Source of the DNA: Petrosia ficiformis
Taxonomy: Eukaryota; Porifera; Demospongiae; Haplosclerida; Petrosiidae
Direction: 5' to 3'
Assembly (NCBI GenBank): GCA_947044365.1
Contig: OX345651.1
Location: 2,433,926 to 2,497,925, forward strand
Length of the DNA stretch: 64,000 bases
This document shows, one piece after another, positions 1 to 64,000 of this stretch. The position numbers were made by a program, and so were the translations under genes. Position 1 is the first letter of the stretch, and the number at the start of each line of letters is the position of its first letter. The notes beneath the pieces were generated by a model, which was not told where the DNA came from, ran no database searches, and worked only from the letters and a program-made list of their open reading frames with translations.

Positions 1-356
1 TCACACAAACATCAACATAACTTCTACTCTCGTTTCACTTGTTTTTTCTTTAAAGTACCTAAGCTAACTTCAAAGTAACATCAAAGGGCGGACACTTGAA
101 TCAAAGCACCGCTAGACCATATCCAACAAAGCGTGGGCGTTTTGAACAATAGAATGCCGACATGCCGCCACCATATTGGTATACTCTTGTAATCTACAGT
201 AATTTGGGGTGTGGTACATCCAAGACCCAGCCATTGCAGTGAAATTTAGCAATGTAATAAGTAGGTGTGGTACTTCCTATCTGACAGGATGTTGTAAAAT
301 TACAACACTAAAAAACTGAAAGTGATAGTATACACGGTCAGACACGTTTGAGTAAA
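1..356. repeat. Dispersed repeat fragment upstream of the GBP gene
   Basis: Bases from about 55 to 240 match 23685-23704 plus 24339-24500 almost word for word (shared text such as CTAACTTCAAAGTAACATC and TTTGGGGTGTGGTACATCC). A more diverged relative lies at about 16590-16720. No coding potential is seen apart from a 17-codon ATG frame at 357-410, which would act as an upstream ORF if transcription of the GBP gene starts before it. This copy lacks the 634-bp insertion present at 23705-24338 and so shows the empty site. Confidence 0.7.
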
Positions 357-534
357 ATGCGTGGTCGTTTGCCGCTCCTACTATTACGCTTTCTTGTCAA
401 CGGCTCATAAATTAGTCCGCGTGATCAAATTTTTTAAAAGGGAATTTCCCAGGGAATTTATTCTGGAAATTATTGTTGACTCATCATCTTGCATATTGAG
501 CAACACTGTAAAATTGTCACCGGCCGCTATAGCT

Positions 535-3500
535 ATGTCTGAATCGAAGCAAAACTCTAGTGTTGGTCTTTCTCAGTTAAATAATGAAATACTTGATGAG
601 TTATTAAGAATATTCTCTTATAATTATTCTTGTGGCGACTTTATACCCAGACCTCTGAAAGTCCTACACGATGAAGTACAACAGTTACAGACAACTGATT
701 TAAATGTTAGTAATGAAGACGTTGAAGTAAAGATGAAGAATACAGTGAGTCTGCTGAGAAGAATTCGTCCAGCTGCAAAAATTACCTTTGATGTACAGCA
801 ACCACCAAGAGAAAAATTGTTAGTAAATATAATATATATATTTATTTATTACAATTAATAATTATACTGCACAGGCAACGGTAATGAAAATTTTGCTGTT
901 AAATCAAGCATAAGAGTAATGTAATAGTAACCGGCCCCATGTGTGCTTCCCTTAAAACCGTCAAGTGATTGTGTTATTGTGGGTTCTTTTTGGAAGCACA
1001 AATTCATTATCCAATTCCAGTAGATCTGGATATTCATCATTGGCATGACTCCTGTAGACACAGCTTATTATTATATTTAATATCCTTCCGATATAGGGTG
1101 AATATAACTAGGAAATGTCAAGTGTCATCTGAGTCTATCCCACAGATGAAGTTGTATCCTTCTGTTTCACCTCTCGAAGATGAGGGTAGAGCAATTCCTC
1201 TGTGTTTGCCTAATGACTTAGAATGGGATGCCAGAACACTCACATGTAAGAAGAAAGCAGGTGTCATGCGATCATCACTCTATATTTGCAAGCCAGCCAT
1301 TGAGATTTTGCGAAAGATATCTGGTCCAGTAAGTGTGGTTTCTATAGTAGGACCTTGCAGAACAGGGAAATCTTATATTCTTAGTCGTCTGCTGGGTACG
1401 AGAGCAGACATCACACGTCGAACTCGTTTTCATCTAGGTCATGAAATGGATCCTAAAACAATGGGTATTTGGATGTGGAGTAGGCCTTACAAGTGCCCGC
1501 TTCAAGATGGCACAGAGACAACAATAATTCTATTAGATACAGAAGGTATTGATGCTGCAACTATAAGTGCTACAACTCGAGGAGATAATCAAATATTTAC
1601 ATTGAGTGTACTACTTAGTTCCCTTCTGATTTATAATTCAACAACGACTCCAAAAAAGGGCGATCTCATGAAAATGGAGTATCTAATCTGTGATGAAACA
1701 GTATTTATTATACACTCATTATAAGTGTTTGCATAATTGCTAAAATGTATGTTTAAATATGTAGCTACGGTGTTTGTGTTCATGTGTATGTACATTACAT
1801 ACATACATACATTTGTACTAATATAGGTATGTATATAATTATGTATATGTGTATGCATGACTGCATAATTATGATGAGATATATTCATGTACATACATTA
1901 CGTACATACATACATTTGTACTGATATAGGTATGTACATAATTATGTACCGTAGGCCAGGTTTCGATTGCGTGTTTAAACAACTGCGAATGAGACACAAC
2001 AGCCAGAATGCGATTCTAACGATTGCGAATAATAAACTTAATTAACTACGACAATCAGTCCTATATACTATATTTCGACTTGCCTTGTGGTAGGCAGGTT
2101 TACAGAGGTCTTAAAGTATTGTCGAATACTCATCACAGTCCCGATTAGTCAAAATGTCACAACTCACAAGTACAACGTGCAAAATGTGCAAAAGCACGTT
2201 TTCAATGAAAGGGTGTTGTCACTGCACTATCGTACTGTATATAACCTTTTATTGATTACGTTTTCTTTGATTGCGAGGTGTACAAAACCTCGCAATTCAC
2301 AAACAAAAGATACTCGCAATCAAAACACGGCCTACGGTATGTGTGTATGCATAACATGGTTGGAGATGTATATGTATCATCCACAAACAAGCACTGCAAT
2401 CAAACAAATTTTATAAGTGAATAACAGAATAAGTTTACACAAACTTGAATCATTCAATAATATATATTCCTAGTTTTTTATATATACATGCAACTTGTTT
2501 AATGGAATGTCAAGAATACTAAGTCCCACACTATTTGTTTGCTTAACTACAATCATTGTCTAAATTTAATAGTTATCAATTCTGTTAGTACAACTAGGAA
2601 AGCATTGATGTGAACAGTGAAGTAAATTTGTGTTGAGTAGATGAATGTGCATCTCATTTTAACCACTGTATTAACCCATTCATTTTTGCAGTGATATACT
2701 TTCAAAGAACATTGTGCATGCATGTACATAATAATGTTTGTGCTATATGAAATTAGTTATCACTTCAACTTGGAATTTGTAAATGCTACTTATGCTATAC
2801 ATCATTATTAAATTTGAGTACTCAACATAACTTGCATACTATGATTTGTTTCTTAACTGCGTAAAACAGATATATTGCTAATGTTGCTCAAATGATTTGT
2901 TCTAAGGGCAAACTGAGTAGTAAGGATGCTCGGAGAATATTTCCACACTTCATGTGGCTTCTACGAGATGTGACTCTTGAACCAACTGACAAATATGGGA
3001 AGCCCTGTCACATTAGTGACTATATAAAACAAAAGGTAGAATGGTGATACAACCACTGCCAACCATAACATTTGTGTTATATAATCATGAATAATTATAT
3101 AGAATGATTTTAATAATTTGTATAATTAAGTGATGTTTGCCACACACTGATTCAATTTTCATAACTAACGTATAGGTCTTGGTGATAGATCCAATGTCTA
3201 ATGATGTTCAGACAAAAATTAGCAAATGTCTAATTGGATTTTTTGCATCCTTCAATGCAGAAATGCTTCCACCTCCTTCAACAAATCCTGAGGTATTAAA
3301 AGATATCGAAAATACCCAAAAACATAAACAATTGGAGCCAGCATTTGTACAAGGTGTTCAACGTGTATGTCAAAGAATAATTGAACTCTACTCACCAAAG
3401 AAAGGTTTTGTAGAAGGCAGTAATGTTGATGGAGCAAGTCAGTTATATGTAATTATTGTTTGTAATAAGTTAGTTTGTATACATGTACAGTATAATGCAT

Positions 3501-6500
3501 AGGCATTACTTGGAATTTAAAGCATCTCTGCTACAATCTAAATAATACATATTATATACAATTTATTCATAATTGAAATAGTGAATTGTTTTAAAAGTAT
3601 AGTTGTCCTATAAAGTGTGCATTGTTTAAAGTAACATGAATATTGTTGCTCTGATACTTCATTAACCCTCGTCCACATAGGCATTACTGTAATCATTTTG
3701 TTTGTCTGTCTGTCTGTTTCCAAAATTTCTGGAATCTATCAACATTGAGAATAGCTTACCAGCAGACTTCAAACCATACAAGTCAAGGATCAACAAAAAT
3801 AACATGCTTTCTCTAAAACCTTTCCGTTTAAAAGTTATATAAGTTATAATTAAAACTCACGGTTACATTTCACAGCTTTCAGAATATGTCTGATAACAAA
3901 TGATTACATGGAAACACAACTCATTATTTTTTTTGTGAAGGCTACACTCTCGAAGGGCTGCTTTAAATCAAGCATAATTGAGGTAGTGGCCGATAAACAC
4001 ATCAAGGACAGGCTCTAATCTTTCTGTCATGACAGTAGCTTTTATTTCATGCTTGTGATTCAACGTACTATGAAGTTTGCTTTACTACTGCTCACATTAG
4101 GGCTGGAAGGTAAGTTGTAACCATCAATAATAATTGGGAGTGCTATAAGAAATCACAATTCACACTTAGTCTTGTGGCGGGATTCTGCACTTTTATATAG
4201 TGCATTCATTCATTTAGCTGTAGTAATTATCATTGTTAATCTTTTGTACACATGCAGTATTTTGCAAGATGTTAGAGCAGTATGTAGGTACTCTTAATTC
4301 ACCATCTGGAGTACCTGAAGTTGGAACCGCATGGGATCATGTAGTTGAAACAATATACATAGAGGTCACTGGAAAAGCTTTAAAAGCTTATGATGACAAA
4401 ATGGTAGAGAGTGAATCAAAGATGCCAATGGATTTGAAGTTCCTACTTGACACACACAATGAAGCAAAATCCCTTGCAATCAAGGAGTTTAGTGCTGCTT
4501 CGTTGATTGATACAGAAACAGCTAACTATAATAGTCGTTTAAGTAAAATGCTGGTTAGTTGACTGTTTGTGCTACTTGCTATAGTTTATGAAGATTTAAT
4601 CAGCAGCTGTTATTGTTGGATTTGTTGGAAAAACAAATTTATCATAGTATGCATATATTTGATAGTACATGTACTCTACTGTTCCATAGAACAACTAGCT
4701 ATTGCTTCCATAATTTATGTATTGTCTATAATTATGATTATCTTGTTTTATAGAGCGATGTCTCTCAGTACTCAAGTACAGGAGAATGTGATGGTGGGAA
4801 ACTGCTACAGTATATCGAGCAGAATTATTCCCGTTCTCTTGATTATTGCAGATCTATAATTCAACAGTCAAAGAAATCTAAACTTGATCCATTGTTGAAA
4901 CATCTGTCTGTTAATTCAGATATACAACAAATTCTAAAAATTATTGAGGATATACAGAAGGAGTTTCAAGTGTGTGGAAAAGGCCCTGCTAAAGGCAAGG
5001 TACTACAAGAATTCATTGAGGTAAATGTTTGATGTATGATCCTGCACATACCATATAATTGTTTTTATGGCCCGTAGGGCCATCCCTATGATTGCTTTCC
5101 CACAGGTTCGATGTATGTTTATATATATATATATATATGTTTGTGTCACCTACGCGAGTATGCGTTGCATACTTTCTGCTGGTGTGTAGCGATCAAGCGC
5201 TACACACCAGCAGAAAAAAGCTGTGTAGCTTACGTAGAAACTGGAACTAATAGCTAGCTATTCTACCTGAAATTTATTCTTAAAGTTCTACAAGGTTCAA
5301 TAAAAGGTAAACGGAGTATATAATCAAAATAATAACTATAATAGGCTGATGTGTTTCAGGCATCATAAAGTTAGCCATGATTACTGAATGTTGGACACCA
5401 CAAAGCAGTCATAGGGATACTATTTCTCTATATAGACTTGTTTTGCCAAGTATTAAAATTTGTGGATTTACTGGAATTGACAAATTTGCCAAATTAAATC
5501 TTGTAACATAATTATAAGTGTGAAGAAGAATTATTCTTTGAATTAAGGCATTGCTACATGTGGTTTTATTGGAAAGGACAGAGATCTTAAAATCCTTATC
5601 AAATATAAAATATAATAAATAACATTGTTATATTATACTGCAAATAACATGAGCAAAATAATTATATGTACATGTATGGTAGGAATATGTGAATAATTCT
5701 TACATTTATTACTATAAACTAAAGGAAAAGAGAATATTATTATTTTCTGTTTTGTTTAGGAAATGGAAAGAGAACAAGAGAAGAGTGAACAGATTTTGAA
5801 ACAAATAAAGAACTATGATGTTGAAGCTCAAAAGCAAGCCAGCGAGAAACAGCAACAAGAATTGCTATATCAACAAAAATTGGTATGTTTTTTGTTGAGT
5901 GATAACATTTTGAAAAGCTATATATAATTATTACTAATTATTGACAGGGGGAAGCCCAGAGTTTAAAAGATCAGTTATATCAATCAAGAAAAGATCATGA
6001 AGAAAAGGTAAATCTGAAAGTGCATTTGCTGTGCATATCTCCAAAAGACTAGTTTAACATCAACTAATCAGTTTAGGCGGGAGCTGTTGACAACAGGTGT
6101 CAATTGGTCACAATTATATTGCACATGTGTACGCATTTACTTGTGCATAATTATACGCAAAACAATGAGATTCATGGTTGTTAAATATTAAGGCATAGCT
6201 AACCGCTAACCATTCAACTGAAAAAACAGTTTTTATTGTGGCAAATATTTTTTGAATGTGCCTTTAAGTAGCCATTAATGAGAAGAAAAGGCAAATGCTC
6301 CCAAGGACCCCCATGGATTCTCCCTGTATTACTCCATATCAATTTTATGCCATGTAATTGAATGATATCAGACAGTATGGTCATTCCTAGCTTGGCACTC
6401 AAACACCACAATAGCAAGGGCGTATCGAAGAAGAATGCATAGCAATATTTTGCAAAGTAATTAAGAACTAAGTTCAAAATCTCAGGGTAGGCTAAAGCCT

Positions 6501-7751
6501 ACCCTAGCCTACTGCTAGTTATGCCCTTACATAATAGTGACACATAGAAATATGCATGCAGACACATAATTATATAGATGATTGCCTTTTTCTGGAGAAT
6601 ATGGTTACTTTGCCTTAAATAGAAAGTACAGACAATATTATGCCTTAGATGAAGTTAATTATCATTATCATTGTAGTTGACTGCTATAAAAGAAAAACTG
6701 AAAAGTGATGAAGAACGTTTCATTAAATTCAGTAAAGAGCAAGAAGAACAACACAAAAAACATTGTCAAGATATGGAGGATGCAAATATGAAATCACAAA
6801 AACGTTTTGAATCAGAATTGAGTGATCTACGAGAAACTTCTAACAAAAAGATTAGAGAAATTGAGTCACAAAAGTCATATATTCAGACTCAATTATCAAA
6901 AATTGACAGGGATAAAAGAGAGGCAATGAATAGAATTGAAGAACTCGAAAGAAGTATGTCAATGTTGTACCACATACTTGTACCTATACTAGTTGAATAG
7001 ATGCCTATACTGAAGATATAGGCAGAGTATCAGTATGGCAACTGCATTGCCTATACAGATTACATGCTGTTTTTCAGGCTTTGCAGATTACATTATTGTC
7101 AAACTGCACAAGTACAGCCTGAAGATATTTGCAACCAAGGCTGAATATACCTGTAACTACATGTACTTTGGGCTGAATGGATAGCACACAAACAATAGAA
7201 TAATTAACACTGTACCATATGTGAACAGTTGTAAACTAGATAAATGCAACTATATATTTCACAAAGACAATATTGGATTGGATTTGCATATAGGCATTTA
7301 GGCAAATTGCTGTATAGGTGCAACACTACCAATACATGTATATCAATAAGCTTAAGTTTTGATTTCTGTAGCATTAACATAACCATTAGCATAAGTAAAT
7401 CATTCTATTTACCTAAGTTACAATCTTAACCTTGTCATACAAAACTTGCATACTAAGTCAAAAGTATTGTTCATCGAATGTGTCTTGCTGTAGGCTAGTT
7501 ATATCTTTCTGTTTATTGTTATGATCATTAGTACATATATTCAGTGGTGTCCACACACACATTTGTGGTCTTGCCAATTGCAACTGAATTGTTGCTGCCT
7601 TGCTTGAATTTGGATTTGTCTCCCTCCAACTTCAATTTAGTTCTTGCCTCTGTGAACAAATGTTGTTATGCATTGACGGTGAAATTAATGTATTTATCTC
7701 TTTAATTGTGCAGGAGTTACTAAAAAGAATGAAAGATGTTCAGTGATGTGA
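535..7751 (+). CDS. Guanylate-binding protein (GBP/dynamin-superfamily large GTPase), 10 exons
   Basis: Large GTPase of the interferon-inducible GBP family; relatives bind and hydrolyse GTP, oligomerise and act on membranes and intracellular microbes. Exons: 535-822, 1146-1678, 2870-3035, 3176-3437, 4258-4553, 4754-5020, 5760-5882, 5948-6007, 6677-6953, 7714-7751. All junctions are GT-AG, phases agree and the total is 2310 nt (769 aa). Seen: P-loop GPCRTGKS (residues 165-172), switch-I-like KTMGIWMW, G3 motif DTEG (227-230), RD guanine-specificity motif in WLLRDVT (306-307). A helical middle follows, then a Lys/Glu/Gln-rich coiled coil (about 500-757) and a terminal CSVM, a CaaX box like that of vertebrate GBP1, GBP2 and GBP5. 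Residues 1-96 precede the GTPase domain and match nothing I know. The ATG at 535 is the first in frame; exon 1 could extend upstream. The exon 1/2 junction is the least certain. Confidence 0.88.
1949..2337. mobile_element. Tc1/mariner-type MITE in GBP intron 2
   Basis: Ends are inverted copies: CCGTAGGCCAGGTTTCGATT at the left and, reverse-complemented from the right, CCGTAGGCCGTGTTTTGATT. The element is flanked by TA on both sides (1947-1948 and 2338-2339). It holds no transposase and is about 389 bp long. It sits beside an imperfect duplication of TACATACATACATTTGTACT-type sequence (about 1787-1850 and 1885-1945). TA target duplication and short TIRs point to a mariner-type non-autonomous element. 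Confidence 0.7.
3680..4110 (+). repeat. Diverged dispersed repeat with a signal-peptide-like mini-exon, GBP intron 4
   Basis: The stretch resembles the repeat copies at 10205-10790 and 25480-26140 (shared wording around AATTGAGGTA and AACTCACGGTTAC). At 4070-4110 a short frame reads MKFALLLLTLGLE followed by a perfect donor GTAAGT, which looks like the first coding exon of a secreted protein. No matching downstream exon is visible before GBP exon 5, so this is probably a stray or fossil exon. Confidence 0.35.
5062..5436 (-). mobile_element. Family-A MITE copy 1, GBP intron 6
   Basis: About 375 bp. One end reads TTTTTATGGCCCGTAGGGCC and then ATCCCTATGATTGCTTT; the other end carries the reverse complement of ATCCCTATGACTGCTTT. 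The same unit recurs at 17002-17444, 39830-40100 (with a split end at 40815-40872), 50895-51342, 51475-51946 and 56387-56812, with a diverged relative at 57780-57955. There is no ORF, so it is a non-autonomous DNA element. Confidence 0.75.
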
Positions 7752-8268
7752 TTATTTTATATTGAACAACGTAGTATCGTACTTTAATAACATCATAATC
7801 TATGCTTGATTATAATTAAGTCAAGTTTAGCTATGTAACTTTTAAATTATGTTGCAAATTTTTGTTGCATAATATTATTTATATTTTTGTTATTGAATGA
7901 AGTTAAGAATGAAGGGTCCAATAATACATTATGCACATACAAAAGATAAAATTAATGTTTGGATGTACACTGTAGCAAACTCAGGAAAGAATTGTATAGG
8001 CACCAGCAACTGATTACATTTGCATTGTCACTAGACAATACATTCAATCAATCTTCATGCATCAGTTCTTTTATCGGATATGTACATAACAGATTTAATT
8101 ACTGCGTGTTAAACACACCTATGCTAAGAATGTCTGATCAGCTTCTTGTGCATTAACGAGTGGAAAAGATTTCACTCCATGGATGCTTGATGCCCACCAG
8201 CACAGCATGTACGGATCTGCAAGAGAGCTAAAGGATCATTCACATGAAAGGTATATATGTATGTGGAT

Positions 8269-8338
8269 GCACGCAATGAAGCAAACGCTCTCGCAAACAA
8301 GGAGTTCAGTGCTGCTTCGTAGATACAGAAACTGCTAG
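8269..8338 (+). pseudogene. Fragment of a duplicated GBP exon
   Basis: About 70 bases closely match part of GBP exon 5 (around 4449-4525), encoding the NEA.ALA.KEFSAAS stretch, and then hit a TAG stop. It lies 500 bp downstream of the GBP gene end. This is a scrap of a tandem GBP duplication rather than a working exon. Confidence 0.6.
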
Positions 8339-8552
8339 TCAAAAAATTAAAATAACCCATGAAATTACAATGTGTTATTATGAAACTTAATATTGCATAT
8401 GGACTGATTTCTGCAATTAATAACTAAAAATTTATTATTTAAATGTAGGATACCATGCAGTAAAAAGTTTTAAACAGTACAACTTTTTAAATGCATCAGT
8501 TGAATTTTAACCTCACATAATTATATACATATGAAATATAATTGTTACACAG

Positions 8553-9592
8553 ATTTCTGTGAAGGAATACCTCAGTCAAAGATTCATAAACCTTCAAAGA
8601 GGAAGTGAACCACTGAAAGTCAAGACAAAAGCTGTGACAGCTGCTAATGTTCACAGTACAAAAGCAACATTGAAGGTACAGACATATATAGCAATCATCT
8701 GCATATTTATGTACATGTACATGTGCATTATACTGATTGACACTTGTGTATGATACATTATTTCCAGACAAATTCAGAAGATGATGTCACATCTTCTATG
8801 AGCGCAATTGTGCAGCCTTGAAAATAGAGTGTGTGAAAAAGAATATGAATCACGTGTTATTCACCAAGTACTTAAGTTAACACATCCTCGAAGAAGAGAA
8901 AATATATGTGATGGTCTGTCACATGTTACAAAGCTATATTCATTTTTCAATAACAAGATATGGGTATAGGTATATAAATTGATATGTACATCTCTATAAG
9001 ATTTATGGTGAATTTGAGCTAATGATGGGCGCAGATATTGTCAAAAAAGTTACAGATAATTGGCTCAAATATGTTCCTGTTATTATGGCCAAAAAGAAGG
9101 ATTTGTGTTCTGATCCCCAGACACATCAGGACCATATTACAGCACTTCGGTATTTGGACAAGTCATTTAGGTGTGGGCTATCAGTTAAGGCCCCAGTAGC
9201 TTTCAATATCTATGAGGTTTGTTTCTGGAATTATTGTTTATTAATTCTCAAATTTTAATCTGAATGCATGCTCTATTGGTCATGCATGGCCAATGGGATA
9301 AGCATTAAAAAAATTATCTGCAGTCTGTCACTTCCATTGATGAGATTATCAAAAGAAATGTGTTTTCAGAGCCCAGACTTGTGGTCTGAAAATGAGAGTG
9401 GAGATGGTATATCCACAAGCCTTTGTTGTTGCTGAAAAAACGATTTTGTTTGAAGTTACAGATGTCAACATCAGTCAAGCAATTTCCTCTATAATTGCAA
9501 GTTACTACGTCTTATTTGTGAGCTACCCAAAATCCATTCGAGCACTTTGCACACTTCTATTCTTTCAAGAATACTTATTAGAGTCTCCATAA
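8553..9592 (+). pseudogene. Decayed gene resembling the C-terminal half of SAMD3-like uncharacterised proteins
   Basis: Four exon-like blocks with splice signals: 8553-8675, 8768-8963, 9001-9216 and 9370-9592. Recognisable stretches are KEYLSQRFINLQ, THPRRRE, IYGEFELMMG, and a C-terminal block containing ASYYVLFVSYPKS and FFQEYLLE. From memory, such blocks are typical of the large uncharacterised family often annotated 'sterile alpha motif domain-containing protein 3-like' in fish, cnidarians and sponges; its function is unknown. Block 2 needs a frame change near 8815, and block 4 does not join block 3 in phase. It therefore looks like a broken gene or 3' fragment. The family name is a recollection, not a search result. 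Confidence 0.45.
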
Positions 9593-9986
9593 AAAAAACC
9601 CGCTAGTACTCTGCATGCATTAACTCCATTATGAAAAAACTAGACATAACTGTTATATAAATTTGTTTCTTTTCCATAATTATTGTAAATATGTAGTATT
9701 ATTTTTTAATCACAGTTTTATTGTAAATTTATGTTTTAACTAATTATTATTATATTATTGTAATGAGATGTCTTTCTGTTTTTAATAATTTTAAAGAAAT
9801 AACCTGTGTAAATTTAGCACATTAGAAAAACTATACGTGTGCAGATTTAGCACACTCCTTTCATTTGACACATGTGTAATGTGTTGAAATCTGGGACAAT
9901 AGTTCGACACCTATTTGTGTGCTGAAATAGCACATTTTTTTTTGTGTGAATTAATGCATTTTGCACACTGAAACGTCTCGTTGTAG

Positions 9987-11645
9987 AAACACAACAAAAT
10001 CCAACTCTAATATCTCCAACTGAGCTTCATGGGAACATGAACAGTAAGTTTTTCTGAAAAGATTTCTAACAAATTCTATAATCTGATTCACAGTGGCAGC
10101 CCAATCGCCAAGAAGATGCACATGAGTTCTTAGTATTCATCCTACAGAGAATAGAAGAATCTACAATAAGGTTACACAAATTTAATTGACTTTTAACAAT
10201 TGCTATTACCCTCGCTGCATAGCGTAGGCGGAAAGGTACAGTAATCGTTATGTCTGTGTGTCTGTGTGTTAGCAATTTTTCTGAAAAAATAAAAACATTG
10301 ACATTTCAAACGGGGTACTGGTAGACTTCAAATTATGCAAGGAAAAAAAATAATATAGGAATTTTACTAAAACCTTTTGGTTCTAAAGTAATGACCATTG
10401 TTATAACTCACAGTTACCATTTCACGACTTTAAGATGAAACGAGGGCAATAGCGAGAGTAAATATGGACACACAAAACACAAGCGATCCTGTTTCGTGGC
10501 TGTCGCTAGCCAAGAAACACTTCAAACCAAGAACAATTGAGGTAATGGTTGCTACTACATCACCATTGATGCAAGGTAGAGAGCTACCTAGCTCAACCTA
10601 CAGGTATGTGCATGTGCATGCTTGCAAAGCGTCATGTACTAAACACGTGATAGAGGTAATTCAATACGTTTTCACACGTTGGAGACTTTAGAGGTAGACT
10701 TGCAAACTTCTTCATTGTTTTTGTCTTTTAGGATATAAAGTTATAACAGTTTTAATGCCCATAATTATTTTTTAAATTTATATGTGTATTCCATGTAACA
10801 AAAGTATTGTTTGTTTCATACACAAACTTTATTATACTTTGAAAAAAATTGTAGTGCTTTGTATTACTTTGCCACGTAGGCGTAGGTCCCGTCCTGATGG
10901 CGCTTGTTGCATTATAGTGATTATATACAAATTTGTATTGAACAACAGGTAAGCAATGCAAACTGTTTATTAATAATATAATATGAGAATTAAAAATCAG
11001 CAAGGTACAGTGAGTGTAATCAGTTTAAAAATCCAAAAGTGGATCATCAATCTCATCTACAAATTGGTATGCAGGTATAAGCATTTCCTTATTCATTGAA
11101 GTATAATTATGATAAATGAATAAAAAAATTCATTCAGTATTGAAATTGAGAAACCATCTCCAAAATGAGGAACTGTTATCATCAGACAATTTATTGTGTT
11201 GTGATAGGTATATTGACTTTAATTATGTTGATGTTCAGTCATTTTAAAGTGGGACCATTGGATGTCAAAAAAGCACTTGTAAAGCATCAGATGTTTTATT
11301 TGCCCTCAAATTCTGATTGTACACTAAACGAGGTATAGGCATATACATATCTCATGCACATGTCTTACTGTAAAACTAATAACTTGTAGGTTTTTCTGGT
11401 AGAATTCTCAAGACAATAAACACTGAATTTAAAGAGCTACTACATCTGTAGTAAAAAGGTCAGCTAACTAGTGATGAAACATTATCTCGGTAATAATTAT
11501 TGTTTAGGGAGATACATAGTAAGCACTATTTACTTTCTGCTGTAATTGTACATTGTGGGAAGCAGTCCTTAAGGTGGTCAGTATGCATTTCATTTGTCCA
11601 AACCAAAAGGTACCAATTTCATGATGCAAGTGTAATATATAATAT
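9987..11645 (+). pseudogene. Remnant of a ubiquitin-specific protease (USP) gene
   Basis: Scattered exon-like pieces in one direction. 9987-10043 reads NPTLISPTELHGNMN. 10094-10170 reads NRQEDAHEFLVFILQR, matching the QQDAHEFL box of USP deubiquitinases (peptidase C19). 11233-11331 is an open block of about 32 codons ending at a donor. About 11560-11640 contains GGQYAFHLSKPK and, after a frame change, YQFHDASVI, which resembles the USP histidine/aspartate boxes (GGHY...F.DA.V). The catalytic Cys box is not found, a TAA precedes GGQYAF, and a dispersed repeat (10205-10790) interrupts the locus. It is most likely a dead USP copy. Confidence 0.5.
10205..10790 (+). repeat. Family-E dispersed repeat, copy 1
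   Basis: It begins with TACCCTCGCTGCATAGCGTAGG-type text and a GTCTGTGTGT run. It is near-identical over most of its length to 25480-26140. Both copies include an exon-like frame starting MD.Q.T.DPVSWLSLAKKHF at 10464 that ends near a donor-like GTAATG. The head motif alone recurs at 12640-12690 (reverse), 23285-23345 and 52980-53060. It may be a non-autonomous element that has picked up a gene piece. Confidence 0.6.
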
Positions 11646-11896
11646 TATAGTTTAACACTTGCCAAAATGAGAAGTGTGATGCAACTACAAGAATTATAGA
11701 TTAATGACAAGCAAGAACCAAACAGGCCTACACTTTGGCTATCTCAAACAAAAGAAATATGAAATACCTTCCCACGCTGAAAGGGTAATCATATCACCTA
11801 TATAGTCATTTACATGTACATACAGAAATGGAAGAATGCCTACAAAAAAAAAAGAAACTTCAAAGCTTGTATCTTAGTATGGAGGTGTGCTGAACA

Positions 11897-12229
11897 GAAT
11901 TCCAGAATAGCTAAGACCACGTTTAGTGGTAGCAAGCTATTCTGAATGGTATGAAGAAGGTGAAGTTGAGTAGATCAATCAGTTTTCCTGCTCAAAACAG
12001 CTAACTTTAAAACTCATTGGTTGAGATTGATCATGTGCAGTAGGCATGTCCAGTCATCTTTATAAAAGACCCATGACCAGCCATCCACGTTGGCCTTTAT
12101 ATTAACTCCCTTAAAATATTCCATAGGGTGAGAGTAAATATATAAATATATGGGAGGGACCATTGATATCTCACATCAATTCAGAATAGCTTGCCACCAC
12201 TAAATGTGATTGTAGCTATTCTGGAATTG
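11897..12229. repeat. Foldback (inverted-repeat) element, about 333 bp
   Basis: Arm 11897-11947 and the reverse complement of 12179-12229 match over about 50 bases, including CCAGAATAGCTA, TTTAGTGGT and CAAGCTATTCTGAAT. The spacer of about 230 bp has no ORF. The rest of 11650-12690 shows no gene that I can support. Confidence 0.6.
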
Positions 12230-12689
12230 TATTTCAGAAGGCTCAATTTCACATATAAATGGTGTTGTTTTTAGCTCTTAATAAACATGAATTTATGTTA
12301 GCAATACAAAGGTGACATATTTGTGATTCTAAAGAGAACCATTGTAATAATTGAAATACACAAAATATATAGCACTGAATGCCTGAGTTTGTTAATACAG
12401 TCACCAAGACTATTTTAATGCATGGAAGGGTGTTTTGGGGAAACAGAAACAATAAAAGTTCATTTTTGGTGTAGAGCATTACATGAACACATCAAACAGC
12501 AGAGATCACATCACTGTATATCATTCTATGTGCGTACTTCTACAAGAGCACAAAGAACTAAATTTTAGAACACTCTTACAGCCACTCTTTACTCAATTAC
12601 GTTTCAAATGGTAGATACTGTAATGATTTTAGAAAAATTGTTAACACACACACAGACACACAGACAAAACGATTACCGTACCCTTCCGC

Positions 12690-13165
12690 TTTGCTTGCTG
12701 GCAAGTCTGAAATATTTACGGCGAGGAGTAGTTCAGCTTCATCATGTAATTTGGTATCTGTTTCGTCAGATTTTAACGGTGCTCTTGATAATGTGTCGGC
12801 TGTATAAAGATGTTTACCAGGGACATGGGAGATCGAATAATCGAATCATGCGAGACATAATTGAAATCTGAGAATTCTGGGAGGAAGGTCGTCAAGGTGT
12901 TTTGTACTAAATAACGGTACTAGTGGTTTGTGGTCGGTCTGAATTTGGAATCGTTTTCCCAGTATGTAATTCGCAAACTTCTCCATGCCCATGTTATGGC
13001 TAGTGCCTCCTTCTCGATTTGGGCATATCTTTGTTCTGTTTCATTCATCGATCGGGAGGCATATGCGGTGGGTTTCCATTCTGAATCTTGTCTTTGCATG
13101 ATGACAGCTCCTAGTCCATAGGATGATGCATCAGCTGTTATTTTTTGTTTCTTTGGCAGGGTCAT
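12690..13165 (-). pseudogene. Retrotransposon RNase H remnant
   Basis: It starts with ITADASSYGLGAVIMQ and continues with YASRSMNETEQRYAQIEKEAL, the typical start of Ty3/gypsy RNase H. Further matching text continues in other frames down to about 12690 (HVPGKHLYTADTLSR around 12790-12830), where the element is cut off. No integrase zinc finger or DDE core follows. Confidence 0.8.
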
Positions 13166-13423
13166 ATAACGTCAGGATTGCTGGTTTTGATAGTTCTGAT
13201 TTGATATTGGCGAAGGCCTGATCCTGAGTATGTCCCTAGTGCCATGAGCATTTCTTTGATAGTAGCTCTCTCAGAGGTTTCGTAAACTCTGCTATATTCT
13301 TCGAGAACTTTCCCAACTGGTTTACCATTCCGAGGAACCGTTGTAGTTCTCCTACATTCTTTGGAGAAGCCATGTTAACAATGGCGGTAGTTTTCTGTGG
13401 GTCTGGTTGCACCCCTCTATGAT

Positions 13424-13915
13424 CTAATAGGTGACCAAGAAAAACAAGTTGATTTTTATTAAACTCACTTCATTCAGTGTAACTCCCTCTTCTTGGATCC
13501 GTTGAAGAACTGCTGTTAGGCGAACATTGTGCTCTTCTTTGTCTTTTCCAAACACCAAGACATCGTCCATCAAACACACTACTCCTTCTAGCCCAGCGAG
13601 TATCGAATTCATTCGTTTCTGGAAATGCTCTGGAGCACTGCAAATTCCAAATGGGAGCTTATTGAAACAGTATCGTCCGTATGGTGTGAGGAAAGTTGTG
13701 AGCAATCTTGATTCCTTTGCGAGTGCTATCTGCCAAAATCCACTATTGGCGTCAAGTTTGGAAAATATTCTTGCACCTGACATTTGAGCTAATGTATCAT
13801 CAACTTTCGGTAAGGGATGCACTTCATGCATAACGTTTTCGTTTAGTAGTTTCAGGTCGACACATATACGAATATAGATCCATTCTTTTTGGGTACTACC
13901 ACCATGCCTGCACAC
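13424..13915 (-). pseudogene. Retrotransposon reverse transcriptase core
   Basis: RT motifs are visible: RICVDLKLLN, FSKLDANSGFWQI, PFGICSAPEHFQ and the catalytic CLMDDVLVFG. The catalytic pair is in an MDD context, which is found in this Ty3/gypsy group. The polyprotein frame is lost at the 3' side near 13450-13424, and the connection to RNase H (13165-12690) needs further frame changes. Confidence 0.85.
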
Positions 13916-14718
13916 CAGGCTGTGGGCTCTTCCACTTTTGATATTACTCCCATCGATTCCATTCGATTGAGTTCTTGGAGGACTTTCTCATGAAGTGGTA
14001 AAGGTACACGTCTGGGTGCAAACAGCGCATATGGATCTGAGTTGGGTTTTAGTTGGATAGTATAGGGTTCTCCTAGGTTTCCAAGACCTGTAAATACCTT
14101 TGGAAATCTTTCTTTTAGACTTTTATCAGAAACTGCAACATCAATACGACCTATCAGGTTAAGGCCCATAATTGCCGGGAGACCAAGTAGGTTTGATTTA
14201 AGTCCCTCTATAATGTAGACTTGTTCTATTGTAGTGCCCTGATTAGATAGCTTTGTTTTGAATTGTCCAAGTACCTTCAGAGGATTTCGTGATGGTGCGT
14301 ATAATATTTTAGTAGGTGACTGAAGTTTCTGTTTCCCTAGACACTGGTAGACCTGTTTCGACACTGCTGTGACTTCTGCTCCAGTGTCCAATTTAAATTC
14401 TATCTGTTTTCCACTGATTGAAATTTTTGCGTTCCAACAGGATGCTTTCTCTTCATTTACAGTGTTTAGGAATGCTGTATCTAGATGGATTCCTTGGTTG
14501 TCCTCGTTTGTTGATAATTCAGCAACTGTTTTCGAGTAGCACAGAGTACTGTAATGTCCCTTCGGATGACAGCGGTGAGATTCTGCATCTTTGCCTGGGC
14601 AATGGCCTTTGTCATGAATTTTTCCGCATCTTCCACAGTTATTCGTTGATCGGAGTGCTGTTTGTGATCGTGGTTTGTTTCTCCTGAATGTGGGTTTTCG
14701 TTTCTTATCACCCGACAT
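13852..14718 (-). pseudogene. Retrotransposon zinc knuckle, aspartic protease and start of reverse transcriptase
   Basis: In order: a basic N-terminus, a CGRCGKIHDKGHC knuckle-like block, the protease active site FKLDTGAEVTAVS, and the RT-lead block ending PKKNGS. The frame is lost just after PKKNGS (near 13870) by a small insertion; RT resumes in the overlapping frame 13915-13424. Confidence 0.85.
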
Positions 14719-14771
14719 TCGATAGCTTCGTACCTCTTCTAAATCCTTTGATTCAGTGTTGGATCCTTTAT

Positions 14772-15302
14772 TTAGTATTTTATCTGTTCGTGTACAGCTT
14801 CATGTTGGCGAACTAGTTTTATTGCTCGATCTAGGGTTAAGTCAGACTCCAGCTGCATTCTTTCTGAGAGTGATGCGTCACAGATGCCCGCCACTAATCG
14901 ACCACAGATCATTTCTTCTTTGGATTCTTTATATTCGTAGCTTTCTGCAAGAGTGTAGAGCTCCATTATATATGTCTCTGCTGTCTCCCCCTCCAACTGA
15001 TTACGGTGATTGAATCTGGCTCGCTCGAAGATTACATTTTTACGAACCTTGAAGAATCCATTGAATTTTCCGAGGATCTTAGCGTAATCTGTTAGGTCAG
15101 CTTCTGACGGATTAGTTGAAGACAATACAGCCTCAGACTCTTCTCCAAGGCAGTATAACAATGTATTTATTTGTTTCTTTTCCTGGTCATCACTCAATCC
15201 GGAGGCAACGCAATATTATTCAAAATGTCTTTGCCACCGAGGCCAGTCATCTGGGTTTTTGAAATTAAATGGTTGTGGGGGTTGCAGATTGATTCTTTGC
15301 AT
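14772..15302 (-). pseudogene. Retrotransposon gag remnant
   Basis: The frame begins at an ATG at 15302-15300, about 30 bases inside the LTR boundary. An in-frame TAA at 15218-15216 interrupts it after 28 codons, and it then stays open to about 14772. The later part shows the alpha-helical gag/capsid character of Ty3/gypsy elements (FERARFNHRNQ, ETAETYIMEL, CGRLVAGI). Confidence 0.75.
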
Positions 15303-15600
15303 GGCTATAGGGTTAATCAGCTACTCTGCCACCATGTAGTATTTACGAATGTCTTTATTATCAACCAATAGAATAGAATAATAGAATAGAATAGAATACA
15401 CTGATACACAAGTTACTTATATAGGGAAATACAAAGATCATTCTAGAAGATTCCTACCATGTGTACATTCTAGAATATTCATCAAACACAATTCAAGCAT
15501 GAACAATTATTATAATACATGAATAAGTGCGACAATTAATCAATGTTCCACAAGTTCCAAATTTGGTTCATCTCATGACCCACGTAAAGTACTATAACAT

Positions 15601-16985
15601 GTTTCATTTATTGGTTTTCGAGTAACAGGTACAGCAAAGAAATTTGTTGACAACTGCATGGTAAAATAGGAATGTATGAACGTTATAGTACCACATTTCA
15701 GTAAATTTTCCACATTAATGGATGAGAGAAGCTGTGCGCACCTTTAAATACTGCCTTTTCTTTGCTTACCCTCCAATTGTGTATAGAAATAGTCTTTTTA
15801 GTGTAAGCTTCTTCCGTTTGACCGTGTTTACAAAGGCTTGCTGTGGCCTGCAATGCGCGAAATAACAAGTAGCCTGGTCTCTAGGCACGCAATAGAAATT
15901 GTACTATAACAAGCCATGCCCATCACGCGTTTCCAATCCCTTTACTTCATTATTTATGATTAAACTGTACAATAATTGGTCACACCCCTCATGCATACTT
16001 AATAAGCATGAATATTTGCCTACTAGTAATATTCCCTAGATCCGCCCCTGGTTACATGACAATCACAACTGAACAATGATTGTATGTTATGACCTTTTTA
16101 TGATTATACCTTTTAAAAAAAGTGTTGCTAATTGCATGCTAATTGCATGCTAAAACATGTACAATTATTGCTAGAAACACAGACATTTTACATTACTTGA
16201 ATGACATACAAAACATGAATCTGACACTGGAGTTGTATAGTTTAATAAGAGTATCAATTTCATTGAACAGAAAAATGACATAACAGGAGTGTAGGCAAAG
16301 GGGGATTATGAACTAAAATTAATAAGGGCTTAGTATACTGAGCCCCCACTTTGAAACATTGTCTACACCTTTCACAATCATCACACTCTAATGCTGTTGT
16401 TCCCTCCATCATATTCCTACAGAAACTCAACAATAGGCCCTCGTGAGTCAATATTATAGTTATTTGAAAAATTATTCATTTCAACTACACCCACCTTGAT
16501 ATATTGACAACAAAGCCTTTGAAACTTAATCTCCCAAGTTCCCTTTCTCCCTAGCTTGAAAGTAAGTATATACATCATACATACATTAACATGCTATTCT
16601 AATCTCCTTTTACTTTTGCCCTAAAATAACCTTTGAGAAACATCGAAAGACGGACATTTGAATGAAAGCATTGCCCAACCAAATTGCAGAAAGTGTGGAC
16701 TTAAGACACTCAAATATCATCAGACTAAAATCGTAGGATTTGCAGGGACAAACTCAGCAATTCCCACATGCAAATGCAAGTGTGACATACCTTCCTCTTT
16801 CTTTTAAACAATAGCAACATCTACCAAACTTCATGTTCACCTCTGATACCATCACTAACCAACAGCAGTACATGGGTAACTGGGTATATGCTACAAAGCT
16901 AAAGGAAACAGACCTTGAACTCTAAAGTATATTCATGTTTTTTGTTACCAAAGAAAAAAAAACTGAGAGGGTTCCCCTGCTCCAA
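15601..16985. other. Gene-poor spacer
   Basis: No supportable gene. About 16590-16720 contains a diverged relative of the repeat seen at 1-240 and 24339-24500. Short ORFs here have no recognisable domain. Confidence 0.5.
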
Positions 16986-17001
16986 ACCAAGAGTGAAAAA
17001 C

Positions 17002-17444
17002 AAGAGAAAAAGGTATCCCTATGATTGCATTGTGATGTCCAGCATTCAGTAATCATGGCTGACTTATCATACCTGAAACACAATAGCCTATTATACATAC
17101 TATTTTGATTGTCTACTCTCCTTACTTTTAAAGGATCTTGTAGAACTTTAGAAATATATTTCAAGTAGAATAGCTAGCTATTAGTTCCAGTTTCTACGTA
17201 AGCTACAAGCAGCTTTGGTCTGTAGAGCTTGAGCATGCATTCTATTATGCACCACACCTATTAATTGATCGAGCCCACCAGAATGATGCTTCTTCCTTAA
17301 CTACGTATACAACACATACTCGCGTAAGTGACACAAGAATATATATATATAATATGTATTATATATAATATATATATAATATATAATATATATATTAAGC
17401 TCTGTGAAAAGCAATTATAGGGATGGACCTGCGGGCCATAAAAA
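17002..17444 (+). mobile_element. Family-A MITE copy 2
   Basis: The left end reads GTATCCCTATGATTGC and the right end reads GGATGGACCTGCGGGCCATA. It includes the conserved internal words AGCTAGCTATTAGTTCCAGT and AACTACGTATACAAC, plus a TA-rich microsatellite at 17336-17398. There is no coding capacity. From 17445 to 18224 I see no gene. Confidence 0.75.
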
Positions 17445-18660
17445 AGAGAATAGCTGAGTGGGATTCAAACACACTTAAGACCCTCAGCTCTATACATTGT
17501 TCATTTGTTTTTCGTTCAGTTGACTACCCATAAATGGGGCTTGCTCAGACTTGCCCCAATTATTATTCGTTCATTATATAAAAAGTATGTTGTTCACAGG
17601 TCCATTGTTTTGTTCTGAGTTTGAATGTTCAATTTGTATTTTTTCGAATTGTAAACATAAGGCTAAAACCCATGTCTTTCTTCAATCACTGTAGTCTGTA
17701 ATGTACTGCGAATTTACTGGTATGGAAAGTCTATACATGAAGTCAAGAAGGTGAAAGCAAATCCTCAGCTATATATGGTTATTTACACATACTCACTGCT
17801 AGAGCATACCAATTAGTCTCTATAGCAGTCAGCTTGCAAGATTTAAGGGCCACAGCAACTTCAAATATCTAGAGCAATGTTGTATCAACAATGTGCATAT
17901 ACTAGTAATACAAGCATAACTGTAGCAAGTAACACTTCCACAATAAGATATAAAAGACCTGCTAGCATTTTCATTGCAACTAGTTCACTTGTTTGAGCCT
18001 TGGAGGGGCATAGTAACCAAAGACATATGGGACCATCATTCTATGATACAGAGGGTACAAATACTAGTTCAGGCACACAATAAAACATCTTCAGACTTGC
18101 CCCCAGAGTGCTTTGCAGTAAATATTCTTGATTTGTGGCTAGTGGGTTACCACTCATTTGCTTTGAAAATAGTTAACAGTTAAACTTAGCAGTTTCATTA
18201 ATTAAGAAAGTTAACATATATCAAGGTTGTACTAGGGGGAGGGGTAGATGAAACTCCAATCAGTTTCTAGTCTTGCAAGCTTCTTGCTGCATACAATCTG
18301 GTTCATATCTGTATTTGTTGGAAGCCACACCCACCCAGGGGTATAATTATTGGGCCTAAATGTTTTCATTGATAGTTTATTTTCAGAAACAAACCTAATT
18401 TTCAGAAACACACCTAAACACGACCCACGGGTGGTGGGAAACTCTGGCAGGGTAACTGTAGTTGCTCTCTGAGAAAGATCGTAGTTTGATAGTGCCTAGA
18501 AAGGTAAATTTTATGGTTTCACTGAAAAGCTACAGAATTCAGCTTTCTTCAGCCTCTTGTAACTAAATGAATTTTCAGAAAACGGCTTTATTCGTTTTCT
18601 CAAAATGCATTGTACTTGGTGCATGCCATGATTGGTGGGCGCAGCTTTCGTGGTTTTGTA

Positions 18661-20794
18661 TAGTGATGGTCGATATCTTTTTTTCCCAGTTCGGTACGAT
18701 ACCGAGTACGATACCGAGTACATAGTTTGTGCGCATGCTCAGAAAAACTATTGATCATGTGAGTCAGTTTGTGGCTTTGTGCCTTTTGTGGCAAGTGTGT
18801 GCAAGTAATGCCAAGTATATGAATACAATGTGTGTGTATTAATAAATGTTTACTGAAAGTATAGACGAGAGAAACAGATAGTGTGAGAGGAATGCTGTCA
18901 CTTTGTGATCCCAATTCTAGATTGTAATTGAGGAAGAGCAGAATATCGACATTTTTTGGCTTCAACCTATTTCGCCTCTCAGAAACCAATTGACCAGCCT
19001 TTCAGAAAAGTCGTTCCGATGGAACTGATGATCCAGGGATGCATAAGTACTTCCTAGCTAGCCTTTGCAGTTTTGGGAAACGACTAGCATTTTCCCTCCA
19101 CCATGAAAGGGGATGGCCCTTCGAATGGTCAATGTTTGGCTCCTCAAAATATCGGCGTACTTCAATCATTGCCTCTGTTTGTGCAGTTCTGTGAGTTGTT
19201 GAATCGTGAACCCATTTATCAAAAGCATCCAAAAGGCTGGTAGGCTGTGCTGGGATAGCAGGAACAGTAGCAGTGCTTTCCTGCTGGTGAGACTCTGATT
19301 GATGGAAGCTTTCCACTTCAGTTATCATCCGGGTGATGGCATGTTCAGCTGAAGATGAAGTATATAGAGAATGGTAGCTTCTTGAAACGTGCATCCAATA
19401 GGGTTGTAACAGCTGTTATGTATGCTCCCTCTATTGGAAAAAAACGATGGGTCAGCTCACTTGAGAGCTCAGCAGCCAAAGAAATTGATAGGTGTGATCT
19501 CATGATCTGTTGAAGTAGCTTCACAGGAGGAATAATCATGGAAACCGATACAAACTTATCCCCGGAGATGTTTTCGGTAGCCTCCAAAAATGGTTTCAGG
19601 ACTGTAAGTGAATCTCAGATTAATGATTTTTCTTAAGCACAGCTGGTTATGGTTCACCAAACAGAGTGCTGTCGTTATTGCTTCAAACTGTTCAATAATT
19701 CTTTCAAACATCAGGTAGGTGGAGTTCCACCTAGTTGATACCTCTTGTATCAGTTTGTGTTCAGGATGTTGTAGTTGACGCTGGACTTCTCTCTACTTCT
19801 CTGAGGACTTCACACTTTTATGGAAGTGTGATACTATGTCCTTACATCGTTGTTGAGTAGTGCTTAACTCCTTGTTTTTTGTAATAGACCCTTGAACAAC
19901 CAGGTTCAGAGAATGTGCGAAGCATGGTAGATGTCGCCATGGTGTTTTATTGATGGCACCCACCATATTGCTGGTGTTATCAGTTACAATGCAAATAATT
20001 TTGCTCTCTATGTTCCATTGTGTTATGACACGTAGGAGCTGTGATCATATATTATCAGCTGTATGCTCACTATTGAAATCAAAAGTTGCAGATTTCAGCT
20101 CCCATGTAGCCTGCTCATGATTGTGCGACGACTGGGAATCTCGTATCTACTGTCTAGAGTATGTACAAACTTTTTGAAACCCTGATCCTCAACAATAGAC
20201 ACTGGCTGGAGGCAGGTTGCAATTAATTGTATTAACGCATCATCAATATTTTTTTCTTTTCGTAGACTCCTTTGGATATGCATGGCATCTAGCTATAGAA
20301 TGTTCAATTGTTGTTTGCATGGTTGGATTATTTGTAGACTTTTTACGTTTCTCCTCATCTCCTTAACACACTCCTCATGTTCTTTTAGATGTTTCATTTT
20401 CAGGTGCTTCAACAAGTTACTTGTGTTCCCGTATGCCTGTTTAATTTTTGTCTTGCAACCAGCTATCATACATATAGCATATTCCATGCTATCATCTTTT
20501 TGGAAATAGTTCCATACAGAGCTTCTTGGGCGTTTACTCATGATTCACAGTTCAGCAGTTCTAGGTGTTCAGGCGGAACTGTACTTGTTTTTAAAATTAT
20601 TGTTGCAGGTGATAATAATAATAATTATTAAAATTAAAAAATTAACGTGTCATTATTATATTCAAATATTAAGGTTAAGTGGGTGTGGTTATGGTATTGA
20701 ACGTAGTCGGTTCTGTTTCCAGTAATCAGTACCAACAGTTTGTGTGCTGGAACCAAAGTATCGAGTACTTGAGTAACGGTATCGCCCATCACTA
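18661..20794 (-). mobile_element. hAT transposon (ZBED-type), 2134 bp, with 8-bp target duplication
   Basis: Termini are TAGTGATGGTCGATA and, reverse-complemented from the right, TAGTGATGGGCGATA. They are flanked by identical 8-bp duplications GTTTTGTA at 18653-18660 and 20795-20802, diagnostic of hAT elements. It lies inside a family-B MITE and carries a decayed transposase on the minus strand. A degenerate short relative lies at about 46593-46927. Confidence 0.92.
18820..20541 (-). pseudogene. hAT transposase (BED finger plus RNase-H-like core plus dimerisation domain), disabled
   Basis: The BED zinc finger is at 20541-20340 (SSVWNYF...C...C...HLKMKH). It is followed after an in-frame TAG by QPVSIVEDQGFKKF and SRYEIPSRRT (20250-20100). 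Core text VTDNTSNMVGAIN and CFAHSLNLVVQ lies at about 20020-19890, and VSTRWNSTYLMFER at about 19750-19700. The C-terminal dimerisation block HPLSWWRENASRFP...SSVPSERLF (19105-19005) meets an in-frame TGA at 19004-19002, and the frame then continues KAGQLVSERRNR. A segment after SRRT is deleted and frames change elsewhere. The protein cannot be made intact from this copy. Confidence 0.88.
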
Positions 20795-20973
20795 GTTTTG
20801 TACTTATTGCGATTGGAAAAATGGCGATTTTAACCATATTTCTTCAATTACAGGACAATATAAAGCTGATCAGAAGATATGAAGATTGCTATTAGACCTG
20901 GTTAGTGTCATATTATATAATATTCCATTTTGAAACTGATTGGAGTCGCAACCGCCCACTCCCTAGTACCATC

Positions 20974-21383
20974 TTAAATGGGTTTTTAGACAAGGACTCA
21001 TGGCTGGGGTTTTGGACCGATAGTTTACAGTTAGGGATCAACTCTAAGGCCACTGCAATATTGTTTACCTAATGACAAGAGAGTGGTCATACATTGCAAG
21101 GTCTCCAAGAGTGTTCATATATCCCAATTGCTCCTAGAGCGGTAATACGTTGCAAGGGCCCCTAGAGTGGTTAAGGCTCAGTTCGTCAGCTATGCCCCCT
21201 AATGTGCTCACAGTGCCCTGACTGTATATTACAGTTGATCCCAGGTAGGGTTCAGAGCCTTAAGACCTCGTCTTATGGCATTAATACCAGTCCCTTTACA
21301 GAGAAACCAGGCTTACACCGTATTGTTAGAGATTACACTCACCAATTGGCTTTCCAATCTCTCTCAATAACCATGGTGATTAA
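20974..21383. other. Spacer between two family-B MITEs
   Basis: No gene seen. A loose repetition of GAGTGGT..TACATTGCAAGG-type phrases occurs at about 21085-21160. Confidence 0.4.
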
Positions 21384-22350
21384 GGTTGTAGTCTTTTCCG
21401 TGGGCGGATGCTACTCCAATCAGTTTCTAGTCTTGCCAGCTTCTTGCTGCATACAATCTGGTTCAATTCTGTATCTTTTGGAAGCCTCACCCACCAGGGG
21501 GTATAGTTATTGGGCCTAAATGTTTTGACTGATAGTTTATTTTCAGAAACTTCGGGTGGTGGAGGGGGCGGTAGGCGGGAAACCCTGGCAGGGTAACTGT
21601 AGCTGCTCTCTGAGAAAGATCGGAGTTTGATAGTGTCTAGAAAGGTAGATTTTATGGTTTCAGTGAAAAGCTACAGAATTCAGCTTTCTTCAGCCTCTTG
21701 TAACTATAAAAGTGAAATGAATTTGCACAAAACGGCTCTATTTGTTTCGGGTGGTGGAGGGGGCGGTAGGTGGGAAATCCTGGCAGGGTAACTGTAGCTG
21801 CTCTCTGAGAAAGATCGGAGTTTGATAGTGTCTAGAAAGGTAGAGTTTATGGTTTCAGTGAAAAGCTACAGAATTCAGCTTTCTTCAGCCTCTTGTAACT
21901 ATAAAAGTAAAATGAATTTGCAGAAAACGGCTCTATTTGTTTCGGGTGGTGGAGGGGGCGGTAGGCGGGAAACCCTGGCAGGGTAACTGTAGCTGCTCTC
22001 TGAGAAAGATTGGAGTTTGATAGTGTCTAGAAAGGTAGATTTTATGGTTTCAGTGAAAAGCTACAGAATTCAGCTTTCTTCAGCCTCTTGTAACTATAAA
22101 AGTAAAATGAATTTGCAGAAAACGGCTCTATTTGTTTTCTCAAAATGCATTGCATGCCATGATTGGTGGGCGTGGCTTTCTTGGTTTTGTACTTATTACG
22201 ATGGCAAAAATGGACATTTTTCCAACACTCCCACTCTTGTAGAGAAGTATAAAGATCATGAGAAGATATGAAGGTTGCTATTACACCAGGTTAGAGTCAT
22301 ATTATATAATATTCTATTTTGAAACTGATTGGAGTCGCATCCGCCCATTC
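21384..22350 (+). mobile_element. Family-B MITE copy 2 with a triplicated internal 196-bp unit
   Basis: The left end follows TTAA at 21380-21383 and reads GGTTGTAGTCTTTTCCGTGG. Inside, a 196-bp unit beginning TTCGGGTGGTGGAGGGGGCG occurs three times (starts near 21550, 21746 and 21942). Copies 1 and 3 have one unit. The length of about 967 bp equals the 576 bp of copy 3 plus two extra units. The right end is altered by the adjoining palindrome. Confidence 0.8.
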
Positions 22351-22352
22351 CT

Positions 22353-22415
22353 ATTCCCACAAGCTGGGCTTTAAGGTGGTACTAGGTACCACCTTAAAGC
22401 CCAGCTTGTGGGAAT
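22353..22415. repeat. Perfect 63-bp palindrome at a transposon end
   Basis: Arms 22353-22382 and 22386-22415 are perfect inverted copies of 30 bases around a TAG centre. The right arm begins GTACCACCTTAA, the normal family-B terminus plus TTAA target, and then runs into flanking DNA (AGCCCAGCTTGTGGGAAT). The left arm is an inverted copy of the same terminus and flank. No gene is seen from 22416 to 23280. Confidence 0.9.
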
Positions 22416-23284
22416 TTTTCTTCACACTCATGCACTAATATATACATTCATAAAACATTAAATCTTTTTTTGTGTGTAGCAACTATTAATTGTTTGTTGG
22501 GAAGCGCAAGGTTGTTGAACTGAGTGAAATATAAAATACATTGGATGTCACAGATATTGTACTATAATTATTGTATACAAAACTGTTATCTTTTTGTTGC
22601 TATTGATCATCTTTGTGTAGCTACATAGATGACTTGTATGTTAATCCAATTAATGTTGTATGTCACACATTTGCTTACTCCGACTACTGTGCATAATATA
22701 CTATGATAATTAGTACCCATTTTATTTGTTCATCGTTGTTTGAAAATATAAATACAATAGTAAACTCTTAAAAATTTGTATTAATTTTATGGAATGTTGC
22801 ATTTAAGAATTAAAATTCTTGTTATAGGTATATATGATGTTGCAACTGAGAATAATTAATAAATGTAGATATGTATGTCTATGATTGGCCTGAATGGACA
22901 GTATTTGAAACATAAACATTACATTTTTTCCTAATTAAAATTGAATGGCAGTGTATAGTGACTATTTAATCTACCAAATTTTGTCTGCTTCTCCATCAAT
23001 TACATACAGTTCAAAATCAAATAGACATGTGCCTCTCATTCATGGTGCTGGTAATTACTAATATAATAATTATAATTATTAATTATGCATAATTATTGAT
23101 TTTATAGTTACTTACATTATATAATAATTCAAGTCCAAAGAGTTAGTAAAACCTGAATATGTAAACCGAACTCCATAACATAATTATAATGTTTGTAATT
23201 CAATTTCAGCATCTGTTATAGAATTTACTTTCACCTTTAATAGTCTGTGCACATATGGATTTGTGTACATACGTTCTGCAATCT

Positions 23285-23704
23285 TATTACCCTCGCCGCA
23301 TAGCGTAGGCAGAAGGGTCCGGTTGTCTGTGTGTGTGTCTGTTAGCTCTTTTAATTTTGCAACAGACACATATTCGAAAATTTTTATAACCACACCCATC
23401 TTGATCAAGCATATAATGGTGAGGTGTGGCTCAGCATCACAGATGCAACTGAATGCAGCTTCTTTGCAACTTTCTGGACCTCCTGGAGCAATCTAACACT
23501 CACTTCAACCTTGCTTACCAATTACTGCAAGCACAGCATCCACTCAAGTCTGCAAGCGAACGGTATTTTTCCCTTATTCTCCCAACATCACTTTCTCTCT
23601 CACAAGTCTATACATCGCACATACAATAACATACCATTTTAATCTCCTTTTACTATTTTTATTATTTTTATTTATTTATTAAGTACCCTAAGCTAACTTC
23701 AAAG
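23285..23704. repeat. Mixed dispersed repeats (family-E head plus repeat 1 relative)
   Basis: 23285-23345 matches the head of family E (TACCCTCGCCGCATAGCGTAGG-like text followed by GTCTGTGTGT). From about 23580 the sequence matches text at about 16540-16640, and at 23685-23704 it joins the repeat that also occurs at 60-80. No gene is visible. Confidence 0.5.
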
Positions 23705-24338
23705 TAGGGCTGAGCAATTTTGCGATAAATCGCGTCAAATAATCACGATTATGATGTCATGTACTACAGCATCGTGATGTCACCACGTGTATACTGCACA
23801 TGCGCACTATTGCAAACAACCACATGTGACCGTTGTTGTTTTAGAAAATGGAGTCCAGTGACAATAGTTTTGTTTGGCATCACTCAAGCAAGGAAGAAAA
23901 AATAACTGAAGCTAATAAGAAGTAAATAAAGCGAATATTCAGTAAGCTATGTTCTAATACAGTTGTGGAATCATCTGGAAGAAGTGCACAGACAGGGGTT
24001 TCGCCAGGCTAAGGCCATCTAATAATGCTACTGGTCATGATTATTGTGAACAGTAAAAGGTCTTACCTTCTCCCAGAAAATGTAAATATGTCAGTGTTTT
24101 TAGCAGCAACTTAAAATACATAAATAGTACAAGTCAAACAATGGTTATTCTACATATATCTTTTTATTTTGAGAATAGTTACTCAACATGATCTTTTCAT
24201 AAATTTTAATTTTATAATTGTCCTGTATTGGATTATGCAAATGCTTTTTTGTATATCATAATCGTGATATAATCGAAAATCGTGATTATTTACTATCAAT
24301 AATCGTGATGCTGAAAAAACCATAATTGCTTAGCCCTA
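23705..24338 (+). mobile_element. hAT-type non-autonomous element, 634 bp, with 8-bp duplication
   Basis: The ends are TAGGGCTGAGCAATT and, reverse-complemented from the right, TAGGGCTAAGCAATT. It is flanked by CTTCAAAG at 23697-23704 and 24339-24346. The uninterrupted target (CTAACTTCAAAGTAACATC) is preserved at about 64-82. A 25-codon frame at 23848-23925 (MESSDNSFVWHHSSKEEK) looks like the start of a BED-finger transposase, so this is probably an internally deleted hAT. Confidence 0.92.
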
Positions 24339-24599
24339 CTTCAAAGTAACATCAAAGTGCAGACACTTGAATCAAAGCACCGTCCGACCACATCCAACAA
24401 AGTGTGGACGTTTTTGACAATAGAATGCCGACATGCCACTACCAAATTGATAAACTCTCGTAATCTACAGTAATTTGGGGTGTGGTACATCCAAGATCCT
24501 GTGAATTGCAGTTTAAATTCAGTATTCTATTAAGTTGGATACACTTCCTCTCTAACAGGATGTTGTAAATTACAACCTTATAAAACTGAAAGGGTTATA

Positions 24600-25465
24600 T
24601 ACCAACAATTAATTGTGAATTTCAAAGGTGAATCTTTTGACTTCTTGGCGTTCTCTGAAGAACCGGGAGTGGTATACAACCACAAATACAAAAATAAAAA
24701 GTGATGCACTTATGTCAGAACTGACATTTCCTCCCACCGGGCTATGAACGAGACGGACAAGACAAACCTGTGAACATAAAGAAAATTGTGCTATAATTGT
24801 AATCATTTCCATAAACATTCATTAAAATTGAACTTAAAAAGGACATATCACCTAATTTAACTCATGAATATTCATGAGAGGCTTTCCTAACAATTGAGCA
24901 GGGGCTTTGGGGACAAAAACTCAGGGCTATAGAGTTTTGGGACAAGGGTTCTGAGCTAGAGATTTAGGACAAGTGCTCTGAGCTAGGGTTTTGGGATGAG
25001 GGTTTAGGGGACAAAGGTTTACGGCAGTGTTGTTTTAGTTTAACTACAACTATAACTAAAACCCCTTTTAGTAAGGCATTCTGGGAAATTAAACTGTAAC
25101 TAAATAAAATGAAAATTGGCCAATAATGGACACTTAGATAACATAAAAACAAGTCCCTTTCTCACGGGAGAGTTCCTTTGTGTAGCAGTCACTGCTACAA
25201 AAACACAATCCACCCACTATTTATAGTAACTAAACAGCATACAACCCTTACAATGATACTGTCTAATGAGAATGTAAGGCTTATGATGTAATGCAATGAC
25301 ATGAAGAAGCACCCTTCTATGACAATTGCATATCAAATAAATATATTGCAAAAAAATTATGCTTATATACAATTATTGTAATCTTGTATTACTAGAGATT
25401 GCTTCATTACTGTTTCACTCACCAATTCAATCTGTGAATGCTGTTTTCTACGGAAAATCTCGAAA
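24600..25465. other. Gene-free spacer with degenerate short repeats
   Basis: No gene that I can support. 24895-25020 holds a loose run of phrases such as GGGACAAGGGTTCTGAGCTAG repeated with errors. Confidence 0.4.
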
Positions 25466-25479
25466 AGTAAATTCAGTAT

Positions 25480-26140
25480 TATGACTATTAGCATTTTTTC
25501 TGGAAAAATAAAAACATTGACATTTCAAAAGGGGTACTGGTGGACTTTAAATTATACAAGGAAAAAAAATAACGTAGGAATTCCTTTTGATTCTAAAGTT
25601 ATGACAACTGATTTTTATAACTCACAGTTACCGTTTCATGACTTCATTAAGATGAAACGAGGGCAATAACGAGAGTAAATATGGACCCACAAACACAAGT
25701 GATCCTGTTTCATGGCTGTCGCTAGCCAAGAAACACTTCAAACCAAAAAAACAATCGATGCACATCACCATTGATGCAAGAGAGCTTCCTAGCTCCACCT
25801 ACAGGTATGTGCACGTGTATGCTTGCAAAGCGTCATGTACTAAACACGTGATTAATTACTTTTTCACACATTGGAGACACGTCATTGTTTTTCGAAAGAA
25901 AAAAGAGAATTAGATGTAAGATATATATACAAATTCATTTTTCGAAGGAAAACAGGGAATAAAATGTAATCCAAATTATACATTTCTTTCATTGATATTC
26001 TTATTTTGTCTTTTAGGATATAAAGTTATAACAGTTTTAATTAATGCCCATATATAATTGTTTTTCAAATTTATGTCTATTCCATATAACACAAGTAATG
26101 TTTGTATCATACACAAACTTTTTTTTATTTTGAAATGAAT
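25480..26140 (+). repeat. Family-E dispersed repeat, copy 2, immediately upstream of the secreted mosaic gene
   Basis: Very close to 10280-10790, including the MD.Q.. exon-like frame near 25680, here disrupted. It ends about 100 bases before the ATG of the secreted mosaic gene, so it may contribute promoter or 5'-UTR sequence. Confidence 0.6.
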
Positions 26141-26246
26141 GTTTACAGCATGTTAAAATAATCTTTGTTGGGTGTGGTTTGGTCTTCTGTTACTATATAT
26201 TGCAGCAGTTTTAATAAGTGAAGTAGCTTATGTATATTTCATTGTT

Positions 26247-26778
26247 ATGGAAGCAATGAAGTTAGTGATAGCTGTGACATTGGCTATTATATCCACAACA
26301 ACAGCTGTAGATCTTACCCGTGAGCCAGGAACAAACGGAAGAGATGTAGTGCAAGCTTGCATTACACTAATTACACAACCAGGAATCTTCTCTGAAGATC
26401 AACAGCTTTTGAGAAGAATTGCGTATGTGGAAACACGTGATGGAACGGACCCTGACACATATGCAGGCAATAATGATGGAGGAATATGGCAACTTAGTGA
26501 AACGAAGTATTCAGCTACAAAAACTGTTAACCAGCAGTTGTTACAAGAGATTACAATGCATTTTAACATTCGCTGGACTGCAACTGTATGGTCTGACTTG
26601 CGAAAACCTCTTTTCTCAGCTTTAGCTGCACGATTATACTTTGAAGTAATAACAGCTGAAATTCCTCTATCACCTGATATCAGTGCTCAAGGTAACTATT
26701 GGGCTACCTATTACACTAGCTCTGGAGGAACACAAACTGAATTTGTGAATGCGGTTAATGAACTTACTGACACAGAAG
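26247..26778 (+). other. Exon 1: signal peptide and lysozyme/transglycosylase-like domain
   Basis: After the signal peptide (cleavage about residue 21, TTAVDL) comes a domain with IAYVETRDGTDPDTY, NNDGGIWQL, WSDLRKPLFSALAARLYF and YWATYYT. The Glu in YVETRDG (E62) sits where the catalytic Glu lies in soluble lytic transglycosylase and goose-lysozyme folds, and GGIWQ follows as in those folds. A role in binding or cleaving bacterial peptidoglycan is inferred. The ATG at 26247 is used; ATG 26256 would also leave a signal peptide. Confidence 0.6.
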
Positions 26779-29700
26779 GTATGAAATTATGTATTTAATT
26801 TTTTTTAGCAGCTTTCAACACCTAAAGTCATAATCATGAATGCATATAGTAGAATCCTATTACTTCAGAACTATATAATACAACTTTACTTATTATTCAT
26901 TTATATACAGCTTGTGATATTAGTGGAATAGATCTTTACTTTGTAATGGATGAATCTGGTAGTGTTGGTTTAAGCAAATTCCAAATTATGAAAAACTTTG
27001 TCTATAACATTGCAGACAGTTTTGAGATTAATCCTGATGATGTACAAATAGGAGTGATGACCTACTCAAGTTCATACACATTTCACTTCGTTCTAAATAC
27101 ATACATGATTAAATCTCAAATTCTATCAGCAATTCAATCTCTTCCATATAGTGGTGGAAGTACAAACACAGCTGGTGCACTTGATGCTATTCGACTTCAA
27201 GCATTCACAGAATCCAATGGAGCTCGTCCTTCAGCATCTGGAATACCCAGATAGTGATTACTGATGGTCATTCAAATAATTTTGCTGCTACAGTAGCTTC
27301 AGCTAATTTACTGCATGATGCTGGAGTTATAACATTTGCAATTGGAATTGCTGGTGCTAATGAGGCTGAACTAGATGAAATAGCTTCAGAACCAAACAAT
27401 AAAGACTTTGTTAGCAGTTTTGATGCTGAAAGATTAAGAGCTCTGCAAGTTTCAATTAGCCAAAGGGCATGTGAAGGTATTATATGTAATGACTATAATC
27501 ATGCATATAATTATAATTATAATTATAAATATATTATGTACGATACAATTAAGAAGCATCAACAATATATGATAATTACATCTTTATATTTTATAGCATC
27601 ACCAGACTTAACCATTGGCGAGAATATCACAGGTGTACTTCAAGAAAGCGAAACACAATATCTGAATTATCCAATACCAGAGAGTGGTGGTATAACATTA
27701 CAAGTTAATGTAGATCAAGGAACAATTGTCTTATATGCTTCTAGTGTCATCCAGACTCCAAATGAGGCTTTCCATGATATTAAAATAGTAACTAATAGCT
27801 ATGAAGATGTTTTTATTAATCGAAGTAATCTTAGTGACCCTGATGCAGCTACTGTTTTTATTGCTCTTACAAGTGCTGGTGATTCATCAAGTAATACCAC
27901 TACTGTAGTGGTCAATACCCAACCTGGTGATATAGCAACTGGTATGTTCTATGTTGCATATAGCATTTTGTGTTTCAACTGACATGAATATTTATATTAA
28001 GTGTATATGTAGCTGTTTATGATGGTCAGTTACTAAATACTTATTATGTAATAATTATAATGATGCATTTGTAAAATACTACTCAATAATTATCATAATG
28101 ATTAAAGTACAATAATTATTTAACAACTGTGGTCATAGAGTACATACCCCACGCTGAACTTTTATACTGCAGTGATATGAGATTTAGACTGACACCACAC
28201 CTGAGAGCCTGAGTCTAAGCCTGAGCCTTTTGCTTCAGAACCCAAGGTTGATTTCTTGACACAACTCGAGCTTTCTGTTGTTATCATACAATAAAAATAA
28301 GATTATTTACACTTTGTGTATAGCTAGGACTATATAATTATAGTACTGGCACATTTTAGGTAGCTACAAATAGCTATAACAAGTATTGCTACCAACCTTA
28401 TATTGTCTTCGGCATGCAACTTCGCTTCTTGTTGTTGATTTTCCTTCACTTTCAAAAAGGGCTTTTTCAATCTCAGCATTGTGTTTTCACCTTAGCTTTT
28501 ATAATAATTATACTTTATTGCTTTTTGACGTTGCACGTGCGCTTACCGTAGCCTAATTATCCTTGGAATCACAATGGAGCTAGACTACCTAGCTACATTT
28601 TCATACTATTCTGGCAGTTCTCATGATTTCTCAGCTATCTTGATGGTAGTGCAATACCATAAAGAGTGTCAATGAGTGTTATGAAGCAAAGCAAGTATGT
28701 CATTGGTATGCTTGGGAGTGATTTAAATATTTTTGTTACATATTATATATAATTATAATTATATATATATATATATATACCGACACCACAAACAACCGAT
28801 TGGTTTACACGCTTGCACATGCGCACAGGGTAATAATTAGTTGTTTGTTTAGGATACATACATCTTATACCACAGATACTTTGTGCTAATTATAGTTGAA
28901 GCACTATAATTTTAGGGTGCTGTCTACTCGTATTTCATGTCAAAGATTTATGCTAAAGTACATGTAATTGTATCTAGCCATGAAAGGAGTTTATAAACCC
29001 GCAAACACATAATTGAATTTATATCTTTCAATAGTTGGTGCACATATGTCATAGTAACATCATGCATGTAGTCACAACATCCTTTATGACAATTGACAAA
29101 CTAAATTGAAACTCATGCTATACCATGCAACTATACTAACCAATAAAATGGTTATTTAATTTTTGCAGTGTACATAATTACTATGAGATTTGACATTCTT
29201 TATCATGGCATGTACTTTATATACTAGTCAATATAGATAATTGTCAAAAGAAATAAAGTACTGCTTATAAACATTATACCTAGCTAGAAAGGAAATCATT
29301 AATTAATTGATATAGTCTCAGGAGCATGTTATTAACATTTAATATTGTATTGAAACCCATGTAACCAAATGATGGTTAAAATAACCCATTCATGTTTTAC
29401 AGTGATTTGTGTTCATTCATGCAGTGATGATGATGCTGGTAATGGAATACATATAGTTTCTCAGGAATGTTGTTATAACAGACAGGGTAATCTCTTAGTA
29501 GGAGGTCCATATGGAGGATCAGCTAATGCACAACCAGTGCTTGGGAGAATCACTTTGTCTTTGATTTATCTCCATTTATATCATGTTGTGTGATGAATGC
29601 AAGGTATACTGAGTATTATGAGAAACGACCATCTGACAACTGTTCTCATTATGAGCCATTTAATGCAGGTATGTAATCTAGTATTGAAAGTACATGCTCG

Positions 29701-30175
29701 ATTTCAATTTGTAAAATACATAAAATACAACAAACGAAGGGGATTAATTGTTGTATTAACATCAGAACTCTCTTCATAAAGACACCGAGAAACAGCCTAG
29801 CGCTCAGAGTGCCTTAAATCCACATTTTCATTATGAGAACATCTCCTCTCCCTATCTAGCCTTCTTCTCCATTCACTTGGTGATTCCATGCTACAGGTAT
29901 ATATTATACATGTGGCTGATCCACCTATGCTAACCAGACCCTCTCTTGATTTGTAGTTGGAAGGTCTGCCTAGCAAGACTACATTCCCTCTAACTCCAAT
30001 AGTCACTTGCGTTAAACAGAAGACCTTGTAAGAAAGTCAGAGATCATGCTCTGTTAGCTGCAGGAAAGCAGCAAGACGAGTGTCTAAAAGTAGTACACGT
30101 CTTGCTATCATGACTCCATGTTTCATTACACCCACAAATAATTATTGTTGTCTTAATTGCATTCATAAATGCAGG

Positions 30176-30222
<47 letters not shown>

Positions 30223-33200
30223 GCTAGCTGAGATTCAACCTCTACATTGCACAATTATAGGCCTTGCGCTACGGTGCTCAGCAATTAATGAAGTCTCATT
30301 CAGCACTTGTTATTAGTCATACCTAAAAACTTAACCAAACAAATTAACTTGTTAACCAAGGCAGTTATCTTGGTTTCCATAGAAATTAACAGAATAACTA
30401 ACCTTTAGAAAGAAGAAATTGTTTGATGGAAAAGTATGTATGATTGTACTGAAATTCAACTACCTATGTTCTTCTGTGTTTAGTCAATTCTCATATATTA
30501 TAAGTGAAAGAACAGTCGCTAATAATTATATTCTACATAATTATGATTGTAATTAATATTAATACTAGAGGAATGTTTTATCTTCAGTCAATCCTCAAAA
30601 GGATTCTGATGGCATTAGTGTCTCTGCTTTTGTAAGTACATACAGGGTTCTGTATAGAACTGTATCTCTAGTCTTAAAATACATAATAGCTCCATCAAAT
30701 TTGAAGTTCTAATATTTGTATGTCAAATGTAGGTTGGATGGGTGGTGATCCTCACCTCCTCACACTGGATGGTCACCAGTATACATTCAATGGTAGAGGA
30801 GAATTTATTCTCATTGAGACACGTGATGATAGATTTACATTACAAGGACGTATGATACCAGCTGAAAATGATGATGGTACTGAATCATTGGGAACAGTAT
30901 TCTCAGCTATTGTAGCCAAACAATATGATTCTGATGTGGTAGAATTCAGAGCAAGTGTTTTTGGTGTACTGGTTTTTATTAATAGTCTTGAGATTGAAAT
31001 AGAAGTATCCTTACCAGAAGCATACAACAGTGTTATTGTATCAAATAAAGGAAATGACACATACAGTGCTACATTTTCAACTGGTGTGTACTTGGAGGTC
31101 ATGCAAAGGAATGGATTTTTATCAACCATAGTAGTTAGCCTTCTTCCTACATACTTTGATCTTACACAAGGGCTGATGGGAGTATACAATGATGATCCCA
31201 GTGATGATCTTTTACCACGTAACTCTTCCACACCGCTACCTCTGAATTCCTCATTGGAGAAAGTACACTATGAATTTGGTCTCACATGTAAGACAAAATA
31301 ATAAATGTCATGGTTAGTTTATAATAATTATTATTGATTTTCCTTTTGTGCCTCGCAGGGATTCTTAGTGATTCATCTCAGAGTCTATTCTCATATGATG
31401 ATAGTTCAAGTGATTTCTCCTCATTTTATGATCCAACATTTACTCCAGCTTTTAGTCCACAATTTAATAATTCTGAACTTGAGGAACAAGCAAACCTATT
31501 GTGTCAGGGTGATTTTGAGTGCTTATTTGATATAGCTGCAACTGGACGTGTTGAAATAGGCAATGCTACTCTTGAACAACAAGCAATTATTGAGAACATA
31601 AATGAGATTACCAAACCAAGTCAGTTTTAATATTATATTGTTGTAGCCATTGTAATAATGCTATTAATCCAAATACAGTTGTATGCAATCCATCTTGCAT
31701 CAATGGTGTGTGTGTAGCTAATGATACCTGCAGTTGTTTCTTTAGATATAAAGGAGATCTCTGTAATAATGAAGGTAAGTAATTTTGTATAATTATATTT
31801 ACAGTTGCATATGAATATTCCCTTTGAAATTTACTGTTTTAATGAGGTATGCAAAAGAGATACAGACATACTTGGAACATCTACTCATTGATTTTTAAAC
31901 CACACACAAAAAGGCCTACAAAATCAGTTGAATTTCATTTATTGTAAATGTTGACAGTACAACCAGTAAATGCGTACATAGCTCCAGGGGCAGATACAGG
32001 ATTTATTGTATGGTGGGGTTGATCTCAGCGCGCATCGTGCGCCGTGCAAAATTTTAGCTAATTAATTATTCATAAAAACAAAAGAAAAAGGTCCTCTAAC
32101 ACCGATTTCTGGAAGATGTGCCTCGGATGTTGTTAAATGAAAGCCTTCAAAATGTCTTCTACTGGAATTCTCTCCTGGTAATGCATAGCTATCACAGCCA
32201 TGTCTGAAAAGTGTTCTTCTGTGAGTGAGGATTGTGTGTAAGTCTTTCAAACTTCGGGGGGAGGGGGTTGCAACCCCACAAACTCCACCCCCCACCGCCT
32301 CTAAATCTGCCCTTGAGCTCCTTTTGTAACTTCTAAATCTCTTTCTTGAGGCTTCTTGTTCTCTTTATCACACTCTTCGTTTAGTTTAATCTTCGGCTTT
32401 TTCAACTGTAGCATATCTATAGTGGCTTTTAGTTATTTATCTGAAATGTTTTTATAGGATCTCACACCATCAACACTTCTGTGACTAGTTACAGACAGGA
32501 TACCTTTTTCCATCTCGCTTCCTAACTTCTGTAATGAACAATGGGAGCCAGTAACTTAACTGTTGATTTGTGGCATCACTACTACTTTCAGTAACCCACT
32601 CTTGCCAAGTTTTTACAGCCCGTTTTGTATTAGCACCCGTGTTCTCTGGAACACTCTCTTCTACCTTACTCAACAATTCATCACTCGAAAGAGGTGAAGC
32701 AAAACGCAATATTACCGGGCTCTGAGATTGCTGACAGTCCTGTGAGGCTTGCAGAGACTGTTTATAGTCCTGTGAAGCTTGCCACAGGAGATCGTCGATC
32801 TCTTCCTTACCGTTCATGACTGGACTGACCTTGATCTCTGAGACTTGATCACGTGACATTCAACCAATCACCAACTGTAAACTAGTTGTTAGTGGTGGTT
32901 ACGATATTGTGGTGATTTGCATACCTCGGGTTTCGCCCTTGGTATGTAAATCAACACAATACCTTGCCACCAATAACCTATATATATTTTATGGAGTGCC
33001 GTTTGCGTCAAAATTATTAGCGTCTCCCGACTCAAACAACATGAATGATAACCCTAACGATCCCAAGGCCTAAACTATATCCAATGTCTGATATGATATT
33101 GGATGTCGGATATAGTATATCGGATGTCGGATATAGTATATCGGACGTCTGATATGATATTGGATGTCGATATAGTATATCAGAAGGGGTAATAATGGAG

Positions 33201-33584
33201 CAGCCAACACAAAACGATTTTGACTCATTTGGCACCCAATAATATTTATATTTAACTTTACATATAATAAATTATAAATTATAATTATACATAATTATGT
33301 ATTATATATATAAATTATATGTAATATATATAGTATGCTAACAGGTCCTATATACAAAATACAGGACCTGAGTGTTGTGTCCAAGGATGTGATATAGCCC
33401 GAGCCTGCAAGGGCTATATCACATTCGAGGACACAAAACGAGGATCCTATATTTTGTATATAGGACCTGTTAGCATACTATATACAATATATTGTGTGAT
33501 GGTGACATCTCCTGCATAGTGTACACATGGAAGGTCTATATACAGTATATAGAACTCACCACATCAAAGAGAGATCATGTCATC

Positions 33585-33619
<35 letters not shown>

Positions 33620-36600
33620 TGCTGGTGACATCATCCCTTTGATGTGGTGAGGTCTATATACTGACCTAAGAGGAGGTCTAATATAGACATGTCTGACTGT
33701 GTACACTATGCACGAGATATCACCATCATACAATATATTGTATATAGTATGCTAATAGGTCCTATATACTGAATATATGACCCTTGTTTTGTGTCCTCGG
33801 ATATGATATAGCCCTCGCAGGCCTGGGCTATATGTCACATCCTCAGACACAAAATTAAGGTCCTATATTTTGTATATAGGACCTGTTAGCATACGAAATA
33901 ATATACATATATATGTATATATATAATATTATATATATTATATATATTTGTATATATTACATGTATGTAACATAAATTATAATAAATGAATATTTTGAAT
34001 AGTTATTTAAGTTTTATGACAAGTTTGTATTATATTATAGACAGTTGTGCATATAATGCAAACCCCAGTCCTTGTGAGGATCCAACTGTTGGATGGTTTT
34101 TCAATTCTGAAACTGAACAATGTCAGTTTGGAGGTTGTGAAGGAAGAGGCAACATATTCACCAGTTTGGCAGACTGTGTGAAAAGTTGTGGTAAGTTATA
34201 TAAATATATATCTTAAGCCTCCTATTCATTTCTTCCACTAAATTTAACAATTTTAACATGCTCAGATTGAGCAACACCTAATATGACTAATACAAAATGG
34301 ATTATTTAGTGTGTATTAATTTCAGTGATTATTACCTGCTAAATTGCTAAAATTAGTACATGCAATTAAAAGTAGGCTTAAGGTACATCCAGGATTTCTA
34401 TTTCCTCTATAATTCTTGTATATATCAAATCATGTTTTGATTTTTCCAGGTTGTCCTAGTGGTGCTACTCCTAACAGACAGTGTTTACTCAATCCATGTA
34501 GTTTTTCTACTTGTAGAGCATTTCCTAATGCTCAATGTGAAGTTGATGCTTGTGATTCATGCATATCAAGATACACTGTCGGTTTGACTGAAGTCACATC
34601 GATGTGTGGTATGCGAAATGACTATTAACTGTTACTTAACCATAATTATTTATCATCACCATATAGATGCATCTTGTGATCCTGACACTGAACGATTTAA
34701 TTGTCTTGTTGATCCTTGTGATAATGCATACTGTCCAAACCTTCCTGATGCTAACTGTTTACCTGATTATTGTGGAGGATGTAGTGCAAGATTCTATGAT
34801 ACATTTGGTGTTGAAGTTACTGATACATGTAGTAAGAAGTGTAATGTACTTCTATTGTTATACTATTAAATTAGGTGCTGGCTATTTTACAGGATTGTAA
34901 CCCACAAACAATGATTATATACTTATCCAGGGGAATTGTCAAAAAAACTCACAATAATGTTAACACTTGAAGAATATATAAGAATAGTTTATATTTGGGA
35001 ATTGCTGTTGAATTTCAACTGTTTTAGTAAATCCAACATGGATGTCCCACCCATTGCCATCATCGTTTTATTGTCCCATAACATTAAATAATTTGACATA
35101 TATACATTTTTGGTACACATTACCTTTAACACACAAATTAGCTCAACATTATTCAAAAGTGTATCACTCTCTCGATAGGTGAATGCCCTGACGACAAACC
35201 TCAATTAAATTGCCCCTTTAATTTATGTGATCATCAAAAATGTCTGAATATTCCTGATGCTGATTGTGTGTTTGATGTGTGTGGAGGATGTACAGCTAGG
35301 TTCTATTTAGGAAATGAAGAAGTAACAGATCAATGCAGTATGTACCATGACCAATTATAATACTACAAATTTCATAATAGCAATTAATTTTTATCTTGAA
35401 TTATTTGACAGTGTTCTGTGAAGGAAATGGACAAATATTCACATCATCTGGAGGAACCTGCCCGGAAAAAACATGTGAAAACTCTGGAGAAGTAATTTGT
35501 TCAGCTGTTTCTAGACCAGGCTGTGATTGTCCTGAAGACATGGTAAGAAAATACACACAAAAGATGACTTCTCAAAAATATTGGTGTAACACAAAATTAA
35601 ATTTATAATTATATATTAATGTTGCATTAGAAATCTCTAATAGTTGTGTGAGAAATCATCCTGTATGCAAACCCTCATGAAGTGAATATAAGTACCACCA
35701 AATGTATGTCTCTCATTGCCTGCACATAATACATGATTACTTTAATTATTTGACTCTAATACTTTTCTTTGTTGATATGTTTAGGTTTTGGATATGTTGA
35801 ACAATACATGTGTAATTCTTGACGACTGTCCTTGTCCAAATTGTGATTCTCTTCCTGAAGGTAACATATGTATTAGTCATATCTCAAGTGCAAGGGATAT
35901 ATACAGTTTAAAACATTTGGTCCTCGGGCACATAGTGCCCGAGGACCGAATGCTTTAAAGTGGATAATATCTAGAGCATGAGGGATATAAATAATTAGTG
36001 TCATTTGATCACTGCTTGTGTGATACCAAGGGCATTAATTAGCCACACTATCTAAGCACCATGTTGTAAGGAAAAATGATTTGTAGCACTAGCGATGTGC
36101 GTCATCACAATAACACGAGTACTTATATAAACTTCTATGTATTCATAAATGATCAATAAACAAGATGATTTTTCACCATTCACATGTAGTGTTATAGTAT
36201 TTAATATCATTTTAATTGCAGAATGTCCTCTTGGAGAGGTATTTCATGAATGTCGTTCTTGTCCTCGTACCTGTGCTGAACAGATTGATCAAAGTATATG
36301 TACAACAGTGTGTGAACGAGGTTGTGGCTGTCCTAATGGGACATTATTGGATGAAGAGGCCAATAGATGTGTTTCAGTCGATGAGTGTCCTAGTAAGCAT
36401 GTTTATATAGAAACAATTATTATTATTATTATACAATAATCATCATAATGTTTTATGTTGGTCTTATCATATTAACTTCAGAACTGGACATATGTGCACT
36501 ACCAGCTGAAAGAGGTATATGTAATGGAAACATAAAAAGGTACTTCTATAATTCAGCAACAAAGATATGCGAGTTGTTTCAATATGGAGGTTGTTTTGGA

Positions 36601-38154
36601 AATGAAAACAACTTCTTTACCCTACACGATTGTGAAATGGCCTGTAGTGGTGAGTATATGCTGTTGCTAATGTAACCCTGTGTTATAGATATATTACCCT
36701 ATCAAACTAGTATAACAAGTTTTAATAACCACAGAATACAATAACCTCATGCTTGAGTGAGAACATGTATACAGTGGAACCCCTGTATAACGGCCACCCA
36801 AGGGGAATTGCATTTTGGCCGTTATATAGGGGTGGCCTTTGCTGAGGGGTTTAGTTTAGTATAACTCAAAACATCTTTTTATTAACTGAACACATGATAA
36901 ATACTCATTATGCAATAATTATTAAATTCCATGCAAGTATAAATTTTATGGACCAAAAACCTCATCGATAAGCTCAAGACTATCTGTAGCAAACTAAACA
37001 GTGATGGACTGCTTTGAATATTGTGCATTTTTGTTTTATCATTATTGTTTTACTATTCATTCGTGATTTAAAACTACATTGTATTACTGTACACTGTTGA
37101 GTTGATTTTTAATATCGTGGGCGTGGCCACGCGGCCGTTAAATCGAAGTTTTGCTCAATGGTGTAGCTAGTGTTAGGGACCATCTAGTGTTCGTTATATG
37201 CAATAGCGAGGTGGTCGTTCTTCAGAGGTTGCCTTAGCAGGTAAGTATGTGTAATTTGAATCCGGACCAGGACATCTGGCCGTTATATCATAGATGACCG
37301 CTGTTCAGGGGTGGTCGTTAATTAAGCGGTGTACATCCTGATATAACCGTACTATCTCTACATGTATATCATACCATACTATATGAAATACCACATTATT
37401 AATTATTATATATGAAGAGGTAACTAGTATATGATTGTTACTAATTTTATTCTTGAGGTTATACTTTAAAATGATTCTGTCTCTGTAGCTAAACCTCCAA
37501 CATGTACTCCAACATTCTGTGCTAAAGAAAGAAGAGCCATGTGTTACCTGTATGAATATAAGTATACTTGTAACCATGCATACACATATTTACACACATA
37601 CATAACTATATACATACATCCATCCATATGTAATGACATAGTTTACAAAAATAATCATCATGTACAATATGAAAGTACACATTACGCATTCTCATATTTA
37701 CATATACACATACATAATTATTATATGCATACATAAGTATGTACCTATGCATGCATTTGTTCAGATACATACATAATTATTGTATTAAATGCACACTTTG
37801 CACAGAAATGTTTTGTTAATATGTATATTTTTTATCATTCAGTCCAAATGCAGATCAAAATGGTTGCTCTAAAGATTATAGTGTGTCCAATTGTCAAGTT
37901 TGTCACTACTCTAGTGATCTACAATCTTTTTCATGTGATTTGGATTGTATTGATGATAATGGAGAGTATGATGATACTTGTTTGAGGAGTTGGGGAGCTT
38001 GTTTACGTCGAAGTTATTTACACATCTTTCGTTCTGTAAGATTTCTATGATATAGTATACACAAATTAAAATAATTATAATTTTCTTATATTAGGCTCCA
38101 TCAAGTGAAAGAACACCAGAAAACTACAAGTGTATTGAATATCGCTGTAATTGA
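26247..38154 (+). CDS. Secreted mosaic protein: lysozyme-like / vWA / AMOP / vWD / EGF / Kunitz / TIL (19 exons)
   Basis: Exons: 26247-26778, 26911-27476, 27597-27941, 29403-29668, 30588-30631, 30733-31287, 31359-31619, 31679-31774, 34041-34190, 34450-34608, 34667-34831, 35179-35337, 35412-35542, 35785-35860, 36222-36392, 36482-36649, 37489-37549, 37843-38035, 38095-38154. The total is about 4.16 kb (about 1385 aa). A signal peptide (MKLVIAVTLAIIS) opens it and no membrane anchor is seen at the end, so it is probably extracellular or mucus/matrix. The AMOP-vWD order recalls MUC4-like proteins. Most junctions are phase 1, the pattern of exon-shuffled modules. Frame breaks occur near 27251 and 29544, and phases disagree at 30631/30733. 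Either the assembly has small errors here or this copy is decaying. It ends convergently with the membrane-protein gene. Confidence 0.82.
26911..27476 (+). other. Exon 2: von Willebrand factor A domain with a one-base frame break
   Basis: The MIDAS motif DESGS (residues 191-195) is intact, with FVMDESGSVGLS, VQIGVMTYSS and GGSTNTAGALDAIR. After SGIP the frame stops at TAG (about 27252). It resumes one base off as VITDGHSN...GVITFAIGI, the usual vWA core. One missing base at about 27250-27252 explains it. The domain is otherwise full length. Confidence 0.9.
29403..29668 (+). other. Exon 4: AMOP domain with a one-base frame break
   Basis: QECCYNRQGNLL, GGPYGGSAN and, in the next frame, FDLSPFISCC and EYYEKRPSDNCSHYEP are typical of AMOP domains, found next to vWD in MUC4 and SUSD2-type proteins. 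The frame changes at the GGG near 29543-29545; one G short would explain it. The 1.46-kb intron before it might hide an exon that I cannot see. Confidence 0.8.
30733..31287 (+). other. Exon 6: von Willebrand factor D domain
   Basis: It starts GWMGGDPHLLTLDGHQYTFN, the classic vWD GDPH entry, and ends GLMGVYNDDPSDDLLPRN...EFGLT. The reading phase at its acceptor (needs one carried base) does not match the preceding donor at 30631 (carries none). A one-base error or a hidden micro-exon is needed. The next exon, 31359-31619, adds an acidic WILSDSSQSLF segment. Confidence 0.85.
31679..31774 (+). other. Exon 8: EGF-like module
   Basis: A 31-residue stretch with six cysteines (CNPSCINGVC...TCSC...LC) in EGF spacing, bounded by phase-1 introns. 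Confidence 0.75.
31985..32315. mobile_element. Degenerate hAT-like MITE in the large intron
   Basis: The left end GGGGCAGATACAGGATTT pairs with the reverse complement of the right end, AGGGCAGATTTAGAGG. AGCTCC lies outside both ends, a partial 8-bp-type duplication. No real gene is inside. Confidence 0.4.
32485..32859 (-). pseudogene. Crypton-type (DUF3504-like) N-terminal fragment
   Basis: A 124-codon frame: an acidic Gln/Ser N-terminus, then ENTGANTKRAVKTWQEWVTE, LSYWLPLFITEVRKRDGKRYP. This pattern (many residues, Trp-rich, then F..EVRK.DG..YP) matches the start of the DUF3504/Crypton-derived tyrosine-recombinase family seen in KCTD1 long isoform, ZMYM and QRICH1. It stops right after KRYP; the catalytic R..H..R..Y core is absent. 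It lies antisense in an intron of the secreted mosaic gene. Confidence 0.6.
33066..33185. repeat. About 21-bp tandem repeat
   Basis: Five or so imperfect units of the type ATCGGATGTCGGATATAGTAT. Just upstream, 32894-32982 is a hairpin with arms GGTGGTTACGATATTGTGGT... around a CTCGGGTTTCGCCCTT loop. Confidence 0.65.
33329..33895. repeat. Nested palindrome (family C): large cruciform with a hairpin in each arm
   Basis: 33329-33484 is itself a hairpin (TAGTATGCTAACAGGTCCTA at one end, its inverse at the other). 33742-33895 is a second copy of that hairpin. Between them 33485-33586 and 33618-33741 are inverted copies of each other around an AT run at 33587-33617. The half-element recurs at 60375-60652. 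No ORF is present. Confidence 0.8.
34041..36649 (+). other. Exons 9-16: Kunitz, three CGGC cysteine modules, two TIL-type modules, second Kunitz
   Basis: Kunitz 1 (34041-34190) has C-x8-C-x15-C-x4-C-x12-C-x3-C; the third gap is three residues short. Three modules follow (34450-34608, 34667-34831, 35179-35337) of the form C..NPC/DPC...C...PDA.C....CGGC.ARF; the first has CDSC for CGGC. 35412-35860 and 36222-36392 are TIL-type; the latter has the full ten cysteines. Kunitz 2 (36482-36649) has canonical spacing. P1 residues after the second Cys are Glu (Kunitz 1) and Asn (Kunitz 2), so trypsin inhibition is unlikely. Almost every module is one phase-1 exon. Confidence 0.85.
36765..37335. mobile_element. 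Mariner-like MITE in intron 16
   Basis: It begins CAGTGGAACCCCTGTATAAC after TATA and ends GTCGTTAATTAAGCGGTGTA. Internal phrases GGCCGTTATA and GGGGTGGTCGTT repeat in inverted order, as in the widespread CAGTGGAACC... Tc/mariner-type MITEs. It has no ORF. Boundaries are approximate. Confidence 0.45.
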
Positions 38155-38699
38155 TCAGCACCAGTTATACATACATTATGAGCTGCTATAAGAATTTGTA
38201 ATAGTACTAGTTAGTTGTACACTGTTTGAAGATATAGCTTTCGGGTTTATAGCTTCTTCCCTTGTTTTTTGTAGTTTGCAATTGTGTGATTATTTACCTT
38301 ACTTTGTTGTTGTTTTTGTAGATGAATTTTTGAATTATAATATAGAATAAGATTTGATAGTTATAATAATAATACGGAAAGTATAATATTATCATTCAAA
38401 AAATAACTAACTGAAAATTTAATACCAAAAAATGCCATTGTTAATTTAATTACGAAAATTATTGAGCCACATAAAATTTAGATACAAAACTACTACATGT
38501 ATATACGCAATAATAAGTTATATGTGTGTATACTATTATTTATATGTACATTTTACAATACATTACATAATAATAATTATATAGACATGAATAATAATTG
38601 GAAAGGGAAAGTCAATTGCTGATCAACAGCAATGAGGTTATAATAATATAGATAAATAAATGATAATACTTGACAATGGTTTAAATATCAAAAAGTAGA
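38155..38699. other. Spacer between two convergent genes
   Basis: 545 bases of AT-rich DNA between the stop of the secreted mosaic gene and the stop of the minus-strand membrane-protein gene. Both 3' UTRs must lie here. No other signal is seen. Confidence 0.6.
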
Positions 38700-41442
38700 T
38701 TATAATCTACCATGTACTAATGGAGTATGGCTTTCACTCACAGAACTTGTAAGTCTTCCACAGACTATGACATTACGGACAACACGCACATGGCATATAT
38801 CACTACTGATTAGTAATATGGATTGGGAAATAGCTAGTTGATTCACAGTTGTAATTTCAGTTTCCCTTGGAGTGTCAGTACATTCGGATGATATGGTAAT
38901 GATGTCATTCAATGTGTTGGGAACTACATTGTTATTCTCATGGTCTTCTGGCTCAAGATTATCAGCAACGAGTACATGTACATGAGCATCATTAAAATAG
39001 TCAAAATTGTTATTAATTATATTTCTTATTTCGACTGGATCCCCCTCATGGTCTTCATTATCAGGTTCATGATCATCAATAACATTATTCAAATTGTTAT
39101 TTTCAACCCGTTCTGCCACATGGTTTCCATTATCAGCTTCATGATGATCCTCGTTATTGATATCCACTCTAATATACTGTCGTAAGCGAAACCTAGCAGG
39201 ATCAATAATAGCAAACAAGTAGTTTATACATGTACATCTTTTCTGAATAGCAAAAGGTAAACACTGCCAAGTGAACATAATTCCTGAAAAGAAACGAAGT
39301 ATGACATCATTTGTCATCACTAACAAATGAATAGTCTCAATCAATGATCCCGGATCAGAGTCTTTTAATGGAGAAACACCTGTCAATAGCAAATAGGAAT
39401 TGAGTCCCATGACAAAATTTGAAACTGCAATTCTTCCTAAGACAGGTCGTAGATGTGTCTTATGCCAATGAAACTGTAGACCCCCTGTAGACATAATTTT
39501 ACACAATAGAGGACCTACATATAACAGATTTGGAAAGAAAGTATAAGACACACTGCAGATTTTGAGAAAGTGCACAATATCAAATTTAAATAATTATAAA
39601 GCTCTCTAGTATCATGTGACCACATATATGTGATTTGGGATTGAATTTAAAACTATTTGGAAAGGTAATTTAATTACTGTCCTCCATTTCAATACTTATA
39701 GTGAAATAATTAGTAACAGGAAATATTGTATAGCGTCAGGAGCAGCAATATATGTTTTTATTCCTGGATAGTAGCTTCATAGTTTCATACATTAGCATTA
39801 GTTAACATAACTTGCAAGGTTGATATATGTATAAAAATGTATCTCTATGACTGCTTTCAGCATGGTGTGGAGTGCAGCATTCAGAATCCAGCATGGCTGA
39901 TATTCTCAATCTATTATTTGATTATCTACTCTACTTACATATAAAGGTTGTTGTAGAACTTTAAGAATATATTTCAACAACTAGAATAGCCATTAGTTCC
40001 AGTTTCTATGTAAGCTACTAGCAGTCAAGCAGCTTTCTCCCTTCTGCTTGAGCAATGCATTTTATTATGTGCCACGCCCACTAATTGACCCCCCCCCCAT
40101 CCACGCAAAGCTTACATTGATTACCTGAAGGTATTTGTAGTTAATTATAAGTAAGATGAGCTTTAATTAGAAATGTACTGTCAAGTGTCACATGTCAAGA
40201 GAAATCTCTCACGTTATGCATGGGTAGGCTTTTGATGTAATAAAGCAAAAGTTTTCTGAACAGATGTTAGGTGCTTTTACGTCCATTTATTGTGGAAGTA
40301 CACCATTTCTGGTCTTGCTAAATGCTTACTGTATTAGTTCAAACATAAAATCAGGGCTCCATGAAGAGTTTTTATTAATACTAACACAGAGAAACCAGCG
40401 ATACAACAGAAACAAATAAAATTGAAGGCATTTATCTGTTATAAACACTTCTATTTTATTTTATGAAGTTTTACTTCTATCTGGTTGAAATATCTCTTCG
40501 TGGGGCCCTAAAGTAAGTTGAAAACTTGCCTGTAATAGTTAAAAAATAATCTTGTCTAGGCTGATAAATTCTTAAACTGACACCACACTTGTGCAACTGT
40601 ACTCATCAGTAACTGTTTGACTTGTATACTAATGGCTTTGAAACTTGTTTTATATTGTGTATTACATTCTAAGCTTTTCTTTATGCTTTAATTACTAGTT
40701 TACTTTATATTCAAATGGTTTTTCAGTTTGTGTGAAAAATAACTTTGTAAGTTGCCTTATTAAATATTCGTAGATTGTTGTCCGTAACAACTCATATGTG
40801 ACACAAACATGTAAACATATATACACTAAACCCTGTGAAAAGGATGAGATAGCCTTGTGGGCCATAAAAATTAAATAGAAAATAGTATTGAAGACATTGC
40901 AATAGTCCTTTCAAACCATCACACACATTTAGGGATGTATAAATTATAAATTTACCTTGCACAATAATCCGTAACATCTCTACTGAGGCAGTAGTTCCAA
41001 ACAATAATATGACAGGTGTATTATCTGTGCTATCCTTAATGTGTGAATGTATATATGTACAGTACTGCAACAATAGAACAGCAGTATTAGCTGTGATATA
41101 GTATGAGACTGACATAACCACTGAACAGAGTTGCAGTCTACGTGTATTTTGTAAGACTTCTTTTATATACCAAATCGTACGTCCCTCAACAAGAATAGTC
41201 AGTAACCATGACAACAGGGAATAATCAATAAATTCTTTTATGTTTCCACGATTTGAAACCAACTTTACTCTCTCTGATGTTGTTAGTAGCATCATTACAA
41301 TCGCAACAGTGTCTAATGTAATTCCCAGCAAAGGCAATAGTCTAATGGTTGCTATGACTATAATGATCACCATGGTGAATCCAATCAAAAGGTTTTGAGA
41401 ATCAGTTAGCTGGTGGAAATCCCAGAGATTTTCCATTTCCAT
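38700..41442 (-). CDS. Multi-pass membrane protein with acidic cytosolic-type tail, 2 exons
   Basis: Exon 1 is 41442-40956 and exon 2 is 39514-38700. The donor GTAAAT and the acceptor after a pyrimidine-rich tract (TTATATGTAG) join in phase, giving 1302 nt, 433 aa. Exon 1 encodes several hydrophobic spans (LLIGFTMVIIIVIATIRLL, DTVAIVMMLL, FIDYSLLSWLLTIL, YYITANTAVLLLQY). Exon 2 adds FVMGLNSYLLLTGV and a span ending FFSGIMFTWQCLPF. About 150 residues rich in Asp, Glu, Asn and His follow. I do not recognise the family. The count and spacing of spans faintly recall otopetrin proton channels, but no diagnostic motif is seen. The ATG at 41442 follows an in-frame region that could also be non-coding 5' sequence. 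A TIR element sits about 260 bp upstream. Confidence 0.7.
39830..40872 (+). mobile_element. Family-A MITE copy 3, split, inside the membrane-protein intron
   Basis: 39830-40100 matches the left two-thirds of the family-A unit. The GGGCCATAAAAA right end appears only at 40815-40872, after about 700 bp of unrelated sequence starting at a poly-C run (40091-40099). Either another insertion or a rearrangement separates the two parts. No exon is seen in the interval. Confidence 0.55.
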
Positions 41443-41699
41443 TCTAATCAAATCTAATTCAAAGAAACAGAATAAAAAATGACATTGTGAATACTGAATA
41501 TAAGGTACACTATTGCATAATTTTGAAGGCAAAAGGATATGTTCTCAAACAACTGTATACTAATAAGTTATCCCTTAGAGGACTGAACAGCTTTTTTTTC
41601 ATTCTCGACACATGTAGCTCTGCTTACTGTAAAAATCTTGGCTAATATTTCCTTCCTGGTGACAATGAGCTAACATCGAGTGCTACTTAGCATCGGCAA

Positions 41700-42292
41700 T
41701 AGTCTCGCGCACAGACGTTTTGCGAGCGATGGAAACGTCTGGAGAAACTGCTTCAATTTTTGTGACATAAAGGAATGTAATTAGGGTTTCAATCACATAA
41801 TTTAGTGCGAGAAAATGTCCGTCTGTTTAGTGTGCAACACAGCAGTTGGTGCGGGTAAACGAAAGTATTTAGATGTCTCTACAGAGCCATTACTGAGTAT
41901 TAGGGAATTACTTGTGCGGAGTCAGGATGAAGAAGATGATGTTGCAATGCATCAAACAGCACAGGTAAACAAGTGTAACATAAAGTTTTCCCAAACCCTG
42001 TAGGCAAATTGACAAACACATCGTTTCCTTCGACAAATTTTCAAATTGCTAGTTCCTGCTCTCTCTTCAGTTCAGTATATCCTAAAAATTTTACAGCTTT
42101 ATCCATCACATACTTTACTTCATCTTTTTCTGACATTTTGCCTGATCTTGGCGTGAAATAGTAATTGTGCGGTTTCATTCACGTGACATGTTAAATCTGA
42201 TTGGTACGCTGACATTCCTGCCTATGCTACAAAACTTATAACAGTTTCTCCAGACGTTTCCGCCGCTCGCAAAACGTCTGCGCGCGAGACTA
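41700..42292. mobile_element. TIR element (593 bp, 9-bp duplication) carrying the 5' ends of two converging genes
   Basis: Long inverted termini of about 51 bp (TAGTCTCGCGCACAGACGTT at the left; the right end is its inverse with few changes). Exact 9-bp duplications CATCGGCAA lie at 41691-41699 and 42293-42301. Plus strand 41815-41964: MSVCLVCNTAVGAGKRKYLD... ending at donor GTAAAC. Minus strand 42136 down to about 41945: a RecQ/SF2 helicase start, with LGYTELKREQELAI, then after an in-frame TGA the Walker A stretch NLPTGFGKTLCY. The long TIR and 9-bp target fit Mutator-like or a related superfamily. It looks like an internally deleted copy of a larger transposon. Confidence 0.85.
41945..42136 (-). 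pseudogene. RecQ-like helicase N-terminal fragment inside the TIR element
   Basis: The ATG is at 42136-42134. The Q-motif-like REQELAI is followed by an in-frame TGA, then KFVEGNDVFVNLPTGFGKT (Walker A, 42004-41984) and LCYTCLPVLFDAL. This order (Q motif, short spacer, PTGxGKS/T, LCY) is that of RecQ-family DNA helicases. It ends inside the element, so only the first of about seven helicase motifs remains. Confidence 0.75.
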
Positions 42293-42540
42293 CATCGGCA
42301 ATACCCTTACTCAAAAATCACCAATACATTTGTAGGGCTGAGTGAAGTTTCCCAAGCATTCATTAGCTTACATGTGTATAATAGTAATAATACAAGTGGT
42401 TAATTAGGAGACCCCACACGTGTATAAGCACACGGTAAGTAGAGATCCAATAAGAAAGTACTTTTACTGTTTATGAAGTAAGTAATTATGTATTAAATGA
42501 TCATAATCATATTGGTTAGTGACTACCACTAATAGCCCAC

Positions 42541-42561
42541 ACAGACACACACACATACACA

Positions 42562-42595
<34 letters not shown>
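42541..42595. repeat. CA-rich microsatellite
   Basis: A run of CACACA with some AGACA interruptions, between the TIR element and the exon-like frame at 42823. Confidence 0.9.
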
Positions 42596-42596
<1 letters not shown>

Positions 42597-42822
42597 TCTT
42601 TCCCTACCAATTATCGTGATATTATTTTTTGAACAGTTTTCCGTTTATTCCTTTGAACTCTGCTGGTAATTGGTGTGGCGAGAGCAGCTCCTATGCTTCG
42701 AAAAGGAACTAACTAACTTGTTTACAATTTATGACCACGCCCATTAAATTAATAATAATTATTATTGGACGCCACCCCCTAAGTCGAGTTAGCTATATAA
42801 AATTATTATATATAATTATGTA

Positions 42823-42969
42823 GCTTATGCGAGACTAGTTGGTTGTGGTGCTGCAACAGATTTTCATTCACTTTCAGATTTATCAGAAGACAATACAAAC
42901 AACAGAAAATCATGGCTGGAAGAAAAGAAGAGTTTTATGGCCAGTGAAGTCACAGAAATGAAGCATTTA
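42823..42969 (+). other. Orphan exon-like open frame
   Basis: After an acceptor-like ATGTAG an open frame of 49 codons (start AYARLVGCGAATDF, end MASEVTEMKHL) runs to a donor GTAAGC. The charged composition (SWLEEKKSFM) looks protein-like, but no neighbouring exon is recognised and the family is unknown. Confidence 0.3.
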
Positions 42970-43750
42970 GTAAGCATGCATGCCAATTTATCATAGTACA
43001 ATTCATTCATAAAGCATGGGTTGGAGGTTGATATGGTAGATATAACACCTGCTGTGGAGGGGTATATCCACATAAACCTCTGCACAAGTGGTGATATAAA
43101 GGTAATCAATGACTTGTCTCATGAGCCAGACCCATACCACGAGAAAGGGTCTGGTTGCATGTTATGCATCAGTTTGTTCCAGGTGCATGAAAAGCTTGTG
43201 CCCCAAATTAGATTGCACTACATATATGTCATTATTTACACACCCATTTCATGAGATCACATTTTAAAAATGAAACTGCAAGTGATGATCGATAGAATAA
43301 GATCAGTTTGGATATACAAGTCTTTGAAATCAAAACAGAAGTAAACTATTATGCTAGTTGTACACAACCAAGACATGTTTGTAATATTATCCACTGGATT
43401 TGAAAATAGCCTGTGGCATTGCATTTGTGTTGTCCTATACGGCTTCCTCAAACAAATTGATGTATTGCATGCAACCACACCATTTCTCATGGTATATGGT
43501 CTACTGACAGGATCCTTTTAAGTAAATTAACTGTCTGTAGGAAGGGTATGGGTATATAACTCCCTAGTCTGCTGTATATAGCCATATTCTCGTCATAAAA
43601 GACAGAGTGAAGGTTCTATCTAGAGATTTAGGTTTTGGGGGGAGGGGGGGAAAGCTAATACTGAATGGAAATTTTTTGGGGTTGGCCACACCCATTAAAT
43701 CACACTCATAATTACCCACCCCTCCCCCAGTAGATACAAAACCCTGAGTC

Positions 43751-44444
43751 TGGTAACATCCCTATACACATCTCTGTAAATAAAATTTAAATTAATTATT
43801 TTTAAAAATAAATGGTTGAGATATTGAAAATTACATTTAGCGATTACTGATACTGCTTATGATGACAAAATAGGGTCATTTTTTAAAAGATGACACTTCT
43901 ACCTCATACATCAGCATACACCCTAGATGAGATGTGTAAAGTGAGTTACCTAAAGAGATGAATAGTTTAGGCCTAGGAAGCAAGGATTCCGAAGAGGAAG
44001 CTAGCTTTTTATACCCATGGAATTAAATTAAATGACTTGTATGCATGTCCACCTGATCCTTCACTGGAGATCAGAATGGTTATTATAGGAGCAATGGAAT
44101 CACATTACTCACAACATCTAAGTTTATCAATCACATGAGCTAAAGTAGGCACGAGCAACATAAACTCTTTCCAAATCCAGACATCATTTCCACTTACAAC
44201 TGACTTAGTAACAATTTCCTCTTTCAACAGCTTAAATCTTGTATCCCATTTCCTTTGTAACTTCTCTAACTACAGCACAGATATCATTTCTGGAATCATA
44301 TTTTTGTAGTTTTGGAATAAATAATCTCCAAAAATGAAAAATCTAAGCTAAAATTATTATATAATTTAACAATATGAAGCAATCTGATTGGTGAAGCCAT
44401 TTATCTGACTCTTACACGAGATGTGTATAGGAATGTTACCAGAC
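43751..44444. mobile_element. Inverted-repeat element, about 694 bp
   Basis: The left terminus TCTGGTAACATCCCTATACA and the inverse of the right terminus TCTGGTAACATTCCTATACA match over 25 bases with one change. There is no ORF and no clear target duplication. The rest of 42970-45522 holds only small repeats, including a possible 180-bp element at 45088-45265 with inverted TTTCATTTAG ends. Confidence 0.5.
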
Positions 44445-45522
44445 CCTCAGTCTTTTATCTTGAAGGTGTGGCTACACCAGACTAATAACTCCCTTGGTAC
44501 ATCAAAGGTTACCTATGATAATTGCACACAAACCATTGTGTAATATAACATTAAGGAAGGATGCTTTTACATTGTATTGTTTTAACTGCATGCATTTCAT
44601 ACACAAACAGACATGAAAGTTGTATATAAAGTATGCTCACTGTAAATATCATTTGCACCACTAAGAGTTAATTTCGAACTACAGAATGTGTTGTGTTATG
44701 TACAAGATTAAATTAATTTGCAAAAGTTCCAAAATAAGAAAGACCAAGGAATTCACTATTTGAACTGTAGATAGGGAGATGATTTCCAACTAGGTACGTG
44801 GAGCTGGAGGAGCATCTGGCATTATATCAGGGAGGGGGTGTGACGTCTCTGTCATGTGATCGGGGGTAAATGTATATGCATTGGGCCAATAGCAGATTTT
44901 CATTAAAATCTGGATGCATAACAAAAACTGAATTAAGTTCTCTATCAACGTTAACATTTGTTAACACAGCCTTAATTGTTTGGTTTAGGGTCAGGTAGAC
45001 AAGATATACTTATTATATCTACATGCATTACAACATACACTTGCTATTATATATAATAATAATAATTATATAATTATATATAATATACAGGGTTTCATTT
45101 AGCAGGGGAGACCTTTATCCTTTCTTACCCAAGTTTCGCCATCCCATTCCTTGAAATTTAGTTTACTTGTATATAGGCACTGCTCAATACCCCTGTACAT
45201 AGCCCCTATAATCTTTCAAATTTAACCCTCTCCCCCCTCGACAAATTGTCTAAATGAAGGCCCGATATACATGTATATTGTATTTCTGATCAAGTAACCC
45301 ATGACCACAGTAAAGCATATTTTAATAATTATTGCTTACAATACTCATCATCATTATGGATTAAAAAAACAGTAAAAAATATGCATTTAATACTAACACT
45401 ACAATATTAGTTTAGAATATCCAAAAAATTGCCTATAACCAAGTTTGAGTTAACAGTAACAGATTTAAAATCCAGCTCTACAACATTAATTAAATTAATT
45501 AGTATAGAATGAAGTATCCACA

Positions 45523-48500
45523 TCAGTCAATCAGGCCAGCATCCGTCAACAATCTTTCACAAGCCATACACAAGTTTTCAGAATGGAACGGTTCATCTAT
45601 CAGTTCATTAAAAACTTCAATTGTTCCTGTACGTAGTTCACGGGATGCAAGTACAATTTTTTCCATTTTGTTTTGAGTAAGAAACTAAAAATACAAAATA
45701 CAACAAAAAGTTCAATCACAACAGTATAGTGTTTCTGATTGTTTTAAAAGCAGCAAAAAGGAAGATTTAACCCTATTGAAACAATATTCTAATGCTTGGC
45801 AAATTAAATTATGTGACACAAAAAGAAACTGGAATACAATTAATATCATTATGATTATAGCAAACATTGTTAGCCATCAACATACAGTCATACATGACTC
45901 AACCAAAATGTATTGTTGATAACTATTTTTAGTAATAATTATTCATCAATTACTGACCGACATGCAGTAGTAGTGACGCTCAATTCCATCAGCAGGTATA
46001 TCTACACGATCAACATAGTTATCAGCTTCAGTTGTAGTAGAAGAGAAACCTTTTTCACGTATGATCTACATTTATAATAACAGTAATGATTGTAAGTAGT
46101 AAAATAATAATTTAAAGTAGTTACATAGTATGATACTATTATAAATTCACGATACTGTAAGTTGTTTTGGCTTTGGCCGAAGCTCAATATTGCTAAATTG
46201 AAAAACTAGTGAGAATGTGCAAATTTCAGTATTGAACATGTTTCCATTAATTAACATATTTTAGAAATAACACTATGGTAATATGAATATGTATAAATAT
46301 ATAAAATTGTGAATAAAGGGGTGTTCGAATGAACAAGTACAGAAATCCCACCACAAGTGTGATTGGGAAACATGAATATTTATTGAGAAAATAATTGCAG
46401 ACAATACTTGATAGTAGTAATAATAATTATTATTATAGATTATATTTTGTGTGTGTGTGTTACATCTTACTGTAGAGTCCAAGTCCTACCAAGAGGCAAG
46501 AGTACAGTTTAAAAAGAAACATAGAGTGTAAAAATCGAGTTGTTAAAACTATTTCGTGGCAATGAAATCAAATAGGTGGAGCTAGAAAGCAGTGGTGTGT
46601 CATATCAGTAATTTTCATTTTGACACGATACCGAGTAGTTTGGGAATCAGTATCAATGGTATTGAGTACGATACCAATACTTGATAATGCTCATGTGCAA
46701 TTGTGCATAATACATGTCTTAAATAAACGTCAAATTTTGTACAAATTCAGTTAAAAATGTGGAAGCGCTTTGTAAATGTTTCTGTTAAATGGGTGTGTCT
46801 GATTAAAATAGAAGTGTGGTGATTAGTATCAGTATCGGTATTGATAATTGGACATTACTCAATACCAGAAATTTCAGACGTGGATATCAAAGTATCGAGT
46901 ACTTTGGTATTGAATTATCCGTGATGGTCATGGCAGAAAGCTTAGAGCCACCTCAATGTTGTAGCAGCCACTACTTCAATTGTACTTGATTTCAAGCTTT
47001 GATTCGACAGCAATAGAAGTGGAGCATGTACTATTTTGATCCTTGTATAATTTCAAGTCTTTTGGTAGCTCAATTGAAGTCCCAATGTTGTTAATTGTCC
47101 AGAAATTTTGTTCACACACACACACACACACACAGAACACTAGATTACAGTAGCCTGCTCTGCCTACACGGGTGAGGGTTTAATTGAATTCTTAATGGTA
47201 TCCCACAAGATTAGCTTGTTGTACAATAAAATTGAAAAATATGAGGCTTTTCTTTAAAAAAATTTAGAAAATTACCCAGCATAGCAATAAGCTATAAGTT
47301 CTATAATACAAGAACTACTATGTAATGCTTGTTGTATATGTACAGATGTACATGTATCACACACACTCTACATGTATATTTACCACATTTGCTACTTCGT
47401 TAGGAATGACTCCCCTAACCTCTTTGATTATACCATAACAATCAGGACCTTCAGTTGTGTCAGGTTCAGTTACAACAGGTTCAGTAACTTCAGTTACTTC
47501 TTCATCAATCATAATGCGTCTTAAAAATTGAAAACTAAAAAACAACAGCTTTTATATCGAATTGTTACCTACCCATTCTCTTGTTCTGTTCCCAAGTCTG
47601 GTTCATTCATCATAGGTCTGTGATTACTCTCTTCTTCAGATTCACTTGGAAACTCTGGCCTGAAATAATATTATTATACATATATACAAGAATCCTTAAA
47701 TATATTACCATTCTTGTTGCCTTCCAAATTCTGGCTCATTCATCATAGGATTGTTCCACTGGTTAACAACAGCTTTGTCATTAAACTGTTGATTACTCTC
47801 TTCTTCAGATTCACTTGGAAACTCTGGCCTGAAATAATATTATTATACATAGGTATTATTATATACAAGCATTCTTAAATATATTACCATTCTTGTTGCC
47901 TTCCAAATTCTGGCTCATTCATCATAGGCCTAATTGATAGAAATGTCAAAAATAACTTAGCTGACTAACAAATGGAAATCTACCTTTCACGATGTTCATT
48001 CATCATAGGATTGTTCCACTGGTTAGCAGCAGCTTTGTTGTCCCATTCATTAAACTGTTGATTACTCTCTTCTTCAGATTCACTTGGAAACTCTGGCCTG
48101 AAATAATATTATCATACATAGGTATTATTATATACAAGAATCCTTAAATATATTACCATTGTTGTTGCCTTCCAAATTCTGGCTCATTCATCATAGGCCT
48201 AATTGTTGTTAGAAATGTAAACAATAACTACATGTATACAGTTATAATTACAATGATTATTACATTTTTAATAATAAGCATTCTCATTAGTATTATGTGA
48301 AAAAAGTATAAATGACCTTTCATTCACAGGATCATTCCCCTGGTGAGCAACACTGTCTTGCATTTTACTTTGTTCATCCATGTTTTCCGGTGAATTCTCT
48401 TCCTTTTGCACCCAATCAAACTGTTGCTTGACTGCTTGGAAGTGACGATTTAGATTTTCTAGTTCCTGATCAGTTGCCTCCTTTTCTTCTTGATTCACAA

Positions 48501-51500
48501 ACATTTCTCGGCTAACAATTAAAAAAAAAACAATGAATGACCTTTTGTAATGACATTGTGTTTACTTTTTGGTCTCCTTCAGTTCTTCTTCAACTTCTGG
48601 TTCATTCATCATAGGTCTAATTATAATAAATATGCAAGAAATGAAACAAATGATAAATATACCTCTCATTCATGTTCCACTGGTTAACAGCATTGATATC
48701 ACTATTCTCCCATTTGTTAAACATTGGCCTCCTATCTTCTTGAGATTGAATTGGGAACTCTGGCCTGAAATAATATTATCATACATAAATGTGTTATTAT
48801 ATACAAGAATGCTTATAAAACTAAAATAATACCATTGTTGTTGCCTTCCAAATTCTGGTTCATTCATCATAGGATTGTTCCACTGGTTAACAACAGCTTT
48901 GTCATTAAACTGTTGATTACTCTCTTCTTCAGATTCACTTGGAAACTCTGGCCTGAAATAATATTATTATACATAGGTATTATTATATACAAGCATTCTT
49001 AAATATATTACCATTCTTGTTGCCTTCCAAATTCTGGCTCATTCATCATAGGCCTAATTGATAGAAATGTCAAAAATAACTTAGCTGACTATAACAAATG
49101 GAAATCTACCTTTCACGATGTTCATTCATCATAGGATTGTTCCACTGGTTAACAACAGCTTTGTCATTAAACTGTTGATTACTCTCTTCTTCAGATTCAC
49201 TTGGAAACTCTGGCCTGAAATAATATTATCATACATAAGTATTATTATATACAAGAATCCTTAAATATATTACCATTCTTGTTGCCTTCCAAATTCTGGC
49301 TCATTCATCATAGGCCTAATTGATAGAAATGAAAACAATAACTTAGCTGACTATAACAAATGGAAATCTACCTTTCATGATGTTCATTCATCATAGGATT
49401 GTTCCACTGGTTAACAACAGCTTTGTTGTCCCATTCATTAAACTGTTGATTACTCTCTTCTTCAGATTCACTTGGAAACTCTGGCCTGAAATAATATTAT
49501 CATACATAGGTATTATTATATACAAGCATTCTTAAATATATTACCATTCTTGTTGCCTTCCAAATTCTGGCTCATTCATCATAGGGCTAATTGATAGAAA
49601 TGTCAAAAATAACTTAGCTGACTATAACAAATGGAAATCTTACCTTTCACGATGTTCATTCATCATAGGATTGTTCCACTGGTTAGCAGCAGCTTTGTTG
49701 TCCCATTCATTAAACTGTTGATTACTCTCTTGAGTCTCTTCTTTTGATTCACTTGGAAACTCTGGCCTGAAATAATATTAAATAAGTATTATTATATACA
49801 AGCATGCTTAAATATATTACCATTGTTGTTGCCTTCCAAATTCTGGCTCATTCATCATAGGATTGTTCCACTGGTTAGCAGCAGCTTTGTTGTCCCATTC
49901 ATTAAACTGTTGATTACTCTCTTGAGTCTCTTCTTTTGATTCACTTGGAAACTCTGGCCTGAAATAATATTAAATAAGTATTATTATATACAAGAATGCT
50001 TAAATATATTACCATTGTTGTTGCCTTCCAAATTCTGGTTCATTCATCATAGGATTGTTCCACTGGTTAACAACAGCTTTGTCATTAAACTGTTGATTAC
50101 TCTCTTCTTCAGATTCACTTGGAAACTCTGGCCTGAAATAATATTATTATACATAGGTATTATTATATACAAGCATTCTTAAATATATTACCATTCTTGT
50201 TGCCTTCCAAATTCTGGCTCATTCATCATAGGCCTAATCGTTGTTAGAAATGTAAACAATAACTACATGTATACAGTTATAATTACAATGATGATTATTA
50301 CATTTTTAATAATAATAAGCATTCTTATATATGCATTAAATTTTATGTATTATAATAATGATACATGTAATTCTAATAATTATACATGAAAAAAGTATAA
50401 ATGACTTTTCTAGTTCCTGATCAGTTGCCTCCTTTTCTTCTTGATTCACAAACAATTGGCTAACAATTTAAAAAAAACGATGAATGACCTTTAATAACAC
50501 TGTGTTTACTTTTTGATCTCTTCATTTTGTTCATTTGTGGATTGTGTTTTGAGTTGTTCCTTCAGTTCTTCTTCTACATCCCCCAAACGGTTTCTCAAGT
50601 CTTCAAAATCTTTAATAAGAACTTCATCACTATCATCATTTTCAGTTGAGTGCCATTGATTCTTTACTAAGATACAGGAATTAAAAAATAGTTATAATTA
50701 TCTACTATAATACAGGAGTAGTATTGTTTTAGCATGATAATAATGATCTCTTTTAGTTAGTAACTAAAATAATATAAGGCTAAATAAAATGTTAATTTTT
50801 TAGTTACAACAACACATGTAGTTAATAACTAAAATAATATATATATAAGGCTTAATAAAATGTTCATTTTTTAGTTTAGGTAATTAACAAGTGTATATAG
50901 AGAAAAAAAACATCCCTATGATTGCTTTACAAATTTAAGTGAAGATAAAAGTATCCCTATGCTGCTTTGTAGTGTCCAGCACTATGATTCAGTAATCATG
51001 GCTGACTTGATCAAGTATTATAGTTATTATTTTGATTATCTACTCTCCTGACCTTTGAAAGGACCTTGTAGAACTTTAGGAATATATTTCAGGCAGAATA
51101 GCTAGCTATTAGTTCCAGTTTTTACGTAAGCCAGGCAGTTTTCTTTCTGCTGGTCTGTAGAGCTCGTCGCTCGAGCGCGCGTTCTTTTACGCGCCACACC
51201 CATTAATTGACCGAGCCCCAGGGAATGACGCAACTTCCTTAACTACGTATACAACGCAATACTCGCGCAAGTGGACACAAGAAAAAATATACATTAAACC
51301 CCGTGGAAAGCAACATAGGGATGGCCCTACGGGCCATAAAAATCATAAATTCCTTTTTTAAAACAAAGTTGGTCAAAGTAACATAAAATAGAAATTGCTG
51401 CAATATGAGTCTAGCAATATCTGCAATTAATAAACAAGTAAGCTGTCAGACTACAGAAAAAACAAGTGTATATGGAGAAAAAAAGTATCCCTATGATTGC

Positions 51501-54500
51501 TTTATGGTGTCCAGCATTCGGTAATCATGGCTGACTTTATCATGCCTGAAACACAACAGCCTATTATAGTTATTATTTTGATTATCTACACTCTTTACCT
51601 TTTAAAGAATCTTGTAGAACTTTAGGAATGTATTTCAGGTAGAATAGCTAGCTAGCAGTTCCAGTTTCTAATTCTATGTAAGCTACAACTTACAAGCCTA
51701 GTTTAGCCTACAGGCAGCTTTCTTTCTGCTGAGTTCGAGTGCGCGTTCTATTACGCGCCACGCCCATTAATTGACCGAGCCCCCGGGAATGACGCAACTT
51801 CCTTAACTACGTATACAACCGTTTACAACGCATACTCGCGCAAGTGGACACAAGAAAATATATTATAATGATAATTATAATAATATATATATAGTTCCAA
51901 CCCGTGGGAAAGCAATCATAGGGATGGCCGTACGGGCCATAAAAACGGTTGTTTCTTCATATAAGAAGTCACGAAATTATGCTACATTTATATAGTTTCA
52001 TATGGTATAAGAATTATGTTAGGAGTACTGACATTGTTAGGGTTATATCAGGATGTTTTTGTTCTTACTCAAGCATGAAATTATTGTATTTTGTGGTTTG
52101 TATAAGTATTATACTATTTTGAATGTGTAATATAGCTACTATACTATCCTTATATGAAGAGATGACCAAAAAAACAAAGGCTACAACAAAGACGAATGAG
52201 GTACATGTACATTTACATGGAAAGAAGAACATCCAGAAAAAATGCTAAAGAAACACCAGAAGATAGAAAAGTGAGGTTGCATGAAAGAAGGTTTAGTCAG
52301 AGATAAAACGTCATCTGCAAAGGTTTGCCCCCACGATGGAGTTACATTTGACTAGTTAGTATTATTGTCATATTTCACTATAATTTCTTAAGTGGAACTA
52401 CACATATAATTTTATGTACATTAATATAACCAAAATACAAAGCATTGTGGGGTGAGTCTGTACATGTACATGTACATGTATGTTACAATGAAGATGACTG
52501 AGCGGGAGTAGAACTATACACTGTAAAAATGAATTTGTTATTTTGACAGACCAGTTGTTACCTCAGTTGCATGTACATTTATAATACATAGTTAGAAACA
52601 TCAAATGCGAGGATATATAATTAACATTTTGTCTGGTTATAATAATTATAGCTATATATATAATAAAAAGGACTACAGTTATGATTGTACATTCTACATG
52701 TGGCAGTAGGGTGTATATTGCATTCATGATTGCATGAAAATTGTTTTTACTATAACCAATAATTTGAAACAAATTGTTTTATATTATCTCATTTTAAAGA
52801 CATCAATAACAGCCTCCTTATATAGTAGTAAGGTACATGTATGTACATTCCTGATTGCATGATTAGTTTTTACTATAACCAATAATTTGAAACTAATCGT
52901 TTTATATTATCTTATTTTGAAGATATCAATAACAGCCTCTTTACATGGTAGTAAGGTGTATATTGGTATACGCATTTATTGGGCTCGCCGCACCTATGCG
53001 TGGGCGAGTCTTTAGCACTTTGGTTGTCATTCTGTCATTCATTCTGTCTGTCTGTCTGTCCCCACTTTTTTAATTTAATCGTCGATTTAAAGAGTTCATA
53101 GAGTAGAGAAAGAAGTTTATCAAAATCATATTGAAAAGAGATTTGTAACAGACATTGTTTTAGCAAGTTACAGACTCATACATTCTATCTCTGTAAGCTC
53201 TCCAGTTTCTGCCATTTACTTGCAATAACCCACACCCTCAGCCACACCCTATGTGATCACGTGAGATCAAACGTGGAGGTCAGTTTAGAGCAATACCTTC
53301 CTTTCTGCTATTATTGAACTTTTGTTTGACTTTCAAATTACATATATTTGAACTCTAAGTTCAATGTTTTTGCTCATTGTAGTTGTAAAAATGTACAATT
53401 CATTATAGGATAATTATCTTTAGTAACTGAGTGTTGTGGCATAGATATTTTGGTAATGAATGAGGTAATGAATATTTGTTGGAAGAGTATATTATGTAAT
53501 TTGACTGTAAGTAATATAGTTATTATACTAGTGCAAAGCAGTATAGCTGATGGAGAATCATTCTTAGTCATCTTCCATGTGTTTTTATATTTATCAGAAA
53601 TAATCTTAGCCAGTCTAGCCACAAAAAAACTTTCTCAACCAACTTTCAACTTTATATAAACAACAAATTCAAATTTAAGCTTGTTACTTTCTCTCTTGCA
53701 TCTCATTTATTTAATTGTTGCAATTGCAACCTATCCTTAAGCTACAGCAGCGAGGCCACGCACCATATATAGTCATAACATTCCTTTTCACTATATAGCT
53801 ATATTAAAACCAGACTAAATGCTAACTATCCTCTTATTTCATGTTTCTAACTATATATTGGAAATGTAAGTGCAACTGAGGTAACAACTGGTCTGTTAAA
53901 ATAACAAATTCATTTTTACAGTGTAGTTCCTACTACAATGAAAGAAAAACAAAAACTAGAAGACTAACAGGAGTTGAGCTAGGACCTTCAGCTGCACACG
54001 AACAAACAAATAACATTCATTCACACAAAGGGTGGCAACATAAGTAGATTGTGTGTACACAGATACAATTTTGTTTAGTTGTATAGTGTGTAGCAAGTAC
54101 TGTAGTGTAGTAATGGTGTGTGTACTGTGTGTGAGTGTGTTATGAAAATTTAAAATTGATTGGCAGGGGACTTGACCATCCTTACAGAGAACAGAGTAGA
54201 AATCCCTTGTGCAACATAAAGATTTTAATGTTTCCCAACCATCCCCAACATATATTTATTTAGTTGATATTATGTAAGAATGCACATTCTCACTACAGGA
54301 ATAAGTTTATTTGTATTTCTAAATACTATATCTGGTCATCAGGGAAACTCCACAATCTGGTCATTACAGAACCAGAAGTTTTAGTCCCTTTAATCTTCCA
54401 ACTTATTGCTTGCTACGAAAAGGGAGGAACCACTCCACATTTGGAATCTGGCAGTGTGAAGCTTTTATTTATTTCTATTACTACAGGCATGAATAATCAT

Positions 54501-57500
54501 ATAAGCACATGTACGTACTTCTTTGTTTTATGCTTATAGATATGGCTGGCTGGTGTCCTTTGTAGCAGCAGATTTGCAATTTGCCATTGAGACCTTGGGC
54601 TTTTCTTTGTTTATCAGCAGTGTTAACTTTGTGCCATGTGCTTTAAAGGTCAGTATGTGTACAGACTAATTACAATATAAATCACTTTTCAAGTGTTTAC
54701 TTAAGCTTGTGCAAACTAGCAAAGGTGTGAATTAAATCATAGTTAAAGGATTATTATACCATGGTGCGTGGGCGATCGCCATGGTAACCTTTGATGTACT
54801 GCGGGGAGATATATGCCCATAACATGTAGACAGGGAGATTTAGTGTCTAGCTACTAAATTGTATTTTCACAGTTTTTACAGTAAAACACTAATTGGGATT
54901 GTACTATGGTTTCTACTTGACAACAGTGATATCAAATGTGCATACATTTGTGTTACCATGGTATAAAATACATATAGACCTGTTTGGAGGCAGTTATGGG
55001 CATATAACACCCTTGAGATAATTGTCTCGGGCTATGCCCTCGACCAATTATCTCATGGGTGTTATATGCCCATAACTGCAGGGTATATCCTATACTTAAC
55101 AGTACAGTGTTTGTGAATAAGTAGAATCGGACAAAAATATAATTCTAGTTATTATTGTTGTGGCCCACACCACAATGGTTATAGTATTGTTATAATTATT
55201 TAACCTAATAGTTTTACTTTTAGTTATGGTTAACAATTATAATACTATTATGTATGTGCAACAGGTAGAAAAATGGTCTGAATACATTAAGCTGAATAAT
55301 TTATGCAGTACCAGTTCAATTTCTAATTCAATTTAATGTGTGGGCAGGAGCACTTTCAGCATATTTGTATGTACATATACATGTACATATATGTGTGTAA
55401 CATGAGAAAGATATGATAACCCATTTCTTGGTAGCTAGTAAAATATTTACAGACATAACATCTCATATGCACTGACATGTCTTGATGATTGTATTAGACA
55501 GAATAAGTGTTATCAATGCTTTGCTAATCTCGCCTCACATTGAAACTAAATGCTAAATTCTATAAATTAATGAGGAAAGTGAAAAACATTATTAATAATT
55601 AGAAAAGAGTCATCAGGTTGATCGGTTGGTTGTTGGATTAGATACCATGGTTATTACCTTACTATTTCATAGTGTTAAATTTATTATCCAGGCAAGCCAC
55701 CACAATGCCTTACCTTCATCTACTATCTCTACAGTCTGTACATGAAGGAGGAAACCTCAAATATGAAAATATAATTCCTGTAATTTGTCTCTATCACAAT
55801 GTAGATTGAGCTGAAATCAGGAATGGGGTCCAAGCACTCGGGCTTACGTTTCAAGCATAGTATAATGAATCCATCGAAATGCTTATAGACACGTGAAAGG
55901 ACATAAACCTTTGTATCAGTACTGATGCTTACAGCACTGTCACTTTCTGAGCAGTTTTAAGCCATTCATCAGTCTAAAGCTAACCAAGTGTAATCAATTG
56001 AATTTTGGAAAGAAAAGGCAGCCAGTTTTTCAACATTACCACAACTGTCCACCTATCAGCTGAACATTTTGAACACTTGATGCACTATAAATATAAAATG
56101 GTTATTATAACAGACCAGTAGTTACCTGTTGCATACTTACAGGCTCTTAATTGTAGATAATATTAAAAATCATTTCAACTATATACATGTAGGAAAATGA
56201 AATACAAGGATAATAAATAACATTTTTATCTGGTTCTGTATAACTACTATAATTATTATAGTAAAAAAGGAATATTGACTGCAGCCATGAATACAATGTA
56301 CACTATATGAGGCTGTTATTGATACTTTCAAAATGAGATTATATACAATTTGTTTCCCATTATTGGCTATAGTAAAAACATAATTATTTTATGGCCCGCA
56401 GGGCCATCCCTATGATTGCTTTCCCACGGGTTCGATGTATGTTTATATATATATATTATATTTTCTTGTGTCCACTTACGCGAGTATGCGTTGTATACGT
56501 AGTTAAGGAAGTTACATCATTCCCGGGGGCTCGGTCAATTAATGGGCGTGGCGCGTAAAAGAACGCGCGATCAAGCTCTACAGACCAGCAGAAAGAAAGC
56601 TGTGTAGTTTACGTAGAAACTGGAACTAATAGCTAGCTATTCTACCTGAAATATATTCTACAAGTTCTACAAGGTTCTTTAAAAGGTAAACAGAGTAGAT
56701 AATCAAAATAATAACTATAATAGGCTGATGTGTTTCAGGCATCATAAAGTTAGCCATGATTACTGAATGATGGACACCACAAAGCAGTCATAGGGATACT
56801 TTTTTCTCTATATACCTTGTACATCATACTATCACATGAGGAGATGTGTAATTATGTTGTTCTGAAAATAACCAATTGCTTATAGCAACTGAGGTAACCA
56901 CTGTGTAGTTAAAATAATCAATTCAGTTTTACATATTCATTTTCAATTTATTCTAGTCAGTTATTTTCATCCTCATTACAGCCATTGCTTAAGTTATATA
57001 TACTTGAGTTAAACTTGGGCATAGCACATGTGCTTGTGCTTTTAACTTAAGCTACTTTTCAATTCTCAGTACTTGTGCTTACAATGTACTGTTTCAACTT
57101 ATTGTTTGAATCCTTTTAATGTGCTTTGCCCCATTCCTGGCTAAAATTAATGTGCATTACAAAATACATCACTGAAATGTCTTATGTACATGTATATGTG
57201 TATACAGTAATCATAATAATTATTATGGCTTCAGATTAATATGTAAACTGTTTATCTTTATTCTTGTAATTATCGCACACAGACAGAACACCAATGTTAC
57301 ATGTTATTCTCTTTATAATAATTCCCATAGAATTGACTAATAATACACGTGTTATAATAATTATGATGAGTATACATTGTGAGAATCATAATGATTAAAG
57401 TATACACTTCTCGATAATTGTTAAGAAACTGCTATAGTAAATATACATAGTACATTAATATTACAATAACAACAGTGAACAGTTCCACAGAAAATATGTG

Positions 57501-60500
57501 TAGGATTGTCATAACTGTCAGAAAAGTTACATTTATGACATAACACAAGGATCTGAAACTTTTGTGCGCAATCTATACTATACATATAATTATTCTTAAT
57601 TCAGTTTCTCTGATCGGGAAATATAGCAGCTACATGTAAATGTATATAGTCAGCCACCTTATTTTCAGTAACACCATATTTTCCAGTATAATAAGAACAA
57701 TTATAGTCTACAAACATAGTCGATTCGAACTATTTTATCTGTATTATACATAATTATACATATTACATAATTATTTGCCAGCAGGGAATCTGTAGGTACC
57801 AGCCGTTCTAGCTGAAATACATTCTAAATGTTATGCAAAAAGTAAGAAGAGTACAAGTAAATCACTATAACAGGCTATTGGGTGATTGCATGAGAAAGTT
57901 GGTAAATGATTTTAATGCACAACAAATTAATCATAGGGATATTTTTTTCTCCATATATCATATACCTAATTATACATAATTACACATAGTTATATATACA
58001 TGTACTATATACATGTATATGTTATGTAATTAATTATAATTTATGTAATATTATATAATAATAATAATACAGCTATAAATAATTACATAGTATGTAATTT
58101 ACATGTATTTTTGCAGTTAAGCCTATCTAGATCATTCATATAATTTATGACAATTATATTATAATTAGCAATATCTATCTAATTCAAGACATACAACATA
58201 TTTATAAACAGTTAGCAGATTTATATACTCAGGTATAGCATTTTCATATGTGATATACAGTGAAATTATGTCACTAAAAAGTCTCCACATAGTAATACTA
58301 ATTACCTTAGTTCTGTTGTTAGTATATATAGTATAGTAATTACTGTCTCATTACTATATATGGTGTTGAATTGACAACAGCAATTACTGTCAAAACTACT
58401 GTAGTATGAAAATGAAACAGCCAAGTAATTACTGTACTGTATATATGGTGACTTTTAATGACATATATACTGTATTTTGGTATATAATAATTGTCAGGGT
58501 CTGATAATCTATTATAATACAAAATATGTACATATATCTGGAAAAAATTGTAGTAATAATCAGCTAAATTAGTGAAATTAGACTCCTACAGAGCAAGTAT
58601 CAAAAGTTAAAATGAGCAAACAGATATAGTGTCATTGTGTTCTTTTAAGTTCTTTTCATGTAATTAACTGCCACATCAAACAAAACTATTGCTAGCTTTT
58701 AAACACTTTGTTATTCATTTATACCTATCTAAACTGGACAAACAAAATAACAACAAAAGGCTTTTTTTTCTCAAGGTACCAAATTAAGCTATATCTGGAT
58801 GAGCAATTCCATCACCATTGCTTATCAATATATTCATAGCATGTATTGTGATGTGAAAACTGATATTCATTAGACTAATTGTTTTGTTCCAGAGAACATT
58901 GTAGCATTATTTCCGACTTTGTTGCATGTAAAAAGTCTATACTAGTTGACAAAATCATTGTACAACAATTGGAACACTTCCAAAAATAAACAGTAATATT
59001 GCTTTGAGCTAATTAAATTAGTATATACATGTAGCTGTAAATATTTCCTGTATTCCTGGAATGAGCAGTTGTAAAAGGTATTTTACAAATCCAATGTACA
59101 TGTAACTGAAGAAATCTGTTTACTATAGATCTTTCCTTCATTCTCAGGCTAATATATAAGTTCCCAACATGTTGGCATAGTATACTGTAACTGTTGCTTT
59201 TTCAGTCCTCATCTTAGAGATTCTTTTAATATTTATACTAGTACAATACATACTGCAAATATTTATAGTCAAAAGTATCTGGCTGATATTAGTCTTCAGT
59301 GGCCTGTTTCTGTAGTTACATACATGTACATGTACATCCATTATCAACATACATATGTGAAAATAGGCAATGCTTAATACACCAATCTACTTCTAAATAT
59401 TTACAGTCTGTACTCTGTATTAGTATAAATATTAAAATAATATGTTCATAGCTAGCCAGATACTTTTGCATTGACAGTCAAGTGTCATAACATATCAACC
59501 ATCAGTATGTGCTGCCAAAGTTTGACTAATAAATTTCACATGATTATACATTTAGCAATATAATAATTAATAATACATAAGAGCAGTAATGTACTACCAT
59601 ATAGTACTATAATTACAAGTATGTACACCACTTCATAGGGACAGAAATAAGAGGCTAATGCCCTCCTCCTGTCTTCATAACTAAAGTCTACTTTATATCT
59701 CTCATATTGCATCATAATCAATCTTAGATGAGCTAAAATTCCAAATGTTCATAATGAAGAATGCATCTACACCCACTAACATTGTGTGTTTTCACCAACA
59801 AGTATTTCGCTAAATGTCTTGTGAGAGAATGAAATCCTAGCAGAAAGTGGTGTGACTATTCTACACATTCACAAAACTCACCAGATAGTTGCAAATATGA
59901 GAAATTTTAGGATCCTGGTTGGATATGTATCACTTAGTCAAGAACTAGTTTTCATTGAATACAATGATTCGGACAATTTTAAAACCTATTCTTGGTTATA
60001 TTCCTATTCATTACTTATTAATAATATTCAGTGCATACACATACCACATGAGTAAAGTATTTATAACCCCAACTTCAATTTTGTTCCTACACTTACATGT
60101 ATGCAATAGTGTATACTGTATAGTATAACAGCATCAAGGGGGATAGGAGGCTAAAGTCATAAAAGAGGGCTTAGACCTCCCAACCTTCACTTCTAAAATA
60201 TACTCAGATTATCACTCTCACAAAAGATAAAATCCAAAGTTTCGTGGCAAAGGAGCCCAAAATGTCTTGTCAGATTTTGTAAGAAACCGCAGCTAAGAAA
60301 GTGGTACATGTATGACTATATAACACTACAAACGTCTGATAGTTGCATTGAAAGAAATTTTCAGCCCCACATAATTATATATAGTATGATGGTATCATCA
60401 TCCCTTTGATGTGGTGAGTTCTATATATTGTATAATAGATCTTTCATGTGCACACTATGCAGGAGATGTCACCATTATACATATATTGTATATAGTATGC

Positions 60501-61108
60501 TAATAGGTTCTATATACTGCATATAGGACGATCATTGTGTGTCCTCGGATGTGATATAACCCTCGCAGGCTCGGTCCATATCACATCCTCAGACACAAAC
60601 TCAGGTCCTATATTTTGTATATACGACCTATTACCATACTATATATATTACATACACTTTAAGCTAAGGACTTAATTTTAAGATTCAGAAACCTATTATT
60701 GGATGAATTTCTATTTTTAATTGCATATAATACTATAAATAAGAGTATTTACACTTGCATATGTGGTTAGCCCCAAAACTATAATTTCATGCATACCTTA
60801 TGGTATAACATAATGAAACCATTCTGACTATAATTATACTACAACAAACACTACAATTGGTTTCACTGATTTTAAAGGTTAAGCTAACCTTCCCTCTCAG
60901 GTGAGATCATGGGGTTTTCGAATTCTTCATCAAAGTTAACTATTTGGTAGGTGGAAATAACGTGGCATAAAAATACAATTTACTTCATAAAAAAAAAACA
61001 ACAACTATATATATATGTGTGAACAACATAATAAATAATTTTTATACCTGGCAGCCCAAGGATACCAGCAAAATTTGCGATAACCAGAACTAGTATCACT
61101 CCCTTCAT
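45523..61108 (-). CDS. Secreted acidic tandem-repeat protein, 25 exons, 794 aa (unrecognised family)
   Basis: Exons from 5': 61108-61048, 60939-60889, 50666-50510, 50459-50406, 50233-50192, 50132-50013, 49958-49821, 49766-49644, 49586-49545, 49485-49372, 49315-49274, 49214-49110, 49053-49012, 48952-48833, 48764-48663, 48616-48566, 48511-48317, 48198-48157, 48097-47984, 47929-47888, 47828-47709, 47659-47573, 47534-47384, 46065-45958, 45684-45523. All junctions are GT-AG, phases agree throughout and the sum is 2385 nt. The protein has a signal peptide (MKGVILVLVIANFAG), then FDEEFENPMISPERE, then an acidic, Gln/Asn-rich repeat region built on PEFPSESEEESNQQFN and PMMNEPEFGRQQEW. The C-terminus is unique, about 157 aa with five cysteines. 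Probably extracellular and largely disordered before the C-terminal domain. Linking the first two exons to the array across a 10.2-kb intron rests on phase and on motif likeness (FENPMISPERE versus NNPMMNEHRER). Confidence 0.75.
46593..46927. mobile_element. Degenerate short hAT relative in an intron of the repeat-protein gene
   Basis: Subterminal phrases GATACCGAGTA, GTATTGAGTACGATACC and AGTATCGAGTACTTTGG match the ends of the hAT at 18661-20794, and the outer end reads CCGTGATGG. The middle has no transposase. Confidence 0.45.
47573..50233 (-). repeat. Tandem array of mini-exons and their introns
   Basis: A mixed array of 42-nt exons (PMMNEPEFGRQQEW) and 102-138-nt exons (PEFPSESEEESNQQFN...NQWNNPMMNE...) separated by introns of about 55-75 bp. 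The PEFGRQQ.W motif occurs ten times and the PSESEEES-type motif about ten. Introns repeat with the exons (AATAATATTATTTCAG acceptors), so whole exon-intron units were duplicated. A larger unit is also duplicated: FVNQEEKEATDQELE occurs in the exons at 50459-50406 and 48511-48317, and EEELKE occurs in those at 50666-50510 and 48616-48566. Confidence 0.92.
50895..51342 (+). mobile_element. Family-A MITE copy 4
   Basis: The unit runs from CATCCCTATGATTGCTTT to CCCTACGGGCCATAAAAA, with an extra partial repeat of its left end (GTATCCCTATGCTGCTTT near 50951). It lies in the 10.2-kb intron of the secreted repeat-protein gene, 130 bp from copy 5 in the same orientation. Confidence 0.8.
51475..51946 (+). 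mobile_element. Family-A MITE copy 5
   Basis: Nearly full unit from AGTATCCCTATGATTGCTTT to GGGATGGCCGTACGGGCCAT. It keeps the internal words ACTACGTATACAAC and ACTCGCGCAAGTGGACACAAG. Confidence 0.8.
52508..53937. mobile_element. Family-D element with long (about 90-bp) inverted ends
   Basis: The left end (ACTGTAAAAATGAATTTGTT... ACCAGTTGTTACCTCAGTTG) is repeated inverted at 53830-53932. Inside, a block of about 140 bp is duplicated in tandem (about 52693-52830 and 52832-52975; shared phrase ACTATAACCAATAATTTGAAAC). A family-E-like head with a CTGT run lies at 52980-53060. Fragments of the same ends occur at 56090-56390 and 56884-56945, around family-A copy 6. There is no transposase. Confidence 0.6.
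54990..55079. repeat. Hairpin with 35-base arms
   Basis: Arms 54990-55024 (GCAGTTATGGGCATATAACA...) and 55045-55079 are inverted copies with one or two changes around a loop TCTCGGGCTATGCCCTCGAC. Other CTCGGGC/GCCCTCG-centred hairpins lie at 32894-32982, 33329-33484 and 35907-35959. Confidence 0.8.
56387..56812 (-). mobile_element. Family-A MITE copy 6, inserted in a family-D fragment
   Basis: Reverse orientation, from TTTTATGGCCCGCAGGGCCA to CATAGGGATACTTTTTTCTC. Family-D fragments flank it on both sides (56090-56386 and 56884-56945), so it inserted into an older family-D copy. Confidence 0.75.
57000..60370. other. AT-rich intronic stretch
   Basis: Part of the 10.2-kb intron of the minus-strand repeat-protein gene, with many TACATGTA and TATATA runs. 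A diverged family-A piece lies at 57780-57955. I see no exon; short ORFs here are hydrophobic or low-complexity translations of AT-rich DNA. Confidence 0.5.
60375..60652. repeat. Family-C half palindrome
   Basis: It matches the right arm of the nested palindrome at 33618-33895, including ATAGTATG..GGT..CATCATCCCTTTGATGTGGTGAG, CACTATGCAGGAGATGTCACC and the terminal hairpin around GATATAACCCTCGCAGG. A left arm is not present. Confidence 0.75.
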
Positions 61109-61269
61109 GGTCCTCTAATGTTCACAGATGTTTCTTTATTCCAATCAGTCGCTTTACGAACAGGAATGCATAGTATGATAACTAGCATAACTCTTGTAAT
61201 TTATAATAAATCGGCTTCTTCCACCACCCCCAAGCAGGCAAGCACGTGCAATTAGCTAGTCTGGCGTAG

Positions 61270-61368
61270 CAGCCCCTCCCACTCAAACGCTACGTACGTA
61301 CGTACGTACCTACGTACTACGCGCACGCGTCCGTGCGCGTAGCGATATCCGATTGAGTGGGAAGGGGT
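61270..61368. promoter_or_regulatory. GC-rich palindromic island upstream of the secreted repeat-protein gene
   Basis: AGCCCCTCCCACTCAA (61270-61285) is inverted as TTGAGTGGGAAGGGGT (61353-61368). Between them lie an ACGT run and a CGCGCACG-rich palindrome, the only strongly CpG-rich patch nearby. It is 160-260 bp upstream of the minus-strand ATG at 61108, where a promoter would be expected. A regulatory role is inference; it could equally be a small foldback element. Confidence 0.35.
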
Positions 61369-61552
61369 GGTAACTCGACTATCAGTGTACATCTTCTAAA
61401 TATATCGAAAAACTCGAACAATGTCTGTTTAGAATAGTCCACCATTTTCTGGGGTATGTGTTCTAATAGCTTCTTCACATTGACAATGTCCTCAAAATTA
61501 TGATGTGATGACGTAATACCGGGTAGTTTAAATGGCATATGTATATTACTTG
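61317..61552 (-). other. Exon-like open frame beside a MITE
   Basis: A frame that enters from the MITE stays open for about 75 codons (NIHMPFKLPGITSSHHNFED...KLLEHIPQKMVDYSKQTLFE...RRCTLIVELPP). The composition looks protein-like, but no start, family or partner exon is found and it overlaps the GC-rich palindrome. It may be a disrupted exon. Confidence 0.25.
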
Positions 61553-61556
61553 TTAA

Positions 61557-62132
61557 GGTGGTACTAGGGAGTGGGCGGATGCGACTCCAATCAGTTTCAA
61601 AATAGAATATTATATAATATGACTCTAACCTGGTGTAATAGCAACCTTCAAATCTTCCGATCAGCTTTATATTGTCCTGTAATTGAAGAAATATTGTTAA
61701 AATTGCCATTTTTCCAATTAACATAAGTACAAAACCACAAAAGCCACGCCCACCATACATGGCGTGCACCAAGTACAATGTATTTCCAGAAAAGTTACGA
61801 AGCCGTTTTCTGCAAACTCATTTTACTTTTAAAGTTACAAGAGGCTGAAGAAAGCTGAATTCTGTAGCTTTTCACTGAAACCATAAAATTTACCTTTCTA
61901 GACACTACCAAACTCCGATCTTTCTCAGAGAGCAACTACAGTTACCCTGCCATTGTTTCCCACCCACCGCCCCCTATAAACTATCAGTCAAAACATTTAG
62001 GCCCAATAATTATACCCCCGGGTGGGTGTGGCTTCGAAAAAATACAGAATGGAACCAGATTGTATGCAGCAAGAAGCTTGCAAGACTAGAAACTGATTGG
62101 AGTAGCATCCGCCCACGGAAAAGACTACAACC
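61557..62132 (-). mobile_element. Family-B piggyBac-like MITE copy 3, 576 bp, intact ends
   Basis: TTAA at 61553-61556 and 62133-62136. The left end GGTGGTACTAGGGAGTGGGC and the inverse of the right end GGTTGTAGTCTTTTCCGTGG both lead into GCGGATGC.ACTCCAATCAG. It has one copy of the 196-bp internal unit and no transposase. Confidence 0.85.
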
Positions 62133-62136
62133 TTAA

Positions 62137-63551
62137 CACTAGCATTGTGGAACATGAAGTGTTTGTGCATTACAATGAGTTCTGCATAGTAGTTATGTTG
62201 GATTCGATAGCATGCCATCAAATTAAATTGTACACATGCATTACTAATGTGCTATTGAAGAAGCTTGCATGTCTATATATATGCCATTATTTTGTAACCC
62301 TTCATGAATATGACTGCATTATACAATGCACACTAATGAAGTTAGAGTTATTTTAAACTTTTTCATAGTTTAATTATGATCTGCATAATGTGAAACTTAA
62401 GGTTGTATACAGCTAAATGTTTGTTTATACCACCTTTATAACACTCATTTGAGTTTCAATACAATATTAATAACATACTTCTCAGACTATGTAAATTAAT
62501 ATTGATTTTTTTCTTATTATAATATTATAGGTAATGTTTACAAGTAGTAATTTACTTCTTGAGATTAGTATATAGGGTACATGCCATAATATAGAATGGT
62601 ACCTACAATCTACTTCAAACATAGTATGTGTAAATCAGTTAGTAATTACGTTTATCTGCCAACATCTGTGGAGTACAACAATTACAAATTCATGTACATA
62701 ATTACTCTGGAATGAGCAAGTAACATCTGTTGTTTTCGATGTTAGAATTGGAATACTAATAATACACCACAGTTTATACCTATATATAATACTATGCTGT
62801 GTATATAGCTGCATTATATTAATATATTTGTTACAGTATGATTTATTACAACATTTACTTTATATACTAGCAGGAGCCCATAAGAAGATGGAGTGTGTAA
62901 CTACCTATACTGTCGTGTTTTACGTAGAAACACTTGCAGTAATATTTCCATATATGGAAGGTGTCTGCATTCTTAAAATAATAAGTAACGTGAATAATTA
63001 ATTTAGCAATAAGTTACTAATTTTTTGGCTGTTCGCAAGACATAGCTCAAGTTAATTAAAGATATAGCAGGCAGACTGAAAACAGCTGTTTAGAGGTATT
63101 TGTCATTAAAAAAGTAAAAAAGGAGAGTCGTATGGATTTTTTGATGACAGAATGAAATTATTTGCCTCCATGAATTTTGCTATCTTTATGGAACAAAATG
63201 TGTGGCCAACCACGAGTTCCTGGACTTGCGTTTTAATTGGACTCCCTATAGGTTTCAAACGAAAAACAACTTATTTGACCTGCTGCTGCTGCTTTTGGAA
63301 TCCCTTGTGGAATTACACAGCTCTCCAGCCTCAAAAAGCAACAACCTCGGTTTCTTTACGCAAACTTTTCTCTCCAATTCCGTTTTTCCACGTCTGGTTA
63401 ATTGAACTCGTTTATTAACATTAATAATAATAATAATAATAGTAATTACCCGCACCCAGTGAATTACTTATTAAGCAACTGCCTTATAAGGTATTGTTTC
63501 AGACGCCTACGAAACATAGTAGTAAGGTGCCCGATCTTCTTGATACTAGAT
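62137..63551. other. Intergenic stretch
   Basis: No gene that I can support. At 63152-63418 three frames are open at once over one CTGCTGCTGCTGC-containing patch; none shows a domain. An AAT microsatellite lies at 63420-63440. Confidence 0.4.
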
Positions 63552-63900
63552 CAGTGGCGTAGCCAGACCAAGAAATGAGGCGCGAAAATTTTCCGGATAG
63601 GGCGTGGCCAATACACCGAGACTGCCGTTCATTGATCATCGACAGATTTACGAACACAAATCCTCGTCTACATCTGACTCACGCTCTGACAGTACTCTAA
63701 GATGGTTTAGATCGATTAACTTTTCATCAATCAAAAATAACTAACCTTTTCCTAGAGTGGACTGGTGCTAGAAAATTAGTAATAATTGACTGCCTCTTGA
63801 CAGCCATGTTATCTCGATTTTATCACATGGTCAGCAGGAGGGCCCATAATCTTTTAAGGGTGGCCAGGCCCACCCTGGCCACCCCATAGCTACGCCTATG
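63552..63900. mobile_element. hAT-like MITE (CAGTGGCGTAGC family), 349 bp
   Basis: The left end CAGTGGCGTAGCCAG matches the inverse of the right end CATAGGCGTAGCTATGG in its core GGCGTAGC. Flanks ACTAGATC and ATATAGATC are a probable decayed 8-bp duplication. There is no ORF. Confidence 0.55.
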
Positions 63901-64000
63901 ATATAGATCAAGATCAACTGTGACTTGTAAATGTTACCTAGCAGGAAAAACAGATCAACATTCAGGAAAATAGAAACTTCTGTAAGACTGTAACCAACTG

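What the first reader, a model, noticed from the sequence alone, without database searches (positions are those of the whole stretch)
45523..61108. Undescribed-looking secreted protein built from tandemly multiplied mini-exons
Twenty-five exons join in phase into 794 codons with a signal peptide, an acidic repeat region and a unique cysteine-containing C-terminus. Most coding exons are near-identical copies of two mini-exon types, each duplicated together with its short intron. I recognise no family. Exon-unit multiplication with intron likeness implies recent unequal exchange, so copy number should vary between individuals. A role as a structural, matrix or mucus protein, or as a rapidly evolving self/non-self molecule, is inference.
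Basis: partly seen in the sequence, partly recalled or inferred. Interest (0 to 1): 0.88.

Follow-up and report, generated by a model that had tools for sequence, protein, structure and literature searches.

The report
Sponge protein from multiplied mini-exons
In the stone sponge Petrosia ficiformis, one gene carries a long array of small exons copied together with their introns, all open in the same reading frame, and it is predicted to encode a secreted, acidic, largely unstructured protein that matches no known family and is likely a matrix component whose length could vary between animals.

Summary
The genome is Petrosia ficiformis odPetFici3.1, chromosome 16. All 19 array exons (4-22) are multiples of three with phase-2 junctions; the stated frame is open in 19 of 19, the other two offsets in 0 of 19. 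Two exon types dominate (6 of A, 8 of B). Introns are about as alike (94-97%) as exons (96-98%), so copying is recent or homogenising. A 14-bp motif shared by A and B explains the copying and four B+A fusion exons that lost their intron.

No Pfam match and no second copy were found. One database relative exists: a 91-residue ENA protein, 79% identical over 78 residues, free of intron sequence at both C-terminal junctions, but out of our frame from about the exon 24/25 joint.

Function is inferred. I favour a secreted, disordered, acidic repeat polymer with a cysteine-bearing end domain, in mesohyl or spicule matrix; a multi-copy peptide precursor is the main rival. Array transcripts and variation between individuals could not be tested. 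This is an orphan protein of a known architectural kind.

The parts
61048..61108 (-). exon 1: start codon and predicted signal peptide, 61 nt
   Evidence: hydrophobic stretch read by eye
60889..60939 (-). exon 2, 51 nt, phase 1 in and out
   Evidence: the link to exon 3 across 10,222 bp rests on phase only
50510..50666 (-). exon 3, 157 nt, acidic; phase 1 in, phase 2 out
50406..50459 (-). exon 4, 54 nt, shortened copy of the exon 17 type
   Evidence: weak match of exon 17 to this place, E 0.09
50192..50233 (-). exon 5, type A, 42 nt
50013..50132 (-). exon 6, type B fused to A, 120 nt
49821..49958 (-). exon 7, type B fused to A, 138 nt
49644..49766 (-). exon 8, type B, 123 nt
49545..49586 (-). 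exon 9, type A, 42 nt (first base C, giving Ser instead of Arg at the junction)
49372..49485 (-). exon 10, type B, 114 nt
49274..49315 (-). exon 11, type A, 42 nt
49110..49214 (-). exon 12, type B, 105 nt
49012..49053 (-). exon 13, type A, 42 nt
48833..48952 (-). exon 14, type B fused to A, 120 nt
48663..48764 (-). exon 15, diverged B copy, 102 nt
48566..48616 (-). exon 16, 51 nt, chimera of A start and exon 3 end
   Evidence: comparison by eye
48317..48511 (-). exon 17, 195 nt, full-length form of the exon 4 type
48157..48198 (-). exon 18, type A, 42 nt
47984..48097 (-). exon 19, type B, 114 nt
47888..47929 (-). exon 20, type A, 42 nt
47709..47828 (-). exon 21, type B fused to A, 120 nt
47573..47659 (-). 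exon 22, 87 nt, truncated B joined to an A-like end
47384..47519 (-). exon 23, 136 nt, Thr/Glu/Pro linker and start of the C-terminal domain (first Cys)
   Evidence: partly conserved in P0001
45958..46065 (-). exon 24, 108 nt, second Cys
   Evidence: partly conserved in P0001
45523..45684 (-). exon 25, 162 nt, CxxC and stop
   Evidence: P0001 matches this exon's DNA in another frame
47573..50666 (-). array region holding 16 copies of the 14-bp motif CCTATGATGAATGA, the likely seed of exchange and exon fusion
   Evidence: 16 copies here and 16 in the whole window, both strands

Best explanation
This is a single-copy sponge gene whose tandem array of in-frame mini-exons is predicted to make a secreted, acidic, disordered repeat polymer, likely an extracellular-matrix or spicule-matrix protein held in place by a small cysteine-bearing C-terminal domain. 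Shown by sequence: the in-phase exon array, near-identical introns, fusion exons at a shared 14-bp motif, the composition, and that no known domain or second genomic copy was found. Inferred: unequal exchange between copies of the motif sets the number of modules. Because every array exon is phase 2 to phase 2 and a multiple of three, adding, losing, fusing or skipping modules would keep the frame, so chain length can change without damage. The repeats (Glu/Asn/Gln-rich, regularly spaced Trp, SxE sites that could be phosphorylated) would act as many weak binding sites for cations, mineral or other matrix chains. The four C-terminal cysteines would fold or cross-link the chain end.
For: Gene model and frame control. 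Repeat and intron identity; tandem families. Fusion exons: 4 of 8 B exons continue directly into A sequence at the 14-bp motif, the other 4 keep the intron. Chain after residue 19: pI 4.2, about 92 kDa. Array residues 109-656 carry 123 Asp/Glu against 41 Lys/Arg and fall on the disordered side of a charge-hydropathy line, as do the N-terminal part and the linker; the C-terminal 109 residues fall on the folded side. 26 Trp, 15 SxE sites, no N-glycosylation sequon, all 4 Cys in the C-terminal part. Single copy: repeat DNA, C-terminus, array, exon 17 and N-terminus find only this gene in the 191-Mb genome, apart from two weak stray hits, E 1.2 and 1.5. C-terminal splicing and constraint: P0001 shows no intron sequence at either junction; up to the frame departure 58 of 68 positions match and all 10 mismatches fall in a 24-residue patch (random placement as tight: 33 of 200,000).
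Against: No transcript was available for the array or for exons 1-3. No expression, localisation or mineral-binding evidence. From about the exon 24/25 joint P0001 follows another frame of exon 25 (15 of its last 16 residues equal that frame's translation) and ends soon after, so it does not support our exon 25 frame or the CxxC end; it could be a processed copy, a truncated form or a sequence error. Exons differ among themselves about as much as introns do, so the array alone shows little sign of selection on its protein beyond frame. The structure model of P0001 is poor (mean pLDDT 53). The genome search is exon by exon with a loose first look, so distant paralogues could be missed. No similarity to any known sponge matrix protein was found.
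Confidence: 0.5

Rival explanations
1. A precursor of many short peptides: the repeats are cut at Arg (GR, RER) or by another protease to release repeated signalling, defence or cyclic peptides, as in cnidarian neuropeptide or sponge proline-rich macrocyclic peptide precursors.
For: Signal-peptide-like start plus many near-identical acidic-spaced units; PEFGRQQ occurs 10 times and PMMNE 16 times, and Gly-Arg can be an amidation site (recalled). Sponge hosts are reported to excise proline-rich macrocyclic peptides from ribosomal precursors (passages of PMC11382151), and two sponge phoenixin precursors carry an amidation site (passages of PMC9004410).
Against: Only one basic pair in 789 residues, in the diverged exon 15. 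The RER sites are followed by Pro, which blocks convertases, and EFGR lacks the usual upstream basic residue for monobasic cleavage (both rules recalled). A Cys-bearing C-terminal domain is not needed for this.
Confidence: 0.18
2. A fast-evolving defence or self/non-self molecule whose module number and splice forms differ between individuals.
For: Frame-safe symmetric exons and a recombining array; a tight variable patch in the C-terminal domain between this gene and P0001 (10 of 10 mismatches in 24 of 68 residues).
Against: One copy found, modules nearly uniform rather than diverse, no known recognition domain, no polymorphism data.
Confidence: 0.12
3. A young orphan gene under little constraint: the array expands by neutral exchange and its length has no function.
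For: Exon and intron divergence among copies are similar; of 30 B-core codons 5 vary, 3 nonsynonymous and 2 synonymous; P0001 is frame-shifted against this gene.
Against: Frame kept in 19 of 19 exons; exon length changes are in threes while intron lengths are not; conserved blocks in the C-terminal domain.
Confidence: 0.15

Closest known systems
Schistosome micro-exon genes (MEG), including early-described tandemly repeated exons (Davis et al., seen as a reference title)
   Same: Signal peptide followed by many short exons mostly in multiples of three, secreted products described as intrinsically disordered, alternative splicing (passages of PMC10526429).
   Different: MEG exons are 6-81 bp with introns of about 100-5000 bp; here 8 of 19 array exons are at most 81 bp and 18 of 20 array introns are under 100 bp. 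No direct sequence comparison was made; different phylum.
Glassin and other sponge silica-associated proteins (hexaxilin, perisilin, silicatein)
   Same: Glassin is a secreted sponge tandem-repeat protein of the silica matrix (passages of PMC10772126).
   Different: Glassin is His/Asp, Pro and His/Thr rich and hexactinellid; this protein is Glu/Asn/Gln/Trp rich and poor in His (1.4%), and comes from a demosponge.
Sponge proline-rich macrocyclic peptide precursors
   Same: Host-encoded, ribosomal (passages of PMC11382151); signal peptide and repeated units (recalled; the primary paper is not held).
   Different: No short proline-rich core of varying sequence stands out by eye; array modules are 14 and 35-46 residues and acidic.
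Casein-like secreted calcium-binding phosphoproteins of vertebrates (recalled)
   Same: Secreted, unstructured, Glu/Gln/Pro-rich, SxE sites, symmetric small exons that duplicate (recalled).
   Different: Those use phase-0 exons (recalled); here phase 2; no Pfam match links them.
Silacidins of diatoms
   Same: Highly acidic, likely unstructured peptides that promote silica precipitation (passages of PMC3820600).
   Different: Mainly phosphorylated Ser, Asp and Glu, low molecular weight, diatom origin; here Glu/Asn/Gln/Trp repeats in a long chain.

Membership tests
Schistosome-type micro-exon gene | most coding exons in multiples of three | tested here: met
   19 of 19 array exons
Schistosome-type micro-exon gene | exons of 6-81 bp, introns of about 100-5000 bp | tested here: not met
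   8 of 19 array exons at most 81 bp; 2 of 20 array introns at least 100 bp (definition from passages)
Schistosome-type micro-exon gene | signal peptide at the N-terminus | tested here: inconclusive
   hydrophobic N-terminus in exon 1 by eye; no predictor; exon 2-3 link rests on phase
Known protein domain family (Pfam) | match above curated cut-off | tested here: not met
   0 families for the full 789 aa at E<=0.1 and for the C-terminal 109 aa at E<=5
Multi-copy neuropeptide precursor | dibasic cleavage sites flanking repeated peptides (recalled definition) | tested here: not met
   one basic pair in 789 aa, at residue 415 in the diverged exon 15
Multi-copy neuropeptide precursor | released peptides detected | not testable with these tools
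   needs peptidomics
Sponge proline-rich macrocyclic peptide precursor | short proline-rich cores between recognition sequences, cyclic products (recalled) | not testable with these tools
   primary paper not held; no product data
Glassin / silica-associated protein | His-rich and Asp-rich repeat domains | tested here: not met
   His 1.4%, Asp 4.3% of the whole protein (domain make-up of glassin)
Glassin / silica-associated protein | present in spicule silica | not testable with these tools
   needs spicule proteomics

The most novel reading that the evidence does not exclude
A sponge gene built as a length dial: a 14-bp motif repeated in two mini-exon types lets modules be added, lost or fused with the frame always kept, so each animal makes its own chain length of a secreted acidic polymer that ends in a domain with a hypervariable face, an individual-specific matrix molecule in an animal without adaptive immunity.
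Probability: 0.13. Interest if true: 0.75.

Novelty: new member of a known kind. Interest (0 to 1): 0.42.

Why it matters
It is a clear case of a protein lengthening by copying whole exon-plus-intron units in an early-branching animal, with intermediate forms (fusion exons, chimeric exons, a doubled third exon type) still readable. If the array varies between individuals, Petrosia would offer a simple system to measure exon-array mutation and to link chain length to matrix or skeletal properties.

Tried and rejected
Non-coding tandem repeat: rejected by the frame control and by exon lengths in threes against free intron lengths. The other tandem arrays with period over 100 bp in the window and 20 kb of flank (21551-22137; 52721-52957; L024 3139-4448) were seen in tables, the last also as letters, and not analysed.

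Gene-family expansion: no support; only this locus matches, apart from two stray hits at E 1.2 and 1.5.

Other homologues: composite 297-aa query, 767 candidates, none at E<=1; residues 665-789 in full-length context, 177 candidates, none at E<=1; the C-terminal 119 aa found one of six candidates, P0001. Exon 25 in viral contigs (34 pattern matches) and genome contigs (125): none confirmed as a relative. PDB: only Mitofusin-1 at E 1.4, taken as chance. Literature: five short peptide strings from the protein, 0 papers; exon-duplication/casein search, 3 papers, seen as a listing and not followed; spicule-proteome search, 17 papers, of which I opened passages of one. Rfam: 0 matches in the window at gathering score.

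Structure: AlphaFold on P0001 alone gave mean pLDDT 53 and was not used.

Chondrosin (secreted sponge protein, pI 5.11) was looked at because the paper names Petrosia ficiformis; that mention is a reference title, and no sequence relation was tested (passages).
Full report
WHERE IT IS. The window lies at G000:C16:2433926-2497925 of a 191,215,263-bp genome in 29 contigs. Contig C1 is 63,279,122 bp and C16 5,393,497 bp. The Petrosia ficiformis genome paper gives a longest scaffold of 63,279,122 bp and chromosome 16 as 5.39 Mb (section 7 of PMC12648040). So this is the stone sponge Petrosia ficiformis, odPetFici3.1, chromosome 16. That paper counts 35 scaffolds and 191,273,811 bp, so a few small scaffolds are not in the copy searched here.

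THE GENE MODEL. All 24 introns begin GT and end AG, as the model required. Exons 1-2 carry the start codon and a hydrophobic N-terminus that looks like a signal peptide. A 10,222-bp intron separates them from exon 3, and only phase agreement supports that join. No stop-to-stop frame of 100 or more codons lies wholly inside that intron, but that does not prove the join.

WHY THE ARRAY IS CODING. Exons 4-22 are all multiples of three (19 of 19); array introns are in 5 of 20. The junctions of introns 3-22 are all phase 2. At the claimed offset 19 of 19 exons are open; at the two other offsets 0 of 19 are. Length differences among B-exon copies are in threes, while intron lengths differ by 1, 2, 5, 9 and 10. 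Copies are not independent, so these counts overstate the evidence, but the contrast is clear. In 16 of the 20 array introns, read-through meets a stop right after the split codon. That is a general property of phase-2 introns starting GTAA or GTAG and not special to this gene.

HOW IT GREW. Type A (42 nt, PMMNEPEFGRQQE or Q) occurs six times, type B eight times. Mean pairwise identity is 98.4% for A exons, 95.6% for B exons, and 94.2% and 97.3% for the two intron classes. Introns therefore are nearly as alike as exons, which means recent copying or homogenisation. A third exon type occurs as exon 17 and, shortened, as exon 4 (weak match, E 0.09), and by eye the intron after exon 16 resembles that after exon 3, so a larger block was probably also doubled. 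The 14-bp motif CCTATGATGAATGA is present near the end of B and the start of A, 16 times in the array and nowhere else in the window. In exons 6, 7, 14 and 21, B runs straight into A at this motif; in exons 8, 10, 12 and 19 an intron sits between. Diverged copies (exons 15|16 and 17|18) keep the split form, so I infer that split is older and that fusion arose by deletion between motif copies. The fused exons carry GAA (6, 14) or GAG (7, 21) at the joint, which suggests more than one fusion event or a later change (inference).

THE PROTEIN. The chain after residue 19 has pI 4.2 and about 92 kDa. The array (residues 109-656) has 123 acidic and 41 basic residues and is predicted disordered by a simple charge-hydropathy rule; the last 109 residues are predicted folded. 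There are 26 Trp, 15 SxE motifs and no N-glycosylation sequons, and the only four cysteines are at 682, 734, 775 and 778. No Pfam family matches.

RELATIVES. In the own genome the repeat DNA, the C-terminus, the array, exon 17 and the N-terminus find only this locus, apart from two stray hits at E 1.2 and 1.5. In the large protein database two searches found nothing at E<=1 and one found P0001, 91 aa from a 543-base ENA record, E 1.9e-31, 79% identity over 78 residues. It has no intron sequence at junctions 23|24 and 24|25, so it comes from spliced RNA or a processed copy. Up to the frame departure, blocks before and after a 24-residue patch are identical; all 10 mismatches, one of them a gap, lie in the patch (58 of 68 positions match; random placement as tight in 33 of 200,000 trials). 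From about the 24|25 joint P0001 follows another frame: 15 of its last 16 residues equal a different frame of our exon 25. It then ends, so it does not support our last 50 or so residues, the CxxC included. Whether that is a sequence error, a truncated form or a decayed copy cannot be told.

WHAT IT PROBABLY DOES. A secreted, acidic, disordered repeat chain with a small cysteine-bearing end most resembles matrix polymers. A sponge precedent for a secreted tandem-repeat matrix protein exists: glassin (passages of PMC10772126). The composition differs from glassin and from silacidins (passages of PMC3820600), so I claim likeness in manner of working only. The peptide-precursor rival keeps some weight, because sponge hosts are reported to make peptides from ribosomal precursors (passages of PMC11382151). 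But there is one basic pair in the whole protein, and Pro follows the RER sites (cleavage rules recalled). The defence or self/non-self idea rests only on recombination potential and the variable patch.

COMPARISON AND NOVELTY. Secreted proteins built from many frame-neutral short exons are known in schistosomes (passages of PMC10526429), and tandemly repeated exons were described there earlier (reference title in the same passages; six papers in the library hold the phrase, seen as a listing). This gene differs in exon and intron size, and P0001 is the only relative I found. I file it as a new member of a known kind, with an orphan protein.

LIMITS. I had no transcript, no second individual, no other sponge genome and no predictor of signal peptides. 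The primary paper on sponge macrocyclic peptide precursors is not held; what I say of its repeats is recalled.

Noticed in passing
969-1724 +: Guanylate-binding protein N-terminal GTPase domain (PF02263, E 2.2e-29) near the window's start.
   Followed up: partly
26853-27254 + and 30705-31301 +: VWA domain (PF00092, E 1.9e-27) and VWD domain (PF00094, E 8.7e-16), perhaps of one large secreted protein.
   Followed up: partly
19002-19415 -: hAT transposase C-terminal dimerisation region (PF05699, E 2.7e-15).
   Followed up: no
13424-15215 -: Open frames that look like a retroelement gag-pol by eye; not searched.
   Followed up: no
21551-22137: Tandem array, period 195, 3 copies, 97% matches; not analysed.
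   Followed up: no
L024 3139-4448: Tandem array of period about 340, 3.9 copies, within 10 kb beyond the window's left end.
   Followed up: no
51016-51124 / 51562-51670 and 51171-51255 / 51735-51819: Repeated elements (90% and 95% alike) inside the 10.2-kb intron 2, perhaps mobile element remains.
   Followed up: no
exons 23-24, 47519-47384 and 46065-45958 -, against P0001: Tight cluster of amino-acid changes around the exon 23/24 junction between identical flanks; could be a variable surface or an artefact of the record.
   Followed up: partly
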